Shown piece by piece: positions 1-64,000 of a stretch of 64,000 bases of DNA. The stretch is taken from NCBI RefSeq assembly GCF_030732225.1, contig NZ_CP132230.1, forward strand, positions 1,979,001 to 2,043,000. The letters run 5' to 3'. Numbering within the stretch: the stretch's first letter is position 1; each line of letters begins with the position of its first letter. Origin of the DNA: Streptococcus iniae (GTDB lineage: Bacteria; Bacillota; Bacilli; Lactobacillales; Streptococcaceae). The notes under the pieces were generated by a model. It made no database searches, was not told where the DNA came from, and saw only the letters and a program-made list of their open reading frames with translations. Both the position numbers and the translations under genes were made by a program.

Positions 1-777
1 GAAAAAATCGAGGCTGCCTGTGCTAAAAAGGTCGCTCTCTATGATGAAAGTCTTGCAAGATATGCTTTACGCTCTATCTTTGCTGGAGCTTTTCTGACCA
101 TGTCAACAGCTGTTGGTATCTTAGCTGCGGACCTTATTAGTACCCAATTCCCATCTTTAGCCCGTTTCTTCTTTACCTTTTTATTTGCGATTGGATTGAT
201 TTACGTTTTAATCTTCAACGGTGAATTGGCCACATCAAATATGATGTACTTGACTACTGGTGCTTATTATAAAAAACTTAAATGGTCAAAAGTAAGTCTA
301 ATGCTCTTATACTGTACATTCTTTAATTTGGTTGGAGCTATTATTTTAGCATGGCTTTTTAACCAATCCTTTACTTATGGACAGCTAACAGATAAAAGTT
401 TTGTGATCAATGCTGTTCAACTCAAACTTGGAAAAACAGATTGGATGAACTTCATTGAGGGTATTACAGCAAATATGTTTGTCAATATGGCTATCTTAGG
501 CTATATGCTCTTAAAAAGCGAAGGAGCCAAGTTTTTCATTGCCTTGTCTGCAATCTTTATGTTTGTTTTCTTGATTAATGAACATTTAATTGCAAATTTT
601 GCTTCATTTATGTTAGCAGGTTTCAGTCCAGTAGAAGGCATTAAAGGCTTTACTTTAGTCAACATCCTACGACAATGGACAGTTGTTTTCTTTGGTAACT
701 GGCTAGGTGGTGGACTTTTCATTGGTATTGCTTACGCCTGGCTAAATCAAACCAAAACAAATCATCAAGAAAGTTAA
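1..777 (+). CDS. Formate/nitrite transporter family protein (5' truncated)
   Basis: The reading frame is open from base 1, so the gene begins outside the window. The visible 258 residues start in a segment containing SLARYALRSIFAGAF, which fits the first membrane helix of FNT-family channels. About six hydrophobic segments follow, with the FNGELATSNMMYLTTG stretch and a C-terminal GGGLFIGIAYAWLNQ helix. FNT proteins are pentameric inner-membrane channels for formate, nitrite or related small anions. No neighbouring formate-lyase gene is visible to narrow the substrate. An internal ATG at 100 is not the real start, because the family's first helix would be cut. The assignment is from overall pattern rather than one diagnostic residue. 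Confidence 0.8.
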   Translation, partial: EKIEAACAKKVALYDESLARYALRSIFAGAFLTMSTAVGILAADLISTQFPSLARFFFTFLFAIGLIYVLIFNGELATSNMMYLTTGAYYKKLKWSKVSLMLLYCTFFNLVGAIILAWLFNQSFTYGQLTDKSFVINAVQLKLGKTDWMNFIEGITANMFVNMAILGYMLLKSEGAKFFIALSAIFMFVFLINEHLIANFASFMLAGFSPVEGIKGFTLVNILRQWTVVFFGNWLGGGLFIGIAYAWLNQTKTNHQES

Positions 778-813
778 TCAAAAATATTGAAAACTTTCTC
801 CGTCAGAAAAAGT

Positions 814-848
814 CAGAGATTCGCTATTAATGTGCGGCTCTGATTTTA
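814..848 (+). terminator. Probable terminator of the FNT gene
   Basis: CAGAG (814-818) pairs with CTCTG (838-842), with an additional imperfect TCGC/GCGG pairing inside, followed by ATTTTAATTT. The stem is modest and the T-tract interrupted, so efficiency is uncertain. The rest of the gap up to 1000 shows nothing else I can name. Confidence 0.45.
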
Positions 849-1003
849 ATTTCCTGTAATTCTTATATCAATTTCCACTCGGCTTTCCCTGAAGGTTACA
901 ACAATTGTCTGTCTGTCTTTTCACTTCAACTGTCGGTCGTTTTCTCTGATTCACATAGAGACCTTTCTAATAATTGTTGCAACTAATAAATTATTAAAAA
1001 ACC

Positions 1004-1032
1004 AAGACATGTAATCGCTTTCGTTATATAAT
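1004..1032 (+). promoter_or_regulatory. Candidate promoter of the EcsC-like gene
   Basis: TATAAT at 1027-1032 is preceded, with a 17-base spacer, by AAGACA (1004-1009), which keeps the GACA half of the -35 consensus. A ribosome site AAAGGA lies at about 1040-1045, just before the ATG at 1055. Confidence 0.5.
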
Positions 1033-1054
1033 AAAAATAAAAAGGAATGAGTTT

Positions 1055-1855
1055 ATGTCAAATCTTCAAGAACAATCTTATGATTTTTTTATTAGTACTG
1101 TTAATGCAGCGAGTAAATTACCCTTTGTTAAGGTAAATAGGGATGAGTTTTTAAAAAAACAATTTAAAAATGACCCTCATTTAGATGATATTTTACGATA
1201 TGGACCCCAAGTTGTATTTACAGCAGATTCTTTACTTAAGATGGCTGATAAAATATCATCTGATATGACAAAGCAAACCTCTAGTCTTTCTTTTATGGCT
1301 GGTTTACCATCTAATCCCCTAACTGCCCCAGTGTCAGCAGGTGCAGATATTGTTCAATTTTTCGGTTATGCTTTAAATATGTCACAAAAAATAGCCTATC
1401 TTTTCGGAGAAGACGATTTATTCAATGGTGATACAAATCATCTGCCAGAAGAAGTTAAAATAAAAATTGTTTCTTATTTGGGAGTAATGTTTGGTGCAAG
1501 TGGTGCTAGCACTTTATTAATTAATTTTTCAAAAACTATGGGGGAAAATGTTGGTAAGAAAGTCGCTCAAAAAGCTTTAACTAAAACAACCTGGTATCCT
1601 CTTGTAAAAAAAATAGCTACTACTATTGGAGCTAAATTTACAAAAAAAACTGTACAAAATGTTTTAACAAAATCAGTACCAATTATTGGTGGTGCAATTT
1701 CTGGAGGAATGACTTATCTGACATTTAAACCGATGGGGAATCGCTTGGCAAAAACTTTATACCAAAATCTAAATGGTGAATTTGAAAACCATGATATGGT
1801 CTATAATGAAAGTTATATTAATAAAATTATTGAAAATGATTGTGATTTGATCTGA
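1055..1855 (+). CDS. EcsC-family-like hypothetical protein
   Basis: This 266-residue protein has no signal peptide. It carries a central Gly/Ala-rich region (about residues 85-120, containing GLPSNPLTAPVSAGADIVQF and then YALNMSQKIAYLFGE) that resembles EcsC-family proteins, whose biochemical role is unknown. Around residues 145-225 are Gly/Ala-rich segments (MFGASGASTLL, SVPIIGGAISGGM) that could insert in or lie on a membrane. The gene stands alone with its own promoter and ribosome site AAAGGA, and a very long hairpin follows it. It is AT-rich compared with its neighbours, consistent with but not proving acquisition. Function is not inferred; the family link is moderate. Confidence 0.5.
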   Translation: MSNLQEQSYDFFISTVNAASKLPFVKVNRDEFLKKQFKNDPHLDDILRYGPQVVFTADSLLKMADKISSDMTKQTSSLSFMAGLPSNPLTAPVSAGADIVQFFGYALNMSQKIAYLFGEDDLFNGDTNHLPEEVKIKIVSYLGVMFGASGASTLLINFSKTMGENVGKKVAQKALTKTTWYPLVKKIATTIGAKFTKKTVQNVLTKSVPIIGGAISGGMTYLTFKPMGNRLAKTLYQNLNGEFENHDMVYNESYINKIIENDCDLI

Positions 1856-1937
1856 AACCTTAAATTTAAAAATACTAAGTCAACTCAAAGTAGATAACAT
1901 AGAATGTTATTATCAAAAATATTGAGAAATTAAACGA

Positions 1938-2034
1938 CACCCCAATCGTTAGAGTTTTGCTATGTCCCCCTTTCACTGGATTAGTCCAGTAAAAAGGGGA
2001 CATAGCAAAACTCTAACGATTGGGGTGCTTTTTA
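1938..2034. terminator. Very long hairpin between convergent genes (bidirectional terminator or palindromic element)
   Basis: Bases 1938-1980 and 1985-2027 form a 43-base inverted repeat with two mismatches and a TTAG loop. The outer ends are CACCCC and GGGGTG, followed on the plus strand by CTTTTTATATT. It separates the EcsC-like gene (plus) from queH (minus). The position fits a terminator, but the stem is several times longer than usual. Confidence 0.7.
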
Positions 2035-2070
2035 TATTATGACAGGTATTAAACTTAACAATCTTGCTGT

Positions 2071-2838
2071 TTAGATATCTTTTCCTTGATAGGTAAATCG
2101 AATTTGTGGAAAATCATTGGCACTGTTTTTATCTTGCATGAAGGCTTTGGCATCTTTTTTGACTTGAACTAAATCGATTGCTTGAGCCTTAGCTGCATAG
2201 ACACAACCACAGTAACACTGACGGTAAACATCATATTCTTCACACATTTCAACCGATCTACGATAACCATTATTCTTTTTAAAATCACTGGGTAGGTATT
2301 TTGTTGTGTAAACGTTTTGCACATCAATTCCCACTGCGTTAATGGTTTGCGAATTTTTATGGGGGCTAATGGTTAATGCACTGGCAAAATAGTCAAAGCC
2401 AAGTTCTACTGCTTTTTGTGCCGTTTTATCAAGCCGGTAATCAAAACAAACACGACACCTGTCTCCTCCTTCTGGTTCTTTTTCTAACCCTCTGACTGTT
2501 TTAATAAATTCATTAGGCACATAATCTGCTTCTAAAAAACACACATTATTCCCTGTCTTGGCATTAAAATCAGCGACAAATTTCTGAGTAACGTAAGCTC
2601 TGCGATGGTATTCGTCTTTAGGGTGAATATTTGAATTGGCAAAGTAAACTGTGATATCAGCATATTGCGTTAAATACTCTAACGTATAAGTTGAACAAGG
2701 TGCACAACAGACATGCATCAATATTTTTGGTCGCACAAGCTCTTTGGCCCAAACTTTGGTCATCTGCTGCATGACACGATCATAATTTATATTTTGGTTA
2801 GGATTCATTCGACTGAGAATCTCTTGTAAATCAATCAT
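2071..2838 (-). CDS. queH: Epoxyqueuosine reductase QueH
   Basis: QueH reduces epoxyqueuosine to queuosine at tRNA position 34, the last step of queuosine formation, and replaces the cobalamin-dependent QueG. The 255-residue protein has the family's cysteine set: HVCCAPCS near residue 43, RCRVCFDYRL near residue 128 and CYCGCVYA near residue 208, which are expected to hold an iron-sulfur centre and an adjacent metal site. tgt, which inserts the queuine base, is also in this window (43923-45065) but far away. An extended -10 (TG-G-TATAAT) lies about 30 bases upstream. I saw no preQ1-riboswitch-like leader. The start follows a weak ribosome site. Confidence 0.9.
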   Translation of the reverse strand: MIDLQEILSRMNPNQNINYDRVMQQMTKVWAKELVRPKILMHVCCAPCSTYTLEYLTQYADITVYFANSNIHPKDEYHRRAYVTQKFVADFNAKTGNNVCFLEADYVPNEFIKTVRGLEKEPEGGDRCRVCFDYRLDKTAQKAVELGFDYFASALTISPHKNSQTINAVGIDVQNVYTTKYLPSDFKKNNGYRRSVEMCEEYDVYRQCYCGCVYAAKAQAIDLVQVKKDAKAFMQDKNSANDFPQIRFTYQGKDI

Positions 2839-2923
2839 AGTTCATCACTTTCTTAACAGAATGTCTTTATTATACCATAATCACATCTTCAACTTTTAAC
2901 AATTTATGAGCTAATAAGACACT

Positions 2924-2960
2924 AAAAAGCCTTTGGAAAATGTGCTCCAAAGACTTTTTT
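2924..2960 (-). terminator. Terminator of the rcrRPQ operon
   Basis: AAAAAGCCTTTGG (2924-2936) is complementary to CCAAAGACTTTTT (2947-2959), with T-runs on both strands. It lies just after the rcrQ stop and can also act in the other direction. Confidence 0.8.
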
Positions 2961-2974
2961 GTATTGTGTTGAGA

Positions 2975-4759
2975 TTATTCAAAGACAAACTGATTATGAT
3001 AAAGCTCTGAATAGAAGCCTTTTTGGCGAAGCAATTCATGATGATCACCTTGCTCAATAACAAGACCATCTTTCAGCACAATGATTTCATCAGCATTAAG
3101 TATGGTTTTAAGGCGGTGAGCAATGACAAAACTTGTTCTACCAGCAACGACAGCTTCCATTGCTTTTTGAATCTTACTTTCAGTAACAGTATCAACATTT
3201 GACGTTGCCTCATCCAAAATCAAGACCTGAGGATCTGTCAAAAGGGTTCTTGCAATTGAAATCAACTGCTTTTGACCTGTTGAGAAACTATTTTCATCAT
3301 CTGAAACTTTGGTGTCATAGCCATCTGGCAAGGACATGATAAAGTCATGAATATGAGTCGCTTTTGCAGCCACCTCAACCATTTCTTGACTAATGGAAGC
3401 ATCACCAAATCGAATATTATCAGCAATTGTCCCTGAGAATAACACTGACTCCTGAAGAACAATCCCCACATTTTTACGAAGACTATCAAGATCATAATCT
3501 CTAATATCAATACCATCAAAGGTGATTGAGCCACCATCGACATCGTAAAAGCGATTGATTAAGTTCATGATTGTTGTCTTACCAGAACCAGTCGGACCTA
3601 CAACAGCAACCATTTTCCCTTTGGGAGCTGAAATGGTCACATCAGACAATACTTTTTGACCTGGGAAATAACCAAAATCCACATGGTTAATAGCCACACC
3701 TTCTTTTAGTTCTGTAAAGATAGTACCATTTTCTGGCCGAACTTCTTCTTTTTCATCGAACATTTCTTGAATGCGACCTGCCCCTGTGAAAGCCAGTTGT
3801 AATTCTCCCCATGAAGCTGCAACTTGCATGATTGGTTGGTAATATTGTTGAGAATATTGCACAAACATAACAACTAAACCAAGACCTGCAGCCATTGAAA
3901 TAGACTTATCATTAAGCACGATGCTTGAGCCGACAAAGATAACAATGGCGGTATTCAACAGACTCATTCCATTCATAACTGGGAATAAGAGACCTGCAAA
4001 TAAACGTCCTTTGAAGGTGGCTTGGCGAACTTTTTCATTATGCTCTAAAAAGCCATTGATGGTCTCTTCTTGAACACCTTGAACAATAATCGCTTTTTGC
4101 CCCGAAATTTTCTCATCCATGTAAGCATTAAGGGCTGACACTTCTTTTTGTTGAATATTAGTGTATTTGCGTGACAAACGAATAATAATAACAAGGAAAA
4201 TCAAGGCTAGGGGAGTAGTAGCTACTGTTAGAAGAGCTAGACGGGTATCTTGTCTAAACATCATCCAAACCAACCCAATATAAAGGGCAATATTGGTAAC
4301 AACCTGAACCAAAGACTGATTGAGAGAGTTCTGAATGTTATCAAGGTCACTGGTAAAACGAGATAAAATCGCACCATCTTTATGGCTGTCAAAGAATGAT
4401 ACGGTCAAACGCTCTAATTTCCCAAACAAACCTTTGCGCATTCTATTTGTGGAATGAGCAACAATTCTTGTGAATAACAGACTGTAAACAAGATTTGCTA
4501 AAGCTGTAAAAATATAGGCTAACAAGAGTTTATGCATAATTGCCATAAAGGCGGTCGTATCTGGTTTAAACCCCGATTGTCCCATCATTTTAGCTTTATA
4601 AAAACTTTGCCCAATTTTACCAAGTTCTGTTAAGGATTCTCCTAAAAATACTGGCGCTTTAACTTGTAAGTAAGTCGCAAGAATAATAGCAAAAGCAATC
4701 ATTACAAATGATAATTTGTAACGTTTAAAATAAAACCAGAAAAAACGTGCTGTTTTCAT
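2975..4759 (-). CDS. rcrQ: ABC exporter subunit, RcrQ-like
   Basis: A half-transporter of 594 residues: six-helix exporter domain (about 1-320) and ATPase domain (about 345-590) with Walker [10 protein letters not shown] and Walker [12 protein letters not shown] (catalytic Glu present). The signature is FSTGQKQ instead of LSGGQ. The partner RcrP has the complementary defect, so the pair should form one complete and one degenerate ATP site, typical of heterodimeric type IV exporters. The start overlaps the rcrP stop by one base (TAATG) and a strong GGAGG site lies within the end of rcrP, indicating translational coupling. MarR-ABC-ABC order matches rcrRPQ of S. mutans, linked there to stress tolerance and competence. 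The symbol rests on this order, and the exported substrate is unknown. Confidence 0.8.
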
Positions 4760-6468
4760 TATTCTTCCTCCTTTCCTTTTTGCGTTTCATAAATTTCACG
4801 GTAAACATCATTTGATGCAACTAACTCTGCATGCGTCCCTTGACCAATCAGACGACCATCATCCAATACTAAAATGGTATCAGCTTTAACAACTGATGAA
4901 ATTTTCTGAGCAATAATCACTGTTGTTGTCTCTTTAAGGTCTTTGTTTAAAGCCTCTTGAACAAGTTTTTCAGATTTAGCATCTAAGGCAGATGTGGAAT
5001 CATCAAGAACCAAAATTTTGGGATTGGAAATAACCCCACGCGCAATAGACATTCTTTGTTTTTGACCACCAGAAAAGTTATTGCCACGTTCTTCAACTTG
5101 ACTGTCATAACCATTGTCCATGCGATCAATAAATTCACGGGCCTGTGCAATACCTGCTGCTTTTTCCATGGTGGCAAAATCAGCCTTGTAATTTCCTTGA
5201 CGTAAATTATCTGCAATCGTTCCAGAAAATAGGATGGCTTTTTGCAAGACAATTGAAATATTTTCTTTAAGAGTATTTTTACTTAAACTTTTAAGGTCCT
5301 TACCACCAATCAATATACGACCTTCTTGTGGGTCAAATAATCGTGGAATTAACTGTGCAAGTGTGGATTTCCCAGCACCTGTTGCACCAACTACACCAAC
5401 CATCTGACCAGATGAAACAGAAAATGAAATGTCTTTCAACGTTGCTTCTGTGTCATTTGGATAAGTAAAACTAACATGTTCAAACACAATATCTCCTGAA
5501 ATGTCGTCATCGCTTGTGTTATCAAATGTCATGGCAGGCTCTGTATCTAGCACTTCTTTCAAACGTTTCAAAGAAACAAAAGCACGACTTGCTTGCATTC
5601 CCATAAAACCAACCATGATGATAGAAAACATGATTTGCATCATATAAGTCATAAAAGAAGCAATACTTCCCACAACCATCGGATCTGTTTTCACCATTCC
5701 AGAAACCAGTAAGATTGAAACATAAATAGCCATGTAAGACACCAACATCAAAGCTGGTTGCATCATTGAAAAGCCATACCCAATAAACATGTTAAGGCCT
5801 AAAAGTTCATTTGAGGTCTCTTTAAATTTTGCGTATTGTTCACGTTCTTGAACAAAAGATTTGACCACACGCACACCACGAAGATTTTCTTTAGCAATCC
5901 GATTAATGGTATCCATTAAGGCTTGAAATTTTCCAAAACGTGGTCCCATTTGGCTCATAACTAAGGCCATAATCATTGCAATTAAAACAACCATCAAAAC
6001 AATAACCCACCACAATTTAGGTAAGGTTTGTACAGCCATGAAAAAAGCCCCTACAAAAAGGATTGGTAGTCGCAATAACACTTGGAAGAGCATCATGACA
6101 AGGTTTTGAATCTGATTGACATCATTTGTCATACGAACAACCAAGTTACCCGCATTAAAAGCTTCTACATTCGCATATGAAAAACTTTGAATTTTACGAA
6201 AAGTTTGTTCGCGTAAGTCCGCAGATACTCCTTGAGCAATCTTAGCTGACAAAATCGTATTAATTGTTCCTGAAAGCAATCCAATCCCTGCAATGATTAA
6301 GAGTAGAATCCCAACTTCTTTGATTTTTCCCTTGTCGTTTTCAATGACTGCTTTTAAAATATCTTGCAAATAATGCGGCTGCAAAAGGGCACTTGCCACA
6401 ACTGCAATAATCATTAGCATAGATCCTAAGGCATACCATTTATACTTTAGAATAGCTTCTTTAAGCAT
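4759..6468 (-). CDS. rcrP: ABC exporter subunit, RcrP-like
   Basis: A 569-residue half-transporter with an N-terminal six-helix domain (about 1-310) and a C-terminal ATPase (about 330-565). It has Walker [10 protein letters not shown] and intact signature FSGGQKQ, but Walker B is [11 protein letters not shown], with Asp in place of the catalytic Glu. Paired with RcrQ this gives one canonical and one degenerate nucleotide site. It overlaps rcrR by eight bases, so it is probably translated from the same message. The likely role is export of a small molecule or peptide across the membrane under RcrR control. It could instead be an ordinary multidrug pump. Confidence 0.8.
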
Positions 6469-6910
6469 TCTTATCTCCTTTATACTGTTTCATATTTTTC
6501 CTGAGTTGCATGATGACTTTCCCCACAGTCTTCATGTCTTCTTTAGAAATACCTTTTAAGAAATAATGTTCAATGTCCATGCGGCATTCCTGTAACACTG
6601 GAATTTTTGACTTGCCTTCTGCTGATAGGACAATTTGTTTGTAGCGTTTATCTGTTTTAGATGGAACCACTTCAATAAAACCGTTTTTTTCCATTCGTTT
6701 GACAAGATTACTACTAACTGATTTTGAAATTTGCAATTCTTTTTCAATGTCTTTAACAAAGATTTCTTTTTCCTGATTTCTCTCTAAAAACACCAAAACA
6801 TGGCCTTGAGGCCCTGCCAAATGGGTAATATCATACTTTCTAGCAGTTTCTTCGCAAATGTGTTCAATTTGATGTGTCAATTCCCGTAGTTCAGCAAATA
6901 GCCGTGACAT
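6461..6910 (-). CDS. rcrR: MarR-family repressor, RcrR-like
   Basis: A 149-residue winged-helix regulator. The helix-turn-helix region spans about residues 50-85 ([23 protein letters not shown]), with the wing following ([16 protein letters not shown]). It is the first gene of the operon and overlaps rcrP by eight bases. Its own promoter carries a perfect palindrome between -35 and -10, so autorepression of rcrRPQ is the straightforward reading. The ribosome site AAGGAGG is strong. The name rests on operon order and size; the MarR assignment itself is firm. Confidence 0.85.
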
Positions 6911-6922
6911 GAATGTCCTCCT

Positions 6923-6968
6923 TAGTTCTCATGGTAACTATTTTAGTTCTCTTGAGAACTATTGTCAA
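6923..6968 (-). promoter_or_regulatory. rcrR promoter with palindromic operator
   Basis: On the minus strand TTGACA (6963-6968) and TAAAAT (6940-6945) are spaced by exactly 17 bases. The spacer is occupied by the palindrome TAGTTCTCTTGAGAACTA (plus strand, 6944-6961). A second, imperfect copy, TAGTTCTC...GTAACTA, lies at 6923-6940, covering the start of transcription. Two operators of this type suit a MarR dimer. Confidence 0.85.
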
Positions 6969-7069
6969 CTAAAAAAGCTTTATTTCAGAAAATAAATCTC
7001 CTCTTGCATTTTTGATTACTTCTTGCAAGGGCTTAACAACCTTTTCTGATAGAGTTCGCATAACTTCTA

Positions 7070-7078
7070 TGATATAAT
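7070..7078 (+). promoter_or_regulatory. Extended -10 promoter of gpsA-galU
   Basis: TG-A-TATAAT (7070-7078) is a perfect extended -10. No good -35 is visible at the usual distance, which such promoters do not need. AAAGGAG follows before the ATG at 7108. Confidence 0.65.
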
Positions 7079-7107
7079 AAACTGATTACTCTTAAAGGAG
7101 ATACAAA

Positions 7108-8124
7108 ATGACAAAACAAAAAGTTGCAATCTTAGGCCCCGGTTCATGGGGGACCGCTCTTGCCCAAGTCCTTAACGACAATGGTCACGAGGTCCGTCTT
7201 TGGGGAAATATCCAAGAACAAATTGATGAAATTAATACAACACATAGAAATACCCGATACTTCAAAGAAGCTGTTCTTGATGAGAAAATTATCGCAACAA
7301 CTGATTTGAAAGTGGCATTGGCAGATGTTGACGCTGTCCTTTTTGTTGTCCCAACAAAGGTTACACGTCTTGTTGCCAAACAAATTGCAGACATCTTAGA
7401 TCATAAAGTTATTATGATGCATGCTTCAAAAGGCTTAGAACCGGGTAGTCACAAACGCCTATCAACCGTTATTTCTGAAGAAGTACCTGCTGATTTACGT
7501 AGTGATGTTGTGGTTGTTTCAGGCCCATCACACGCTGAAGAAACTATTGTTCGTGACATTACCCTTATTACCGCAGCATCAGCTGACCTAGAAGCGGCTA
7601 AATATGTCCAAGCACTTTTTAGCAATCATTACTTCCGTCTCTACACAAATAGTGATGTTATTGGTGTTGAAACAGCTGGAGCATTAAAAAATATTATTGC
7701 TGTTGGGGCCGGCGCCCTGCACGGACTTGGTTACGGGGACAATGCCAAAGCTGCTGTTATTACTCGTGGCTTAGCAGAAATCACGCGTCTAGGTGTTGAG
7801 TTAGGTGCAAACCCACTAACTTACAGTGGTTTATCTGGTGTGGGTGATTTGATTGTTACAGGAACTTCTATTCATTCACGTAACTGGCGTGCAGGTGATG
7901 CCCTAGGCCGTGGTGAAAAATTAGAAGACATCGAACGCAATATGGGTATGGTTATTGAGGGGATTTCTACAACTAAAGTTGCTTATGAAATTGCTCAAGA
8001 ACTTAATGTTTACATGCCTATTACAACAGCTATCTATAAAGTTATTTACGAAGGAATGGATGTCAAAGACAGTATTCTTGGGATGATGTCAAATGAATTC
8101 CGTTCTGAAAATGAATGGCATTAA
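7108..8124 (+). CDS. gpsA: NAD(P)H-dependent glycerol-3-phosphate dehydrogenase
   Basis: GpsA reduces dihydroxyacetone phosphate to sn-glycerol-3-phosphate for phospholipid and teichoic-acid synthesis. The 338-residue protein is of normal length. It begins with the nucleotide-binding [13 protein letters not shown], contains the family stretch [10 protein letters not shown] (about residue 110) and [18 protein letters not shown] around the substrate lysine region (about 198-215), and has [12 protein letters not shown] near residue 250. It is followed 27 bases later by galU, apparently in one transcript. The gpsA-galU pairing is seen in streptococci where hasC is not part of the hasAB operon. 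Confidence 0.95.
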
Positions 8125-8151
8125 TAAAAAACGATTATAATGGAGGCACAC

Positions 8152-9054
8152 ATGACCAAAGTAAGAAAAGCTATTATTCCCGCAGCAGGGCTAGGTACAC
8201 GTTTTTTACCAGCAACAAAAGCCTTAGCCAAAGAAATGTTACCTATCGTTGACAAACCTACTATTCAATTCATTGTCGAAGAAGCCCTAAAAGCTGGAAT
8301 TGAAGAAATCCTCATTGTTACAGGTAAGTCAAAACGTTCTATTGAAGACCATTTTGATTCAAACTTTGAATTAGAATATAACCTTAAAATCAAAGGCAAA
8401 AATGAACTCTTGAAATTAGTAGATGAAACAACATCTATTAACTTACACTTTATCCGCCAAAGTCACCCAAGAGGTCTTGGTGATGCCGTTTTACAAGCTA
8501 AAGCATTTGTTGGTAACGAACCCTTTGTTGTCATGCTTGGTGATGATTTAATGGATATTACAGATAATAAGGCAATTCCTTTGACCAAACAATTAATGGA
8601 TGACTACGAAAAAACACATGCATCAACCATTGCTGTTATGAAGGTTCCTCATGAAGAAGTTTCTTCTTACGGAGTCATTGCTCCTCAAGGTAAGGCTGTG
8701 AATGGACTTTACAGTGTGGACAACTTTGTTGAAAAACCAAAACCAGAAGATGCCCCAAGCGATCTTGCTATTATTGGCCGCTACCTTTTAACACCTGAAA
8801 TTTTTGATATTCTTGAAAAACAAGAACCAGGTGCGGGCAATGAGATCCAATTAACAGATGCTATTGATACCCTAAACAAAACACAACGTGTTTTTGCAAG
8901 AGAATTTACTGGCAGTCGCTATGATGTTGGCGATAAATTTGGATTTATGAAAACATCCATTGATTATGCTTTAAAACACAAACAAGTAAAAGATGATTTA
9001 GCACAATACATCATTAAACTTGGTAAAGAACTTGACAAACAAAACAAAAAATAA
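8152..9054 (+). CDS. galU: UTP--glucose-1-phosphate uridylyltransferase (GalU/HasC)
   Basis: The enzyme makes UDP-glucose from glucose-1-phosphate and UTP, feeding HasB and thus hyaluronan as well as other glycans. The 300-residue product begins [20 protein letters not shown], with the nucleotide-binding GLGTRFLP loop and [14 protein letters not shown], typical of the family, is near residue 193. I chose the ATG at 8152 because GGAGG sits seven bases upstream; an in-frame ATG at 8140 would overlap that ribosome site. It is probably co-transcribed with gpsA and ends before two hairpins. Confidence 0.95.
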
Positions 9055-9090
9055 AGAGTGATTCAAGTTAGACCGTCGATAACCTCTGTA

Positions 9091-9184
9091 GTCAACCTCT
9101 AAAATTGTCACTTTAGAGATTGACCATTACATCAAAAAAACTTTTAGAATCTCTGTTATAGAAGAATCTCTAAGAGTTTTTTTC
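9091..9184 (+). terminator. Two hairpins after galU; the second is a terminator
   Basis: The first hairpin pairs GTCAA/TTGAC (9091-9095/9120-9124) and CTCTAAA/TTTAGAG (9097-9103/9112-9118) with no T-run. The second pairs AACTTTTAGA (9139-9148) with TCTAAGAGTT (9169-9178) and runs into seven T, a standard terminator. Nothing else is visible up to 9277. Confidence 0.7.
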
Positions 9185-9277
9185 TTTCCCAAAAACGACG
9201 AAAAAAGATTGAAGAAAAACCATCCAAAATGAACTTTTCTTCAATCTGAAAGAGGATGCTTAAGTAAGACATCTTTT

Positions 9278-9949
9278 TTAATGAAATGTATAAATTAGTC
9301 CTAAAATCATGATAAGTACATAGAGTGCTCCTGAAAAATAGCGCCGTCTTTTAGACCATCTAAATTGTGTTTGAGGATGTGGTAAGAAGACTGATAATAA
9401 TGCTCCTCCAACAACTCCTCCCAGGTGGCCTGCAAGCCCAACATTAGGCATAAAAAGATTAAAAACAAGATTTAAGATAATCAGTAGACGATAAGATTTT
9501 GCCAATTCTTTTAAAGCTGAGCTATTACTACCAGCACCCAGGTGCATAATAGCTGTAAACAAGCCAAATAAGGAGGTAGATGCTCCTGCTGCAACTATGT
9601 TTGGTGTAATAATTAACGTAAAAAGGTTTCCCATAATACCAGATAATAGGTAAATCACAAAAAACTGTTTGGAACCAAAAAGGCTTTCTGCTAATTGCCC
9701 CACAAAATAAAGGGTGAAAACATTAATCAAAAAATGATTCCAGCCAATATGGATAAAAATTGGTGTCACCAACCGCCAAAGTTCTTGAGGCATAGCCTTA
9801 ACGGCGTAACCAAACATTCCTCCAGATTGATAGATTGCTTCTGAGCTCTGTGCTAACGGGCCATAAAAAACTTGCATCAGCCCAAACACTAAGATACTTA
9901 CAATCAAAAAGAAAAGCGTTGCAGGACTTCTTCGTAAATCATATGTCAT
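9278..9949 (-). CDS. Rhomboid-family intramembrane serine protease
   Basis: A membrane protein of about 223 residues with six or seven hydrophobic segments. It shows the rhomboid features HIGWNHFLIN (oxyanion-site region), the catalytic-Ser motif GASTSLFG and the catalytic-His helix GHLGGVVGG. Rhomboids cleave substrate proteins within the membrane; the substrates are unknown here. The open frame extends to 9979, but a GAGG ribosome site points to the ATG at 9949 (alternatively 9955), leaving an 11-base overlap with the upstream cyclo-ligase gene. The order cyclo-ligase then rhomboid also occurs in Bacillus subtilis (yqgN, yqgP/gluP). Confidence 0.85.
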   Translation of the reverse strand: MTYDLRRSPATLFFLIVSILVFGLMQVFYGPLAQSSEAIYQSGGMFGYAVKAMPQELWRLVTPIFIHIGWNHFLINVFTLYFVGQLAESLFGSKQFFVIYLLSGIMGNLFTLIITPNIVAAGASTSLFGLFTAIMHLGAGSNSSALKELAKSYRLLIILNLVFNLFMPNVGLAGHLGGVVGGALLSVFLPHPQTQFRWSKRRRYFSGALYVLIMILGLIYTFH

Positions 9950-10472
9950 TAACATAAACCTCTTTAACAGCGATATCATGAGTTTCTTCCATAAACTCTA
10001 CCATTTGACAGTCAAAAACCGTACTGAAACTATCCCCTTTATAATCACTGAGGTAGTTATCATAGTAGCCTCCCCCATAACCAATACGATAACCTGCCTG
10101 GTTAAAAGCAAGCCCTGGAACATGGATAAGGTCAATCTCTGATTTAGCAACATGGATACCACTCTTTGGCTCTAGCACACCAAAAGAGGTTGTCACTAAC
10201 TGCTCAGGATCATATGCCATAAAAACCATCTCTCCCATAGGGTAAGTTTTAGGAATCACAAGCTTTTTACCGTCCTGAATAGCCTTATTAATGATCAAAC
10301 TTGTTTCGTATTCATGTGGTAAGGATAGATAAGTTGCCAGAACTTTTGCTTTTTTATAGGCTTGAGAATGTAAGACCATCTCTAATAGGGCTAAGGATTG
10401 CTCCCTTTTTGCTTTAGGCTCTAGTAATTTTAGCTTTGCTAGAACTTCTTGTCTAATCTCTTGTTTTGTCAT
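9939..10472 (-). CDS. 5-formyltetrahydrofolate cyclo-ligase family protein
   Basis: The enzyme converts 5-formyl-THF to 5,10-methenyl-THF with ATP, recycling the stable folate. The 177-residue product has the expected N-terminal helix with a basic patch, VFMAYDPEQLVTTSFGVLEP in the middle, and the family's C-terminal YRIGYGGGYYDNYL loop near residue 130 that binds nucleotide phosphate. It is translated together with the overlapping rhomboid gene. A TG-T-TAAAAT extended -10 lies shortly upstream of the start. The small RNA in the same intergenic region is on the opposite strand and diverges from this gene. Confidence 0.9.
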   Translation of the reverse strand: MTKQEIRQEVLAKLKLLEPKAKREQSLALLEMVLHSQAYKKAKVLATYLSLPHEYETSLIINKAIQDGKKLVIPKTYPMGEMVFMAYDPEQLVTTSFGVLEPKSGIHVAKSEIDLIHVPGLAFNQAGYRIGYGGGYYDNYLSDYKGDSFSTVFDCQMVEFMEETHDIAVKEVYVNDI

Positions 10473-10560
10473 AATGCTATTTTAACATAAATTCAACCCT
10501 GAAAATGCTAATCCGACGAATCTTAGCCAATAACTTTTTAAAAGCACTTCCCTAAAAACC

Positions 10561-10593
10561 TTTAAGGTTTCTTTAAGTAAGCACCTTTATACT
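10561..10593 (+). promoter_or_regulatory. CiaR-type site and promoter of a small RNA
   Basis: TTTAAG (10561-10566), a five-base spacer and TTTAAG (10572-10577) exactly match the direct-repeat consensus of the response regulator CiaR. TATACT (10588-10593) follows at ten bases, the spacing seen in CiaR-activated promoters of streptococcal csRNA genes. Confidence 0.8.
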
Positions 10594-10599
10594 ATAAGT

Positions 10600-10704
10600 A
10601 TCCTAAATAACGGTTCCCTAGACCGTTAGGGTAATTAAAATTTATTTTGATTACCCTTTTCATAAATCTCCTGGGCCTCCACTTTGTGGGGGTCCTCCCT
10701 TTTT
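10600..10704 (+). ncRNA. Putative cia-dependent small RNA (csRNA)
   Basis: No open frame lies downstream of the CiaR-type promoter. Instead there are two hairpins (AACGGT/ACCGTT at 10609-10627; AGGGTAAT/ATTACCCT at 10628-10657), an unpaired stretch with CTCCT (10668-10672), and a terminator stem GGGCCTCCAC/GTGGGGGTCC (10673-10695) running into CCCTTTTT. Streptococcal csRNAs have this plan: hairpin, CUCC-rich linker able to pair with ribosome sites, terminator. The gene points towards the 3' end of hasB, which is on the other strand. Ends are estimated from the -10 and T-run. Confidence 0.75.
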
Positions 10705-10716
10705 ATTACTAACATC

Positions 10717-10746
10717 AAAGGAGTTCAGCGCCTGCTGAACTCCTTT
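10717..10746 (-). terminator. Hairpin at the 3' end of hasB
   Basis: AAAGGAGTTCAGC (10717-10729) pairs perfectly with GCTGAACTCCTTT (10734-10746). It lies directly after the hasB stop. The following T content is weak in both directions, so it may act partly as a 3'-end stabiliser. Confidence 0.65.
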
Positions 10747-10750
10747 TGAA

Positions 10751-11956
10751 TTAATCTTTACCAAAAATATCTCTAGTATAGACTTTATGATCAACGTCTT
10801 CCAAAACCTGATCGTGACGATTTGAAACAATCAGTGTCGCTTCTGATTTAAATTGTTCCAAATCTGAGACAACTTCTAAATCAGTTTCTTCTTCAAGCAT
10901 TGGTTCATAAAGAATAACATTGACTTGATAACTTTTGATGATATCAATCACATCTTTGATTGCACTTTCTCTGAAGTTATCAGAGTTGCTTTTCATAATC
11001 AAACGGTAAATGCCTACTGTTAATTGCTCTTTGTCGACATTTTTTTGCTTCAAAGCATGTAAAATTTGTTTGGCAATATGTTCTTTACGTGTCTTATTAG
11101 ATTCCACAATTGCTGAGATTAATGATTGTGGGGTGTTTTTATAGTTAGCTAAGAGCTGCTTGGTATCTTTAGGCAAGCAGTAGCCACCATATCCAAATGA
11201 CGGGTTATTGTAGTGTTTCCCAATACGTTTATCGTGACAAACTCCTTCAATGACTTTTTCTGCATTCAGACCTGACATTTCCGCATAGGTATCTAATTCA
11301 TTAAAGTAAGAAACACGCATAGCCAAATAGGTATTAGCAAATAACTTAACAGCTTCAGCCTCCTCAGATCCCATAAATAAGACGGCCATATCATCATTGA
11401 TAGCTGCTTCTTTTAAAAGCGCCGCAAATTGCTCAGCCTGAGCAATCACATGGGCTGAGTCTCCCTCTTCGTAAGAAACAATAATACGGCTTGGGAAAAG
11501 GTTATCATAAAGAGCTTTTGATTCTCTTAAAAACTCTGGGCTAAAAATGATGCGATCTGTTTGAAATTTTTCTCTGACAGATTTGATAAATCCAAGAGGA
11601 ATTGTTGACTTAACAATAATTGTAGCCTGATTATTCAAGGATAAAACCTGTTCAATAACAGACTCAACATGGCTAGTATCAAAAAAGTCAATTTCACTAT
11701 CATAATTAGTTGGGGTTGCCACAATAACCAATTCAGCATTTTTGTAAGCATTTTCAGCATCAAGAGTTGCTGTAAGGTTTAGTGGGACATTTTTTAAATA
11801 ATGGTCAATATCATCGTCCTGGATGGGTGACAAACCTCGATTAATCATATCGACTTTTTCTTTGATAATATCAACAACAGTTACCTCATTGTGTTGTGAT
11901 AAAAGAACTGCTAATGATAATCCAACATATCCAGAACCTGCAACAGAAATTTTCAC
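10751..11956 (-). CDS. hasB: UDP-glucose 6-dehydrogenase (HasB)
   Basis: HasB oxidises UDP-glucose twice with NAD+ to UDP-glucuronate, one of the two hyaluronan precursors. The 401-residue protein has the N-terminal NAD-binding [14 protein letters not shown], the central FSPEFLRES segment and the catalytic cysteine in [16 protein letters not shown] (about residue 259). The start codon is GTG, 26 bases after hasA, preceded by AAGGAAG. It belongs to a hasA-hasB operon without hasC. The 3' end converges on the small RNA at 10600-10704. Confidence 0.95.
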
Positions 11957-11982
11957 TTCTTTTACTTCCTTTCTTCGAATAA

Positions 11983-13248
11983 TTAAGTAAGAGGTTCTTC
12001 TTCCTCTGCTTTACGAGTTCCCCAGTCAGCATTACGGATAGTAAATAGAGAATACAATCTTAGGGGTTGAAGCACAAACAAATGTAAGATACCGTAAATT
12101 GGTGATAACAAGAATGCCAATGGATGCTTAACCATATAATGGATGTTACGGCAAAGGGCAACTAAGAAAATCAAGGTTAAAAAGGCAAGTATTTTCAAGC
12201 CGTTAAATTCTTGTGCTTCACCAACAAACAAATCTAAAACAGAATACAACAACATGATAAACATTGAAACTTCCAATACTGTCCACACAGCTACAAGAGG
12301 GGTTTGCATCATTTTTTTGACAGAAATAATAGATTCACGGAAGAAAGATTTATTCCATCTATTTTGTTGTTTCAAGTAAGTTTTAAAATTAAATGGAACA
12401 TCTGTATCACAGCGTGCTGTTGACTGGTAAACCGTTTTTCCAAGGTCTGTCGCATAGTTCGTTAAACATCTGTCATCACCAATACTTACAGGTATTCCCA
12501 AGAAAGTTTGTGAGGTATAGCGTTCAATATTAGGGACAACAACCTCGCGACGGTAAACACTCAATGGCCCTGAACATACTAGGATATTCCCTGTTACAGA
12601 CTGGGCCGCACGCTCAACGCCAAAGGCGTTATCATAACGAATATCCGTTAAAATGGTTAATAAGTTGACATCACGGTTTCTGGCATTAAGGTGTCCTGTT
12701 GCAGCATAAACGTCTTTATCATTGAAAGACTTCAGCAATTCTTCTAATGCATCTGGATAGATGTAAGAATCTGAGTCAACCGTTAAAAAGACATCAGCAT
12801 CAGATCTGCTAAAGGCCCAAGCTTGCGCATGACGTTTCCCCACGTTTTCTGGTAGGCGATGAGCAATAACATTTGTAGCATCAGGATTATTTGCAATATA
12901 ATCCTCAATCATTTTAATACCAGTTTTATCGGCACTCCCATCATCCACAACAAAAATTTCTGCAATTGGATAGGTTTGACTTTGAACACTCTTCAACGTT
13001 TCAAGTAATGATTCACCATCCTCATTATAAGATGGAATAATTGCCGCTACTTTGTAGTTTCCAACTTTTCCTTTATAAGGACGATAGAAGAAGGATAGGG
13101 ACATTTTTAAGGTTAAGTAAATTAATAATAAGATTCCATAAGGTGTTAGGCTACCTTTTGAGCCAAATACATAGGTATTTAAGACAATCATCAATACCCA
13201 CAAAATAATAAATGTGGTAAAAGTGATTAGATTTTTCAGTTTTTCCAT
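11983..13248 (-). CDS. hasA: Hyaluronan synthase (HasA)
   Basis: HasA is the membrane processive glycosyltransferase that polymerises UDP-GlcUA and UDP-GlcNAc and extrudes the hyaluronan capsule. The 421-residue product has two N-terminal helices, a cytosolic family-2 transferase domain with VVDDGSAD (about 100), the DSDSY motif (about 160), SIGDDRCLT (about 258), and the polymer-binding QQNRWNKSF (about 292). C-terminal membrane helices end in the family's [12 protein letters not shown] tail. All catalytic motifs are intact. It starts after AAAGGAGG and is driven by its own promoter with a leader of about 120 bases. Confidence 0.97.
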
Positions 13249-13316
13249 GTCATTCCTCCTTTATAATTAGTTTTGTCTAAAAGACAGTACCAATTTCCCT
13301 CACTTTCATGTTTATT

Positions 13317-13348
13317 TTAATCAATCGTTCGTTATTTTTATTGATTAA
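13317..13348 (-). promoter_or_regulatory. Inverted repeat in the hasA leader
   Basis: TTAATCAAT (13317-13325) and ATTGATTAA (13340-13348) form a perfect nine-base inverted repeat, 70-100 bases upstream of the hasA ATG and inside the predicted leader. It could be a protein-binding site or an RNA hairpin. An ATTAAA, resembling the CovR ATTARA consensus, overlaps its lower half on the minus strand. Confidence 0.45.
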
Positions 13349-13374
13349 GGTCACATTTTCTAAAAACATTCTCA

Positions 13375-13403
13375 ATTATAAGGGAGTTAAATGTCATATT
13401 CAA
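13375..13403 (-). promoter_or_regulatory. hasA promoter
   Basis: On the minus strand TTGAAT (13398-13403) and TATAAT (13375-13380) are 17 bases apart. This places the start of transcription near 13368 and gives a leader of about 120 bases. Confidence 0.75.
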
Positions 13404-13462
13404 ACCAAGAATTCATTTTAAAATACATAATTTGATGACACCATTTTATAAAGTTTAATTTA

Positions 13463-13495
13463 AAAAGAAAAAAGACCCTTGCCAAAACTGGCAAG
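13463..13495 (-). terminator. Terminator of dapH-deacetylase transcript
   Basis: On the minus strand CTTGCC (13490-13495) pairs with GGCAAG (13478-13483) and is followed by GTCTTTTTTCTTTTT, directly after the deacetylase stop. Confidence 0.8.
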
Positions 13496-13508
13496 AATCA
13501 CATCCATT

Positions 13509-14636
13509 TTAATAAAGTTTTGCCTTCATAAATGCTGTCACTTCCGTCACTGCAAAAGAGAGTGCTTCCTCATTTGGACTCATTTTAGCATGATGGAGTG
13601 GATAAGGACTATCAACTCCTAACCAAAACATAAGTCCTGGCATTTTACTTAAGAGGTAACCAAAATCCTCTCCTGTCATTGCTGGAAGGCAATCAATCAG
13701 CTGGACTTGTTTTCTTTCTTTGAAAAAACGCATGAAGTCTTCAGCCAATTGGCTATTATTAACTACAGGTAAGTAGCCCGATTGGTTCAAGACAAGTTCA
13801 ACTTCTAAGCCAAAACTTCTGGCAATCCCTTCTGCCATTTCTCTGATACGTTTTTGTGTTAATTGATTCATGTCTTGACTTAGGGTGCGAATGGTTCCAT
13901 GTAAGTGAGCCTTTTGGGCAATAATATTATTCGTTGTTCCTGCATGCATCGCCCCAAATGTAACAACTGCTCCTTCAATAGGATCAACATTTCGACTCAC
14001 GATAGTTTGAACCTGCGTCAAGAAATAAGCTGCTGCTATTAAAGCATCATTGGACTCATGGGGAAATGCTGCATGGCCTCCTTTACCTTTAAAAGTAAGT
14101 TTCATTTCACAGGTTCCTGCAAATAAGGTCCCACGATTTGTCGCAATGGTTCCTACCTTCAAATCTGGTCGTACATGTAAGGCATAACATTCATCAGGCA
14201 TCCACTCATCAAAGACACCAGCTTCATACATCAGCATGCCACCTGCAGCATTTTCTTCAGCAGGTTGAAAGATGAAGAGCATATTTTCTTTGGGCTGTTG
14301 CTCTAAGACTTGTTCTAATAAGCCTAAGGCTATGGTCATGTGAAAATCATGCCCGCAAGCATGCATTTTTCCTGAATGACGACTTTCAAAAGCTAAGCCA
14401 GTTTCTTCATGAATTGGCAAAGCATCAATATCCGTTCGCCAAGCTATTCTTTTTTGACCAATTGAACCAGATAGGTGAACCAACACTCCTGTTTTCCATG
14501 TTTTAAGAGTAACAAAAGCTTTGCCACTTACCATCTGCTCAATTAGCTCTAAAAGATAGGCTTGTGTTTTAACTTCTTCTAAACCAATTTCTGGGATTTG
14601 ATGTAAATGTCTTCTTATTTTTATTAAATCAAACAT
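13509..14636 (-). CDS. N-acetyldiaminopimelate deacetylase (M20 peptidase family)
   Basis: A 375-residue M20-family amidohydrolase. Metal ligands are in the HACGHDFHM motif (about residue 92), in PAEE (about 127), and in the C-terminal [11 protein letters not shown]. Next to dapH, the expected reaction is removal of acetyl from N-acetyl-LL-diaminopimelate in the acetylase branch of lysine synthesis. On sequence alone related hippurate or amino-acid amidohydrolases cannot be excluded; the dapH neighbour ten bases upstream decides the call. In streptococci, which use Lys in peptidoglycan, this branch serves lysine supply. Confidence 0.85.
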
Positions 14637-14646
14637 GCAACTCCTT

Positions 14647-15345
14647 TTATAGTAGGCGTAAAGCCTCTTCTAATGCTGTTTTTTGTTGCGTTTTGGCATC
14701 AATTTTTTTAATAATACGAGCAGGAACTCCTGCCACAACAACATTTTCTGGAACATCTTGTGTGACAATGGCTCCTGCAGCAACAACTGCTCCATTACCA
14801 ACTTGCACCCCTTCGATAATGACAGCATTTGCACCCACCAAAACATGATCACCGACACGAACAGGTTCTGCTGAGGCAGGTTCAATAACTCCTGCAAGAA
14901 CAGCTCCTGCTCCGATGTGACTGTTTTTACCAACACAGGCACGACCGCCTAAGATTGCTCCCATATCAATCATTGTGCCTGAGCCAATTTCAGCACCGAT
15001 ATTGATGATTGCCCCCATCATGATAACAGCATTATCTTCAATAATAACTTGGTCTCGAATAATAGCCCCTGGTTCGATACGAGCCTTAAGGCTACGTTTA
15101 TCCAAAAGAGGAACAGCCGAATTACGACCATCTTGCTCAACCACATAATCCTTATTTTCAACTAAGTTTACAAGTAATGGCTGAATAGCTTTCCAATCAC
15201 CAAAAAGGACATTACCGAGGCAAACTACTCCTTTTGGGATGGCATTTGCTAACTCTCCTTGAAAGGTAACCTTAACACTTGTTTTTTTCTCTGCATTGCC
15301 AATAAAGGCAATAATTTCTTGCGCGGTCATTTTTTGTGCGGTCAT
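14647..15345 (-). CDS. dapH: Tetrahydrodipicolinate N-acetyltransferase
   Basis: DapH acetylates tetrahydrodipicolinate with acetyl-CoA in lysine synthesis. The 232-residue protein has a short N-terminal domain and, from about residue 90, a left-handed beta-helix of hexapeptide repeats ([63 protein letters not shown]). The start at 15345 is set by GGAG. The first ten codons contain a near-perfect 15-base tandem duplication (MTAQK then MTAQE), so a second ATG lies five codons in. It is followed by its pathway partner, the deacetylase. Confidence 0.92.
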
Positions 15346-15433
15346 TGTCTTCTCCTCAAAATCATTTTTATTATTATATCAAATTTTCAGAAAATTTGGT
15401 ATTTTTCCTTTTGTTTATGTAATAGGATAAATT

Positions 15434-15463
15434 CAAAAAAAGCCAAAGATAATATCTTCAGCT
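15434..15463 (-). terminator. Terminator of pgi
   Basis: On the minus strand GCTGAAGAT pairs with ATCTTTGGC (15442-15462, two G-U pairs) and is followed by seven T. Confidence 0.7.
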
Positions 15464-15483
15464 TTTGCTTTGTGACTTATTGT

Positions 15484-16833
15484 TTAAAGGCGAGCGTTAA
15501 GTTCTGCACTTAATGCTTCAAATCCCGGTTTACCAAGTAGGGCAAACATGTTTTTCTTGTAAGCTTCTACTCCTGGTTGGTCAAATGGGTTAACACCATT
15601 TAGGTAACCTGAGATGGCAATTGCAATCTCAAAGAAGTAAATAACATAACCAAGTGTGTATTCATCTTGTGATGGAAGTGTTAAGTAAGTGTTTGGTACA
15701 CCGCCGTCCATATGAGCTAGAAGAACACCGTCCGTTGCTTTTTTGTTAACAAAATCAACATCTTTACCTTGTAAGTAACCAAGACCATCTAGGTCAGCTT
15801 CTTCATTTGGAATTGTGATGTTAAGACGTGGTTTTTCAACACGAACAACTGTTTCAAAAAGGTTACGGTAACCTTCTTGGATAAATTGTCCAAGTGAGTG
15901 TAAATCAGTTGAGAAGTTAGCTGATGTTGGGTAGATACCTTTTTGGTCTTTACCTTCTGATTCTCCAGCCAATTGTTTCCACCATTCACTGAAATATTGA
16001 AGTGATGGTTCATAGTTGGCTAAAACTTCTGTAATATAACCTTTACGGTAGAGAATGTTACGAACAACAGCATATTGATAAGCTTCATTTTCAGCAATTT
16101 TCTCTGATGAATAAGCATGACGAGCTGCGTTAGCACCTTCCATCAATTTAGTGATGTCAGCACCTGAAGCAGCAATCGGAAGTAAGCCAACAGGTGTTAA
16201 AACTGTGAAACGTCCACCTACGCTATCTGGAACAACGAAAGTTTCCCAACCATTTGCATCAGCTTCAACCTTAACAGCTCCTTTAGCTTTATCAGTAGTT
16301 GCATAGATACGTTTGTTTGCTTCGTCTTTGCCATATTTCTTAACAAGAAGTTCTTTAAACACACGAAACGCAATAGCTGGTTCAGTAGTTGTTCCTGATT
16401 TAGAAATCACGTTAACTGAGAAATCTTTATCCGCAACGTAGTCCACTAAGTCCGCTAAGTAATTTGATGAAATAGAATTCCCAGCATAAAGAATCTGAGG
16501 CGCTTTGCGTTCTTCAGCTGATTGAAGATTTACAAATGAGTTGCTTAAGAAGTCAATGGCTGCGCGAGCCCCTAAGTATGATCCACCAATACCAATCACA
16601 ACAAGAACTTGGCTATCAGATTGAATTTTAGCTGCCGCTTTTTGAATACGAGCAAACTCTTCTTTATCATAGTCTTCTGGAAGGTTTAACCAGCCAGTCA
16701 TTTCTGCACCAGGACCTGTACCTTGACGCAATGCTGCATCAGCTGCAGACACGTGCATTTGCATATAATCTAATTCATGTGGTGCAACAAATTGACCTAA
16801 AACTTTTGAATAATCGTATGTAATATGTGACAT
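15484..16833 (-). CDS. pgi: Glucose-6-phosphate isomerase
   Basis: Pgi interconverts glucose-6-phosphate and fructose-6-phosphate, a branch point between glycolysis and the hyaluronan precursors UDP-glucose and UDP-GlcNAc. The 449-residue product has the normal length of the short bacterial type. It has [15 protein letters not shown] (about 79), the sugar-phosphate loop SKSGTTTEP (about 145), [12 protein letters not shown] (about 207) and LGQFIQEG (about 310). In S. zooepidemicus a pgi copy is part of the has operon; here it stands alone with its own promoter, 3 kb from hasA. Confidence 0.97.
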
Positions 16834-16867
16834 AATGTTCCCCTTAATTTTTATCCGTACAACTACT

Positions 16868-16896
16868 ATATTAACTCTTTATAAGCAATTTTTCAA
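16868..16896 (-). promoter_or_regulatory. pgi promoter
   Basis: On the minus strand TTGAAA (16891-16896) and TAATAT (16868-16873) are 17 bases apart. AAGGGG precedes the ATG at 16833. Confidence 0.65.
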
Positions 16897-16927
16897 TCTT
16901 TTTGAGTATCTTTTCACAAAAGAAGAG

Positions 16928-16941
16928 AAAGTTTTGAAAAT
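16928..16941 (+). repeat. 14-base direct repeat flanking the IS30 element (left copy)
   Basis: AAAGTTTTGAAAAT at 16928-16941 recurs exactly at 18015-18028 on the other side of the element. It is the likely target-site duplication. Confidence 0.7.
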
Positions 16942-18014
16942 GCTAAATTTCAAGTCCAAGTTAGCCAACGGTTAAAAACTCTTTAGGAGATTTGTAGTCT
17001 AATATTTTCTTAGGATAGTTGTTTATCCAATTTTCAATGAATGCGACCTCTCTTTGGGTCGTTTTCTTTGTTCCTTTAGGTAACCATCTTCTGATCAGTC
17101 TGTTGTGGTTCTCATTCGTTCCCCTTTCCCAGGAAGCGTAGGGATGTGCGTAGTAGATATCTTCTTTTGGAAAGACAAGAGAAAGTCTGTTGAATTCAGT
17201 TCCGTTATCAGCTGTAATAGAGTGAATAGAGTGAGTCTTTACTATACTTTCTAAGGCATGATTGACCGACTGAGCAGACTTATCCGGAATGAGTCTGATA
17301 ATCTGGTGACGACTACGGCGGTCTGTTAGAGTTAGTAGACATTCATTCTTAGCCCTTGTTAGAATGACCGTATCAATTTCATAATGCCCATTTTCAAGTC
17401 TACGATTAATCGCATCAGGTCTTTTCTCAATGGATTGACCAGCAGGTTTGAAACGAGGGCTAGCCTTCTTTGATTTTCCCTTTCTTTTCCTTGGATACAA
17501 GATGTGATCAGAATGGATGCCAAGGTGTCCGTTATGAATCCAATAATAGATGGTTGAAACAGGAACAGCTATACCTTTCGACTTCACCATCATTTCAGGT
17601 GAAAAGTTCTGCCTCATATAGTGCAGAATCCTCTCTTTCGTATCTTTATCCAAGCCAATAGAACGAATAGAATTTCGTCGTTTATTCTCATAGCTAGCTT
17701 GAGCGTAGTCAGCTTGATAAATCATTTCAAATTTACCTTTACGAATTTGTTGTCTAACAAGTCCTCGTTTAACCTCATTATGAATGGTTTGAGGCGCTTT
17801 ACCTAGCAAGTTAGCGATGGCTCTATTGGACTTTCCTTCTGACTTCCATTTCTCGATGAAGTAACGCTCAGCTATTGTCAAATGTTTTCCTTTTGGTGTA
17901 TAATGTTCATGCATCTCAAAGTGTCCTATCTTGTGTTTGTGGTGAACTACAAGTATATCTCTTTGAGATGTTTTTTCATACCCTCAGATGGCTAACTTCA
18001 TTTTAGAACTTTCT
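16942..18014 (-). mobile_element. IS30-family insertion sequence, apparently complete
   Basis: The element is bounded by 14-base direct repeats and has 26-base imperfect terminal inverted repeats (16 of 26 match), the inner ten (AAGTTAGCCA) being perfect. Length is 1073 bp, usual for the family, with one intact transposase frame. It lies between pgi and a lipoprotein gene and interrupts neither. Confidence 0.8.
16961..17914 (-). CDS. IS30-family transposase
   Basis: A 317-residue transposase with an N-terminal helix-turn-helix (LTIAERYFIEKWKSEGKSNR then IANLLGKAPQTIHNEVKRG). The catalytic DDE domain shows the first Asp in YEIDTVIL (about 179), the second in ITADNGTEF (about 238), and the Glu in the family signature ERGTNENHNRLIRRWLPKG (about 265-283). 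It appears intact, so the element may be mobile. Confidence 0.92.
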   Translation of the reverse strand: MHEHYTPKGKHLTIAERYFIEKWKSEGKSNRAIANLLGKAPQTIHNEVKRGLVRQQIRKGKFEMIYQADYAQASYENKRRNSIRSIGLDKDTKERILHYMRQNFSPEMMVKSKGIAVPVSTIYYWIHNGHLGIHSDHILYPRKRKGKSKKASPRFKPAGQSIEKRPDAINRRLENGHYEIDTVILTRAKNECLLTLTDRRSRHQIIRLIPDKSAQSVNHALESIVKTHSIHSITADNGTEFNRLSLVFPKEDIYYAHPYASWERGTNENHNRLIRRWLPKGTKKTTQREVAFIENWINNYPKKILDYKSPKEFLTVG

Positions 18015-18085
18015 AAAGTTTTGAAAATCATTTTCAAGATAACATTTTAGACCATTAAACTTCTCTATTTTGGCATTTTCTATGG

Positions 18086-18091
18086 TATAAT
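18086..18091 (+). promoter_or_regulatory. Extended -10 promoter of the transglutaminase-like lipoprotein gene
   Basis: TG-G-TATAAT ends at 18091, 31 bases before the ATG, and GAGGG serves as ribosome site. The right end of the IS is only 72 bases upstream of this box. Confidence 0.55.
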
Positions 18092-18122
18092 CGTCTTATT
18101 CTAAGACAATTGAGGGCAACTA

Positions 18123-19343
18123 ATGAAGCGAAAATTCCCAATAATCATTCTTTTAACAACAGGTCTTTTTTTACTAACAGCTTGTTTTTCAAATGCCCCA
18201 AAAAAACTATCAGACAACCATCTTGTACTACAAAGCAAAGAGAGAAAAAATCTTCTAAATACCATCAAAAATCGGTATTATTTTAATCAACTGTCTGATG
18301 AGCAAAAAGAAAATTATCTTATTCTTCGGCAAAAAGCCTCCACTTTTAAAGACACTATATCGCTAACGCCAGCTTCCCAGAAAAGTGTGATTAAAACCAT
18401 CGATGCCTTTATTATGGATAATCCCGACCTTTACTGGCTATCATCCAACCCTTATCAAATCGAGCTGTCACAAAATGACGCCTTTGTAACCTTTAAAGTC
18501 CCTGATGATGCTGAGCAAAACTATCAAAAAATTCAAGAAATCACTGATCACATCATTGCTCAAGCTCCTATGACTTCTGATTATGATAAGGTTTCATATT
18601 TTTACAAAACCATTATTGAAAACACCGACTACAACAAAGAAGCCTTAGATCGGTTTAATGCTGGTGATCAACGTTTAGCTGCTCAAAACCAAGACGTCAG
18701 AAGTGTTTTTTTAGAACACAAATCAGTTTGTAACGGGTATGCCCAAGCTTTTCAGCTGCTCTGTCAAAAAGCTGGTATCTCTTCCATTTATGTTAAAGGA
18801 ACTGTTAAAAGTTCGCAGACTGAAAAAGAGTTACCACATGCCTGGAATCTTGTTGCAATTGCTGATCACTATTACGCTGTCGATACCACTTGGGGAGATC
18901 CCATTTTCGATCAGATGCTTTCTGGACAAAGGCAAGAAAATATTAACTATAATTTTCTTTGCATGCCTGATCATGTTGTTAATCGTAGTCATCATGCTAA
19001 TCTTGATCTTGACTATCAAAAAGGGAAAAAGATTAAAAATGCTTGGACCTTACCTGACTGCACCGATGACTCCTTACTCTATTCCAAACAAAATCAGTTT
19101 TATTTAGAACATTTTAATACCGATGAAGTGCTTAATACCCTTGAACATCAACTTTTAAATGGGCAAAACCCTGTTTCTATTCAAATGGCAAATAAACAAG
19201 ATTTCTTGAGTTTTACCAAAGACATCGAAAGCAATAACACCAAATACCATGAGCTATTTAACCATTACTGGTCAAACTATTCTGGTTATTCTTACAGCAT
19301 CATTCCTGAACTCTATAGCATCAGCTTTCATCGAAATGAATAG
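18123..19343 (+). CDS. Lipoprotein with transglutaminase-like domain
   Basis: A 406-residue protein whose N-terminus is a lipoprotein signal with lipobox LTAC (Cys 21), so it should be anchored on the outer face of the membrane. The middle has a transglutaminase-like fold: Cys in SVCNGYAQAFQLLC (about 202), His in LPHAWNLV (about 240) and Asp in YAVDTTWGDP (about 254), a complete triad. Such domains act as cysteine peptidases or cross-linkers on cell-wall or surface proteins; the actual substrate is unknown. It is convergent with the giant adhesin gene, sharing the terminator. Function at the wall is inference. Confidence 0.8.
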   Translation: MKRKFPIIILLTTGLFLLTACFSNAPKKLSDNHLVLQSKERKNLLNTIKNRYYFNQLSDEQKENYLILRQKASTFKDTISLTPASQKSVIKTIDAFIMDNPDLYWLSSNPYQIELSQNDAFVTFKVPDDAEQNYQKIQEITDHIIAQAPMTSDYDKVSYFYKTIIENTDYNKEALDRFNAGDQRLAAQNQDVRSVFLEHKSVCNGYAQAFQLLCQKAGISSIYVKGTVKSSQTEKELPHAWNLVAIADHYYAVDTTWGDPIFDQMLSGQRQENINYNFLCMPDHVVNRSHHANLDLDYQKGKKIKNAWTLPDCTDDSLLYSKQNQFYLEHFNTDEVLNTLEHQLLNGQNPVSIQMANKQDFLSFTKDIESNNTKYHELFNHYWSNYSGYSYSIIPELYSISFHRNE

Positions 19344-19370
19344 TTTCAGTATCAACTCATTAAAAACATC

Positions 19371-19403
19371 AAAAAAGAGAGAATTGTGACATTCTCTCTT
19401 TTT
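19371..19403. terminator. Bidirectional terminator between lipoprotein and giant adhesin
   Basis: AAAAAGAGAGAAT pairs with ATTCTCTCTTTTT (loop TGTGAC), with A/T-runs on both sides. It sits in the 87-base gap between the two convergent stops. Confidence 0.85.
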
Positions 19404-19430
19404 GCTACATTGAATGCTTTAAATTCTTTG

Positions 19431-22400
19431 TTAGCTTTCTTTCCTTTTCAATTCGACAAATCCAAGACCCAATAATAGTGTGCCAATCGCCGCTCCAATA
19501 AGTGATGTCGTATCACCTGTTCTTGGAAGGACTGGTTTTCCTGGGGTTTTTGGTGTCGGATGTTTTGGAGGGGTTTTGCCTGTAGGAGGCGTTTGAGGTT
19601 TTGGACCCTCTGGTTTTGGTGGAGTAACTTTTACAGTGTTTGTTTTCTTAGTCATGTCTTGACTTGGATCATGATTAAATTGAACCTCTGCAGTGTTTAA
19701 GATACCATCTTTGAAATGGACATCTTTCAATGCTGTAACATCTTTGATTTTAGCATAGATAATTGCAGAAACTGTATAGCCTTTAAGGGCTTCCATAGTA
19801 GCTTCATCACTAATATCAACTGTGACGGTTTGACCGTCTGCTGAGATAGTAACTTTGCCTCCAAGTGCCGTTAAAGCTTCTTTGGTTAATTCACCATTTT
19901 CAGTCACTTTTGCAAGTAGAGCTGTCTTAGCATCAACCTTATCTTTTTTCTCTTTTGCTTTATCAAATGCTTCTTGTGCTTTAGCAATAACTTTTTGTTG
20001 GTTATCCGCTTCAACTTTGATTTCAGCTGGAGTCTTAGCTTCGTTTAATGCTTTTGATGCTGCTTCTAAAGCTTGTTTTGCTTCATTTAATTGTCCTGTC
20101 AATGCTGCTAATTCTTTTTCTTGTGCTGCAATTTCTGCAGATTTATCAATTAGAACTTTGCCTCCATCAGATCCACTTGGCGCTGTAGAATCTGTTGTTG
20201 GAGCAGTATCGTCTGGAACTTTCAATTCAGCTAGTTTGCTTTGTACAGCTTTGACTTGTGTCTCAAGGCTAGCAACTTTAGCCTTAGCTTGAGTGACCTG
20301 TTCTTGACTTGCAGTGCCTGTTGCTTTTGTAATCTCCTCTAATTTAGCTTTAGCTTCATCTAAAGCTTTTTTAGCTTCCTGATAATCTTCGTCAATAAAG
20401 TTTGAAATCGCATCAGCTTGGCCAGTAATCTTAAGAGCAACACTTGTTACTTTAAGATTGTTATCTAACCTATCTTTAATCGTAATACTTGTGATATTCT
20501 GACGTTTTTCTTTTGTCATATCTTGTGGTACGACTGATTTAATATCAAATCTAAAGGCATCGCTAGCTAAACCTAAACGTAAGCTATATGTTGGATTGTC
20601 ACCATCTACTCCACTTACCGTCTTCACTGGTTTACCTGGTGTTGGTGGGTTAACTGGTGTTGGTGGTGTTTCACCTGGAGGGGTTACCGTTACAGGAACA
20701 GTATCTTTACTTCCATCAATACCATTGCTGTTTGTGAAGGCTAGATGTGCCGTATTTGGTACTTTAGAATCAGCATATTTGCTTAAGTCTGCATCTGTTT
20801 TAATGTTTGCTGGAATATAAACTTGGATTTGTTTATACCCTTTAAGTGCTGCAAAGTCTTTAACTGTTACAGTCACTTTATTGCCGTCAACAGATTTCAC
20901 AAATGTTGATTCTGGTAATTGGTAACCATCTACTAAAACAACAACTTCACCATTGATTGTTAAAACGTCCTCAAGGTTATCAGTGATGACAAAGTTTTTA
21001 TATGTTGAAATGTCATTTGGCAATGCCGCATTGACATTGTACATATAAGAGGTGTTACGTTCAATGTCAAGGTGTTCAAGTGTTTTGTTGATTTTCTTAT
21101 CAATTCCAGGCTCCGTTGGTGTTGGAGGTAACACTGGAACAGTATTTGAATCTTTAGTCATATTTGGATCATTATTGATGATGTAGTTAGCAGTATTTGG
21201 AATACTTGTTGGACCATTTACCATATAAGGTGTCAAGTCTGCACCATCTTTAACTTTAGCTGCAAATGTTACATGTATAGCTTTTCCTGCATATGATTTC
21301 ACTTGATCTTTTGTAAATGTAATAGTAACTTTTTGATCTTTAACAGTAATTTGTTCAGCAGGAACTGTTTTACCAGCTAGGGTTGCTTTGACAGCACCAT
21401 CAACTGTTAAGACATTTTCAAGTGTATCTGAAATGTCAAATGCAAATGCTCCTGTTGGCATGGTTGTATCAAGTGTGTATGTAAATACTTCTTGACGCTC
21501 TGCTAAATTAGCTTTATCAGCACCATTTACTTTCTTCTCAAGAGGAGGTGTATTTGGTGTTGGTGGAGTCACTGTTACTGGTGGCGTTGATGGCGTTTCT
21601 GTGTCAGGTGTTCCATCTACATGTGATTTATTTTGGTAAGTCACTTTTGCTGTATTTGGAATGTTTTGACGCGTTACACCCTCACGAATTTGAGCTGTAA
21701 TCACAAGTTCAACTTCCTTACCAGCAAGGTCACCTGCTTTAGCGAAGTCTTTCATTGTCGCTGTGACTTTTTGACCGTCTACGTTAACATCGAAGAAGTC
21801 TTTCGCGCTACCTTTAATAACTGGTGTTCCTTGGATTGCCAAGTCTTTATCTAAGGTATCAACGATAGTGAATGCTTTATACTTAGCGATATCTACTGGA
21901 AGAGTTGACTTAATGTTATAAGTATAATCTTTCTCAGTGTCAATGTCTAAGTGTGATTCTGTATCATTGATTTTCTTAGATACCGTTGGTGTTTCTCCCG
22001 GAGGAGTTACCGTTACCGGCGGAGTTGATGGTGTTTCTTCTGGCGGTGTATTTGTTCCTGGTGGTGGCGTTGTGCCATCTGTACCTGGTGTACCACTTAC
22101 AAAGTTACGGTTGTAGACTACCTTAGTGGTATTTGGAATGTTTTGACGTGTTACACCTGCTTTGATTTGTGCTGTAATCACAAGTTCAACTTCTTTACCA
22201 GCTAAGGCACCTGCTTTAACGAAGTCTTTCATTGTCGCTGTAACTTTTTGACCGTCTACTTTAACATCGAAGAAGTCTTTCGCGCTACCTTCAATAACTG
22301 GTTGACCTTGAACAACTAAATCACTATCAATGTCATCTACGATAACAAATGAGGTATATCTTGTAATATTGTTTGGAAGGACTGCCTTAATATTGTAAGT

Positions 22401-25400
22401 ATAGTCTTTCTCATTATCAACATCCAAGTGTTTTTCAGTCTTATTAATCAACTTCGTTACAGTTGGATTCTCGCCTGGAGGGGTCACTGTTACTGGTGGC
22501 GTTGGTGGGGTTTCTTCTGGCGGTGTATTTGTTCCTGGTGGTGGTGGCGTTGTGCCATCAGTTCCTGGAGTTCCGCTGATAAAGTTACGGTTGTAGACTA
22601 CCTTAGTGGTATTTGGAATGTTTTGACGAGTTACACCTGCTTTAATTTGAGCTGTAATCACAAGTTCAACTTCTTTACCAGCTAAGGCACCTGCTTTAGC
22701 GAAGTCTTTCATTGTCGCTGTAACTTTTTGACCGTCTACTTTAACATCGAAGAAGTCTTTCGCGCTACCTTCAATAACTGGTTGACCTTGGACAACTAAA
22801 TCACTATCAATGTCATCTACAATAACAAATGAGGTATATCTTGTGATATTGTTTGGAAGGACTGCCTTAATATTGTAAGTATAATCTTTCTCATTATCAA
22901 CATCCAAGTGTTTTTCAGTCTTATTAATCAACTTCGTTACAGTTGGGTTCTCGCCTGGAGGAGTCACTGTTACTGGTGGTGTTGATGGCGTTTCTGTGTC
23001 AGGTGTTCCATCTACATGTGATTTATTTTGGTAAGTCACTTTTGCTGTATTTGGAATGTTTTGACGCGTTACACCCTCACGAATTTGAGCTGTAATCACA
23101 AGTTCAACTTCTTTACCAGCAAGGGCACCTGCTTTAGCGAAGTCTTTCATTGTCGCTGTGACTTTTTGACCGTCTACGTTAACATCGAAGAAGTCTTTCG
23201 CGCTACCTTTAATAACTGGTGTTCCTTGGATTGCCAAGTCTTTATCTAAGGTATCAACGATAGTGAATGCTTTATACTTAGCGATATCTACTGGAAGAGT
23301 TGACTTAATGTTATAAGTATAATCTTTCTCAGTGTCAATGTCTAAGTGTGATTCTGTTTCATTGATTTTCTTAGATACCGTTGGTGTTTCTCCCGGAGGG
23401 GTAACTGTTACTGGTGGCGTTGGTGGGGTTTCTTCTGGCGGTGTATTTGTTCCTGGTGGTGGTGGCGTTGTGCCATCAGTTCCTGGAGTTCCGCTGATAA
23501 AGTTACGGTTGTAGACTACCTTAGTGGTATTTGGAATGTTTTGACGAGTGATACCTGCTTTAATTTGAGCTGTAATCACAAGTTCAACTTCCTTACCAGC
23601 AAGGGCACCTGCTTTAGCGAAGTCTTTCATTGTCGCTGTAACTTTTTGACCGTCTACTTTAACATCGAAGAAGTCTTTCGCGCTACCTTCAATAACTGGT
23701 TGACCTCGGACAACTAAATCACTATCAATGTCATCTACGATAACAAATGAGGTATATCTTGTGATATTGTTTGGAAGGACTGCCTTAATATTGTAAGTAT
23801 AATCTTTCTCATTATCAACATCCAAGTGTTTTTCAGTCTTATTAATCAACTTCGTTACAGTTGGGTTCTCGCCTGGAGGAGTTACGGTTACTGGTGGCGT
23901 TGGTGGCGTTGTCGTGGTTGTTCCTGGGTTACCATCTGCATCTACTTTATTAGTATACGTCATAGTAGCTTGGTTAGGAATGTTTTGACGCGTCTCACCA
24001 CTACGGATTTGAGCTGTAATCACAAGCTCAACTTCCTTACCAGCAAGGGCACCTGCTTTAGCGAAATCTTTCATTGTCGCTGTGACTTTTTGTCCGTCTA
24101 CGTTAACATCGAAGAATTTAGCAGCCTCACCTTTAATGATTGGTGTATTTTTGACATCAAGTTCTTTTGCAAGGGTATCATTTATCACAAATGTTTGATA
24201 AGAAGTGATATCACTTGGAAGACTTGTCTTAATATTGTAATTGTAATCCTTACCAGTATCAATATCTAAATGATCAATACTTTCATTAATCTTTTTAGTT
24301 AATGTTGGAGGAGTTACCGTTACTGGTGGGGTTGACGGTGTTTCACTGTCAGGAGTACCATCAGCATGGAACTGATTCTGATAAGTTACCTTAGCAACGT
24401 TTGGAACACCTTTTTCACCTTCGGCTAATTTAGCATCTTTATTAAGTTGCGCTGGAATGACCAATTCTACTGATTTGCTAGCATAAGCTGCTGCTGCTTT
24501 AAAGTCAGTAATCTTAGCAATTACTTTTTGTCCTGAAACGTCAACTGTAAAGAATTTAGCAGCCTCACCTTTAATTGTCGGTTTAACACCTTCTGCAAGA
24601 CTAAGTCGAACATCAAGTGTATCTACAATACTAAAGATTTTATACGTCGCAATATCTCTTGGAAGTGTCGCAGTAATATTATACGTGTAATTTGATTCTG
24701 GCTCAACAACAGCCTCTGTTAAGCTGCCATTAATAGTTTTCTCCACTGTTGGAACTTCACCTGGTGGGGTTACGGTTACTGGTGGCGTTGGCGGGGTCTC
24801 AAGGTCTGGAACATCCACTACATTAGAGTTATTGTAGATAACTTTAGTCGTATTTGGAATGCTTGCCCTTGTGATGCCATCATTAATTTTTGCAGTAATA
24901 ATTAGTTCTACTTCTTGATCAGCAAATGGTGCTGCCGCAGTAAAGTTATTGATGGCTGCAGTAATGATTTGCCCTTGTCCAGCAACTTTTTCAGGAACTG
25001 TTACAGTAAAGAAGCTACGCATTGCCTCATTTTTAATATCAGCTTTTATAACGGTAAGGTCTTTGTCAACGCTATCTGTGATTTCAAATTTTTTGAAACT
25101 TGCAATAGCCTTAGACAAGGTTGTCTTAATGTTATAAGTGTACTCCTTACCATTTTCAATAGCTAATTGATCACGATTTTCATTGATTTTCTTAGTTACT
25201 GTCGGTGGAGTCACTGTTACTGGTGGCGTTGGTGGGGTTGTTTTATTCGGTAGACCTTCTGAAGCTGGTTTATCATTGAAGCTAACTTCAGCAGTGTTTG
25301 GAATATTTGTCGTTACCACACCATCACGGATTTGTGACGTAATCACAAGTTCAACTTCTTGACCTGCATAAGCTTCTGCTGCTTTAAAGTCTGTGATTTT

Positions 25401-28400
25401 AGCGGTCACTTTTTGATCTGAAACCACAACCTCAAAGAATTTAGCGGCTTCTCCACTAATAACTGGTTTTCCTTGAATAGCAAGATCATTGTTTAAGGTG
25501 TCCTTAATTTCAAATGATGAATAATTTGCAATATCTGTCGGCAGTTGAGCTTTAATGTGGTACTTATAATCTGTCTTAGTTGGTGTGTCTAAGTGATCAA
25601 GTGTCTCATTAATCTTCTTAGTTAAGGTTGGAGGGACAACATTAACTGGCGGTGTTGGTGGGGTTTTAGTATCAGGATCGCTATCTACCGCAGATTTATT
25701 ACGATAGGTAACGATAGCTTGGTTAGGAATGCCAGTTTCACCTGCGGCTAACTTAGCATCCTTATTAATTTTAGCAGTGATAACTAATTCCACTTCTTTG
25801 CCTGCTAAAGCTTTGGCATCTGAGATGTTCTTCATCGTAGCTGTAACAGCTTGCCCATTCACTGCAACAGTGAAGAATTTAGCCATTTCTGGATCTTTAA
25901 TGAAGGTTGCTTTGGCATCTGAAGATACGGTCAATCGAGAATCAACATCATCTGAAATCACAAATTTCTGATATTTGGCAATGTCAACCGGAAGAACTGA
26001 CTTAACATTATAAGTATAAGTTGCTTCTGGCTCAAAGACTGCCGTGTTCAATGTGTCATTGATTTTCTTAGAAATTGTTGGGGTTTCACCTGGTGGGGTT
26101 ACTGTTACTGGTGGCGTTGGTGGAGTTGTTGTTTCAACAGCTGGATTTCCATCTACAGTAACATTATTACTATAAGTCACTGTTGATTGGTTTGGAATTT
26201 CTTGACGTGTAACTCCTTTATTGATTTGTGATGCAATCACAAGTTCAACTTCTACACCAGCATATTTTTTAGCCGCCTCAAAATTAGTTATTTTTGCTGT
26301 AACGGTTTGTGCTTTACCATCTTCTTTAGCACTTACTGTAATATCAAAGAATTTGGCCATTTCTGGATCTTTGATAGTAGCAGTTTTAGCTGTTAAATCT
26401 TTATCGATGGTATCGTTGATGGCAAACGTCTTATAATTTCCAATATCAGAAGGCAGAGCTGTCTTAATATTGTAATGATAAGCTTGCTCAGTTGGTGTAT
26501 CCAAGTGAAGAGATGACTCATTAATCATCTTAGTCAATGGTGGTGTTGTAACGGTTACTGTTGGTGACTCAACTGGAGTTCCAACAACACCTGTTTTATT
26601 TGTAAACTCAACACTTGCTTTATTATCAACTGTGACTGGTTTTTCTGGATAGGTTTGTGTTGCATCAAGTTTGACGTGAGCAGTAATCACAAGCTCCACA
26701 GTTTTATTAGCAAGGGCTTTAGCATTAACAAAATTCTTCATTGTTGCTGTAACTTTATTGTCAACAACTGTGATATCAAAGAATTGTGTCATATCAACAC
26801 CATCAATCTTAGCCATCACAGGTGTTCCTTGAATAGCAAGACGTGGGTCAATCGTATCTACAATCGCATAAGCTTTGTAAGTTGTAATATCCGTTGGCAA
26901 CTTACTTGTGACATTGTAAGTGTAGTTTGAATTAAAGGCAACCGTTGCAGATGTTAACTCTTTATTAATCTTCTTATCAACAGTAGGTGTTTCACCTGGA
27001 GGTGTTACTGTTACTGGTTGTGTTTCTTTATTCTTTTCTTCATTTACAGCATTAGTAAATACTAAGTTAGCTTTATTTTCAATGAGAAGTGTTGTCACCC
27101 CTTTATTGATTTGAGCTGGAATAATTAATGCAATTTGCTTACCGCTTAATGCTTCTTTAGCACGAGCTAGATAAGCTGTTCTTTCAGTCTCAGAAAGCGT
27201 CAACGAAATAGCATTGATATTTTTCATCGTTGCTGTGACTTTTTGACCTTCAACTGTAACATCGAAGAATTCTGCTGCCGCACCACTAATAACTGGTTTT
27301 TGAGTATCTGTATTAAGAGCTGTTAATTGACTATCTAGAGTATCAGTAATAACAAAGTTCTTATAGTTCAGAATATCTGTTGGCAAGTTAGACGTAATTT
27401 CATAGTTGTATGGCACTTCGTTATCAACATCTAAATGTCCAACTTTTGTCTCTGATCCATCTGTTTCTTTCTTAATAATTGTTTTATTAAGATCAGGATC
27501 TTGTTGAGGTGGGTTTACTGTTACAACAGGTGGCTTCATCACATGAACATCGTTGTTTGGTTTGACACCTGTTTTAATAGCTTCATTTGGAATTTGTGTA
27601 TCTGTTACACCAGCTTTAATCTGAGCAGGAATAATCAAACGAATTTTATACTTATCATGAAGTGTTTTCATCATGCCTTCAGGAACTGTTACAACAACTT
27701 TCTTAGTTGCTTTACCATCCACTGTGGCATCTTCAACAGATACTTTGAAATGCTCTTTCAAGTAGTCAGTATCAGTTTGGTCCATTGGTCTACCGTCATC
27801 TCGAACAGTCTCAACATATGGATTTTTTGTTTGAGATAATTGTAATCTTGGATCAAGAGTATCTTCTAATTTCCATGATTTGTATTCAAAAATATTTGAA
27901 GGCAATGTTGCATCTACAATATAATTGTAATCTTGCTCATTTTTAATAGTTAAGTCAGTAACTAAAGCCTTAGGTGTTGTTGTAGAACTTGGGTCTTCAA
28001 TTTTCTTGTCAATTTTTGATTCTGTTGGTGGCGGTGGTGTGACCGTAACCTTATTTGAATCTTGAGTAAACGTGTTATTAATTGAATAACTTGCTGTATT
28101 TGGAATCTCTGCATGGTTAATATCTGTACCATATTTTGCAGAGTGATTCTCTGTGACATAACGGTAGGGCGTTAAATCAGCTTCATTATTTACTTGCGCA
28201 AGGAACTCGATATTAACAGGTTTTCCTTCATTGCCTTGAATGTCTTTGGCCCCAAATGTAACAGTTACCACTTCACGTTCAACATTATTAACTACTTTTT
28301 TCTCAATTTTGAGAATGTCAGTTAACTCAGTTCCTGTGTAACGTTTTTCTCCAACAGTAACCAAAACTTCATTTGGTAGCGAGGTGAAGTGTAATACCGG

Positions 28401-31400
28401 CTCTAAAACATCTGTCACAACAAAGTCTTTAGCGTTATATGGCATACTTGTTGTTAAGCCATATTTGAAGACTTCATAACGTCCTGTTAAATCTGCGTGT
28501 AGTGTGTCATTAACAGTTTTCTTTAATTCTGGCTTATTGACTGGTGGTGTCACAGTAACCTTGTTAGACTCCACTTTTGGATTGTTATTGACTTGAACAA
28601 AGGCAGTATTTGGCGCTTTTGGCATTCCATTTTGATCTGAAATGTACTTCGTCAAGCTTGCAAACTGTTTAAATTTAGCTGTAAAGCTGAGGGTAATTTC
28701 CTTATCCGCGTATTGTTTAATTTGATCCTCTGTTAAGGACACTGAAATTTTTTGTTTATTAACATCTGTTTGATCCACACTAATTTGATTTGCTGGAATC
28801 TCAACTTGTGCTCCGTCAACAGTGATAAAAACATTCCTTGGATGTTGTGCAGTGACATTAGTAACCATTTCCATTTCTGGAATCAAGGTATCTTCAATTG
28901 TAAATGTTTGTGCACCTTTTGGAACAACTGATTTAACTTTATAGATATAAGGGTCATTCCAAACAGCTAATTCAATATCTTCACCAGCTTTATTAATGAC
29001 AGCTTTGTATGTTCCTTCCGTTACGCCATCAGCTTCACCAGCTTGACGTTCTGTAACAGTTGGTTCAACTGTTTTTGTCACTGGAGGAGGTGGGGTTACT
29101 GTAACTGGCGGTGTTGTTGCCGTTGGTTTGCCATTATAATTGATTGTTGCAATATTATCAATTGTACCTGTGGCACCACTTTTAACTTTAGCATTAACAA
29201 CCAAGTGAATCGGATCATTAGCTTTTACTGTTGCAAATGAAGTTGACTTCATGCGTGAGTAAATAACTTGTTTTCCATTTTCAACAACAACTTCTGTTGT
29301 GAAATCAGATGCATCTGTACCAACCATCTTCAGCGGACTGTTTGTTCCTTCAAAATTGACTAATTCGATACGATCATCTAATTCATCACGAATAACATAT
29401 TCTGTTGCCTTGTTAATATCGGACGGTAATGTCGCAAAAACATCATATGAGAATGTTTGACCATCAGCGCTGTTTAAATGAGTTGCTTCAGCATTAATTA
29501 GTTTTAGTGCTGTTGGTGTATTTGGCGACACTGTAACCTTATTGGATTCCAATTTTTCATTGTTCAAAAGAACATTGGCAGTATTTGGAACAAGAACTTT
29601 TCCGCTCTTATCAAGATATCTGTCTAATGAAGCACCTTCTTTGATACGAGCCTTAATGGCTAAGGTTAATACTGCAGGGCCTGTATTGCCTTGATTAGCT
29701 GCAGTAATCTCACGATTAATTCTTAGTAAGTCAGTACGTGTTAAACTTGTCTTTTGTAAATCCAAATAAACGCGGTCTCTAGTTTCACCATTAATGTTAA
29801 CTTGTTCAACTTTGATAAATTTTGTCAGCGACGGGATAGATACGCCGTTAACATAAACAAGGTCTTTACCTTCACTGTTTAATGTTCTTAACTCAGGTAC
29901 TAAAATATCTTCTATTGTGTATGAATCAAAAATACCTGGCCATGTTGAATTGATTCGGTAGTAGTAGTCATCCAATCGTGTAGATAAGTCTAAATGATTA
30001 CCACCTTTGACATTTGAGTCTTGAGACACTTCCTTAGTAACATCTGTTTTTAATGGTGGTGCTACATAAACTGCATTCGATCGACGCAGTTGGCTAGTTG
30101 GATCATCAACAGCTGTTGTGTTTCCATTCCAAATAATTGCCGCCTGGTTTAAGAAACCTAAACCATTGTTATCTTGAATCATTTTATAATACTCTGTAGC
30201 GTTATTTTCGAGAGTATATTGATCTTTGATGCGGGCTTTAATGATAAGTTTATAAGTTTTAAACTTGTGTCCACCATATTCACCCTCTTTTATGGTGTCA
30301 TTATTTGTACCTGGTAACTTTGGAACTTGTGCCACAACTGTTGTTGTTGCATTTCCTTTGGCATCTTTTGTCTCTTGTGTTGATACTGTAAAGTTTGTTA
30401 ACTTATTACCAGCCTGATCAGTAACGTAAGCATCTACATATTGCAAATGATAATTCAATTGGTCTGTAAACATAACATTTTGTTTCATTTCCAATGGAAT
30501 GTTATACATATTGTAATCAATTGTATAGGTAAATTCTTCTTTTTGATCGCTTAAACTTGCTGCATAGGATGGTCTATTAAGACCTAATGATGCTAACAAT
30601 GGGTCTTGGGCAAGATTTCCAGACTTCCCATCATCTCCATTTGTATCGTTACTAGAATCTTTATCTTTGACATCTTTTGTTGCACGTGGGTAACAATATT
30701 TAAGGTCTGTAACCTCTACCATGGTTGGTGTTGTCGACCCAATCTGAGCACTGGTATAGGTTCCAACCTTAAAGGTTCCAACAAGTTGACCAACTTCTCT
30801 ATTAACTTTTGTAGGGGTGTAGTTATCTGGCGGAACAGTCTCATTAGCCTCTGTTGTGCCAGCCGGTTCTTCCTTACGGTTTAATTTATAGTCAAAAGTG
30901 TTACTTCCTGGATTAAAGACACTTTCTGGAACAGCAATTGTGACCTTATTACCTTCTTGTTTTACAGTTCCACGAATTTGAGTTGTTGAATCAGTTACAG
31001 TCTCAACAACCTTTTTACCATTCAAAGTAATGGAATCAACGGTATATCCATCTGTAATGGTGAAATCACCTTTAACATCTTCTTTGACAAGGGCTGAGGT
31101 TACAGCTTTTAATATCTTATCTGAAAAGACATTAATATCAGATTCGTTAACATAGAAGGAGGCCTTTTCTCCAGTTGGAAGAATCTTGTCAGGTGAGGCC
31201 ACACTTTCAATAGCTTCATGGAAGACTGCTTGAATGGATCTTGGGTCGCCCGTCTGCATTGTTGTTTTTGAGTCTGGCGAGTCTAGACGGTTTAAATAAG
31301 CTGATCCATATTGTGCATTTCCTGTAAAAGCTTTAGTATCTTCCCAGAATCCTACAACAACAGTCGCATCATTACCAAGTTTCTGCTTCAGGTCAGTACC

Positions 31401-32447
31401 TTTTGCTTTCAATTCAGCAGCACGTTTAATGTAATCTTGTGCCGCTTCAGGCCAAACTTGATATCCGTTTTCATCATAACTAGCCCATTCCCTAACAAGC
31501 AATTCTGTTCGGTCTAAACTACGATCAAAATAGACAGTAGGATCACCAACTTTCCGATACCCATTAGCAACACCATCTGTTACTAATAAGAAGACAGTTT
31601 TTCTATTATTGGTCATAGGCCCTTTGATACGATTGTATTCTGCTATGGTATCATCAATAGCCGGTACTGTTGGTGTTCCTCCGTTCGTATGGAAACTATC
31701 AATTGCTTTATTGATATCAGTTGTACTACTCATTAAAGCACTTGGCTTATAATTATAACGATAATCTGCTCCTGTTTCCGGCGTTACCCCAACTACTGTA
31801 GTAAAATCATTCACTGACGTTTTCGGGTTTGAGCCAATAGTTCCTGTTGCATATGAACCTTTCAAGTTTTCTAACGGATAGTAATTGTCGTAATAAAAGA
31901 ACTTTTGACCATATGAATTATAGCGAAAATAACCAGGTAAGTAAGTATCGATATCTACATATACATATTTACTTGATGCATTATAAGTAAATTTGTAGGT
32001 TGAACTCCGGTAACTAATATCAGAGTCAATCCCACGATAGGTATTAACCATAACGCGGTCAGTCGTTTCTGGGTTACTTGTAAAAACAAGTTTTGGGTTC
32101 TTTTCATCATAGGTTGCACCAGCATCAAGAGGTGTTGTTAACTTTTTCAAAGCCTCCTGAACACTGCCAATTGTATCTTTAAAGGAACCACTATTATCTT
32201 GTAAAATTACCAAGTCGATTGGCTGTCTAGGCATTTTCCAATCCACTTTTTCAACGGTTTCTATTTTAATAGAACACCCTTCTTGTGTTGCTTTGGTTGT
32301 TGTTGTTGTACCTGTTACGATTGTCCCCAATTCTTGAGCTTTTACAAACAATCCATTGGCAAAAAATGCCGTCCCCGATACTGCAACCATGGCAACTAGA
32401 ACTCTAACAAACCACTTTTTAAAAGCTTGTTTGTCTATTTGCTTCAT
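19431..32447 (-). CDS. Giant LPXTG adhesin: von Willebrand A head with about 22 isopeptide-type repeat domains
   Basis: A 4338-residue wall protein. Residues 1-38 look like a signal peptide. A von Willebrand A domain (about 70-440) has a full MIDAS: DNSGS at 84, Thr in NGGTPTVPA, and Asp 291 in VTDG. About 22 domains of 140-180 residues follow, of the fimbrial K2N isopeptide (RrgB D2) type: Lys in KKIN, Asp in DTLD, Asn in IPNTAKVTYQN, joined by TPPTPPVTVTPP linkers. The last domain holds a coiled-coil insertion (about 4018-4173). It ends in LPRTGD (about 4306), a hydrophobic segment and RKES, a sortase signal. I find only two cysteines, 58 and 585. The layout suggests a long rigid stalk presenting a metal-dependent adhesive head; ligand unknown. 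No sortase C or minor pilins lie nearby, so it is not a pilus operon. Confidence 0.9.
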   Translation of the reverse strand: MKQIDKQAFKKWFVRVLVAMVAVSGTAFFANGLFVKAQELGTIVTGTTTTTKATQEGCSIKIETVEKVDWKMPRQPIDLVILQDNSGSFKDTIGSVQEALKKLTTPLDAGATYDEKNPKLVFTSNPETTDRVMVNTYRGIDSDISYRSSTYKFTYNASSKYVYVDIDTYLPGYFRYNSYGQKFFYYDNYYPLENLKGSYATGTIGSNPKTSVNDFTTVVGVTPETGADYRYNYKPSALMSSTTDINKAIDSFHTNGGTPTVPAIDDTIAEYNRIKGPMTNNRKTVFLLVTDGVANGYRKVGDPTVYFDRSLDRTELLVREWASYDENGYQVWPEAAQDYIKRAAELKAKGTDLKQKLGNDATVVVGFWEDTKAFTGNAQYGSAYLNRLDSPDSKTTMQTGDPRSIQAVFHEAIESVASPDKILPTGEKASFYVNESDINVFSDKILKAVTSALVKEDVKGDFTITDGYTVDSITLNGKKVVETVTDSTTQIRGTVKQEGNKVTIAVPESVFNPGSNTFDYKLNRKEEPAGTTEANETVPPDNYTPTKVNREVGQLVGTFKVGTYTSAQIGSTTPTMVEVTDLKYCYPRATKDVKDKDSSNDTNGDDGKSGNLAQDPLLASLGLNRPSYAASLSDQKEEFTYTIDYNMYNIPLEMKQNVMFTDQLNYHLQYVDAYVTDQAGNKLTNFTVSTQETKDAKGNATTTVVAQVPKLPGTNNDTIKEGEYGGHKFKTYKLIIKARIKDQYTLENNATEYYKMIQDNNGLGFLNQAAIIWNGNTTAVDDPTSQLRRSNAVYVAPPLKTDVTKEVSQDSNVKGGNHLDLSTRLDDYYYRINSTWPGIFDSYTIEDILVPELRTLNSEGKDLVYVNGVSIPSLTKFIKVEQVNINGETRDRVYLDLQKTSLTRTDLLRINREITAANQGNTGPAVLTLAIKARIKEGASLDRYLDKSGKVLVPNTANVLLNNEKLESNKVTVSPNTPTALKLINAEATHLNSADGQTFSYDVFATLPSDINKATEYVIRDELDDRIELVNFEGTNSPLKMVGTDASDFTTEVVVENGKQVIYSRMKSTSFATVKANDPIHLVVNAKVKSGATGTIDNIATINYNGKPTATTPPVTVTPPPPVTKTVEPTVTERQAGEADGVTEGTYKAVINKAGEDIELAVWNDPYIYKVKSVVPKGAQTFTIEDTLIPEMEMVTNVTAQHPRNVFITVDGAQVEIPANQISVDQTDVNKQKISVSLTEDQIKQYADKEITLSFTAKFKQFASLTKYISDQNGMPKAPNTAFVQVNNNPKVESNKVTVTPPVNKPELKKTVNDTLHADLTGRYEVFKYGLTTSMPYNAKDFVVTDVLEPVLHFTSLPNEVLVTVGEKRYTGTELTDILKIEKKVVNNVEREVVTVTFGAKDIQGNEGKPVNIEFLAQVNNEADLTPYRYVTENHSAKYGTDINHAEIPNTASYSINNTFTQDSNKVTVTPPPPTESKIDKKIEDPSSTTTPKALVTDLTIKNEQDYNYIVDATLPSNIFEYKSWKLEDTLDPRLQLSQTKNPYVETVRDDGRPMDQTDTDYLKEHFKVSVEDATVDGKATKKVVVTVPEGMMKTLHDKYKIRLIIPAQIKAGVTDTQIPNEAIKTGVKPNNDVHVMKPPVVTVNPPQQDPDLNKTIIKKETDGSETKVGHLDVDNEVPYNYEITSNLPTDILNYKNFVITDTLDSQLTALNTDTQKPVISGAAAEFFDVTVEGQKVTATMKNINAISLTLSETERTAYLARAKEALSGKQIALIIPAQINKGVTTLLIENKANLVFTNAVNEEKNKETQPVTVTPPGETPTVDKKINKELTSATVAFNSNYTYNVTSKLPTDITTYKAYAIVDTIDPRLAIQGTPVMAKIDGVDMTQFFDITVVDNKVTATMKNFVNAKALANKTVELVITAHVKLDATQTYPEKPVTVDNKASVEFTNKTGVVGTPVESPTVTVTTPPLTKMINESSLHLDTPTEQAYHYNIKTALPSDIGNYKTFAINDTIDKDLTAKTATIKDPEMAKFFDITVSAKEDGKAQTVTAKITNFEAAKKYAGVEVELVIASQINKGVTRQEIPNQSTVTYSNNVTVDGNPAVETTTPPTPPVTVTPPGETPTISKKINDTLNTAVFEPEATYTYNVKSVLPVDIAKYQKFVISDDVDSRLTVSSDAKATFIKDPEMAKFFTVAVNGQAVTATMKNISDAKALAGKEVELVITAKINKDAKLAAGETGIPNQAIVTYRNKSAVDSDPDTKTPPTPPVNVVPPTLTKKINETLDHLDTPTKTDYKYHIKAQLPTDIANYSSFEIKDTLNNDLAIQGKPVISGEAAKFFEVVVSDQKVTAKITDFKAAEAYAGQEVELVITSQIRDGVVTTNIPNTAEVSFNDKPASEGLPNKTTPPTPPVTVTPPTVTKKINENRDQLAIENGKEYTYNIKTTLSKAIASFKKFEITDSVDKDLTVIKADIKNEAMRSFFTVTVPEKVAGQGQIITAAINNFTAAAPFADQEVELIITAKINDGITRASIPNTTKVIYNNSNVVDVPDLETPPTPPVTVTPPGEVPTVEKTINGSLTEAVVEPESNYTYNITATLPRDIATYKIFSIVDTLDVRLSLAEGVKPTIKGEAAKFFTVDVSGQKVIAKITDFKAAAAYASKSVELVIPAQLNKDAKLAEGEKGVPNVAKVTYQNQFHADGTPDSETPSTPPVTVTPPTLTKKINESIDHLDIDTGKDYNYNIKTSLPSDITSYQTFVINDTLAKELDVKNTPIIKGEAAKFFDVNVDGQKVTATMKDFAKAGALAGKEVELVITAQIRSGETRQNIPNQATMTYTNKVDADGNPGTTTTTPPTPPVTVTPPGENPTVTKLINKTEKHLDVDNEKDYTYNIKAVLPNNITRYTSFVIVDDIDSDLVVRGQPVIEGSAKDFFDVKVDGQKVTATMKDFAKAGALAGKEVELVITAQIKAGITRQNIPNTTKVVYNRNFISGTPGTDGTTPPPPGTNTPPEETPPTPPVTVTPPGETPTVSKKINETESHLDIDTEKDYTYNIKSTLPVDIAKYKAFTIVDTLDKDLAIQGTPVIKGSAKDFFDVNVDGQKVTATMKDFAKAGALAGKEVELVITAQIREGVTRQNIPNTAKVTYQNKSHVDGTPDTETPSTPPVTVTPPGENPTVTKLINKTEKHLDVDNEKDYTYNIKAVLPNNITRYTSFVIVDDIDSDLVVQGQPVIEGSAKDFFDVKVDGQKVTATMKDFAKAGALAGKEVELVITAQIKAGVTRQNIPNTTKVVYNRNFISGTPGTDGTTPPPPGTNTPPEETPPTPPVTVTPPGENPTVTKLINKTEKHLDVDNEKDYTYNIKAVLPNNITRYTSFVIVDDIDSDLVVQGQPVIEGSAKDFFDVKVDGQKVTATMKDFVKAGALAGKEVELVITAQIKAGVTRQNIPNTTKVVYNRNFVSGTPGTDGTTPPPGTNTPPEETPSTPPVTVTPPGETPTVSKKINDTESHLDIDTEKDYTYNIKSTLPVDIAKYKAFTIVDTLDKDLAIQGTPVIKGSAKDFFDVNVDGQKVTATMKDFAKAGDLAGKEVELVITAQIREGVTRQNIPNTAKVTYQNKSHVDGTPDTETPSTPPVTVTPPTPNTPPLEKKVNGADKANLAERQEVFTYTLDTTMPTGAFAFDISDTLENVLTVDGAVKATLAGKTVPAEQITVKDQKVTITFTKDQVKSYAGKAIHVTFAAKVKDGADLTPYMVNGPTSIPNTANYIINNDPNMTKDSNTVPVLPPTPTEPGIDKKINKTLEHLDIERNTSYMYNVNAALPNDISTYKNFVITDNLEDVLTINGEVVVLVDGYQLPESTFVKSVDGNKVTVTVKDFAALKGYKQIQVYIPANIKTDADLSKYADSKVPNTAHLAFTNSNGIDGSKDTVPVTVTPPGETPPTPVNPPTPGKPVKTVSGVDGDNPTYSLRLGLASDAFRFDIKSVVPQDMTKEKRQNITSITIKDRLDNNLKVTSVALKITGQADAISNFIDEDYQEAKKALDEAKAKLEEITKATGTASQEQVTQAKAKVASLETQVKAVQSKLAELKVPDDTAPTTDSTAPSGSDGGKVLIDKSAEIAAQEKELAALTGQLNEAKQALEAASKALNEAKTPAEIKVEADNQQKVIAKAQEAFDKAKEKKDKVDAKTALLAKVTENGELTKEALTALGGKVTISADGQTVTVDISDEATMEALKGYTVSAIIYAKIKDVTALKDVHFKDGILNTAEVQFNHDPSQDMTKKTNTVKVTPPKPEGPKPQTPPTGKTPPKHPTPKTPGKPVLPRTGDTTSLIGAAIGTLLLGLGFVELKRKES
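21555..23867 (-). repeat. Near-identical tandem domain repeats in the giant adhesin (A-B-A-A-B)
   Basis: Five consecutive domains are almost identical in DNA: A 23867-23388 (480), B 23387-22950 (438), A 22949-22470 (480), A 22469-21993 (477), B 21992-21555 (438). A units start NPTVTKLINK, B units TPTVSKKIN. The third A lacks one proline codon in its linker. This indicates recent duplication by recombination. Confidence 0.85.
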
Positions 32448-32462
32448 TCTCTCTCTCCTCTA

Positions 32463-32481
32463 TAGCATCTCAATCATGCTA
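32463..32481 (-). promoter_or_regulatory. Small hairpin in the leader of the giant adhesin gene
   Basis: TAGCAT (32463-32468) and ATGCTA (32476-32481) form a six-base stem about 15 bases before the ATG and immediately upstream of the GGAG ribosome site at about 32455-32460. It might modulate translation. I could not identify a convincing promoter in the 147-base gap. Confidence 0.3.
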
Positions 32482-32594
32482 ACATACTGTTATCTAATTA
32501 ACCTCATATATCGTGTTTTTCTCGCTTGCGTTGCTGCTAATCAAATAACATGACATCCAATTACACTCCATCAATCTTGTTTAATACCACCTTT

Positions 32595-35384
32595 CTAGAA
32601 CCGTTTCTTAAAGACTTTTGCAACAGTTGCCAACATTCCTAAAAGCATTAAGCCTGATAATTCAAGTAATTGATTAGAATCTCCCGTTCGAGGTAATTCT
32701 TCTTTTGTCACTACTTGTTTTACGTCTTGCTTTTGTTTTGGAGTATCCAATTGAGTCTGATTCGATATCGGTGTATTTTTTACTGGGTTGCTTGGAGTTG
32801 GTTTTTCCATTGTCCCAACTTCAATAATTTCAGAAGTTGGTGCTTCAATCAGCTCTTCAGAAATCAATTCTCTTGAAATTTCGACACCATTTACTGTAAT
32901 GACAGTGTAAACACGTTTTATAACGCCTTGCTTACCCACCTGAAGTTGATTTTCTTTTCCTTTTTCTAGGTTAGAGTTTTCTACAACAATGCTTGAATAA
33001 TCAATTGCTTCAGTAACAATCTCTTCAGAAACAACTGTTACAACATCTGGTTGCTTAGTCCCTCGGAGGTATACTGCTTCTTGTCCTGCAACAATGTCTT
33101 TTTCACTGCTTGTTGTGATGACTTCAACTGAACTTGCATCTTTTAGTTGATAGCTAGTAACTACTGTTTTATGTCCTGCTTCTGCAGCTGTTTTTAGTTT
33201 AGTTTGACCAATTTCTAATGTTGGGTCATCTTCATAAACAACTGTGGTTGGTGCTGGAATAACAACCACTTCTTCTTTTGGCATTGTTCCAACTTTGATA
33301 ACTGTTGGAACCATTGCTGTGATGAGTTTTTCGGAACCAACATCTCGAACACCATTGGTTTCAGTGTAGCTTTGTTCTCCAGCTGTACCTATTTTAGTTG
33401 TTTGTTGTCCATAAGCTAGACTTGGATCTGCTTCGTAAACTGTGGTCACGGCGATTGCTTCCGTCTTAGTAACTGTCACTGGTACAACATCTGGCTGTTT
33501 GGTCCCTCGTAAGTATACTGCTTCTTGTCCTGCAACAATGTCTTTTTCACTGCTTGTTGTGATGACTTCAGCTGATGTGGCATCTTTTAATTGATAACTT
33601 GTAACAACTGTCTTGCTTCCTGCTACTGCTGCTGTTTTTAGTTTGGTTTGACCTATTTCTAATGTTGGGTCATCTTCATAAACAACTGTGGTTGATGCTG
33701 GAATTGCAACAACTTCTTCTTTTGGCATTGTCCCAACTTTTATAACTGTCGGAACCATTGCTGTGATGAGTTTTTCGGAACCAACATCTCGTACACCATT
33801 AGTTTCAGTGTAACTTTGTTCCCCTGCTGTACCTGTTTGAGTGATCTGTTGGCCGTAGGCTAGACTTGGATCTGCTTCGTAAACTGTGGTCACGGCGATT
33901 GCTTCCGTCTTAGTAACTGTCACTGGTACAACATCTGGCTGTTTGGTCCCTCGTAAGTATACTGCTTCTTGTCCTGCAACAATGTCTTTTTCACTGCTTG
34001 TTGTGATGACTTCAGCTGATGTGGCATCTTTTAATTGATAACTTGTAACAACTGTCTTGCTTCCTGCTACTGCTGCTGTTTTTAGTTTGGTTTGACCTAT
34101 TTCTAATGTTGGGTCATCTTCATAAACAACTGTGGTTGGTGCTGGAATTGCAACAACTTCTTCTTTTGGCATTGTCCCAACTTTTATAACTGTCGGAACC
34201 ATTGCTGTGATGAGTTTTTCGGAACCAACATCTCGTACACCATTAGTTTCAGTGTAACTTTGTTCCCCTGCTGTACCTGTTTGAGTGATCTGTTGGCCGT
34301 AGGCTAGACTTGGATCTGCTTCGTAAACTGTGGTCACGGCGATTGCTTCCGTCTTAGTAACTGTCACTGGTACAACATCTGGCTGTTTGGTCCCTCGTAA
34401 GTATACTGCTTCTTGTCCTGCAACAATGTCTTTTTCACTGCTTGTTGTAATGACTTCAGCTGATGTGGCATCTTTTAATTGATAACTTGTAACAACTGTC
34501 TTGCTTCCTGCTACTGCTGCTGTTTTTAGTTTAGTTTGACCAATTTCTAATGTTGGGTCATCTTCATAAACAACTGTGGTTGGTGCTGGAATAACAACCA
34601 CTTCTTCTTTTGGCATTGTCCCAACTTTTATAACTGTCGGAACCATTGCTGTGATGAGTTTTTCTGAACCAGCATCTCGTACACCATTAGTTTCAGTGTA
34701 ACTTTGTTCTCCTGCTGTACCTATTTTAGTTGTTTGTTGTCCATAAGCTAGACTTGGATCTGCTTCATAAACCTTTGTTACGGCAATTACTTCTGTCTTT
34801 GTAACTGTCACTGGAGTCGTACTTCCTCCATTAACAAGAGCACGGTATTTTTCAATTTTTTCTAAAAGCGTTGCCTTAGAAGCCTTCATATTCACAATGT
34901 TGTTTACAGCTGCAAAATCTGCAGCCGCATCATCGAACAGTTGCTTTGCATAAGCCACATCACCCTCATCAAGAAATAATTGGATATCATCTAGTTGTTG
35001 ATTAACCTGATTTATCAAATTTTGTTCGTTTAAGTCTGGAACATCTTCGTCTGCTGGAGGTTCATCCGCTGTAGCTGCTAGTGTTACTGGTGTCGATAAT
35101 TCTGTGCTTGGTTGAACAACTACTGGTGCTGCTACTGAGAAGGTAGCTTTTGGTGTCTCTAAGACCCTACTTGTCACTGTTGGTTCAACAGTTTTATTTG
35201 TTTCAGAAACGGTAGTAGTTTCTGGTGCTGTGACAAGTGGAGTCGTCGCTGTTAAGGTATCCTCTGCCTTAACTGTCTTTGTGGTAAATGACAGACTACC
35301 ATCATCAACTAAAAGCTGAGAAAGTACTGCTACTGACAACAATGACAAGAACGAAAGGTGCTTGACCTGTTTTTTGGTTCCCAT
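32595..35384 (-). CDS. LPXTG surface protein with nine G5-type domains
   Basis: A 929-residue wall protein. The signal sequence (about 1-41) ends near VKAED and has no YSIRK motif. A Thr/Val-rich stretch and a helical segment (about 135-190) precede four 148-residue units. Each unit holds two G5-like domains: one starting VTVTKTEAIAVTTVYEADPS and ending IKVGTMPKE, one starting APTTVVYEDDPTLEIGQT and ending VYLRGTKQPDV. A ninth G5-like domain ends IIEVGTMEK. The LPRTGD sortase signal is near residue 897. G5 domains bind N-acetylglucosamine-type glycans or zinc and often form adhesive stalks; no catalytic domain is attached. It is separated from the giant adhesin by 147 bases on the same strand, possibly co-expressed. 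RBS AAGGAG is good. Confidence 0.88.
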   Translation of the reverse strand: MGTKKQVKHLSFLSLLSVAVLSQLLVDDGSLSFTTKTVKAEDTLTATTPLVTAPETTTVSETNKTVEPTVTSRVLETPKATFSVAAPVVVQPSTELSTPVTLAATADEPPADEDVPDLNEQNLINQVNQQLDDIQLFLDEGDVAYAKQLFDDAAADFAAVNNIVNMKASKATLLEKIEKYRALVNGGSTTPVTVTKTEVIAVTKVYEADPSLAYGQQTTKIGTAGEQSYTETNGVRDAGSEKLITAMVPTVIKVGTMPKEEVVVIPAPTTVVYEDDPTLEIGQTKLKTAAVAGSKTVVTSYQLKDATSAEVITTSSEKDIVAGQEAVYLRGTKQPDVVPVTVTKTEAIAVTTVYEADPSLAYGQQITQTGTAGEQSYTETNGVRDVGSEKLITAMVPTVIKVGTMPKEEVVAIPAPTTVVYEDDPTLEIGQTKLKTAAVAGSKTVVTSYQLKDATSAEVITTSSEKDIVAGQEAVYLRGTKQPDVVPVTVTKTEAIAVTTVYEADPSLAYGQQITQTGTAGEQSYTETNGVRDVGSEKLITAMVPTVIKVGTMPKEEVVAIPASTTVVYEDDPTLEIGQTKLKTAAVAGSKTVVTSYQLKDATSAEVITTSSEKDIVAGQEAVYLRGTKQPDVVPVTVTKTEAIAVTTVYEADPSLAYGQQTTKIGTAGEQSYTETNGVRDVGSEKLITAMVPTVIKVGTMPKEEVVVIPAPTTVVYEDDPTLEIGQTKLKTAAEAGHKTVVTSYQLKDASSVEVITTSSEKDIVAGQEAVYLRGTKQPDVVTVVSEEIVTEAIDYSSIVVENSNLEKGKENQLQVGKQGVIKRVYTVITVNGVEISRELISEELIEAPTSEIIEVGTMEKPTPSNPVKNTPISNQTQLDTPKQKQDVKQVVTKEELPRTGDSNQLLELSGLMLLGMLATVAKVFKKRF
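33039..34814 (-). repeat. Four 444-bp tandem repeats (two G5-like domains each)
   Basis: Units are 34814-34371, 34370-33927, 33926-33483 and 33482-33039, aligned on the PVTVTKTE codons. The central two are nearly identical and the outer ones carry more differences. The exact 444-base periodicity keeps the reading frame, so copy number can change without frameshift. Confidence 0.85.
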
Positions 35385-35535
35385 AATTTTCTCCTTATAA
35401 TCCCTATTTTATGATGATTATCGTAATAAATGTTACTGACCTAATATGTTTTCATCGACATAATCTATTGACAATTAGATGGGCTTTTGTCTCACCAATT
35501 ATCCAGCTTTGTCCAATTTTACCCTAAAACCACAA

Positions 35536-36123
35536 TCACTTTTTGTGATGATTAGGTTTTTCAATTAAAGCATTGATTTTTTGATCCATTTTGCTTTCTT
35601 TCATTTCTGAAACAGTGACATCTTTTACAACACCGTCACTATCGACATAAAAGAAGGTGGGTACCGAATCAATTTTCAAAGCTGTTGCAGCTGCCATCCC
35701 ATTATCATAATAGTAGGGGAAATCAAATCCTTTTTCTGCAACATAGTTACTTGCTTTTGCTTTTGTTTCTTCTCCGTTACGTGAACCAGTTGCATTGATA
35801 AATAAGAAATTAACATCATTTTTGTATTTCGCATACATCTTGTTCATTGTTGGCATCATTGCTTGACAATGCGGACACCAGCTAGCCCACTCCATGACTA
35901 TCGTTGGTTTTCCTAAGGTCGCATTTGATGAATAAGCCTCCTCATTAACACCAGTTAAACTCAATTCAGGCAATTTTTGACCAATAAATTCCTTAGCTGC
36001 TATTTTCTGATTATTAGAAGAATCTTCCCGACTTGTCCTATTTTTCACAACGGCAAAACCAAGACCCCCTGTTACGACTAATAACAGTACAACTAACACG
36101 ATAAAATGTTTATAATTTTTCAA
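35536..36123 (-). CDS. Exported thioredoxin-like thiol-disulfide oxidoreductase
   Basis: A 195-residue protein with a single N-terminal membrane anchor or uncleaved signal (residues 5-26) followed by a TlpA/thioredoxin fold. The active site is WASWCPHCQAMMP (about residue 84), with the cis-Pro loop DSVPTFFYV (about 153). CPHC between redox cysteines is the DsbA-like dipeptide, suggesting disulfide formation rather than reduction. It acts outside the membrane. It lies next to two surface-protein genes, one of which (the giant adhesin) has exactly two cysteines, making it a candidate client. SdbA of S. gordonii is a known streptococcal thiol oxidase; orthology is not claimed. The start is TTG after GGGGAG. 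Confidence 0.85.
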   Translation of the reverse strand: MKNYKHFIVLVVLLLVVTGGLGFAVVKNRTSREDSSNNQKIAAKEFIGQKLPELSLTGVNEEAYSSNATLGKPTIVMEWASWCPHCQAMMPTMNKMYAKYKNDVNFLFINATGSRNGEETKAKASNYVAEKGFDFPYYYDNGMAAATALKIDSVPTFFYVDSDGVVKDVTVSEMKESKMDQKINALIEKPNHHKK

Positions 36124-36160
36124 TTATTTCTCTCCCCAATCTACCCATATTATCAATTAA

Positions 36161-36169
36161 ATTATAACA
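36161..36169 (-). promoter_or_regulatory. Extended -10 promoter of the oxidoreductase gene
   Basis: On the minus strand TG-T-TATAAT reads at 36169-36161, about 40 bases upstream of the TTG start. Confidence 0.55.
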
Positions 36170-36304
36170 CATTAAACTCATTTTAAACGTTTTTTCTAAC
36201 TTTTTAATATTTTTAAACAGATAGTTATCAAACTCTCATATTACCTTTTTAAAATTAAAAAAACTCCCTCCGATAATAGAAGAAAGTTAAATAAATAGAT
36301 AAAT

Positions 36305-36310
36305 AAAAAA
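36305..36310 (-). terminator. T-run ending the SRP RNA
   Basis: Six consecutive T on the minus strand follow the closing GTGCTC of the SRP RNA stem, so the RNA's own long stem doubles as terminator hairpin. Confidence 0.75.
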
Positions 36311-36382
36311 GAGCACACACTCGATATCGCTTAGGGCTGCTGGATTCCTCCCCTGACCCACTTCACGCACAAGTGTTGCTCC
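36311..36382 (-). ncRNA. ffs: Small signal recognition particle RNA (4.5S/scRNA)
   Basis: On the minus strand the sequence contains GGTCAGG, GGAGGAA and CAGCAGCC, the apical loop of bacterial SRP RNA that binds Ffh. Flanking arms pair (GAGCAACAC near the 5' end with GTGTGTGCTC at the 3' end). A promoter lies directly upstream and six T follow the 3' end. In other streptococci this gene is usually next to tadA; here about 4.3 kb carrying sht and an IS element separates them. Confidence 0.88.
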
Positions 36383-36389
36383 ATTTATT

Positions 36390-36417
36390 ATTGTACCATA
36401 CTTTTTGATATTTGCAA
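36390..36417 (-). promoter_or_regulatory. ffs promoter
   Basis: On the minus strand TTGCAA (36412-36417), a 16-base spacer and TACAAT (36390-36395) preceded by TG; the RNA begins about seven bases further on. Confidence 0.75.
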
Positions 36418-36440
36418 TATCTTTACCTAAGAATCACTTT

Positions 36441-36453
36441 GGCAAATCAAAGA
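36441..36453 (+). repeat. 13-base direct repeat flanking the second IS element (left copy)
   Basis: GGCAAATCAAAGA at 36441-36453 recurs exactly at 38009-38021. It is the likely target-site duplication. Confidence 0.7.
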
Positions 36454-36553
36454 AGTAATTTCTCAAAGTAAGTTACGTCTGCCCTCCAAAACCGGAAGTT
36501 AGTGTGAAAAGGATTTTTATGGTGGAATTAAGTCTGAGACGTTTGGATTAGAA

Positions 36554-37735
36554 ATGAGTTTATCCATCATGACAAAACACAAACACCTAACTCTCTCAGA
36601 CCGTAATGACATCCAATCTGGTTTGGATAGAGGAGAAACCTTTAAAGCCATCGGGCTTAATCTACTGAAACACCCTACTACTATCGCAAAAGAAGTCAAA
36701 CGAAATAAGCAACTAAGAGAATCAACCAAAGACTGCCTAGACTGTCCGCTACTAAGAAAAGCTCCCTATGTTTGTAATGGGTGTCCAAAGAGGAGGATCA
36801 ACTGTGGTTACAAGAAGACCTTCTATCTTGCTAAGCAAGCTCAAAGGAACTACGAAAAACTTTTAGTTGAATCTAGAGAAGGAATCCCTTTGAACAAAGA
36901 GACCTTCTGGAAAATAGATAGAGTCCTTTCTAATGGGGTCAAGAAGGGCCAACGTATCTATCATATCCTCAAAACCAACGATCTAGAAGTGAGTTCTTCA
37001 ACCGTTTATCGACACATCAAGAAAGGCTACCTATCCATCACACCAATCGACCTACCTAGAGCTGTGAAGTTCAAAAAAAGGCGAAAGAGCACACTCCCTC
37101 CTATTCCAAAAGCGATTAAAGAAGGGCGACGGTACGAGGATTTTATAGAACTCATGAACCAATCAGAGCTGAACTCCTGGCTTGAAATGGACACGGTTAT
37201 TGGACGGATTGGTGGAAAGGTCCTTCTCACCTTCAATGTCGCCTTCTGTAACTTCATCTTTGCCAAACTGATGGATTCTAAGACAGCTATCGAAACTGCT
37301 AAACACATACAGGTCATTAAGAGGACACTCTATGATAACAAGAGAGACTTCTTCGAACTCTTTCCTGTTATCCTAACGGATAATGGTGGGGAATTCGCTA
37401 GAGTGGATGATATTGAGATAGATGTTTGTGGACAGTCTCAACTCTTCTTTTGTGACCCTAATCGGTCTGACCAGAAAGCAAGAATCGAGAAGAATCATAC
37501 CCTCGTGAGAGACATACTGCCTAAGGGGACTTCCTTCGACAACTTGACTCAAGAGGACATTAATCTGGCACTATCTCATATCAACAGCGTTAAGAGACAG
37601 GCTCTAAATGGTAAAACGGCTTATGAGCTATTCTCTTTTACTTACGGAAAAGACATCGCAAGTATACTCGGTATTGAGGAAATTACTGCGGAAGACGTCT
37701 GCCAATCTCCCAAACTATTAAAAGACAAAATCTAA
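36554..37735 (+). CDS. IS30-family transposase with Cys-rich insert
   Basis: A 393-residue transposase, longer than the classic IS30 protein. An N-terminal helix-turn-helix (LTLSDRNDIQSGLDRGET, then KHPTTIAKEVKRNK) is followed by a six-cysteine segment (CLDCP ... CNGCPKRRINCGYKK, with Cys spaced like a zinc ribbon). The DDE residues are in LEMDTVIG (about 213), LTDNGGEF (about 276) and RIEKNHTLVRDILPKG (about 312). The start could also be the ATG at 36569 (MTKHKHLTLSDRN); neither has a clear ribosome site. It seems full length. Confidence 0.85.
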   Translation: MSLSIMTKHKHLTLSDRNDIQSGLDRGETFKAIGLNLLKHPTTIAKEVKRNKQLRESTKDCLDCPLLRKAPYVCNGCPKRRINCGYKKTFYLAKQAQRNYEKLLVESREGIPLNKETFWKIDRVLSNGVKKGQRIYHILKTNDLEVSSSTVYRHIKKGYLSITPIDLPRAVKFKKRRKSTLPPIPKAIKEGRRYEDFIELMNQSELNSWLEMDTVIGRIGGKVLLTFNVAFCNFIFAKLMDSKTAIETAKHIQVIKRTLYDNKRDFFELFPVILTDNGGEFARVDDIEIDVCGQSQLFFCDPNRSDQKARIEKNHTLVRDILPKGTSFDNLTQEDINLALSHINSVKRQALNGKTAYELFSFTYGKDIASILGIEEITAEDVCQSPKLLKDKI

Positions 37736-37900
37736 TAAAAGACAAAATCTAACCTAATCAACTAACTGATACAACCTAAACGTCTCACACTAACTTCAAC
37801 CATAGCGGAACTTAATCTGAAACGCTTTCAGATGAGGAGGTTTTCTTGTACCCTTTTTTTGCGATTTTTAACTCTGAAAACCTATGAAATCAAGTATTAT

Positions 37901-37970
37901 AAAAACCAACGGAACTTAGTCTGAGACGGATTTTCGTTGGTTTTTATTGGTTTTTATCAGACTAAATTCC
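37901..37970 (+). repeat. Overlapping inverted and direct repeats at the right end of the second IS
   Basis: AAAAACCAAC (37901-37910) pairs with GTTGGTTTTT (37936-37945), a possible transposase terminator. GGAACTTAGTCTGA (37911-37924) pairs with TCAGACTAAATTCC (37957-37970) at 13 of 14 positions. A related direct copy, GGAACTTAATCTGAAACG, starts at about 37806. Confidence 0.6.
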
Positions 37971-38045
37971 ATTTCTACTAGAGGTGGAACTTACTTTGAG
38001 AATTTAGCGGCAAATCAAAGATGAACAATTTAGTAAGGCTAAGTT

Positions 38046-40571
38046 TTAATGGTTTATTTCTTTCGTTTCCTCCAAAGATTTTGCACTATCAGTATCTGAG
38101 AGGTCCGTCTCTTTTTCCTTATCGTTTTGATCTGAGCCTGTCCTTGACACTTCTAAAGTCTCTTTCATCTCCTTGCTTTCATCTAAGTCATCTAAGCCAT
38201 CTGAGACTAAGGCATCCTCACCAGAAACAGGATTAACAAACTCATCTAACCAGCTACTTGTTCTTCCAACTGCTTGATTTGTTTTAGGCTGTTGCGTCCT
38301 TACTTCTTCTGAGGATTCTTTGCGTTCAGGAGTAGTCTCATGATTGGCTTTGTTGAAGTGCATTGTATAAACAGTATCTGATGTTACTGGTTTGTTCAAT
38401 TCTTCTTTACTCAAGTTATCTTTAGTTTCATCACGTTTATAACCTGGATCTGCTTGTGCCCAAGGTGGTAAAATACCGGCTTGTGCTAGGGAATAATTTT
38501 TTCTAACAAGGTAAACAAGGGTTTTACTTCTGCCTGTACGTGTCACCAATTGACCACCTTCTTCTGCCTTAAAGCCAACTGCTGCATAATTCTCAGGATT
38601 ATGATAGTAGAAATTGCGATGTCTACTTGGGTCATCTTTATCCGTCGGATTATTGCTGTCTGCAGCCACATATGGACCGATATAAGGAGCTGTTGTTCCA
38701 AAGGCTGCCAAGTTTACTGTAACACCAACTTTAGCATTTTCATCCTTTTCATAAGAACCCGAACGGCGGTACTCAATGAATTCAAAATTTGGATGTGGAA
38801 CAGGTTCTGGATCTACTAAACCTTGTTGTCTTGCTTCTTTCCATGTTAACTCTGGGTTAACCAGATAGTAGAATCCACCTTGAACATGGCCATTAAGTTT
38901 AAGACGCCCATTCGTAAAGGTTGTGTAACGAACAGGAACGTAGGTTGATAAATCAAAGTCATCGAAATTATCTCCAGGGCCATAAACATTCTTTTCTGGT
39001 TTTTTTCTAAATTTGTCAAAGTCAACATAGAAAGCTTGGTGTTCCCTTTCCATTTTTCCTTTTGTTGGCATGGTTGCATTCCAACCTTTAAAGACACGTC
39101 CTTCTTCTTTAACAGCCTCTGGAAGTTTAATGTTGACATCTTCCCAATTCATGTCTTTACGAACTAAATAATAGATGCGTTTGGTTTTTTGACCATTAAT
39201 TTTCAGGTCGCCATAATGGCTATTGGTACTAAAGGTTAGCAAGATAAAGTTTTTAATATTTTGTATCCCCTCAACCTTATATTTATCATAAACCCCATTA
39301 CGTGTTAAGTTATCCATTGAACCTTCTGTATAAAATGGACCATAAACTGTTTGTGTCTCTTGGTCTAGAGTAGTGCTCTCTGTTTTGACATCACGTTCTG
39401 GATCGTCTGGTAAATCGGGATCAATTTTATAAACATGGGCATGGTCGCCATGACGAACACTCATATAGTTTCCATCCACCGTAATGTCTTCTCGCTTCAC
39501 TTGAAAACGTGCCATGTACTCTTTGATCAGTCTTTCTTTACGTTGTTCAAAACTTTCACCATCTTCTTTTCTAAGAATATGGTCTTCAGGACTAACAAAT
39601 GGCTTACTTGGATCAAGATCTTTCAAGAAAATAAGATGAGTGTGCTCTTCATGTGGGTACTCTAACCCAACTTGCCCTTGATGGATTACTTTTTTAATGC
39701 GGCTAGAATCAATACCTAAACCTTTTGCTAGATAAGCCCGTTTCAACTGGTAATCAGCCTCTTCTTCTTCTGTTAAGGTTTTTGTCTCTCCTTTAGATTT
39801 ATAGCGATCCACTAGATAAGACCATTTACTCTTACTCAAAGCTTCAAAACTTATTGGGTGTAAATGGTTGCCATGTTTGACTAAAATACCTGTATCTGTA
39901 CTTCCACTGATATTTGTACCATCAAATAAGAAGCCATCACTGGTTCTAAAGTCAAGCCCCGACACACCAGCTTGATGAGAAATGACAGGAGGTTGAGCTG
40001 GCAAGAATGGTCTTGTAGTACTGATGTGATGAACAAGGTTAGTGCCTAAACTTGATTTTAAAATATAGTGGTAATGATCGCCATGGCGAACAGTGTAACC
40101 ATTAGCATCCTCTGCCACAATATCATTAGGGTTAAAGACATAACCATCATCGGCATGACCAGCAGCTGACCTAGCTTGAGAGCTTGCAGAAGCCTGTGAA
40201 ACTGGCCCTTCCTTATAGGTTTTAGGAATCAAATACTCCCACTTTGTTCCCTTTAAGTCTGAATAAAAGAAAAAGTGTTTGTGGTCACCATGTTTTACAA
40301 TAATGCCCGATTCTGTTTTCCCTTCAATCTGTGATTCACTGGTCAGCATAAAGCCATCATCGGTCGGTTTATCAATCCCTGAAATCTCTTTGTTTCGTGA
40401 TTTCTTCGATGATTTGACAGCTTTAGCTTTTTTGGATTTTGACAGTTTTTGATGCTTTTTATGCCCTTGAACCCCTTCTTTTGCCGGCTGTGATTGACAA
40501 GCCGAAAGCGCAAGACTGCACGATAGTAAAATACCCGTTAGGCATAAAAGACGATTCTGCTTTTTAATCAT
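38046..40571 (-). CDS. Streptococcal histidine triad lipoprotein (Sht/Pht family)
   Basis: An 841-residue surface lipoprotein: lipobox LSAC (Cys 24), then a Lys-rich stretch and five HxxHxH triads: HGDHKHF, HGDHYHY, HGNHLHP, HEEHTHL and HGDHAHV. These bind zinc and serve zinc acquisition with AdcA/AdcAII; family members also bind factor H or other host proteins. After the last triad (about residue 382) come three InlB/MucBP-like repeats with YYLV (about 440-720) and an acidic tail. The promoter carries an AdcR-type operator, fitting induction in zinc starvation. The usual partner lmb/adcAII is not next to it here. An IS element lies just downstream. Confidence 0.88.
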   Translation of the reverse strand: MIKKQNRLLCLTGILLSCSLALSACQSQPAKEGVQGHKKHQKLSKSKKAKAVKSSKKSRNKEISGIDKPTDDGFMLTSESQIEGKTESGIIVKHGDHKHFFFYSDLKGTKWEYLIPKTYKEGPVSQASASSQARSAAGHADDGYVFNPNDIVAEDANGYTVRHGDHYHYILKSSLGTNLVHHISTTRPFLPAQPPVISHQAGVSGLDFRTSDGFLFDGTNISGSTDTGILVKHGNHLHPISFEALSKSKWSYLVDRYKSKGETKTLTEEEEADYQLKRAYLAKGLGIDSSRIKKVIHQGQVGLEYPHEEHTHLIFLKDLDPSKPFVSPEDHILRKEDGESFEQRKERLIKEYMARFQVKREDITVDGNYMSVRHGDHAHVYKIDPDLPDDPERDVKTESTTLDQETQTVYGPFYTEGSMDNLTRNGVYDKYKVEGIQNIKNFILLTFSTNSHYGDLKINGQKTKRIYYLVRKDMNWEDVNIKLPEAVKEEGRVFKGWNATMPTKGKMEREHQAFYVDFDKFRKKPEKNVYGPGDNFDDFDLSTYVPVRYTTFTNGRLKLNGHVQGGFYYLVNPELTWKEARQQGLVDPEPVPHPNFEFIEYRRSGSYEKDENAKVGVTVNLAAFGTTAPYIGPYVAADSNNPTDKDDPSRHRNFYYHNPENYAAVGFKAEEGGQLVTRTGRSKTLVYLVRKNYSLAQAGILPPWAQADPGYKRDETKDNLSKEELNKPVTSDTVYTMHFNKANHETTPERKESSEEVRTQQPKTNQAVGRTSSWLDEFVNPVSGEDALVSDGLDDLDESKEMKETLEVSRTGSDQNDKEKETDLSDTDSAKSLEETKEINH

Positions 40572-40596
40572 AAAAGTTAACTCTCCTTTATTTTAA

Positions 40597-40608
40597 TTTA
40601 CCAGTTAA
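40597..40608 (-). promoter_or_regulatory. AdcR-type zinc operator of sht
   Basis: On the minus strand TTAACTGGTAAA matches the AdcR consensus TTAACYRGTTAA at 11 of 12 positions. It lies directly after the -10 box, covering the expected transcription start. Confidence 0.75.
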
Positions 40609-40636
40609 GTATATACCTTTTTCTAATCAGATTCAA
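40608..40636 (-). promoter_or_regulatory. sht promoter
   Basis: On the minus strand TTGAAT (40631-40636), exactly 17 bases, and TATACT (40608-40613). The zinc operator begins at the last base of the -10. Confidence 0.75.
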
Positions 40637-40672
40637 TAGTTTTTCTAAGATAATTCTTTCTTTTGGAAGACA

Positions 40673-40700
40673 AAAAGAGAACGGCCTTAAACGTCCTCTT
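40673..40700 (-). terminator. Terminator of tadA, overlapping its last codons
   Basis: On the minus strand AGAGGACG (40692-40699) pairs with CGTTCTCT (40677-40684) and is followed by TTTTTG. The stem begins inside the tadA coding end. Confidence 0.7.
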
Positions 40701-41193
40701 GCTTATCTATTTTTTTGGCATCCTTTTTCTTCTGACGATTTTGACGGAAAAAGTTCTGCATAATTGCTGCGCAGTCATGGGCTAAAAGCCCCATTTCAAC
40801 CTCAACACGGTGATTAAGACGGTGATCAGACAAAATATCATAAAGGCTACCCGCAGCCCCGAATTTTTGATTACTAGCACCAAAAATAACCCGCGGAATC
40901 CTTGCTAAACCAATAGCTCCGCTACACATCACACACGGCTCAATAGTCACAACTAAGGTCGTGTCTAAAAGACGCCAATTACCTTGGTGGTGATTGGCTT
41001 CGTTTATGGCCATGATCTCAGCATGCATGATAGCCTGATTTAATTCCTCACGCGCATTGTGTCCACGACCTATTATCTGGCCATCTTTAACAATAACACA
41101 ACCAATGGGAATTTCTTCTTTAAGGAGGGATTTCTCTGCTTCTTTCAAAGCTTCCCGCATAAAATATTCTTTTTCTTCTTGACTATAATCCAT
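40687..41193 (-). CDS. tadA: tRNA-specific adenosine deaminase
   Basis: TadA deaminates A34 to inosine in tRNA-Arg(ACG). The 168-residue protein has the zinc-dependent deaminase motifs HAEIMAINEA (His ligand and catalytic Glu, about residue 57) and PCVMCSGAI (two Cys ligands, about 87). The C-terminal tail is Lys-rich. It overlaps the upstream MBL hydrolase gene by one base, so the two are probably co-transcribed, and its terminator overlaps the 3' end of the gene. Confidence 0.95.
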   Translation of the reverse strand: MDYSQEEKEYFMREALKEAEKSLLKEEIPIGCVIVKDGQIIGRGHNAREELNQAIMHAEIMAINEANHHQGNWRLLDTTLVVTIEPCVMCSGAIGLARIPRVIFGASNQKFGAAGSLYDILSDHRLNHRVEVEMGLLAHDCAAIMQNFFRQNRQKKKDAKKIDKQEDV

Positions 41194-41972
41194 TAGGTAT
41201 TACACCCCAAATCCCAAACCTTACCTGGACAAGCCAAGTCAACTGGTATGGCATCCGCATATTTTTGTGTCTCTGCCTTTAAAATCGCCAAATGATTTTC
41301 TGGATCAATTCCTTGCGGCGCTACAGGTGGCATATGGGTTAAGACCAATGTTTTGACCTTAGCTTCTTGAGCAATGAGGCCTGCCTCTTTACTGGTTAAA
41401 TGGGCAATATGATTCTCCATTCCCTCATACAAATAGACATCTGCTAAGAACAGGTCTGCATCACTAGCAAAAGACGAAAGGCCTTCAAAATAGCCAGTAT
41501 CTGCTGTAAAGACTAAGACTTGCCCTGTCTTACGCTCCACTATTCTAAAAGCATAACAAACAACTGGGTGAACTGTTTTGATGAAAGTAATGTCAAACGG
41601 ACCTATAGACTGACTTCCATTAATATCATAGGCAATACCTTCTGAAACACCATCTAAAGTCAGTTTTTCAAATTCATGAATGTCTTCATTATGGCCATAA
41701 ATCGGTAAAACCTTTGCTTGCCACAAGTGTTTCGGATAAAGTTGGCGATAATGGCGCAGAACCCCCAAATCAGCCACATGATCAGGGTGGTAATGACTGA
41801 TAATAACAGCATCCAAATCAAGCGGACTCATGACCTTTTCCAATTCATTAACAGCGCGACTGCCCGCATCCATCAAAAGGGTGAAGCCATCTTCTCCTGT
41901 TAGTAAATAGGATGTTGTTCCCGCATTCTGATAGGGGTAAGCTCCCCAAGATCCCAGACATCTAATCTCCAT
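41193..41972 (-). CDS. Metallo-beta-lactamase-fold hydrolase
   Basis: A 259-residue cytosolic protein with the MBL metal motif HYHPDHVADL (about residue 59), a second His in TVHPVVCY (about 134), Asp in FTADTGYF (about 157) and His in LTHMPP (about 215). The pattern is that of RNase Z-like or YhfI-type hydrolases; length is too short for RNase Z and the exosite is absent. Substrate unknown. It overlaps tadA by one base. Confidence 0.8.
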   Translation of the reverse strand: MEIRCLGSWGAYPYQNAGTTSYLLTGEDGFTLLMDAGSRAVNELEKVMSPLDLDAVIISHYHPDHVADLGVLRHYRQLYPKHLWQAKVLPIYGHNEDIHEFEKLTLDGVSEGIAYDINGSQSIGPFDITFIKTVHPVVCYAFRIVERKTGQVLVFTADTGYFEGLSSFASDADLFLADVYLYEGMENHIAHLTSKEAGLIAQEAKVKTLVLTHMPPVAPQGIDPENHLAILKAETQKYADAIPVDLACPGKVWDLGCNT

Positions 41973-42049
41973 GTCAACTCCTCGATTTTTATTTCTTCTA
42001 TTATATCAAAAAATCGTCTCCTGTGACGGGATGAGCAGGGCACCTGATT

Positions 42050-42586
42050 TTACGACTGCTTAATAAAGGCATCCTTAATACGACTAGCAATCACAATTGC
42101 AAGCACAGCTTTCAGGGTATCCCCTGGAATAAAAGCCAAGTTAGACAACAAAGCTGTAACAAGTGACATGCCGGTAAAATGCGACAACCAAATAGCACCT
42201 AAAATATCAACCAAAAGCACACCAGTTAGTAAAAGTGCTGTGATCGCCTTCATTTGTTGGGGCACAGGCAAAGCCTTGTAAGCTAGTGTGAAAAAAGCTG
42301 GTGTTAGTAACCAACCAATAACGTAACCAGCTGTTGGCCCTGCTAGAACTGGAAGTGTGCTACTGCCACCTGAAAATACCGGTAGAAAAATTCCCAAGAG
42401 TAAAAAAATGAGAACAGTCATCGTACCACGTTTAGCACCTAAGACAAGAGCCGTTAACATAACTGCTAAATTCTGAAGAACAATCGGTACTGGAATAAAT
42501 CCCAAAGGGATTGCTGGAATCATCCCTAAAACGATCATCAAAGTGGCCATCATTGCCATATATACTAAGTCTTTTGTTTTAAACAT
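42050..42586 (-). CDS. bioY: Biotin transporter substrate-binding subunit BioY
   Basis: BioY is the membrane S-component that captures biotin and works with the shared ECF ATPases, not in this window. The 178-residue protein has about six hydrophobic segments and the family features PVPIVLQNLAVMLTALVLGAKRG and SGGSSTLPVLAGPTAGYVIGW. It follows the CHY zinc-finger gene after nine bases in the same direction, and a BirA-type operator precedes the pair. Streptococci lack full biotin synthesis, so uptake is essential for fatty-acid synthesis. Confidence 0.93.
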   Translation of the reverse strand: MFKTKDLVYMAMMATLMIVLGMIPAIPLGFIPVPIVLQNLAVMLTALVLGAKRGTMTVLIFLLLGIFLPVFSGGSSTLPVLAGPTAGYVIGWLLTPAFFTLAYKALPVPQQMKAITALLLTGVLLVDILGAIWLSHFTGMSLVTALLSNLAFIPGDTLKAVLAIVIASRIKDAFIKQS

Positions 42587-42595
42587 AAAGTCTCC

Positions 42596-42907
42596 TCAAT
42601 TAAAATAAATAGAACTGTGCCTTGCACATTCAGGATTAAATGGTTTCTGACAATTTGGACATGCCTTTGTTTCATACTCTTTTCTTGACAAGAAGGTGCG
42701 ACAGGCTCCACAAATTACTGGAAGTGCTTCTGAAGTATCTGTGGCTGCAAAAGGATGGTTTTCCATCTCATCATGGCAGTGATAACAGGCATAGTATTTT
42801 TGACAAACCTGACATTTCAAAGCAACAATGTCTGTTAAACTGTGATAATGCACACATCGTGATTGAGCATCTAAGCCAATTCCAAATACCATCATATTTC
42901 CATTCAT
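42596..42907 (-). CDS. CHY zinc-finger protein
   Basis: A 103-residue protein with the cysteine-histidine array of the CHY finger: CVHYH, CQVCQKYYACYHCHDEMENH, CGACRTFLS and CPNCQKPFNPECARH. These residues should bind two or three zinc ions. Bacterial CHY proteins are uncharacterised. Here it is the first gene of an operon with bioY, behind the BirA-type operator, which suggests but does not show a link with biotin supply. The start is the ATG at 42907, 9-12 bases downstream of a -10-like TAAACT, so the leader must be very short. Confidence 0.85.
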   Translation of the reverse strand: MNGNMMVFGIGLDAQSRCVHYHSLTDIVALKCQVCQKYYACYHCHDEMENHPFAATDTSEALPVICGACRTFLSRKEYETKACPNCQKPFNPECARHSSIYFN

Positions 42908-42935
42908 TGTATTAGTTTAAAAAACTATTCTCTCT

Positions 42936-42967
42936 TTGTCAACCCGTTTTTTAAATAAGGTTAACAA
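42936..42967 (-). promoter_or_regulatory. BirA-type biotin operator overlapping the promoter
   Basis: On the minus strand TTGTTAACC, a 14-base spacer and GGTTGACAA form an inverted repeat with one mismatch, the pattern of BirA operators in Firmicutes. The second half-site contains TTGACA (42937-42942), the -35 of a promoter whose -10 is TAAACT, 17 bases further on. Binding would block transcription. Confidence 0.85.
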
Positions 42968-43010
42968 AAACACCAAAAAAACACCTCAAGAATTAGAAGC
43001 CACTTAAAGA

Positions 43011-43042
43011 GACCCTCCCACAAAAATTTGTGAGCTAGGGTC
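43011..43042 (+). repeat. Two-tier hairpin before the TspO-like gene
   Basis: GACCCT (43011-43016) pairs with AGGGTC (43037-43042) and, inside, CACAAA (43019-43024) with TTTGTG (43027-43032). No T-run follows, so it is not a standard terminator. It lies upstream of TATAAT (43067-43072), so it would be DNA-level or an operator-like element for this gene. Confidence 0.5.
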
Positions 43043-43102
43043 ACTATTCATTGGTCATTTTTAAGTTATAATAGAAGAAAAATGAGAAATGAGTGACTAT
43101 CT

Positions 43103-43870
43103 ATGAAAAAAGAAAAATGGTTGGCCTACACACTCTTCATCGCCCACAGCATGACCTTACTTCTTAACTATTTAACTGCAACTGGATATTTAACAGGTCA
43201 CAGTCAAAAAGACATTTCTAATCACTACCATACCCTAATCACCCCTTCATCAGCAGCTTTTTCTATCTGGTCCGTCATTTATTTTTTACTTCTTATCATT
43301 ATTGTCAAAGCTTATCTGACAAAAGAAGCTACTTATCTTGAAAAACTTAAAGCCATTTACCCATTTGTTATGGGAACTTTCCTTTTTAATGCTTTGTGGG
43401 TCATCAGTTTTACAAGTCATCAGATTGGCTTATCTACACTGCTAATTTCACTTTATACTGTATTTCTGCTAATAATCCTTATCTTTTTAAAGCAATTGGA
43501 AAACAAACTCTCTCTTCTTAGTATGAGTTTTGGCATCCACTTTGGCTGGTTACTCATTGCAACACTTGTCAATTGGACAATCTTTTTTCAAAAAATCAAC
43601 TGGGAACAGCCTGTTATTTCAACAATACTATTAGCAATTATTCTTGTACTTCTTAGTATTTTTGTCATTTGGCTTGCCAACAAAATCAACAACCCTTTTG
43701 TCTTACCACCACTCAGTTGGGCCTTTTACTTTATCTTTACCGAAAATCAACTTGGACCAGTTCATTTGGCTAAAATAACAATTGGTTTTTTAGCTCTTGC
43801 TTTAGCCATTCTTATAGCACTTACTTTTAGTTATATGATGATTCAAAGCTTGCGAAAACAACACTATTAA
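43103..43870 (+). CDS. TspO/MBR-like integral membrane protein
   Basis: A 255-residue protein with about seven hydrophobic segments. The stretch TPSSAAFSIWSVIYFLLL (about 49) followed by FNALWVISFTSH (about 97) and HFGWLLIATLVNW (about 150) resembles the extended bacterial TspO/tryptophan-rich sensory proteins, which bind porphyrins or related ligands. The Trp content is lower than in classic TspO, so the call is tentative. Monocistronic, with -10 TATAAT at 43067 and a terminator shared with tgt. Confidence 0.6.
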   Translation: MKKEKWLAYTLFIAHSMTLLLNYLTATGYLTGHSQKDISNHYHTLITPSSAAFSIWSVIYFLLLIIIVKAYLTKEATYLEKLKAIYPFVMGTFLFNALWVISFTSHQIGLSTLLISLYTVFLLIILIFLKQLENKLSLLSMSFGIHFGWLLIATLVNWTIFFQKINWEQPVISTILLAIILVLLSIFVIWLANKINNPFVLPPLSWAFYFIFTENQLGPVHLAKITIGFLALALAILIALTFSYMMIQSLRKQHY

Positions 43871-43875
43871 CAAGA

Positions 43876-43921
43876 AAAACCCTTGAACAAGGCATAAACT
43901 TCCTTGTCCAAGGGCTTTTTA
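43876..43921. terminator. Bidirectional terminator between TspO-like gene and tgt
   Basis: CCCTTG (43880-43885) with CAAGGG (43909-43914), extended by ACAAGG/CCTTGT inside; A-run on one side and TTTTT on the other. Confidence 0.8.
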
Positions 43922-43922
43922 A

Positions 43923-45113
<1,191 letters not shown>

Positions 45114-45208
45114 TCACCTTAGTGAGAACCACTTTATTCTATCAAATTTTAAGCCTCTTGTCATTCCAATCGACAAGTTAATCAAACGATTTCTTATCCC
45201 TATTAGTA

Positions 45209-45217
45209 TGTTATAAT
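45209..45217 (+). promoter_or_regulatory. Extended -10 promoter of the DUF975 gene
   Basis: TG-T-TATAAT (45209-45217) puts the transcription start at about 45224, immediately before the AAAGGAG ribosome site (about 45223-45229), so the leader is only about ten bases. Confidence 0.6.
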
Positions 45218-45234
45218 AAATGAAAGGAGTTACA

Positions 45235-46038
45235 ATGACACATTCACTACTAAAAAAAGAAGCTAAAGCTTGCTTAGAAAATTTACCTGGTAAAATCTTG
45301 CTTTACCTTTTACCTCTATTATTGACACTATTTCAATTTGGACTTCAAGTTCACCAAAGATACCTCTTAGAAATGGGCGCCGCAATAGCAACTGCCCCTT
45401 CACTTTTTCCTCTATTGCTTAGAATCATCTCAGCCTTCCTTTTTCTTTCAGCTTCATTTGCCCTTCTTGCTGCTCTTCGTGGGCAAAAGGATAAATTGAC
45501 TGTCAACGATAGTACGCTGAGCTTGACTCGGCCTTATTTTTGGAAATCAACTTTTCTATTACTTTTTCGCTACCTCCTAAATACTTTATGGTCACTTACC
45601 TTTTTCATTGGTGTGGTTATCCTGACAGTTGGAACGATCTTGGCTTTTGGTGCACTAAATAAAGGGAACCCTCTAACAGGACCTCTTTTGCTATCTGGTC
45701 TTGGCCTAAGCGTTACCATTATAGGAGCAATCATTGCTTTAAATCGGAAAATCGCATATAGTATGGCTGGACCAATCATGTATGATCAGATACGTCTGAA
45801 CACTTACATTGGCTCAGTTGAGTGTCTTAATGATAGTGTGGCTTTGATGAAAGGGCACAAATGGCAATATTTCAAACTGGTTTGTAGCTTTATCGGTTGG
45901 TTCATCCTAGTTATATTTAGTCTGGGTATCTTAGCTTTCTATGTTATTCCCTACTACAAAACCACTAGTCTATGCTTCTATGAAAAACTTCGCAAAGCAC
46001 ATGAAGCTGAACTAGCAGACACATCATTAACTGAATAG
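45235..46038 (+). CDS. DUF975 family membrane protein
   Basis: A 267-residue protein with about five or six hydrophobic segments (around 25-40, 60-85, 115-145, 150-170, 215-245), a charged amphipathic start (SLLKKEAKACLENLPGKI) and the YKTTSLCFYEKL end typical of DUF975 proteins. Function is unknown; some relatives sit near stress or protein-quality genes. I chose the ATG at 45235 because AAAGGAG precedes it; the ATG at 45220 lies upstream of the ribosome site and the predicted transcript start. Divergent from tgt. Confidence 0.8.
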   Translation: MTHSLLKKEAKACLENLPGKILLYLLPLLLTLFQFGLQVHQRYLLEMGAAIATAPSLFPLLLRIISAFLFLSASFALLAALRGQKDKLTVNDSTLSLTRPYFWKSTFLLLFRYLLNTLWSLTFFIGVVILTVGTILAFGALNKGNPLTGPLLLSGLGLSVTIIGAIIALNRKIAYSMAGPIMYDQIRLNTYIGSVECLNDSVALMKGHKWQYFKLVCSFIGWFILVIFSLGILAFYVIPYYKTTSLCFYEKLRKAHEAELADTSLTE

Positions 46039-46042
46039 AATT

Positions 46043-46073
46043 AAAAGAGACTGCACTGAGCAATCTCTTTTTG
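46043..46073. terminator. Terminator between the DUF975 gene and perR
   Basis: AAAAGAGA (46043-46050) pairs with TCTCTTTT (46064-46071), with T on the plus and A/T on the minus side, in the 43-base gap between convergent genes. Confidence 0.75.
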
Positions 46074-46081
46074 ATTGTATT

Positions 46082-46552
46082 TTAGAAATGTCTTTTTTGA
46101 GCCTTCTTTTGGCAGTCTGGGCAAATGCCGTAAGCAATGATTGGAATCCGTGTGATTTGATAACCTGTCTGTTCAAAGGCTTCCTTTGCCACATCCATAA
46201 CATCAACATCCATGAAATCAGCAATTTTCCCACAAATTTCACAAACAGCATTAACATGCTGGTGCCCCATAAAATCATAGTAAGTTGTTAAGTCGTTGGA
46301 AATTTTAATTTCACTAACAAAGCCCTCATCTACTAAAACTTTTAAGTTATTATAAACAGTCGCAAGACTCATATTTGGAAAGTCATCTTTCAAATCACGA
46401 TAGATCCTATCAGCACTTGGATGCTCGGTTGATCTAATCATATAAGAAATGATTGCCTTACGCGTCTCTGTAATGCGAATATGTTTTTCTCTGAGATGCT
46501 CTAAAACATTTTCATAGGCATCTAAAGCTTGCTGATTATGCGAATGGACATC
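46082..46552 (-). CDS. perR: Peroxide-responsive repressor PerR
   Basis: PerR is the metal-dependent Fur-family regulator of oxidative-stress and metal genes; in pyogenic streptococci it is the main Fur member. The 156-residue form begins MDVHSHNQQALDAYENVLEH. It contains the winged helix (HPSADRIYRDLKDDFPNMSL then ATVYNNLKVLVDEG), the sensing-site residues in DFMGHQHVNAVCEICGKI, and the structural zinc cysteines CEIC and CPDC. The open frame extends 13 codons further up, but the ribosome site AGGAG and the known family N-terminus support 46552. Confidence 0.93.
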   Translation of the reverse strand, partial: DVHSHNQQALDAYENVLEHLREKHIRITETRKAIISYMIRSTEHPSADRIYRDLKDDFPNMSLATVYNNLKVLVDEGFVSEIKISNDLTTYYDFMGHQHVNAVCEICGKIADFMDVDVMDVAKEAFEQTGYQITRIPIIAYGICPDCQKKAQKRHF

Positions 46553-46611
46553 CATGTATGCATCTCTCCTAACTTTCATTTTAATAGACAAAAAGCCTTT
46601 ATTTTAATTGG

Positions 46612-47043
46612 CTATAAAACCAATTCCTTGTAATCAATTTTTAAACAACGGTTCATGACAATATCATGACGGTTATTAGCTCTTAATAGCTCTTCAGCCT
46701 CTTGACTCTCTAAACCTAGTTGTGCCCAGAAAACCTTAGCATCTGTTTCAAGAAAGTCATTAGCAACATCTAAAAGAGCTTGACTAGGCCTAAAAACATC
46801 AACGATATCAATAGCAACTGGCACTTCTTTTAGACTGGCATACACCACTTGACCGAGAATTTCTTGACCAGCACATGTGGGATTAACAGGAATAATCTGG
46901 TATCCCATAGCTTGCATGAATTTAGCAACCCTGTAAGCTGCAGACTCACTTCTTTGCGACAAGCCAACAACAGCAATAGTCTTAGCATGTTCCATATAGT
47001 CTTTAATACAATTCTCATTAGGATTTTGAAAAGCGTAAGCCAT
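46612..47043 (-). CDS. CoA-binding domain protein
   Basis: A 143-residue Rossmann-type protein of the YccU/CoA_binding family: TIAVVGLSQRSESAAYRVAKFMQAMG (about 23-48) is the nucleotide loop, with IPVNP following, DIVDVFRP (about 80) and a C-terminal NRCLKIDY. These small proteins bind CoA and their cellular role is unsettled. It lies between perR and polA on the same strand, with no sign of a dedicated operon. Confidence 0.85.
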   Translation of the reverse strand: MAYAFQNPNENCIKDYMEHAKTIAVVGLSQRSESAAYRVAKFMQAMGYQIIPVNPTCAGQEILGQVVYASLKEVPVAIDIVDVFRPSQALLDVANDFLETDAKVFWAQLGLESQEAEELLRANNRHDIVMNRCLKIDYKELVL

Positions 47044-47145
47044 TGTCCTATTTCCTCACTGTCACAAACTCCCCAAAGAGCATTTTCTCATATTATAACA
47101 TAAAAATGGCAATTCAGTAGCTTGAACCACTGACTAAATCAGTAT

Positions 47146-49788
47146 TTATTTTGCTTCATACCAACTTTGTCCAGCATTTTCATCAGCTCTCAAAGGTACA
47201 CTTAGAGCAACTGCCGCTTCCATGGTTTCCTTAACCAAAGCCTTAATAGCAGGCAATTCAGCCTCTGGGACCTCAAGAACTATCTCATCATGCACCTGCA
47301 AAAGCATACGACTCTCGAACTGCCCATCTGCCAAAGCTTTATCCAAATTAATCATTGCGATTTTAAGAATATCGGCTGCGCTGCCTTGAATAGGCGAATT
47401 AATGGCTGTACGCTCCGCAAAAGAACGGATATTGAAATTGCGAGAATTAATCTCCGGTAATTCACGACGGCGTTTAAACAAGGTTTCTACGTAGCCTTTG
47501 TCCTTAGCTTCGCGGACAACAGTATCCATATATGATTTAATGCCTGGGTACTGTTGGAAGTAAGTATCAATATAGTCCTTGGCCTGTTTACGACTAATCC
47601 CTAAATTGTTTGACAAGCCAAAATCTGAAATACCATACACAATGCCAAAATTGACAGCCTTAGCATTGCGACGGTCATTAGCTGTGACATCTTCTGGTTT
47701 TGCAATGCCAAAAACACGCATAGCCGTTGAGGTATGAATATCAGCATCTTCATTAAAAGCAGCAATCAAATGCTGATCACCTGAAATATGTGCTAACACA
47801 CGCAATTCAATCTGTGAATAGTCCGAACTTAACAAAAGAGAACCCTCTTTTGAAGCCGTAAAGGCTTTACGAATTAATCGCCCTTGTTCCAGACGAACAG
47901 GAATATTTTGCAAGTTAGGATCTGAACTTGATAAACGACCTGTTTGTGTCAAATCTTGCACATAACGGGTGTGGATTTTACCATCACTCATAATGTAATC
48001 TTGTAGACCAATAACATAAGTTGACTGCAACTTGGTGATTTGGCGGTAGTCCAAAATCTTAGCCACAATTGGCGCAATAGGTGCTAAGCGTTCCAAAACA
48101 TCAACTGCTGTTGAATAACCCGTTTTAGTTTTCTTGGTCATTTCAAGAGGCAACTGCATTTTTTCAAACAGAATAACCCCTAGTTGTTTCGGTGAATTAA
48201 TATTGAATTCTTCTCCAGCCATCTCATAGATTTCTTGTGTGAGACTTTCAATAATTATTTTATTTTGCTCCGCCATGTCAACTAAGCTCTCTTTATTGAC
48301 CTTAATGCCAGCAATTTCCATTTTAGCTAAGACGTTCGCTAAAGGAAGTTCAATGTCCGTAAAAAGTTCTGATTGTTGGTGTTCTTCTAGTTTCGCTAGC
48401 ATAGTAGCTCTGCTATCAACCAAGACCTTTACTTTACGTGCTAAATGATCAAGGAAAATAGCTTTTTCTGGAAAGGCCCGTTTGACACCTTTTCCATATA
48501 CAGCTTCATCACTTGCAAGGGTCATCGTCGTGTGTAGGCGAGCAATTGTTTCCAGTTCATTATCTTCAACATTAGACAAGAGGTAATTAGCTAAACGTGC
48601 ATCATAAGCAGCCGCAGGCACAGCAATCTCTAAATGGCTTAGGAGCACTTTTGCTCTCTTAAAATCATAGGTTGCCATTGGTTTAGCAAGAAAGGTTTTA
48701 AATAATGGGTCTTTGAGTAATTCTTGATTCTCAGAAACAAAAATCCTCTGGCTATTTCCCCATGCAAAAGCAGCAATAGACTCACGGTGATAATTCTCAT
48801 TTAAGACTTCAAAATAAATCACATCGTCATCTGCGAAATGCTCTTTTGTCAGTTGCTCTACTTCTTGGAAATTGATTTCTTCTTTTTCAGCTTCAGGCAT
48901 AGTTTGAGCAAGACCTGCTCTTAATTGATGAAAGCCCATGTCCTCATAAAAGGCAGCTAAAGTGTCAAGATTTGGTCCCTTATAAGCAAGATCATCCAAG
49001 CCAATTGTGATGGGGGAAGTGGTGTTAATTGTCGCCAAAGTTTTTGATAAGAAGGCTTGTTCTTTATCATTTATCAAGTTTTCCTTCATTTTTGACGCCT
49101 TAAAGCCATCAACATTCTCATAAATGCCTTCTAGGCTGCCAAATTCATGAAGCAATTTTAAACCTGTTTTTTCACCAATCTTAGTAACACCAGGAATATT
49201 ATCTGATTTGTCTCCCATAAGAGCTTTTAAATCAATAAATTGTGCTGGCGTTAAGCCCATTTTTTCCATCAAATAGGCGGGTGTGAACTCTTCAAATTCG
49301 GCTACGCCTTTTTTAGAAATTTCAACAACCGTATTTTCATCTGTTAGCTGGATCAAATCCTTATCACCGCTGACAATGGTAACGTCAAAGGGCACTTCTG
49401 TGCGTTCAGCCATCTTATCCAAAGTTCCGATAATGTCATCAGCTTCATAATTATCTAAGTCATAAAAGGGAACTCCAAGAGCCGTTAGCATTTCTCGGAT
49501 GTAAGGGAATTGCTCCCGAAATTCCTCAGGAGTTTTAGCACGACCAGCCTTGTAATCAGCAAACATTTCTGTACGAAAAGTTGTTTTGCCTGCATCAAAT
49601 GCCACTAAGATATGAGTGGGATCAACACGTTTCATCATATGGTCAAGCATCAAATGAAAACCATAGATGGCATTGGTGTGGAGACCTGCTTGATTTTTAA
49701 AGCGGTCAATTTGATTGTAAAGTGCAAAAAAAGCACGAAAAGCTACTGAAGAGCCATCAATTAATAATAATCTGTTCTTTTTATCCAT
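47146..49788 (-). CDS. polA: DNA polymerase I
   Basis: PolI fills gaps in repair and removes RNA primers. The 880-residue protein has the 5'-3' exonuclease (about 1-290: LLLIDGSSVAFRAF, NYEADDIIGTL, VSGDKDLIQL, GDKSDNIPGV), a middle domain lacking the usual proofreading acidic residues as in other Gram-positive PolI, and the polymerase domain with DYSQIELRVLAH (about 655), RNAKAVNFGIVYG (about 708) and QVHDEIVLEVP (about 832). I use the ATG at 49788: the further upstream in-frame ATG (49806) lies within the promoter. Confidence 0.97.
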   Translation of the reverse strand: MDKKNRLLLIDGSSVAFRAFFALYNQIDRFKNQAGLHTNAIYGFHLMLDHMMKRVDPTHILVAFDAGKTTFRTEMFADYKAGRAKTPEEFREQFPYIREMLTALGVPFYDLDNYEADDIIGTLDKMAERTEVPFDVTIVSGDKDLIQLTDENTVVEISKKGVAEFEEFTPAYLMEKMGLTPAQFIDLKALMGDKSDNIPGVTKIGEKTGLKLLHEFGSLEGIYENVDGFKASKMKENLINDKEQAFLSKTLATINTTSPITIGLDDLAYKGPNLDTLAAFYEDMGFHQLRAGLAQTMPEAEKEEINFQEVEQLTKEHFADDDVIYFEVLNENYHRESIAAFAWGNSQRIFVSENQELLKDPLFKTFLAKPMATYDFKRAKVLLSHLEIAVPAAAYDARLANYLLSNVEDNELETIARLHTTMTLASDEAVYGKGVKRAFPEKAIFLDHLARKVKVLVDSRATMLAKLEEHQQSELFTDIELPLANVLAKMEIAGIKVNKESLVDMAEQNKIIIESLTQEIYEMAGEEFNINSPKQLGVILFEKMQLPLEMTKKTKTGYSTAVDVLERLAPIAPIVAKILDYRQITKLQSTYVIGLQDYIMSDGKIHTRYVQDLTQTGRLSSSDPNLQNIPVRLEQGRLIRKAFTASKEGSLLLSSDYSQIELRVLAHISGDQHLIAAFNEDADIHTSTAMRVFGIAKPEDVTANDRRNAKAVNFGIVYGISDFGLSNNLGISRKQAKDYIDTYFQQYPGIKSYMDTVVREAKDKGYVETLFKRRRELPEINSRNFNIRSFAERTAINSPIQGSAADILKIAMINLDKALADGQFESRMLLQVHDEIVLEVPEAELPAIKALVKETMEAAVALSVPLRADENAGQSWYEAK

Positions 49789-49794
49789 AGCCCT

Positions 49795-49803
49795 ATTATA
49801 GCA
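49795..49803 (-). promoter_or_regulatory. Extended -10 promoter of polA
   Basis: On the minus strand TG-C-TATAAT (49803-49795) ends six bases before the ATG at 49788, placing transcription start at or next to the start codon. The hairpin AGCCT/AGGCT just upstream is not T-tailed. Confidence 0.7.
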
Positions 49804-49851
49804 CAAGCTATCAGCCTTTTAGGCTAGAAAGAATCTTTAATTACCGATAAA

Positions 49852-49885
49852 AAACCTTCTAAAGCCAAATAGCTTTAGAAGGTTT
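49852..49885 (-). terminator. Terminator of the opu operon
   Basis: AAACCTTCTAAAGC (49852-49865) pairs perfectly with GCTTTAGAAGGTTT (49872-49885). On the minus strand six T follow. Confidence 0.88.
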
Positions 49886-49899
49886 GGTTAAACATAGAC

Positions 49900-51633
49900 T
49901 TAATGAGTCCATTTAGCAACTTTGTCTTGATTTTCTTTAATCCATTTTTTAGCAGCTGCTTCTGGTGTCATTCCTTTATTGATATCAAGCATGACTTTTT
50001 CCATATCTTCTTTCGTCCAGTTAAACTTATCAATGATTTTGTATAGTTCAGGTTTATCTTTTTTCAAGCCTTTACGTGCAATGGTATTGATATTTTCTGA
50101 CGAACCATAGGATTTTTTGGGATCCTCAAGGTATTTCAAATCATACTTAGCAAACATCCAGTGAGGAGACCAGCCGGTAATGACAATCTCTTCTTTTTTC
50201 TTGATGGCCTGATCAAGGGCTGTTGTCATAGCACCTGTTGAAGCAGATGTCACTTCCCAATCCGACAAATTAGCGTAATCTTTTTGGGATTGCTTGGCGG
50301 CAGACATAATCCCTGCACCAGGCTCAATCCCTGTAATTTTTTGTTGTGCTTCTTTGCTTAAATCTTCAATGCTATTAACAGTTGTCATATAGCTTGGAAC
50401 AACCAAACCTAATTTTGTTCCTTTTAAATTAGGTCCTAAATCATCAAGTTTAGATTTGTATTTTTCATATTGCTTACCATGGGTAACTGGCAACCATGCA
50501 CTGGTTGAAAAATCAGCATTCCCATTAGCAACTGTTTGCCACATGATGGCATTGTCAAGGGGCGTCATTTCAACATCAAAGCCTTCTTGTTTTAAAACTT
50601 GGGCAATAACATGTGTTGAAGAGACTTCTGAATCCCACTGTACATAAGCAATTTTAACTTTTTCACCTTTTCCTGCACCAGACGAAGTCATTGTCACAAT
50701 GGTTTTACCAAGAGCAGCAAAAATGATAATGATAAGCGTCGCTATACCAACCCATTTGGTCACTTTACCAGATTTAACTTTATCCTCAGCTGGAGTGTTA
50801 AAAATTTGTGTAATACGATCCAAAATAATAGCTAAAATAACCAAGGCTAAGCCCGATACAAAACCTGATCCGATATCAGCATGTTGCAGTGCAGACAAGA
50901 CTTCACGTCCAAGACCAGGTGCACCGATCATTGACCCTGTTACAACCATAGATAAGGCTAGCATCATGGTTTGGTTAACACCAGCCATAATCGTATTTTT
51001 AGCCAGTGGCAATTCTACTTTAAAGAGTTTTTGTTTAGCCGTTGACCCAAAAGCATCAGAAGCTTCTACCAATTCTGTTGAAATCTCACGAATACCTAGA
51101 TTGGTGAAACGAACAGTTGGAGGTAAGGCAAAGATTACAGAGGCAAAAACCCCAGGAACCATACCAATTCCAAAGAAAGCAACTGCTGGAATCAAGTAAA
51201 CAAAAGCAGGCATGGTTTGCATAAAGTCCAAGATTGGATTTACAATCTGACGCACTTTAGCATTTTTAGCCATCCAAATTCCTAAAGGAATACCAATCAC
51301 AATCGAAATCAGACTGGCTACTAAAACTAAGGTAAAAGTGTTTATTAATTGCTCCCAAAGACCTTGATTATAAATAAACAAGAGACCTAAGAAAGTAAAG
51401 ACGGGTAAGGGCCATTTTCTCTTTGCTAAGAAAAAGATAGCTAGCGTCACTAATGCAATAAAAAGTAGTGGTGGAATAAAAAGCAAGGTGCTCGTCATCC
51501 AATCCATTAAGAAACTTCCGATGGTTTGCATGACATCAAACAAACCTGCAAAAGTTTTAGTTAGCCATTCCGTTATTTCCTCAACCAGCTTGGCTACTGG
51601 CAATTTATGTTGTAGTATATTCTCCAAAATCAT
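49900..51633 (-). CDS. opuABC: Glycine-betaine ABC transporter, fused permease and substrate-binding protein
   Basis: A 577-residue fusion. Residues about 1-300 form the permease with several helices and the inner EAA-type loop (EASDAFGSTAKQKLFKVELP). Residues about 320-577 are an extracellular substrate-binding domain (IAYVQWDSEVSSTHVIAQVL, VANGNADFSTSAWLPVTHGK, GWSPHWMFAKYDLKYLEDP) of the OpuAC type, whose Trp residues would form the betaine box. The ATPase is encoded directly upstream, 18 bases away. The system imports osmoprotectants on hyperosmotic shock. The fusion is usual in streptococci and lactococci. Confidence 0.92.
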   Translation of the reverse strand: MILENILQHKLPVAKLVEEITEWLTKTFAGLFDVMQTIGSFLMDWMTSTLLFIPPLLFIALVTLAIFFLAKRKWPLPVFTFLGLLFIYNQGLWEQLINTFTLVLVASLISIVIGIPLGIWMAKNAKVRQIVNPILDFMQTMPAFVYLIPAVAFFGIGMVPGVFASVIFALPPTVRFTNLGIREISTELVEASDAFGSTAKQKLFKVELPLAKNTIMAGVNQTMMLALSMVVTGSMIGAPGLGREVLSALQHADIGSGFVSGLALVILAIILDRITQIFNTPAEDKVKSGKVTKWVGIATLIIIIFAALGKTIVTMTSSGAGKGEKVKIAYVQWDSEVSSTHVIAQVLKQEGFDVEMTPLDNAIMWQTVANGNADFSTSAWLPVTHGKQYEKYKSKLDDLGPNLKGTKLGLVVPSYMTTVNSIEDLSKEAQQKITGIEPGAGIMSAAKQSQKDYANLSDWEVTSASTGAMTTALDQAIKKKEEIVITGWSPHWMFAKYDLKYLEDPKKSYGSSENINTIARKGLKKDKPELYKIIDKFNWTKEDMEKVMLDINKGMTPEAAAKKWIKENQDKVAKWTH

Positions 51634-51651
51634 ATCTCCCTTTCGTTCCTA

Positions 51652-52878
51652 TTACACTTGTTCTTTTTCCAGTGTATCTGCACTTGTTTGATCATCTTCT
51701 TGAATGTTAGCCAAAGCTTCAATAACACGTCCTCGGATAATAACCCCAAGTAAACGGTTATTTGCATCTGTTACTGCAATTGGTGTTGATGAATCATAGA
51801 TTAGTGGCAAGATATCTGTAATAATAGTATCTTCTGTTACTGTGATAACATCACGGTCAATAACTTCTGAAAGTGCCAGCCCTTTTTTACGCGCCTCAAT
51901 AGCAGCATCAGCTGTTAGGGTTCCAACTAATTGACGGCGACGATTTGTAGCCATTAACATGGACACTTCTTCTGTATGCATTCTATTTAATGCCACCTGT
52001 GGCCCATCAATTTCAACAGTTGTTGTAATGGGTTTAATCATAATATTTTGAGCTGTTAAGACCTTAGATCTGTCTACATCTTCAACGAACTCACGAACAA
52101 AGTCATTAGCAGGGTTGGTTAAAATTTCCTCTCCTGTGCCAATTTGCATGATTTGCCCATCTTTCATAAGAGCAATACGGTCACCAATTCTAAGAGCTTC
52201 ATTTAAGTCATGACTGATAAAGATAATGGTTTGCCCCATGGTGCTTTGCAACTCAATCAATTCATCTTGCATTTCACGTCTAATCAAGGGGTCAAGTGCT
52301 GAGAAGGCCTCATCCATTAATAGAATTTTAGGACCATTAGCCAGTGCACGCGCCAAACCTACGCGTTGTTGCATCCCACCTGATAATTGGTTAGGGTATT
52401 GATCTTTAAAACTAAGTAGACCAGCATTATCCAAAGCTTTTTCAGCTAATGTTTGACGTTCAGCTTTTGGCACTCCACGCAACTCCAAACCAAATTCCGT
52501 ATTTTCTAAAATGGTTTTATGTGGAAACAAGGCGAAACTTTGAAAAACCATGTTGATGTCATGACGACGGACATGACGCAAATTTTCCGTACTCATTTTA
52601 GAAATATCCTCACCAGCTAATTCAATACTTCCTGATGATGGTTCAATTAAACGGTTGAGCATTCGAACAAGTGTTGATTTACCACTTCCTGAAAGCCCCA
52701 TAATAACGAAGATTTCTCCTTCTTTAACATCAAAATTAGCATCGTAGACACCAACTGTTGAGCCGGTTTTTTTCAATATCTCCGTTTTACTTTTTCCTTG
52801 CTTAACCATTTCTAGCGCAGCCTTTTGTTTTTTTCCAAAGACTTTTGTTAAGTGTTTAACTTCTAAAATATTTCCCAT
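51652..52878 (-). CDS. opuAA: Glycine-betaine ABC transporter ATPase with CBS domains
   Basis: The 408-residue ATPase has Walker [10 protein letters not shown] (about 63), signature LSGGMQQR (about 170), Walker [14 protein letters not shown] (about 190), and two C-terminal CBS domains (about 280-400) that sense ionic strength in OpuA. It is the first gene of the operon. I chose the ATG at 52878 ([10 protein letters not shown]), preceded by AAGGAAGG; the open frame extends seven codons upstream across that site. It energises the fused transporter downstream. Confidence 0.93.
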
Positions 52879-52953
52879 TATAAACCTTCCTTTTAACATG
52901 TTTTCGTATAAATAACTTGTGTCTTATCTGATTTTTAAAAACAGAACATTTTC

Positions 52954-52982
52954 ATAATATCACGTGTGGTCACTTTTGTCAA
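52954..52982 (-). promoter_or_regulatory. Promoter of the opu operon
   Basis: On the minus strand TTGACA (52977-52982), 17 bases, TATTAT (52954-52959); leader about 70 bases. Confidence 0.75.
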
Positions 52983-53091
52983 AAAATAAACCTTTCAAAA
53001 ACCCTTATTTTACAAGGAAATCGTTTACAGTTAAAGGAATTGAATACTCTAATTATTCTGACAAAATAAAAAAATCTACAAAGTGACCTCA

Positions 53092-53116
53092 CAAAAAACC
53101 AACAGCAAAGGCTGTT
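53092..53116 (-). terminator. Terminator of the lipid-kinase gene
   Basis: On the minus strand AACAGC (53111-53116) pairs with GCTGTT (53101-53106), followed by GGTTTTTTG. It sits directly after the stop codon. Confidence 0.75.
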
Positions 53117-53121
53117 GTTTT

Positions 53122-54006
53122 CTAATATTTATAAACCATCAAATGACTTGGTAAAACTTTTACGTTTAAAGGTAATTTTGGACCTGGATCTCCATCTAGA
53201 TTACTTTCTAATTGACCACCCTCGACAGAAATGGTGACTTCTTTAACCTTTTGATAAGTAACAGCATCATTATTAGACATATTTTTACTTAAAAGTTTAG
53301 GTAGAGCCGTCATCGTTTCAATAGCTGACTTATCTTTTGTAAAGACTAAGTGAAGGTAACCGTCATTAACGCTTGCATCTGGGGTAATCCGATCAAAACC
53401 ACCTATCGAATTTGTTAAAGCAAGCAATACCAATGAACTGATGAAGCTTGCTTCTTGCCCATCACTTGTAATAGTGAAGGTGTAGCTTTTGTTCTTCAGA
53501 ATATTTTTAAGGCCCGATAAAAAATATGCCAGAGGTCCTAAGACTGTTTTTTCCTTATCATCAACATTATTGATGGATTCAGGAATACTACCAATAGCTA
53601 AAATATTAGTAAAGTAACGATCATTAACCTTTGCAATATCTAAAGTTTGTGTTTTGGTGAAATCTAATGCCTCAACTGCTTCTTCTGGATCCAAAGGCAT
53701 TTGCAAAGCTCTAGCTAAGTCATTGACTGTTCCCAAGGGAAAAAAACCGAAAGTCGGACGATAGCTCTCTTCAGCTAATCCACTAACCCCTTCATTAACA
53801 GTTCCATCACCACCCATGACAAAAACACTTTCATAAGAAGCCCTTGCTGCAGTTTGAGCAAAGCGCTTCGCATCTCCTTCTTTTTCAGTATAGCGGACAT
53901 CAACCTGATCAAAATAAGTAGCTAATTTTGATTTTGCAATCTTTTCAAAGGCTTTGGCCTTTTCACCACCCGAAGCAGGATTGACAATTAACATGACTTT
54001 TTTCAT
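53122..54006 (-). CDS. Diacylglycerol kinase family lipid kinase (DagK/YegS type)
   Basis: A 294-residue soluble kinase with the catalytic-domain opening IVNPASGGEKA, the nucleotide motif VMGGDGTVNEGVSGL (about 62) and PLGTVNDLARAL (about 91), a beta-rich second domain, and the C-terminal LESNLDGDPGPKLPLNVKVLP. It would phosphorylate diacylglycerol or a related lipid, recycling the diacylglycerol released by lipoteichoic-acid synthesis. Substrate specificity cannot be read from the sequence. Single gene with its own terminator. Confidence 0.85.
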   Translation of the reverse strand: MKKVMLIVNPASGGEKAKAFEKIAKSKLATYFDQVDVRYTEKEGDAKRFAQTAARASYESVFVMGGDGTVNEGVSGLAEESYRPTFGFFPLGTVNDLARALQMPLDPEEAVEALDFTKTQTLDIAKVNDRYFTNILAIGSIPESINNVDDKEKTVLGPLAYFLSGLKNILKNKSYTFTITSDGQEASFISSLVLLALTNSIGGFDRITPDASVNDGYLHLVFTKDKSAIETMTALPKLLSKNMSNNDAVTYQKVKEVTISVEGGQLESNLDGDPGPKLPLNVKVLPSHLMVYKY

Positions 54007-54076
54007 TTTATTTCCCCCTATATCTCTTTTTTATATTTTAACATAGCTTAGTGTCAATGAGCTTTTTTGAAACGCA

Positions 54077-54210
54077 AAGGGGCTGGGCAAAAAGTCGAAA
54101 TCTCATTGATTTTTTCAAATTTCCGAAATAAGAAACCGCATGAAATCAACGTTTGTAAACGAAAGATTTCATGCGGTTTTGTTTATATTAGGCTTTTTGC
54201 CCAGCCCCTT
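54077..54210. repeat. Nested palindrome after ulaG (terminator or mobile palindromic element)
   Basis: The outer 18-base arms, AAGGGGCTGGGCAAAAAG (54077-54094) and CTTTTTGCCCAGCCCCTT (54193-54210), are perfectly complementary. Inside, AAACCGCATGAAATC (54133-54147) and GATTTCATGCGGTTT (54165-54179) are a second perfect pair, with CGTTT/AAACG at the tip. The inner hairpin is followed by T-rich sequence on both strands, so it can terminate ulaG. The 217-base gap holds nothing else recognised. Confidence 0.8.
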
Positions 54211-54223
54211 AAAATAGAATATC

Positions 54224-55315
54224 TTATAGAAGTGCTTTGAATTGAATGTTTGAATCTTCTAAGAAGCAATCATCAAACCCACGTGGGTGATGGTATTCAA
54301 TTCTGTCTTTGTCCATTGGGTAAGTGTATTGTCCACCAACTTCCCAAATGAAAGGATGGAAATCATATTGCAAACGTTCTTTGCGCATTTTCCATAGTTC
54401 AAGAATTTCATCTGTTGATGCCATAAAGTTTGACCAGATATCATAGTGAACAGGGATAATAACTTTGGCACGGAGATTTTCTGCCATTCTAAGCAAGTCA
54501 ACCGATGTCATTTTATCTTGAATACCAAGTGGGTTTTCACCATAGTTATTCAATGCAACATCAATCTTAAAGTCACGACCATGTTTTGCAAAGTAGTTTG
54601 AGAAATGTGAATCTGCGCCATGATAGATTGTTCCACCAGGAGTTTCAAACACATAGTTAACAGCCTTGCGAGCCATTTCGTCATCTGTAACAGCAAGTCC
54701 AGCTAATTCACCGCCTTTAGCATCTGCACCCTCAACAGGTAAGGTTACAAGACACGTGCGGTCAAAAGATTCAACAGCTGTAACTTTCATGTCTTTAATT
54801 TCAAAGCTATCACCTGGTTTAACGATCATGATGCGTTCTTCAGGAACACCCCATTTTTTCCAGATTTCACCACATTCATAGGGTCCAACAAATTTAACAT
54901 GGTCCAATTTAGGGTTATTAATAATAGCTGCCGCAGTGTTAATATCGATATGGTCACTATGGAAATGAGAAACTAAGTAGTAGTCTAGCTCATTGATTGC
55001 AAAAGGATCAATAACCATTGGTTGCACACGTAGGTTTGGTTGTAACTTACGCACACCAGCCATGTTAGCCATTTGGTGACCACGAACCATGTCTTTAACT
55101 TTTTTAGTTGATTTTCCACGGTTTGACCATAAATCCATTACAATATTTGCACCACCTGGTGTTTTAACCCAAATACCACAGTTGCCTAACCACCACATTG
55201 AAAAGTTATTTTCAGGAACAACTGCTTCTTCAATTTCTTCATTCAACCATGTGCCCCATTCTGGGAATGTGCTTAAAATCCATGATTCACGAGTAATGTC
55301 TTGTACTTTTGCCAT
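54224..55315 (-). CDS. ulaG: L-ascorbate-6-phosphate lactonase
   Basis: UlaG opens the lactone ring of L-ascorbate-6-phosphate in anaerobic ascorbate use. The 363-residue protein has the family N-terminus (ESWILSTFPEWGTWLNEEIE), NCGIWVKTPGGANIVMDLW, the metal motif HFHSDHIDINTAA (about 116), DRTCLVTLPVEG and HGADSHFSNYF (about 232), and HYDIWSNFMAS (about 290). The ula PTS and aldolase genes are not adjacent, so it may serve a system elsewhere or a lactone of the catabolic cluster 2 kb away. It has GGAGG before its ATG. Confidence 0.9.
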   Translation of the reverse strand: MAKVQDITRESWILSTFPEWGTWLNEEIEEAVVPENNFSMWWLGNCGIWVKTPGGANIVMDLWSNRGKSTKKVKDMVRGHQMANMAGVRKLQPNLRVQPMVIDPFAINELDYYLVSHFHSDHIDINTAAAIINNPKLDHVKFVGPYECGEIWKKWGVPEERIMIVKPGDSFEIKDMKVTAVESFDRTCLVTLPVEGADAKGGELAGLAVTDDEMARKAVNYVFETPGGTIYHGADSHFSNYFAKHGRDFKIDVALNNYGENPLGIQDKMTSVDLLRMAENLRAKVIIPVHYDIWSNFMASTDEILELWKMRKERLQYDFHPFIWEVGGQYTYPMDKDRIEYHHPRGFDDCFLEDSNIQFKALL

Positions 55316-55433
55316 TAATAGCTTCCTCCAATTATTATATCTACATTAAGTATAAGCTTCCTAAGGAACTTTAAAAAGACCAAGTCTCACACATCCTTGT
55401 GTTCAAAAATAGACGGTTACTTTTAACCAACCG

Positions 55434-56846
55434 TCACTGCTTTGTTTGATAAACTTCTTTAGCCCATTCGTATTTGGCTATCGCCTTTTTACGCTGAATA
55501 TCATGACTTACTATAGGTAGGGGATAGTCTCTTTCAGGCTTAAAACCAAGGTCATCTTGTAAGTCAAGTGGTAACTTCCACGGCTCGTAAAGCCATTTGA
55601 GGGGTAATGCTTCTAGTTGAGGGACATAAGTTTTTATAAAATGCCCCTTGGGATCAAACCGTTTGGCCTGAGTGGTTGGGTTAAAAATGCGAAAATAAGG
55701 CACAGCATCAGTTCCTGTAGAAGCCGCCCATTGCCATCCCCCTATATTACTGGCACTATCATAATCCATTAAAGCTTCTTGAAAATACTCTTCTCCCCAA
55801 CGCCAATCAATCAAAAGGTCTTTGACTAAAAATGATGCAACAATCATCCTTAAGCGATTATGCATCCAACCGGTTTGACTAAGTTGTCGCATGGCTGCAT
55901 CCACCATCGGATAGCCAGTCGTTCCTGCCTTCCATTGTTCAAATAGTGCTTGATCATTCTCCCACTCAATTGCAGCAAATTGAGCTTGAAGCGGCTCTTG
56001 TTTTTGATGCGGATGGTTAACATAAATCATGTGGTAAAATTCCCGCCACACTAATTCTTTGATAAAAACAGCTTTGCCTTTACTTGCTTTAGCCTTACTA
56101 ATAGCTGCATAAACTGTTCGAATATTGATTTCCCCAGTACGCAAATAAACAGAGAGTCTACTTGTGCCATCATATTCTGGGTAATCACGGCTGACATCAT
56201 AAGCCTCTAACCCTTCTTCAATAAATAAATGGAGCTGCTCCAATGCAGCCTCTTCTCCAGGTTTATGATAAGGCAGTGGCCTAAACAATGTGTTAAGTTT
56301 ACTGTCAACTGTTTTAGCATTAGGAACAAACAACCAATCCACTTGAGAATAATCTATGACAATCGGTGTCTCTTTAGGGAGTTGCAGCCATTTTTTATAA
56401 TAAGGTGTGAATACTTTATAAGGTAAACTGGCTTGATTTATGACTTCTTGACTACCATGTAAGTAATGATCTTGATAAGCATGAATAGCAATCCCTTTCT
56501 CCCTAAAAAAATGAGCTGCCTCTTGATCACGCTTTCTACCAAAACCAGCATCATCATAATTAAAATAGACATCTGTCCAGTCTGGTAATGCTTGTTGCAA
56601 GTGTTCAAAACAGTACTGTAACTCACCAAAGATTACATGCAAAAAAATCCCCTTTTCGTCTAAAGTTCGTCTGAAATGTTGCAAACTTTGGATAAACGCA
56701 GACTGACTAACAGTCGCAACATCACGCAACTGCTTTGGATTCAAATGAAAAACTGCCAATAAGGGGCCTCCACTATCAATCGCGTGTTTTAAAGCTTTAT
56801 TATCCTGAATTCTTAAATCACGGCGAAACCATATCACTGCAACCAT
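55434..56846 (-). CDS. phr: Deoxyribodipyrimidine photolyase
   Basis: The enzyme repairs UV-induced cyclobutane dimers with light. The 470-residue protein has the N-terminal antenna domain (VIWFRRDLRIQDNKAL) and the C-terminal FAD domain with FIKELVWREFYHMI (about 270), GYPMVDAAMRQLSQTGWMHN (about 320), the conserved RLRMIVASFLVKDLLIDWRW and the ASTGTDAVPYFRIFNP region carrying Trp/FAD contacts. The open frame begins at a GTG, but AAGGAG six bases before the ATG at 56846 fixes the start. Confidence 0.93.
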   Translation of the reverse strand: MVAVIWFRRDLRIQDNKALKHAIDSGGPLLAVFHLNPKQLRDVATVSQSAFIQSLQHFRRTLDEKGIFLHVIFGELQYCFEHLQQALPDWTDVYFNYDDAGFGRKRDQEAAHFFREKGIAIHAYQDHYLHGSQEVINQASLPYKVFTPYYKKWLQLPKETPIVIDYSQVDWLFVPNAKTVDSKLNTLFRPLPYHKPGEEAALEQLHLFIEEGLEAYDVSRDYPEYDGTSRLSVYLRTGEINIRTVYAAISKAKASKGKAVFIKELVWREFYHMIYVNHPHQKQEPLQAQFAAIEWENDQALFEQWKAGTTGYPMVDAAMRQLSQTGWMHNRLRMIVASFLVKDLLIDWRWGEEYFQEALMDYDSASNIGGWQWAASTGTDAVPYFRIFNPTTQAKRFDPKGHFIKTYVPQLEALPLKWLYEPWKLPLDLQDDLGFKPERDYPLPIVSHDIQRKKAIAKYEWAKEVYQTKQ

Positions 56847-56914
56847 GTTACTCTCCTTCACTCCTTAAGATTAATCTTGCCATTTTATTCTACCAGATTT
56901 TACCCCAAAAAACG

Positions 56915-56957
56915 AAAAAACCCCCAGCGTATCTTCTTACAATTAGAAGGGCCGAGG
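56915..56957 (-). terminator. Terminator of the PRD regulator gene
   Basis: On the minus strand CCCTTCT pairs with AGAAG and, with bulges, CCTCGG with CTGGGGG; six T follow (about 56915-56920). Confidence 0.55.
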
Positions 56958-56972
56958 CTACTTATTATGAGT

Positions 56973-58649
56973 TTATGAATCAATGTGTTGGCTGTCCATA
57001 ATGTCTTGAACCATTTCATGTCGAATGAGTTTTTCAATGCGTTGCCGCAATAAATACCGATCTGAATCATCAGAAACATATTGGGAAAGAGACTTGTCTA
57101 ACTCATCTGAAAAATACAATTGTTCAGAAATCTTACCACGCCTTGAAAAACGAATCAAACTGACAATATTTTCATCCGTTAAGATAGGATTGACCACCAA
57201 TGTTGCAAAGGGACTGTCTAAATCATCACTGGTTGTAATAACAAAGTCAATAGCCAGTAAATCCCTGACGCTTTGGAACTGTTCATTTGTGAAAACAGCT
57301 TCAATATGGCTATTAACCAAGTATTGTTGGCACTGCTTGTGCAATAATTTCTGAATACCAATTCCATCATCTGAGACAATAACCAGTTTGGTCTTTTCTG
57401 GCTCTGACGAGCTATTGCGGAGCTCTCCACCAAGGTGAATGGTCAAATAAGCGACATCGTCCTCAGACAAGGTAATTCCCCAGGCTTCCTCTAAAATAGG
57501 AGCACAAGTTTGTGTCATCTCAAAGAGACTATCATATTTAACTTTAATATGCTCCGTCAATGGGTTGACAGATGAAATGCCATAGGTTTTACGGTAAATC
57601 AATGCTTTACAATGGGTTATTAACTGCCTAATCAATTCACATTTGTGACTAAAATGGAGGTCAAATTGATCTTCTAGAGCATTCAGAAAATGCTTGAGAC
57701 TAACACGCATATGGTCATAGTCTGCACTTTCCACATGGTTGTCCCTATCTTTTCGAAACGATAACATCAACATAGCCACCAAACTCATCTCAATGTCATC
57801 TAAGTGCAATTTAAACTGCTTGTAAAGCTCTTTTGCCAAATCCTTAGCAATAAAATACTCTTTACGTTTCCAGATGAGGTTAAAGTCTTGCTTTAAAGCT
57901 TCTTGGATTTCATTACTAAATTGCATGTTTCGATAACTCAGTAAAATAAAGGGCAAAATTTGAATCATAAACTGACTATCTTGACTGTTCATTCGTTTGC
58001 CCAAATTGGCCTGAGAAATCGGTAAATAATCATTTAAAAACTGCAAAACATCCTTAGAGAAATAAGTTGTGGAGGCGAGGGTTTTTGATAATTTGTGGTC
58101 AAAATAATCAATAAAAGTGCTATTGCCACCATGGTAAATATCATCTAGCAGTTTATAAAGAAATTGGATGTATGATAAAGGATGGCAATCAAAATAATAG
58201 CCCCTTGATTTTGTTGAGTGTAGGTGAATGGAATATTCTTTGCTAGCTAAAATCAAGCGTAATTCATTTAGATCATTAAGAACAGTGTTTCTAGAAACAT
58301 CATTCATTTGCATTAGCTTATCAATAGTCACCCGATGCGTAGAGACTGCAATATAGATAGCAGACAACTTCATTCTCTCATCACTTTTCATGACATAATT
58401 GTAGTCATCAACATCTTCTAGCAGAACACGGCAAGCCGCTTTTTGCTCATCTGTTAAGTGAATACCTATTCGTGGTAGTGATTCTATTTTGGCAAGACCA
58501 GCTGGCAAAGATTCATTTATTTTATCCAAGTGATAATAAACCTTGCGGCGAGATTGTCCCAAATTCTGAGAAATCCCCATCACTGTTTCCGCTTTATCCA
58601 ACTTTATCAAATATGAGAGCAAGTCATAACTTTTTTTATCTAAAAGCAT
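56973..58649 (-). CDS. PRD-containing BglG/MtlR-type transcriptional regulator
   Basis: A 558-residue regulator: N-terminal helix-turn-helix domains (about 10-60 and 95-140: TVMGISQNLGQSRRKVYYHLD and MQMNDVSRNTVLNDLNEL), two PTS-regulation domains (about 175-290 and 310-420, with His in LSFRKDRDNH and YLTIHLGGELRN), and an EIIB-like domain (about 425-500, KLVIVSDDGIGIQKLLHK) without a typical P-loop Cys. No EIIA domain follows, so it is shorter than MtlR/UlaR types of 650-700 residues. Phosphorylation by HPr and the PTS presumably tunes its activity. It is the last gene of the minus-strand cluster but has its own promoter, so it most likely controls that cluster. Confidence 0.85.
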   Translation of the reverse strand: MLLDKKSYDLLSYLIKLDKAETVMGISQNLGQSRRKVYYHLDKINESLPAGLAKIESLPRIGIHLTDEQKAACRVLLEDVDDYNYVMKSDERMKLSAIYIAVSTHRVTIDKLMQMNDVSRNTVLNDLNELRLILASKEYSIHLHSTKSRGYYFDCHPLSYIQFLYKLLDDIYHGGNSTFIDYFDHKLSKTLASTTYFSKDVLQFLNDYLPISQANLGKRMNSQDSQFMIQILPFILLSYRNMQFSNEIQEALKQDFNLIWKRKEYFIAKDLAKELYKQFKLHLDDIEMSLVAMLMLSFRKDRDNHVESADYDHMRVSLKHFLNALEDQFDLHFSHKCELIRQLITHCKALIYRKTYGISSVNPLTEHIKVKYDSLFEMTQTCAPILEEAWGITLSEDDVAYLTIHLGGELRNSSSEPEKTKLVIVSDDGIGIQKLLHKQCQQYLVNSHIEAVFTNEQFQSVRDLLAIDFVITTSDDLDSPFATLVVNPILTDENIVSLIRFSRRGKISEQLYFSDELDKSLSQYVSDDSDRYLLRQRIEKLIRHEMVQDIMDSQHIDS

Positions 58650-58685
58650 TGCATTTATTCTCTCCTTTACATGGTTTGTCCATCT

Positions 58686-58715
58686 ATTTTATCATGTTAA
58701 ACAGCCTGATGACAA
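58686..58715 (-). promoter_or_regulatory. Promoter of the PRD regulator gene
   Basis: On the minus strand TTGTCA (58710-58715), 18 bases, TG-A-TAAAAT (-10 at 58686-58691). Confidence 0.65.
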
Positions 58716-58762
58716 ACTTTTTTAGGAAGTCTATTAAATTGTTTGCATTATTTATCTTTCTA

Positions 58763-59512
58763 TCATCTTTCGTCTGTGATTTCCGCAATATCCATCAAAA
58801 GAGAAGCAGTATCTGTCGGATATTCTAAAGCTAAATAAGAGAGATTAGTAAATTCAGACAAGAGATGTTTAACCTTTATTTCCCCCTTAAAGAGTCCCTC
58901 ACTAAGACCTGGTAAATGATTGCTCATCTCATAATTTTTACAGTGGAGGTAATCCGTACTTTCTTTCATAAGGCTGACTGCTTCTGTTAGAGACTCGCCT
59001 ACAAAAATCCAGTTTGCCGTATCAAATACAAAGCTAATTGGCAGTCTTGCTTCTTTGATTCGTGTCATAAAATGATGGCAATTTTTCAAACTAGCCCCGA
59101 TAGGATCTTGATTGTTTTCAACTTTGATTGGTAAAGTCTTATCCATCAACTGCCTTAATTGTTCAAGCTGATGAAAGCTGACTTTGGAGGCATCTCCTAT
59201 GTTTAATTTGATAAAAGGTGCCCCTAAGACTATAGCTTCTTGCAACAATTGCTCAAGCTCTGGGTTCAACTGATGATGACACAAAAGATCTTCATTGACA
59301 CTATAAAAGAGGGTGAGTTTAAGGGCATCTGCCATCTCTTTCATAGCCTTTAATTCTTCTTCACCATTGTGTAAAAATTCACGCCGAACTTCAAAACACC
59401 TTAAACCAATTTGAGCAATCTTCTTAAGCAAATCAAGCTGACTGACCCCTTGGTCTAATTCTTTTTTAAAAACAATACTATTAATAATGATTTTGTCTGG
59501 ATTAACCATCAC
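58763..59512 (-). CDS. Sugar-phosphate isomerase/epimerase-like TIM-barrel protein
   Basis: A 249-residue protein of the xylose-isomerase-like (AP endonuclease family 2) fold. Metal-binding type positions are seen in CFEVRREFLHNG (about 37), KVENNQDPIG (about 130), FVFDTANW (about 165) and LHCKNYE (about 196). It starts within the last codons of the kinase gene (11-base overlap), so it is co-translated. Expected reaction is isomerisation or epimerisation of a ketose phosphate, but the substrate is unknown. Confidence 0.75.
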   Translation of the reverse strand: MMVNPDKIIINSIVFKKELDQGVSQLDLLKKIAQIGLRCFEVRREFLHNGEEELKAMKEMADALKLTLFYSVNEDLLCHHQLNPELEQLLQEAIVLGAPFIKLNIGDASKVSFHQLEQLRQLMDKTLPIKVENNQDPIGASLKNCHHFMTRIKEARLPISFVFDTANWIFVGESLTEAVSLMKESTDYLHCKNYEMSNHLPGLSEGLFKGEIKVKHLLSEFTNLSYLALEYPTDTASLLMDIAEITDER

Positions 59513-61043
59513 CTTTTTCCCCTTTTAGATTTTCTAAAGCTCGTAACCCTTTCCAAACAGGCTCCATTGCCACTAACACTTCTTGGTAAACATGGTACTT
59601 AGCACAATAGATCTTGTGCTCTGAAAGATTGGGTGTAAACCTTTCTTTTACCCTAACCATTTGTGCAACAGCTTCTTCTAAACTCAAGCCTTGAGTTGCT
59701 TGCAAGGCAATGATTGCCCCTCCTAAACCTCCTAATTCTGTTCCTTCAACAATCTCGATTGGAATGTTTAAAACATCTGCAAACAGCTGCATCCAAGCTT
59801 TTGAATTGCTAGCTCCACCAGATAAACGGATTTTATCAGGAACCCGCCCTCTTCCTGCTATTAATTGGTCAATATGTTGCTTATGAGCAAAACTGATTCC
59901 CTCATAAACAGCTCGAAGCATTTCTGACTTACTAGATGTGCTTATTAAGCCAAAAAAGCAAGCTTTGGCATCTGCTGAGGCATTACTACCATATAAAAAT
60001 GGGAAAAAGAGCAGGTTTTGATAAGCAGCATCCGTCTCCTTTAAAAAGACCTCCAAGGTGTCGTAGATGCTTTCCTTACCTTCTTTTTTGACATTTTGCA
60101 TTTCCTCAGACATTAACAATTTTAATATAATGTCGAGATTTCCAGCAGAAGTTGGACTGCTTGCTTCCACTAAAAAAGATTTGTCCAGAAAGTATGAATT
60201 CATCTGCCCACTCATTTGACTGGCTGCTTTTTTACTTGGGTAGGTGTTAATATTCCAAGTACCAGAAATGACACTAAAAGTCTTATCATCTAAAACTCCT
60301 GAACCAATTGCACAAGCATCAATATCAAAGAGACCTGCTACAACTGGTGTCCCTACAGCAAGTCCAGTTGCTTCAGCCGCCTGGGGTGTGACGCCTCCAA
60401 CAAGCTCTCTACAATCCACTAATTCTGGAAGTGACGCTTTCATTTCCTCAATGCCAAAAAAACTTAGGAGGTCAGAGTCATATGTTCCCGTCTGAAAATT
60501 AATCCAATGATTCCCCGAAGCATCTCCGTATTCTTGATTGATTTTTCCTGTTAATTTGAAGCGCACATAATCTTTAGCAGATAAAACAAAACCAATTTCT
60601 TGGTAAATCGAGGGTTGATTGTCCTTTAACCACCTGAGCAATACTGGACTTTGAACGGCAAAAACATGTTGTTGCGTTAAGGGCCAAATCTGATCAATAG
60701 AGGCTTCAAACTGCTTAGCCAAGGTACTGGCACGAGCATCTGTTGATAAAATTCCATTAACAAATTCTTTGCCTTTTTTATCAAGCAAGTAAAGGCCTTT
60801 TCCATGACCAATACAAGAAACGGCTGCAATGTCCTTGGCGTCAATACGTGTCTTTGAAAGCACCTCTTTAATAGAAGAGCTTATAGCCTGCCATGTTTTT
60901 AATAAATCCACTTCACGGTAGCCTGATTGCTTCTCAATTCTTAAGGTTTCAAAGGAAGATACTCCCATTTGCTTCCCATAGGCATCAACTATTATTGCCT
61001 TGGTATTTGTTCCTCCATAATCAATGCTTAAAAAATATGTCAT
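59502..61043 (-). CDS. FGGY-family carbohydrate kinase
   Basis: A 513-residue kinase in the xylulokinase/gluconokinase family. The ATP site is seen in SIDYGGTNTKAIIVDAYGKQ (start), the catalytic Asp in AGLFDIDACAIGSGVLDD region (about 240-255), and the second motif RLSGGASNSKAWMQLFADVL with GTELGGLGGAIIA (about 400-455). The open frame reaches 61088, but AGGA six bases before the ATG at 61043 sets the start. It is downstream of the amidohydrolase and overlaps the isomerase gene. A kinase next to a phosphorylating transporter suggests a second phosphorylation or a non-PTS route for an intermediate. Confidence 0.8.
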   Translation of the reverse strand: MTYFLSIDYGGTNTKAIIVDAYGKQMGVSSFETLRIEKQSGYREVDLLKTWQAISSSIKEVLSKTRIDAKDIAAVSCIGHGKGLYLLDKKGKEFVNGILSTDARASTLAKQFEASIDQIWPLTQQHVFAVQSPVLLRWLKDNQPSIYQEIGFVLSAKDYVRFKLTGKINQEYGDASGNHWINFQTGTYDSDLLSFFGIEEMKASLPELVDCRELVGGVTPQAAEATGLAVGTPVVAGLFDIDACAIGSGVLDDKTFSVISGTWNINTYPSKKAASQMSGQMNSYFLDKSFLVEASSPTSAGNLDIILKLLMSEEMQNVKKEGKESIYDTLEVFLKETDAAYQNLLFFPFLYGSNASADAKACFFGLISTSSKSEMLRAVYEGISFAHKQHIDQLIAGRGRVPDKIRLSGGASNSKAWMQLFADVLNIPIEIVEGTELGGLGGAIIALQATQGLSLEEAVAQMVRVKERFTPNLSEHKIYCAKYHVYQEVLVAMEPVWKGLRALENLKGEKGDG

Positions 61044-61105
61044 CATTTTTCCTAACTTTCTAACAAAACAAGGTACAAGATGCATCACAACTTGTACCTA
61101 CTTTT

Positions 61106-62095
61106 TTAATAAAGATGTAAGTCTTTGGTTACAGAATCGCAGGCATTTGCATTTGCTGCCACAGCTTCTGGTTTAAAGTAGACACGTTCTGCATTATGAT
61201 AAAGAACGTCTTCTAGCTCTTCTTTTGTAAAAATATCAACATGTTCTAACCAGCTCGCCAATTCTTCATAGGTGTTAAAGGTTGAAGACCACGGAGAATC
61301 AGTGCCCCAGATAATACGTTTTGCTCCTAAAACTTCTTTGGCAATGCGTACATTTTTCTCTGATTTAGGAAATGGGAATACATCTGGGCTATCAATATCT
61401 TGAATAGCTGAGATATCTGTATAAATATTGTCTAAATCTTTCCACATGTTCAATTCTGCACGTAGTCTATTTGGTGTGTCAGCATGTGGGAATGATAAAT
61501 GGCAGACCACAAAATCTAAGCTTGTGTAGAGACGAGCCAATTGGGCAATAGCATCTGGCTGGTGACTAATTTGATCCCAGTTACCATAATCAACAGTCAC
61601 GACAAAGCCTGGATAATCCAATAGGTAAGTCAAAATTCTGCTAATATGAGGATCTGCATCTAAGCGAAATGGTGTTTTTTGCCCACGGTAACCATGAATA
61701 CCACCACCTTGACTAATTTCAAATTTAATAGCTCTAAAGCCTAATTCTTCAACATGGCGCTGCACAATTGTCATTGCATTTTCAGCAAATGGGTCAACTG
61801 AGAAAGCTCCTGTAAAACGTTCTGGGTATTTTTTAATGGCAAGATAGGTGTAATAATTCTGATAACCATTCAAATGGCCTTGTAAAATAACAGCTTTTTC
61901 CACATCATTAGCATCCATATAGCTCAAAAAAGCTTCTGCTGTAAAGTCTTTATCCCCAAAACCATCTGGAATCAGTTTAATCAAATCACCATCATCCCAA
62001 ATAGCATAACCATTACCAATGGCGTTCAAGCGTCCTTTTCCATTAAATCCAGCAATTGTGTCTACAATATGAGCATGTCCATCAATTTTTTTCAT
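61106..62095 (-). CDS. Amidohydrolase-2 family (TIM-barrel) hydrolase
   Basis: A 329-residue metal-dependent hydrolase. First metal ligands in DGHAHIV (residue 5), then FEISQGGGIHGYRG (about 125), VCHLSFPHADT (about 195) and the terminal Asp in WGTDSPW (about 266). Members of this family include lactonases, decarboxylases and deacylases acting on sugar acids or aromatic acids. Here, among carbohydrate genes, a lactone hydrolase or decarboxylase of a sugar acid is likely, but nothing fixes it. It is 26 bases downstream of the PTS gene and 62 upstream of the kinase. Confidence 0.8.
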   Translation of the reverse strand: MKKIDGHAHIVDTIAGFNGKGRLNAIGNGYAIWDDGDLIKLIPDGFGDKDFTAEAFLSYMDANDVEKAVILQGHLNGYQNYYTYLAIKKYPERFTGAFSVDPFAENAMTIVQRHVEELGFRAIKFEISQGGGIHGYRGQKTPFRLDADPHISRILTYLLDYPGFVVTVDYGNWDQISHQPDAIAQLARLYTSLDFVVCHLSFPHADTPNRLRAELNMWKDLDNIYTDISAIQDIDSPDVFPFPKSEKNVRIAKEVLGAKRIIWGTDSPWSSTFNTYEELASWLEHVDIFTKEELEDVLYHNAERVYFKPEAVAANANACDSVTKDLHLY

Positions 62096-62121
62096 CTGAT
62101 TTATCCTCCAAAAAGATGAGA

Positions 62122-63573
62122 TTAGTCTTCACTAATAAATATTTTTTCATTTGACCCTTCAAAACCACTATTTTTATCAGCCATAACTCGCAAATAGTGG
62201 TAAATGGCTTCGCGTTTTGTACGTAAGAAAAATAGTGATACCAAGTAAATAGCAACTGTTATCCCAATATAAAGGGGATTACCGGAAATCCAAGCAAAAA
62301 AGACAAGTGCTGTTAGGGGATGAGCAAGAAGATTAAAGCTCATAACGAGGGTAATACCTGCTGGCAAGGCTGTTCCAAATTGTTTCACAGCATCGGTATA
62401 AATGGGACCAAGAGCACTAGCAGCATAAAGTCCCAAAGAGAACCAAACAATACCACTTAAAATAGCTTTTAAAATATTACCTCTTGTGACAGCAATCATT
62501 GCTTCAATCATAAAGGGAATGGCAATTAAGTCAACCACTGGAAGAGCTTCATTGCCTGGTAACAGTAAGGAAATCACAACCATAATTGGAACTAAGATCA
62601 ATCCTGCAATAATAGTAGCAGGCTCACCAAAGCCAACACCATCATCCACTGCAATAAACCAACGTTTTTTAGCTGAAAGACCTGTAGCTTCTTGATTTTC
62701 TTTTTTCTTATTGCGTTCAACAGCTTCTGCCAAGGGAGCAAAGGCCTGAGCAAAAACACCTGTAATAAGCGGGAAAATAGTCATAACTGCAGCTAAAGCT
62801 ACTGAAAAGGTTAAAATACCTCCCCAAGTTTCAATGGATAAGAGATTTTTAACACTTCCTAAGACACCAATAATCAGACCAAGAATAAAGCCTAAGGTCA
62901 TTGGTTCCCCAAAGATTCCCAATTTTGTTTTAAGAGACTCAGGATTTAATTTGACCTTATTAACACCCAACAAATTCCAAAGGGGATCTAAAACAAGAGC
63001 AGGAATTAAGGTTTCAATGTTATGAATAGAATTGATCGTAGCATTTTTAACACCATAATAGTCAGACCAACGATCAGCTAGGACTTCTGACATAACAAGT
63101 GAATAAAGAAGAACAAACACCATGAAAGCAAAGGATAGGACAAAGTTTCCAGTTGCTGCATAAGCCATGGTTCCCCAAATCATATAACCAAAGTTATTCC
63201 AAAGGTTAGATGGAACAAAAACCCGTGTGATTCCCGTCAAGAATAAGATTAATTCAATCACAAGACCAAAAACAAAGAAGGAAAGCCCAATTTCAGAAGA
63301 AAATGCTGTTAGGGAGCCTGCTTGCCAACCAATATCAACGATTGGTAGGTTCAAACCTGTCGTTTCAACCATTTGCTGAATGTATTTGGTTACCATGGGT
63401 GCAAAAGCTGAAATAATCCAACCAAATCCTGTTAAGCCAACACCTGCACGTAAAGCACTGAAGAAGGCCTTTTTGGGGTTTACTTTTAAACAAAGACTAA
63501 CAATAAATATCATTGCTGGAACGACCGTTGCCGCACCAAAAACATCAAAGAACTTGTGTAAAGCTTCTAGCAT
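62122..63573 (-). CDS. PTS galactitol-type membrane component (EIIC, GatC family)
   Basis: A 483-residue integral membrane protein with about ten to twelve hydrophobic segments. The start FFDVFGAATVVPAMIFIVSL, SALRAGVGLTGFGWIISAF, and the conserved VFVPSNLWNNFGYMIWGTM and DDGVGFGEPATII (loop with polar charged residues) match the GatC/EIIC-Gat group. EIIA and EIIB are not seen here and may be beyond the right edge. I chose the ATG at 63573 following AAAGGTGATG; the open frame extends 20 codons upstream over a cre-like site. Substrate is unknown; Gat-type transporters carry sugar alcohols and some sugar acids. Confidence 0.82.
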   Translation of the reverse strand: MLEALHKFFDVFGAATVVPAMIFIVSLCLKVNPKKAFFSALRAGVGLTGFGWIISAFAPMVTKYIQQMVETTGLNLPIVDIGWQAGSLTAFSSEIGLSFFVFGLVIELILFLTGITRVFVPSNLWNNFGYMIWGTMAYAATGNFVLSFAFMVFVLLYSLVMSEVLADRWSDYYGVKNATINSIHNIETLIPALVLDPLWNLLGVNKVKLNPESLKTKLGIFGEPMTLGFILGLIIGVLGSVKNLLSIETWGGILTFSVALAAVMTIFPLITGVFAQAFAPLAEAVERNKKKENQEATGLSAKKRWFIAVDDGVGFGEPATIIAGLILVPIMVVISLLLPGNEALPVVDLIAIPFMIEAMIAVTRGNILKAILSGIVWFSLGLYAASALGPIYTDAVKQFGTALPAGITLVMSFNLLAHPLTALVFFAWISGNPLYIGITVAIYLVSLFFLRTKREAIYHYLRVMADKNSGFEGSNEKIFISED

Positions 63574-63592
63574 ATCATCACCTTTATATTTT

Positions 63593-63607
63593 ATTAAGCG
63601 CTTACAA
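63593..63607 (-). promoter_or_regulatory. cre-like site upstream of the PTS gene
   Basis: On the minus strand TTGTAAGCGCTTAAT matches the CcpA consensus WTGNAANCGNWNNCW except at the penultimate C. It is 20-34 bases before the GatC-type ATG. A TTACATGTAA palindrome is adjacent (63608-63617). Confidence 0.55.
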
Positions 63608-63655
63608 TTACATGTAAGGAAAATCTTCTTCAAAAAGATTTTCTAGAGTATTATA

Positions 63656-64000
63656 TTATGGGTTAACCACGTTAATTGGATTACCGTCAAAGAAGGAGAT
63701 GATATTTTCAGCTGCTTCTTCTGCTAATACACGACGCCCCTCAATGGTACCTGTACCAGCATGAGGTGTCATGATAACATTATCCAATGCTCTTAATTCT
63801 GCTGCAACACTTGGCTCAAATTCAAAAACATCCAAACCAGCACCAGCAATGTCACCACTTGTTAAAGCTTCAATTAAGTCTTTCTCAGAGACAATTGGCC
63901 CACGCGCTGCATTGATCAGGTAGCTTCTGTTTTTCATTTTTTGGAAAGCTTCCTTATTAAACTTGTGAATCGTTGAGGGTAGAGCTGGAGCATGAATCGT
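63656..64000 (-). CDS. D-isomer-specific 2-hydroxyacid dehydrogenase (truncated at window edge)
   Basis: The last 114 residues of an NAD-dependent dehydrogenase; the frame is open to base 64000, so the gene starts outside the window. HAPALPSTIHKFNKEAF and SYLINAARGPIVSEKDLIEA are the C-terminal half of the cofactor domain with its conserved Arg; AGAGLDVFEFEP and the catalytic-His stretch TPHAGTGTIEGR follow. The annotation from the internal ATG at 63937 would be incorrect. It is the most upstream gene of the cluster visible here, 80 bases before the GatC-type gene, and would reduce a 2-keto acid or oxidise a hydroxy acid. Confidence 0.85.
   Translation of the reverse strand, partial: TIHAPALPSTIHKFNKEAFQKMKNRSYLINAARGPIVSEKDLIEALTSGDIAGAGLDVFEFEPSVAAELRALDNVIMTPHAGTGTIEGRRVLAEEAAENIISFFDGNPINVVNP

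Follow-up and report, generated by a model that had tools for sequence, protein, structure and literature searches.

A putative CiaR-activated small RNA gene beside hasB of Streptococcus iniae, probably a positional homologue of csRNA15

A 64,000-nucleotide stretch of the Streptococcus iniae genome (hereafter the window) very probably carries, between a cyclo-ligase gene and hasB, a gene for a CiaR-activated, trans-acting small RNA (csRNA), a positional homologue of csRNA15 inherited with the cyclo-ligase block, whose place next to hasB is incidental. The elements on which this reading is built, namely the CiaR box, the −10 element, their spacing, the covarying stems, the linker, the neighbourhood and the CiaR gene, were all observed. 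By analogy with published relatives we infer that the RNA would be expressed, would depend on CiaR and would act in trans: CiaR would bind the TTTAAG repeat and turn on a short RNA, whose linker UUUUCAUAAAUCUCC would then cover the Shine-Dalgarno (SD) sequence and the AUG of target mRNAs.

Results

Parts of the predicted csRNA gene

The gene lies on the plus strand and is made of the following parts (Marx 2010 is PMC3091779):

10561..10577, +, CiaR box TTTAAG-N5-TTTAAG, here TTTAAG-GTTTC-TTTAAG (from the sequence)
10588..10593, +, −10 element TATACT (from the sequence), exactly 10 nt from the box, the distance used as a search criterion in Marx 2010
10600..10747, +, predicted csRNA, about 148 nt with an end at hairpin 4, or 105 nt with an end at 10704
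10600..10608, +, conserved csRNA stretch AUCCUAAAU (from the sequence)
10608..10628 (about), +, hairpin 1 (fold)
10629..10656 (about), +, hairpin 2 (fold)
10657..10672 (about), +, linker CUUUUCAUAAAUCUCC, presumed to do the pairing through its anti-AUG (CAU) and anti-SD (CUCC) (fold)
10673..10695, +, hairpin 3, terminator-like, with the tail TCCCTTTTTA (terminator scan)
10715..10749 (about), +, hairpin 4 (fold), where the csRNA probably has its true end and hasB may end as well

The start at 10600 was set by the published rule, 7 nt past the −10 element (PMC3091779). The original prediction had described a perfect repeat with its −10 element, a region without any open frame, and the csRNA plan of two hairpins, CTCC linker and terminator, and on these points it holds. 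Both promoter elements are perfect at their 10 nt spacing. On the csRNA strand, the only frames of at least 20 codons between 10590 and 10752 are two of 21 codons, each with a TTG start. The two hairpins, the linker, the terminator-like hairpin and the UCCUAAA stretch are all present, and CiaR is encoded in the same genome (L150), with the recognition helix VVEVYVSKIRKKL, as in Table 1 of Marx 2010.

Folding of the predicted RNA (10597-10705) gave −38.6 kcal/mol, against −22.2 (sd 3.2) for shuffled sequences, none of the 200 being as low (z −5.1); z was −8.6 for the longer fold of 151 nt. The linker is the exact complement of GGAG-AUUU-AUG-AAAA, and its CAU and CUCC are unpaired in the 109-nt fold, with 5 bp paired in the 151-nt fold. 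The transcript of about 105 nt that had been foreseen is probably too short: the 3′ end is probably at hairpin 4 (about 148 nt) rather than at 10704, and TTTT stands at 10744-10747, within the region of that hairpin. As scored by script, a second 3′ hairpin with a T-rich tail was present in 24 of the 30 copies of the RNA described below, the window's included, while 5 apparently stop at the first hairpin and 1 has neither.

For a csRNA, Marx 2010 (PMC3091779) asks for a box with at most one mismatch per half and the G kept, a −10 element with at most two mismatches ten bases past it, an intergenic place with a terminator within 250 nt, a UCCUAAA-type stretch, and CiaR in the genome. In the window, the box at 10561-10577 is perfect, TATACT occupies the −10 place, the RNA is intergenic and has a terminator in that range, CiaR is present, and AUCCUAAAU fits [A/C]UCCUAAA[A/C] save for its last position, one described as less conserved; stretches like it occur in all but four csRNAs of that study. 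With pneumococcal csRNA1-5 (Ccn, Rfam RF02379), the window RNA shares a CiaR promoter, stem-loops, an unpaired anti-SD/anti-AUG stretch and a terminator (PMC3091779). It differs from them in that two hairpins precede its linker and probably two follow, and it scores 18 bits with the RF02379 csRNA model, under the Rfam cut-off of 57. No Rfam family reached its cut-off for the window RNA or for six other loci.

The CiaR box alone is at chance level. Perfect boxes number 3 in the 2,175,659-base (2.18 Mb) genome, versus 2 for the reversed control pattern, and box plus −10 element, with up to 3 mismatches, matched once in the window versus 0.51 expected, the match itself being perfect. What raises the csRNA gene above chance is that the whole arrangement is conserved, with covarying stems, in 30 of the 197 genomes. 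Among the 33 box loci fetched (two of them the same place), at least 4 places carry the remaining csRNA features: the window, L009, L011 and L013; the published average is four csRNAs per species (PMC3091779). The csRNA-like genes elsewhere in the genome lie at 1501-1607 of L009, 1501-1607 of L011 and about 1414-1516 of L013 (reverse strand), each with box, −10 element and UCCUAAA stretch. Separately, CiaR-box-like sites were seen 5′ of protein frames at about 1501 of L005 and L008, possible further CiaR targets; judged by eye, one frame is lipoprotein-like and the other membrane-protein-like.

Conservation and covariation in the genus

A blastn search with 10541-10710 in 59 genomes matched only 9, the window's own included, and some of these by the promoter part alone, so that a covariance model was needed. 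The alignment was seeded with 15 loci beside cyclo-ligase genes, each with the box and TTTTCATAAATCTC, and the resulting model, R1, was run over 197 genomes of the genus with filters that miss weak matches. Some match at E ≤0.001 was found in 71 of the 197 genomes, many of the weaker matches being shorter. Copies of at least 63 bits, a cut of our own choice that admits the best 30 loci, were found in 30, one in each and the window's genome included; the next three below that cut (G181, G153 and G075, 46.6-51.1 bits) were left out of the counts. The region 10480-10760 had no match among phage and plasmid sequences. The cyclo-ligase search of wider genome contigs returned 47 loci with a best identity of 38%, none of them titled Streptococcus.

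The stems covary. In the unfitted alignment of 15 copies, 84.4% of the cells were paired, versus 52.9% and 58.0% when partners were shifted by one column, and 18 of 27 pairs showed changes on both sides. For the 30 copies (28 distinct), which were fitted to the model, the value was 92.8% versus 53.3% and 58.0%, with double changes in 23 of the 27 pairs. Broken down by stem over the 28 distinct copies, paired cells and pairs with two-sided changes amounted to 93.9% and 5 of 7 for hairpin 1, 87.5% and 9 of 11 for hairpin 2, and 98.4% and 9 of 9 for hairpin 3.

The linker sequence UUUUCAUAAAUCUCC is exact in 29 of the 30 copies, including all 15 outside the model-building set, and G216 differs by one base. 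That the linker hardly varies is what one would expect of an RNA that blocks translation starts in trans, and published csRNAs carry anti-SD/anti-AUG stretches thought to work in this way (PMC3091779). Conservation of the TTTAAG repeats in relatives, which had been proposed as a test of the gene, was found as well: 21 copies have a perfect box and 8 have a box with one mismatch, so that 29 of the 30 have at most one, while in G213 no box was detected.

The csRNA and its neighbours

Around the csRNA, the window holds the following genes:

7108-8124, gpsA-like frame (resemblance only), ahead of the galU/hasC-type gene
8140..9054, +, nucleotidyltransferase gene of the galU/hasC type (Pfam PF00483), which we take to be galU/hasC
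9278..9979, −, rhomboid-family gene (Pfam PF01694)
9939..10472, −, 5-formyltetrahydrofolate cyclo-ligase gene, the usual neighbour of the csRNA (Pfam PF01812; positions in relatives)
10751..11956, −, hasB, UDP-glucose dehydrogenase, convergent with the csRNA (Pfam PF03721, PF00984, PF03720)
11983..13248, −, hyaluronan synthase gene, presumably hasA, a name given from context (Pfam glycosyltransferase family 2 models)

Beyond hasA come an M20 peptidase gene and then a 232-aa frame, both on the minus strand. Three more genes of the minus strand stand out farther along the window. A single frame of 4338 codons (19431-32447), with an antigen I/II C2-type domain and an LPXTG anchor motif, encodes a giant surface protein; it is adjoined by a 929-aa protein with nine G5-domain stretches (32595-35384), and a streptococcal histidine triad protein of 841 aa is found at 38046-40571.

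The csRNA stands divergently beside the cyclo-ligase gene in 29 of the 30 genomes, with one extra gene between them in 4, and it points away from that gene in all 27 genomes with coordinates. The distance between csRNA and cyclo-ligase match is 95-311 bp in 23 genomes and 1.49-1.50 kb in 4; the wide gap is taken up by a frame of 451-459 codons, which encodes a MatE protein in the single genome scanned. Because 15 of the 30 copies had been found by searching beside cyclo-ligase genes, an unbiased count has to be taken from the 15 that only the model found: 14 of these are beside the cyclo-ligase gene, G149 and G213 among them (same neighbourhood by tblastn), and the exception is G067.

The gene hasB is next to the csRNA in only 3 of the 30 genomes: the window's, G100 and G015. 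In G015, hasB (L130, 2275-3479) consists of two frames of 189 and 210 codons, either a broken gene or a draft-assembly error. G216 and G200 share the MatE-type order; there the csRNA is immediately followed by frames of 375-376 and 232-234 codons, which resemble in size the two frames that come after hasA in the window and G100. Comparing the two orders, hasAB stands between the csRNA and this pair of frames in some species only. In the S. equi-like genome G177, hasA and hasB immediately precede galU and thus flank the block at its opposite end (L236), and the csRNA place (L096, about 2189) has a box without the linker. In S. uberis 0140J, hasC lies some 3 kb downstream of hasB and is oppositely oriented (PMC2657157), as in G100 and G015; the window differs by a shorter interval, lacking a frame of about 450 codons between cyclo-ligase gene and csRNA. 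The name galU/hasC fits this S. uberis arrangement. It thus looks as if the csRNA is inherited together with galU, rhomboid and cyclo-ligase as one block, next to which hasAB may or may not stand.

Relation to csRNA15

G067, the one model-found copy away from the cyclo-ligase gene, is in what looks like an S. pyogenes genome. The copy occupies 195540-195646 of the minus strand and, measured to the second hairpin, has a predicted size of 142 nt; next on that strand comes a gene whose product has HTH_Mga and Mga domains. In S. pyogenes MGAS315, csRNA15 has 142 nt and lies on the minus strand at 188268-188127 (PMC3091779), and it is followed by rivR (PMC6431027); Marx 2010 equates csRNA15 with SR195750, a transcript of MGAS2221, and calls it CiaR-controlled (PMC3091779). 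Since the G067 copy agrees with csRNA15-rivR in size, minus strand and a following Mga-type gene, we conclude that the window RNA is the positional homologue of csRNA15, by way of this S. pyogenes-like genome. One covariance model spans both RNAs end to end (92 bits for the window, with a match at 10601-10705, and 110.3 for the G067 copy, L173), and rhomboid and galU genes are shared beyond them, a result which rests on G067 being S. pyogenes.

As seen in G067, csRNA15/SR195750 has in common with the window RNA the box, the −10 element, the UCCUAAA stretch, two hairpins, the linker CUUUUCAUAAAUCUCC and two 3′ hairpins, with rhomboid and galU nearby. It differs by the transposase between csRNA and rhomboid, by the Mga-type gene downstream, and by hasB being far away, near a contig end. 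Identity to L173 is 70.4% over the modelled part. In the published classification, which sorts csRNA genes into 40 types by sequence identity, one type means at least 80% identity and insertions or deletions of less than three nt (PMC3091779); under the 80% rule the window RNA would, on its sequence, be a type of its own rather than csRNA15.

By size alone, csRNA32 of S. uberis (140 nt), csRNA10 of S. agalactiae (145 nt) and csRNA38 of S. gallolyticus (138 nt) would be possible members of the family (PMC3091779). Srn024/csRNA11 of S. agalactiae, likened here by its description alone, pairs with sap mRNA up to the AUG region of the target, but does so through about nt 2-24 of the RNA (PMC9603419).

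Pairing of the linker with translation starts

The original prediction had proposed the hasA and hasB ribosome sites as partners of the CTCC linker, together with a target ranking over start regions. We ranked 378 start regions, from the window and 399 kb of the 2.18 Mb genome, a non-random sample: among the 20 stretches taken, the positions of three had been chosen so as to include candidate genes, and one had been shifted so that it ended where the window begins or ends. The duplex energies take no account of accessibility. The ranking makes no case for hasAB: hasA, at −12.5, is ordinary (85th of 378, or 81st with ties counted upward), and hasB, at −6.8, is poor (326th of 378). With a slightly longer linker, in the window alone, hasA ranked 9 of 41 and hasB 39 of 41. 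In G015 and G100, hasA gave −9.2 each and would rank 229 and 229, and hasB gave −6.3 and −6.1 and would rank 338 and 342, respectively.

The linker complement GGAGATTTATGAAAA, with up to 2 mismatches, had 20 matches in the genome, csRNA genes included, versus 12 for the reversed control, a weak excess. At 5 of the 20, a frame of more than 100 codons starts at the matched ATG, and pepN is among them. Across genomes, the pepN start was matched in 10 of 23 among the matches listed. A duplex of −13 or below was obtained for pepN in 29 of 30 genomes (mean −15.25), for rhomboid in 10 of 25, for proC in 6 of 29 and for the cyclo-ligase gene in 0 of 25, both counts out of 25 reflecting 5 of the 30 loci where these genes are outside the fetched flank; the starts were picked by script, and several of those of proC look wrong. 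The same threshold was passed by 62 of 280 genes with an SD in the window's own genome, where pepN ranks 21 of 378. With G170 left out, 0 of 20000 random sets matched pepN, which means little, as pepN was selected once the matches were known and the genomes, being related, do not count as independent. We consider pepN, one of four genes chosen post hoc for comparison across genomes, as a lead to a possible target. A literature search for PepN, csRNA and CiaR returned one review (PMC7939560), whose available portions hold no such link.

Two other frame starts resembling the linker complement were seen at about 1501 of L161 (zinc-binding-lipoprotein-like) and of L169 (pullulanase-like), both named by eye. 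Pneumococcal csRNAs are reported to affect zinc resistance (PMC11478796), and pullulanase mRNA is a target of Srn024 (PMC9603419).

Discussion

It had been proposed that the RNA is aimed at the capsule, controlling hasB or hasA either by antisense contact at the hasB 3′ end or through the CTCC linker on ribosome sites. The hasA GGAGG can indeed pair with CUCC, and the csRNA and hasB are convergent. A csRNA end within hairpin 4 (10747) would lie 3 nt before the hasB stop codon (10751-10753), and the hairpin may be common to both genes; the scan of 10400-12000 detected no terminator-like site on the strand of hasB, so that hasB transcripts might extend through the csRNA and contact it. No overlap with the hasB coding sequence is predicted, even for the farthest end; the untranslated ends may overlap. 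The notion that the csRNA and hasB transcripts are unable to meet was dropped on the evidence for a longer csRNA (second 3′ hairpin). Antisense contact at the hasB 3′ end is possible but unsupported. Against capsule control as a whole speak the 3 genomes of 30 in which hasB is the next gene, the ranks of hasA and hasB, weaker still in G015 and G100, and the literature, in which our search found no paper combining hasA, hasB, CiaR, sRNA and capsule, nor, in a non-exhaustive search, any csRNA link to hasA or hasB. We therefore regard capsule control as improbable. On the sequence comparisons, the csRNA seems to adjoin hasB simply since a few species carry hasAB next to that block.

A leader or attenuator of a downstream gene on the same strand is very improbable here. 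It is suggested by S. pyogenes, where csRNA15 and rivR have been depicted as a single transcription unit (PMC6431027), and a gene with Mga-type domains follows the csRNA on the same strand in G067 and G113; the long frames downstream in the window (hasB, hasA, the M20 peptidase and the 232-aa gene), however, are all on the opposite strand. Nor do we give more than a minimal chance to a silent remnant or a mere terminator cluster between convergent genes. Incomplete csRNA remnants are mentioned in the literature (PMC3091779), and the S. equi-like G177, with its box and no linker, could be one, but the window has a perfect box, exact spacing, intact stems and an exact linker, in a genome with CiaR. 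A trans-acting csRNA inherited with the cyclo-ligase block accounts best for these features.

A wider proposal, which we hold to be rather unlikely as a whole, is that a single vertically inherited csRNA family, split into numbered types and anchored to the cyclo-ligase gene in part of the genus, represses translation of aminopeptidase PepN, as a conserved target, through a linker spanning SD, four-base spacer and AUG, and that, where it lies beside hasAB, the two share a terminator hairpin with possible mutual interference at their 3′ ends.

The capsule genes seem to be optional neighbours here, which cautions against inferring function from neighbourhood. Shared place and covariation join the copies of 30 genomes into one family whose pairing stretch is nearly constant, and sorting csRNAs by identity can conceal such descent. 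With one family across 30 genomes, targets can be searched for by conservation, and not in a single genome.
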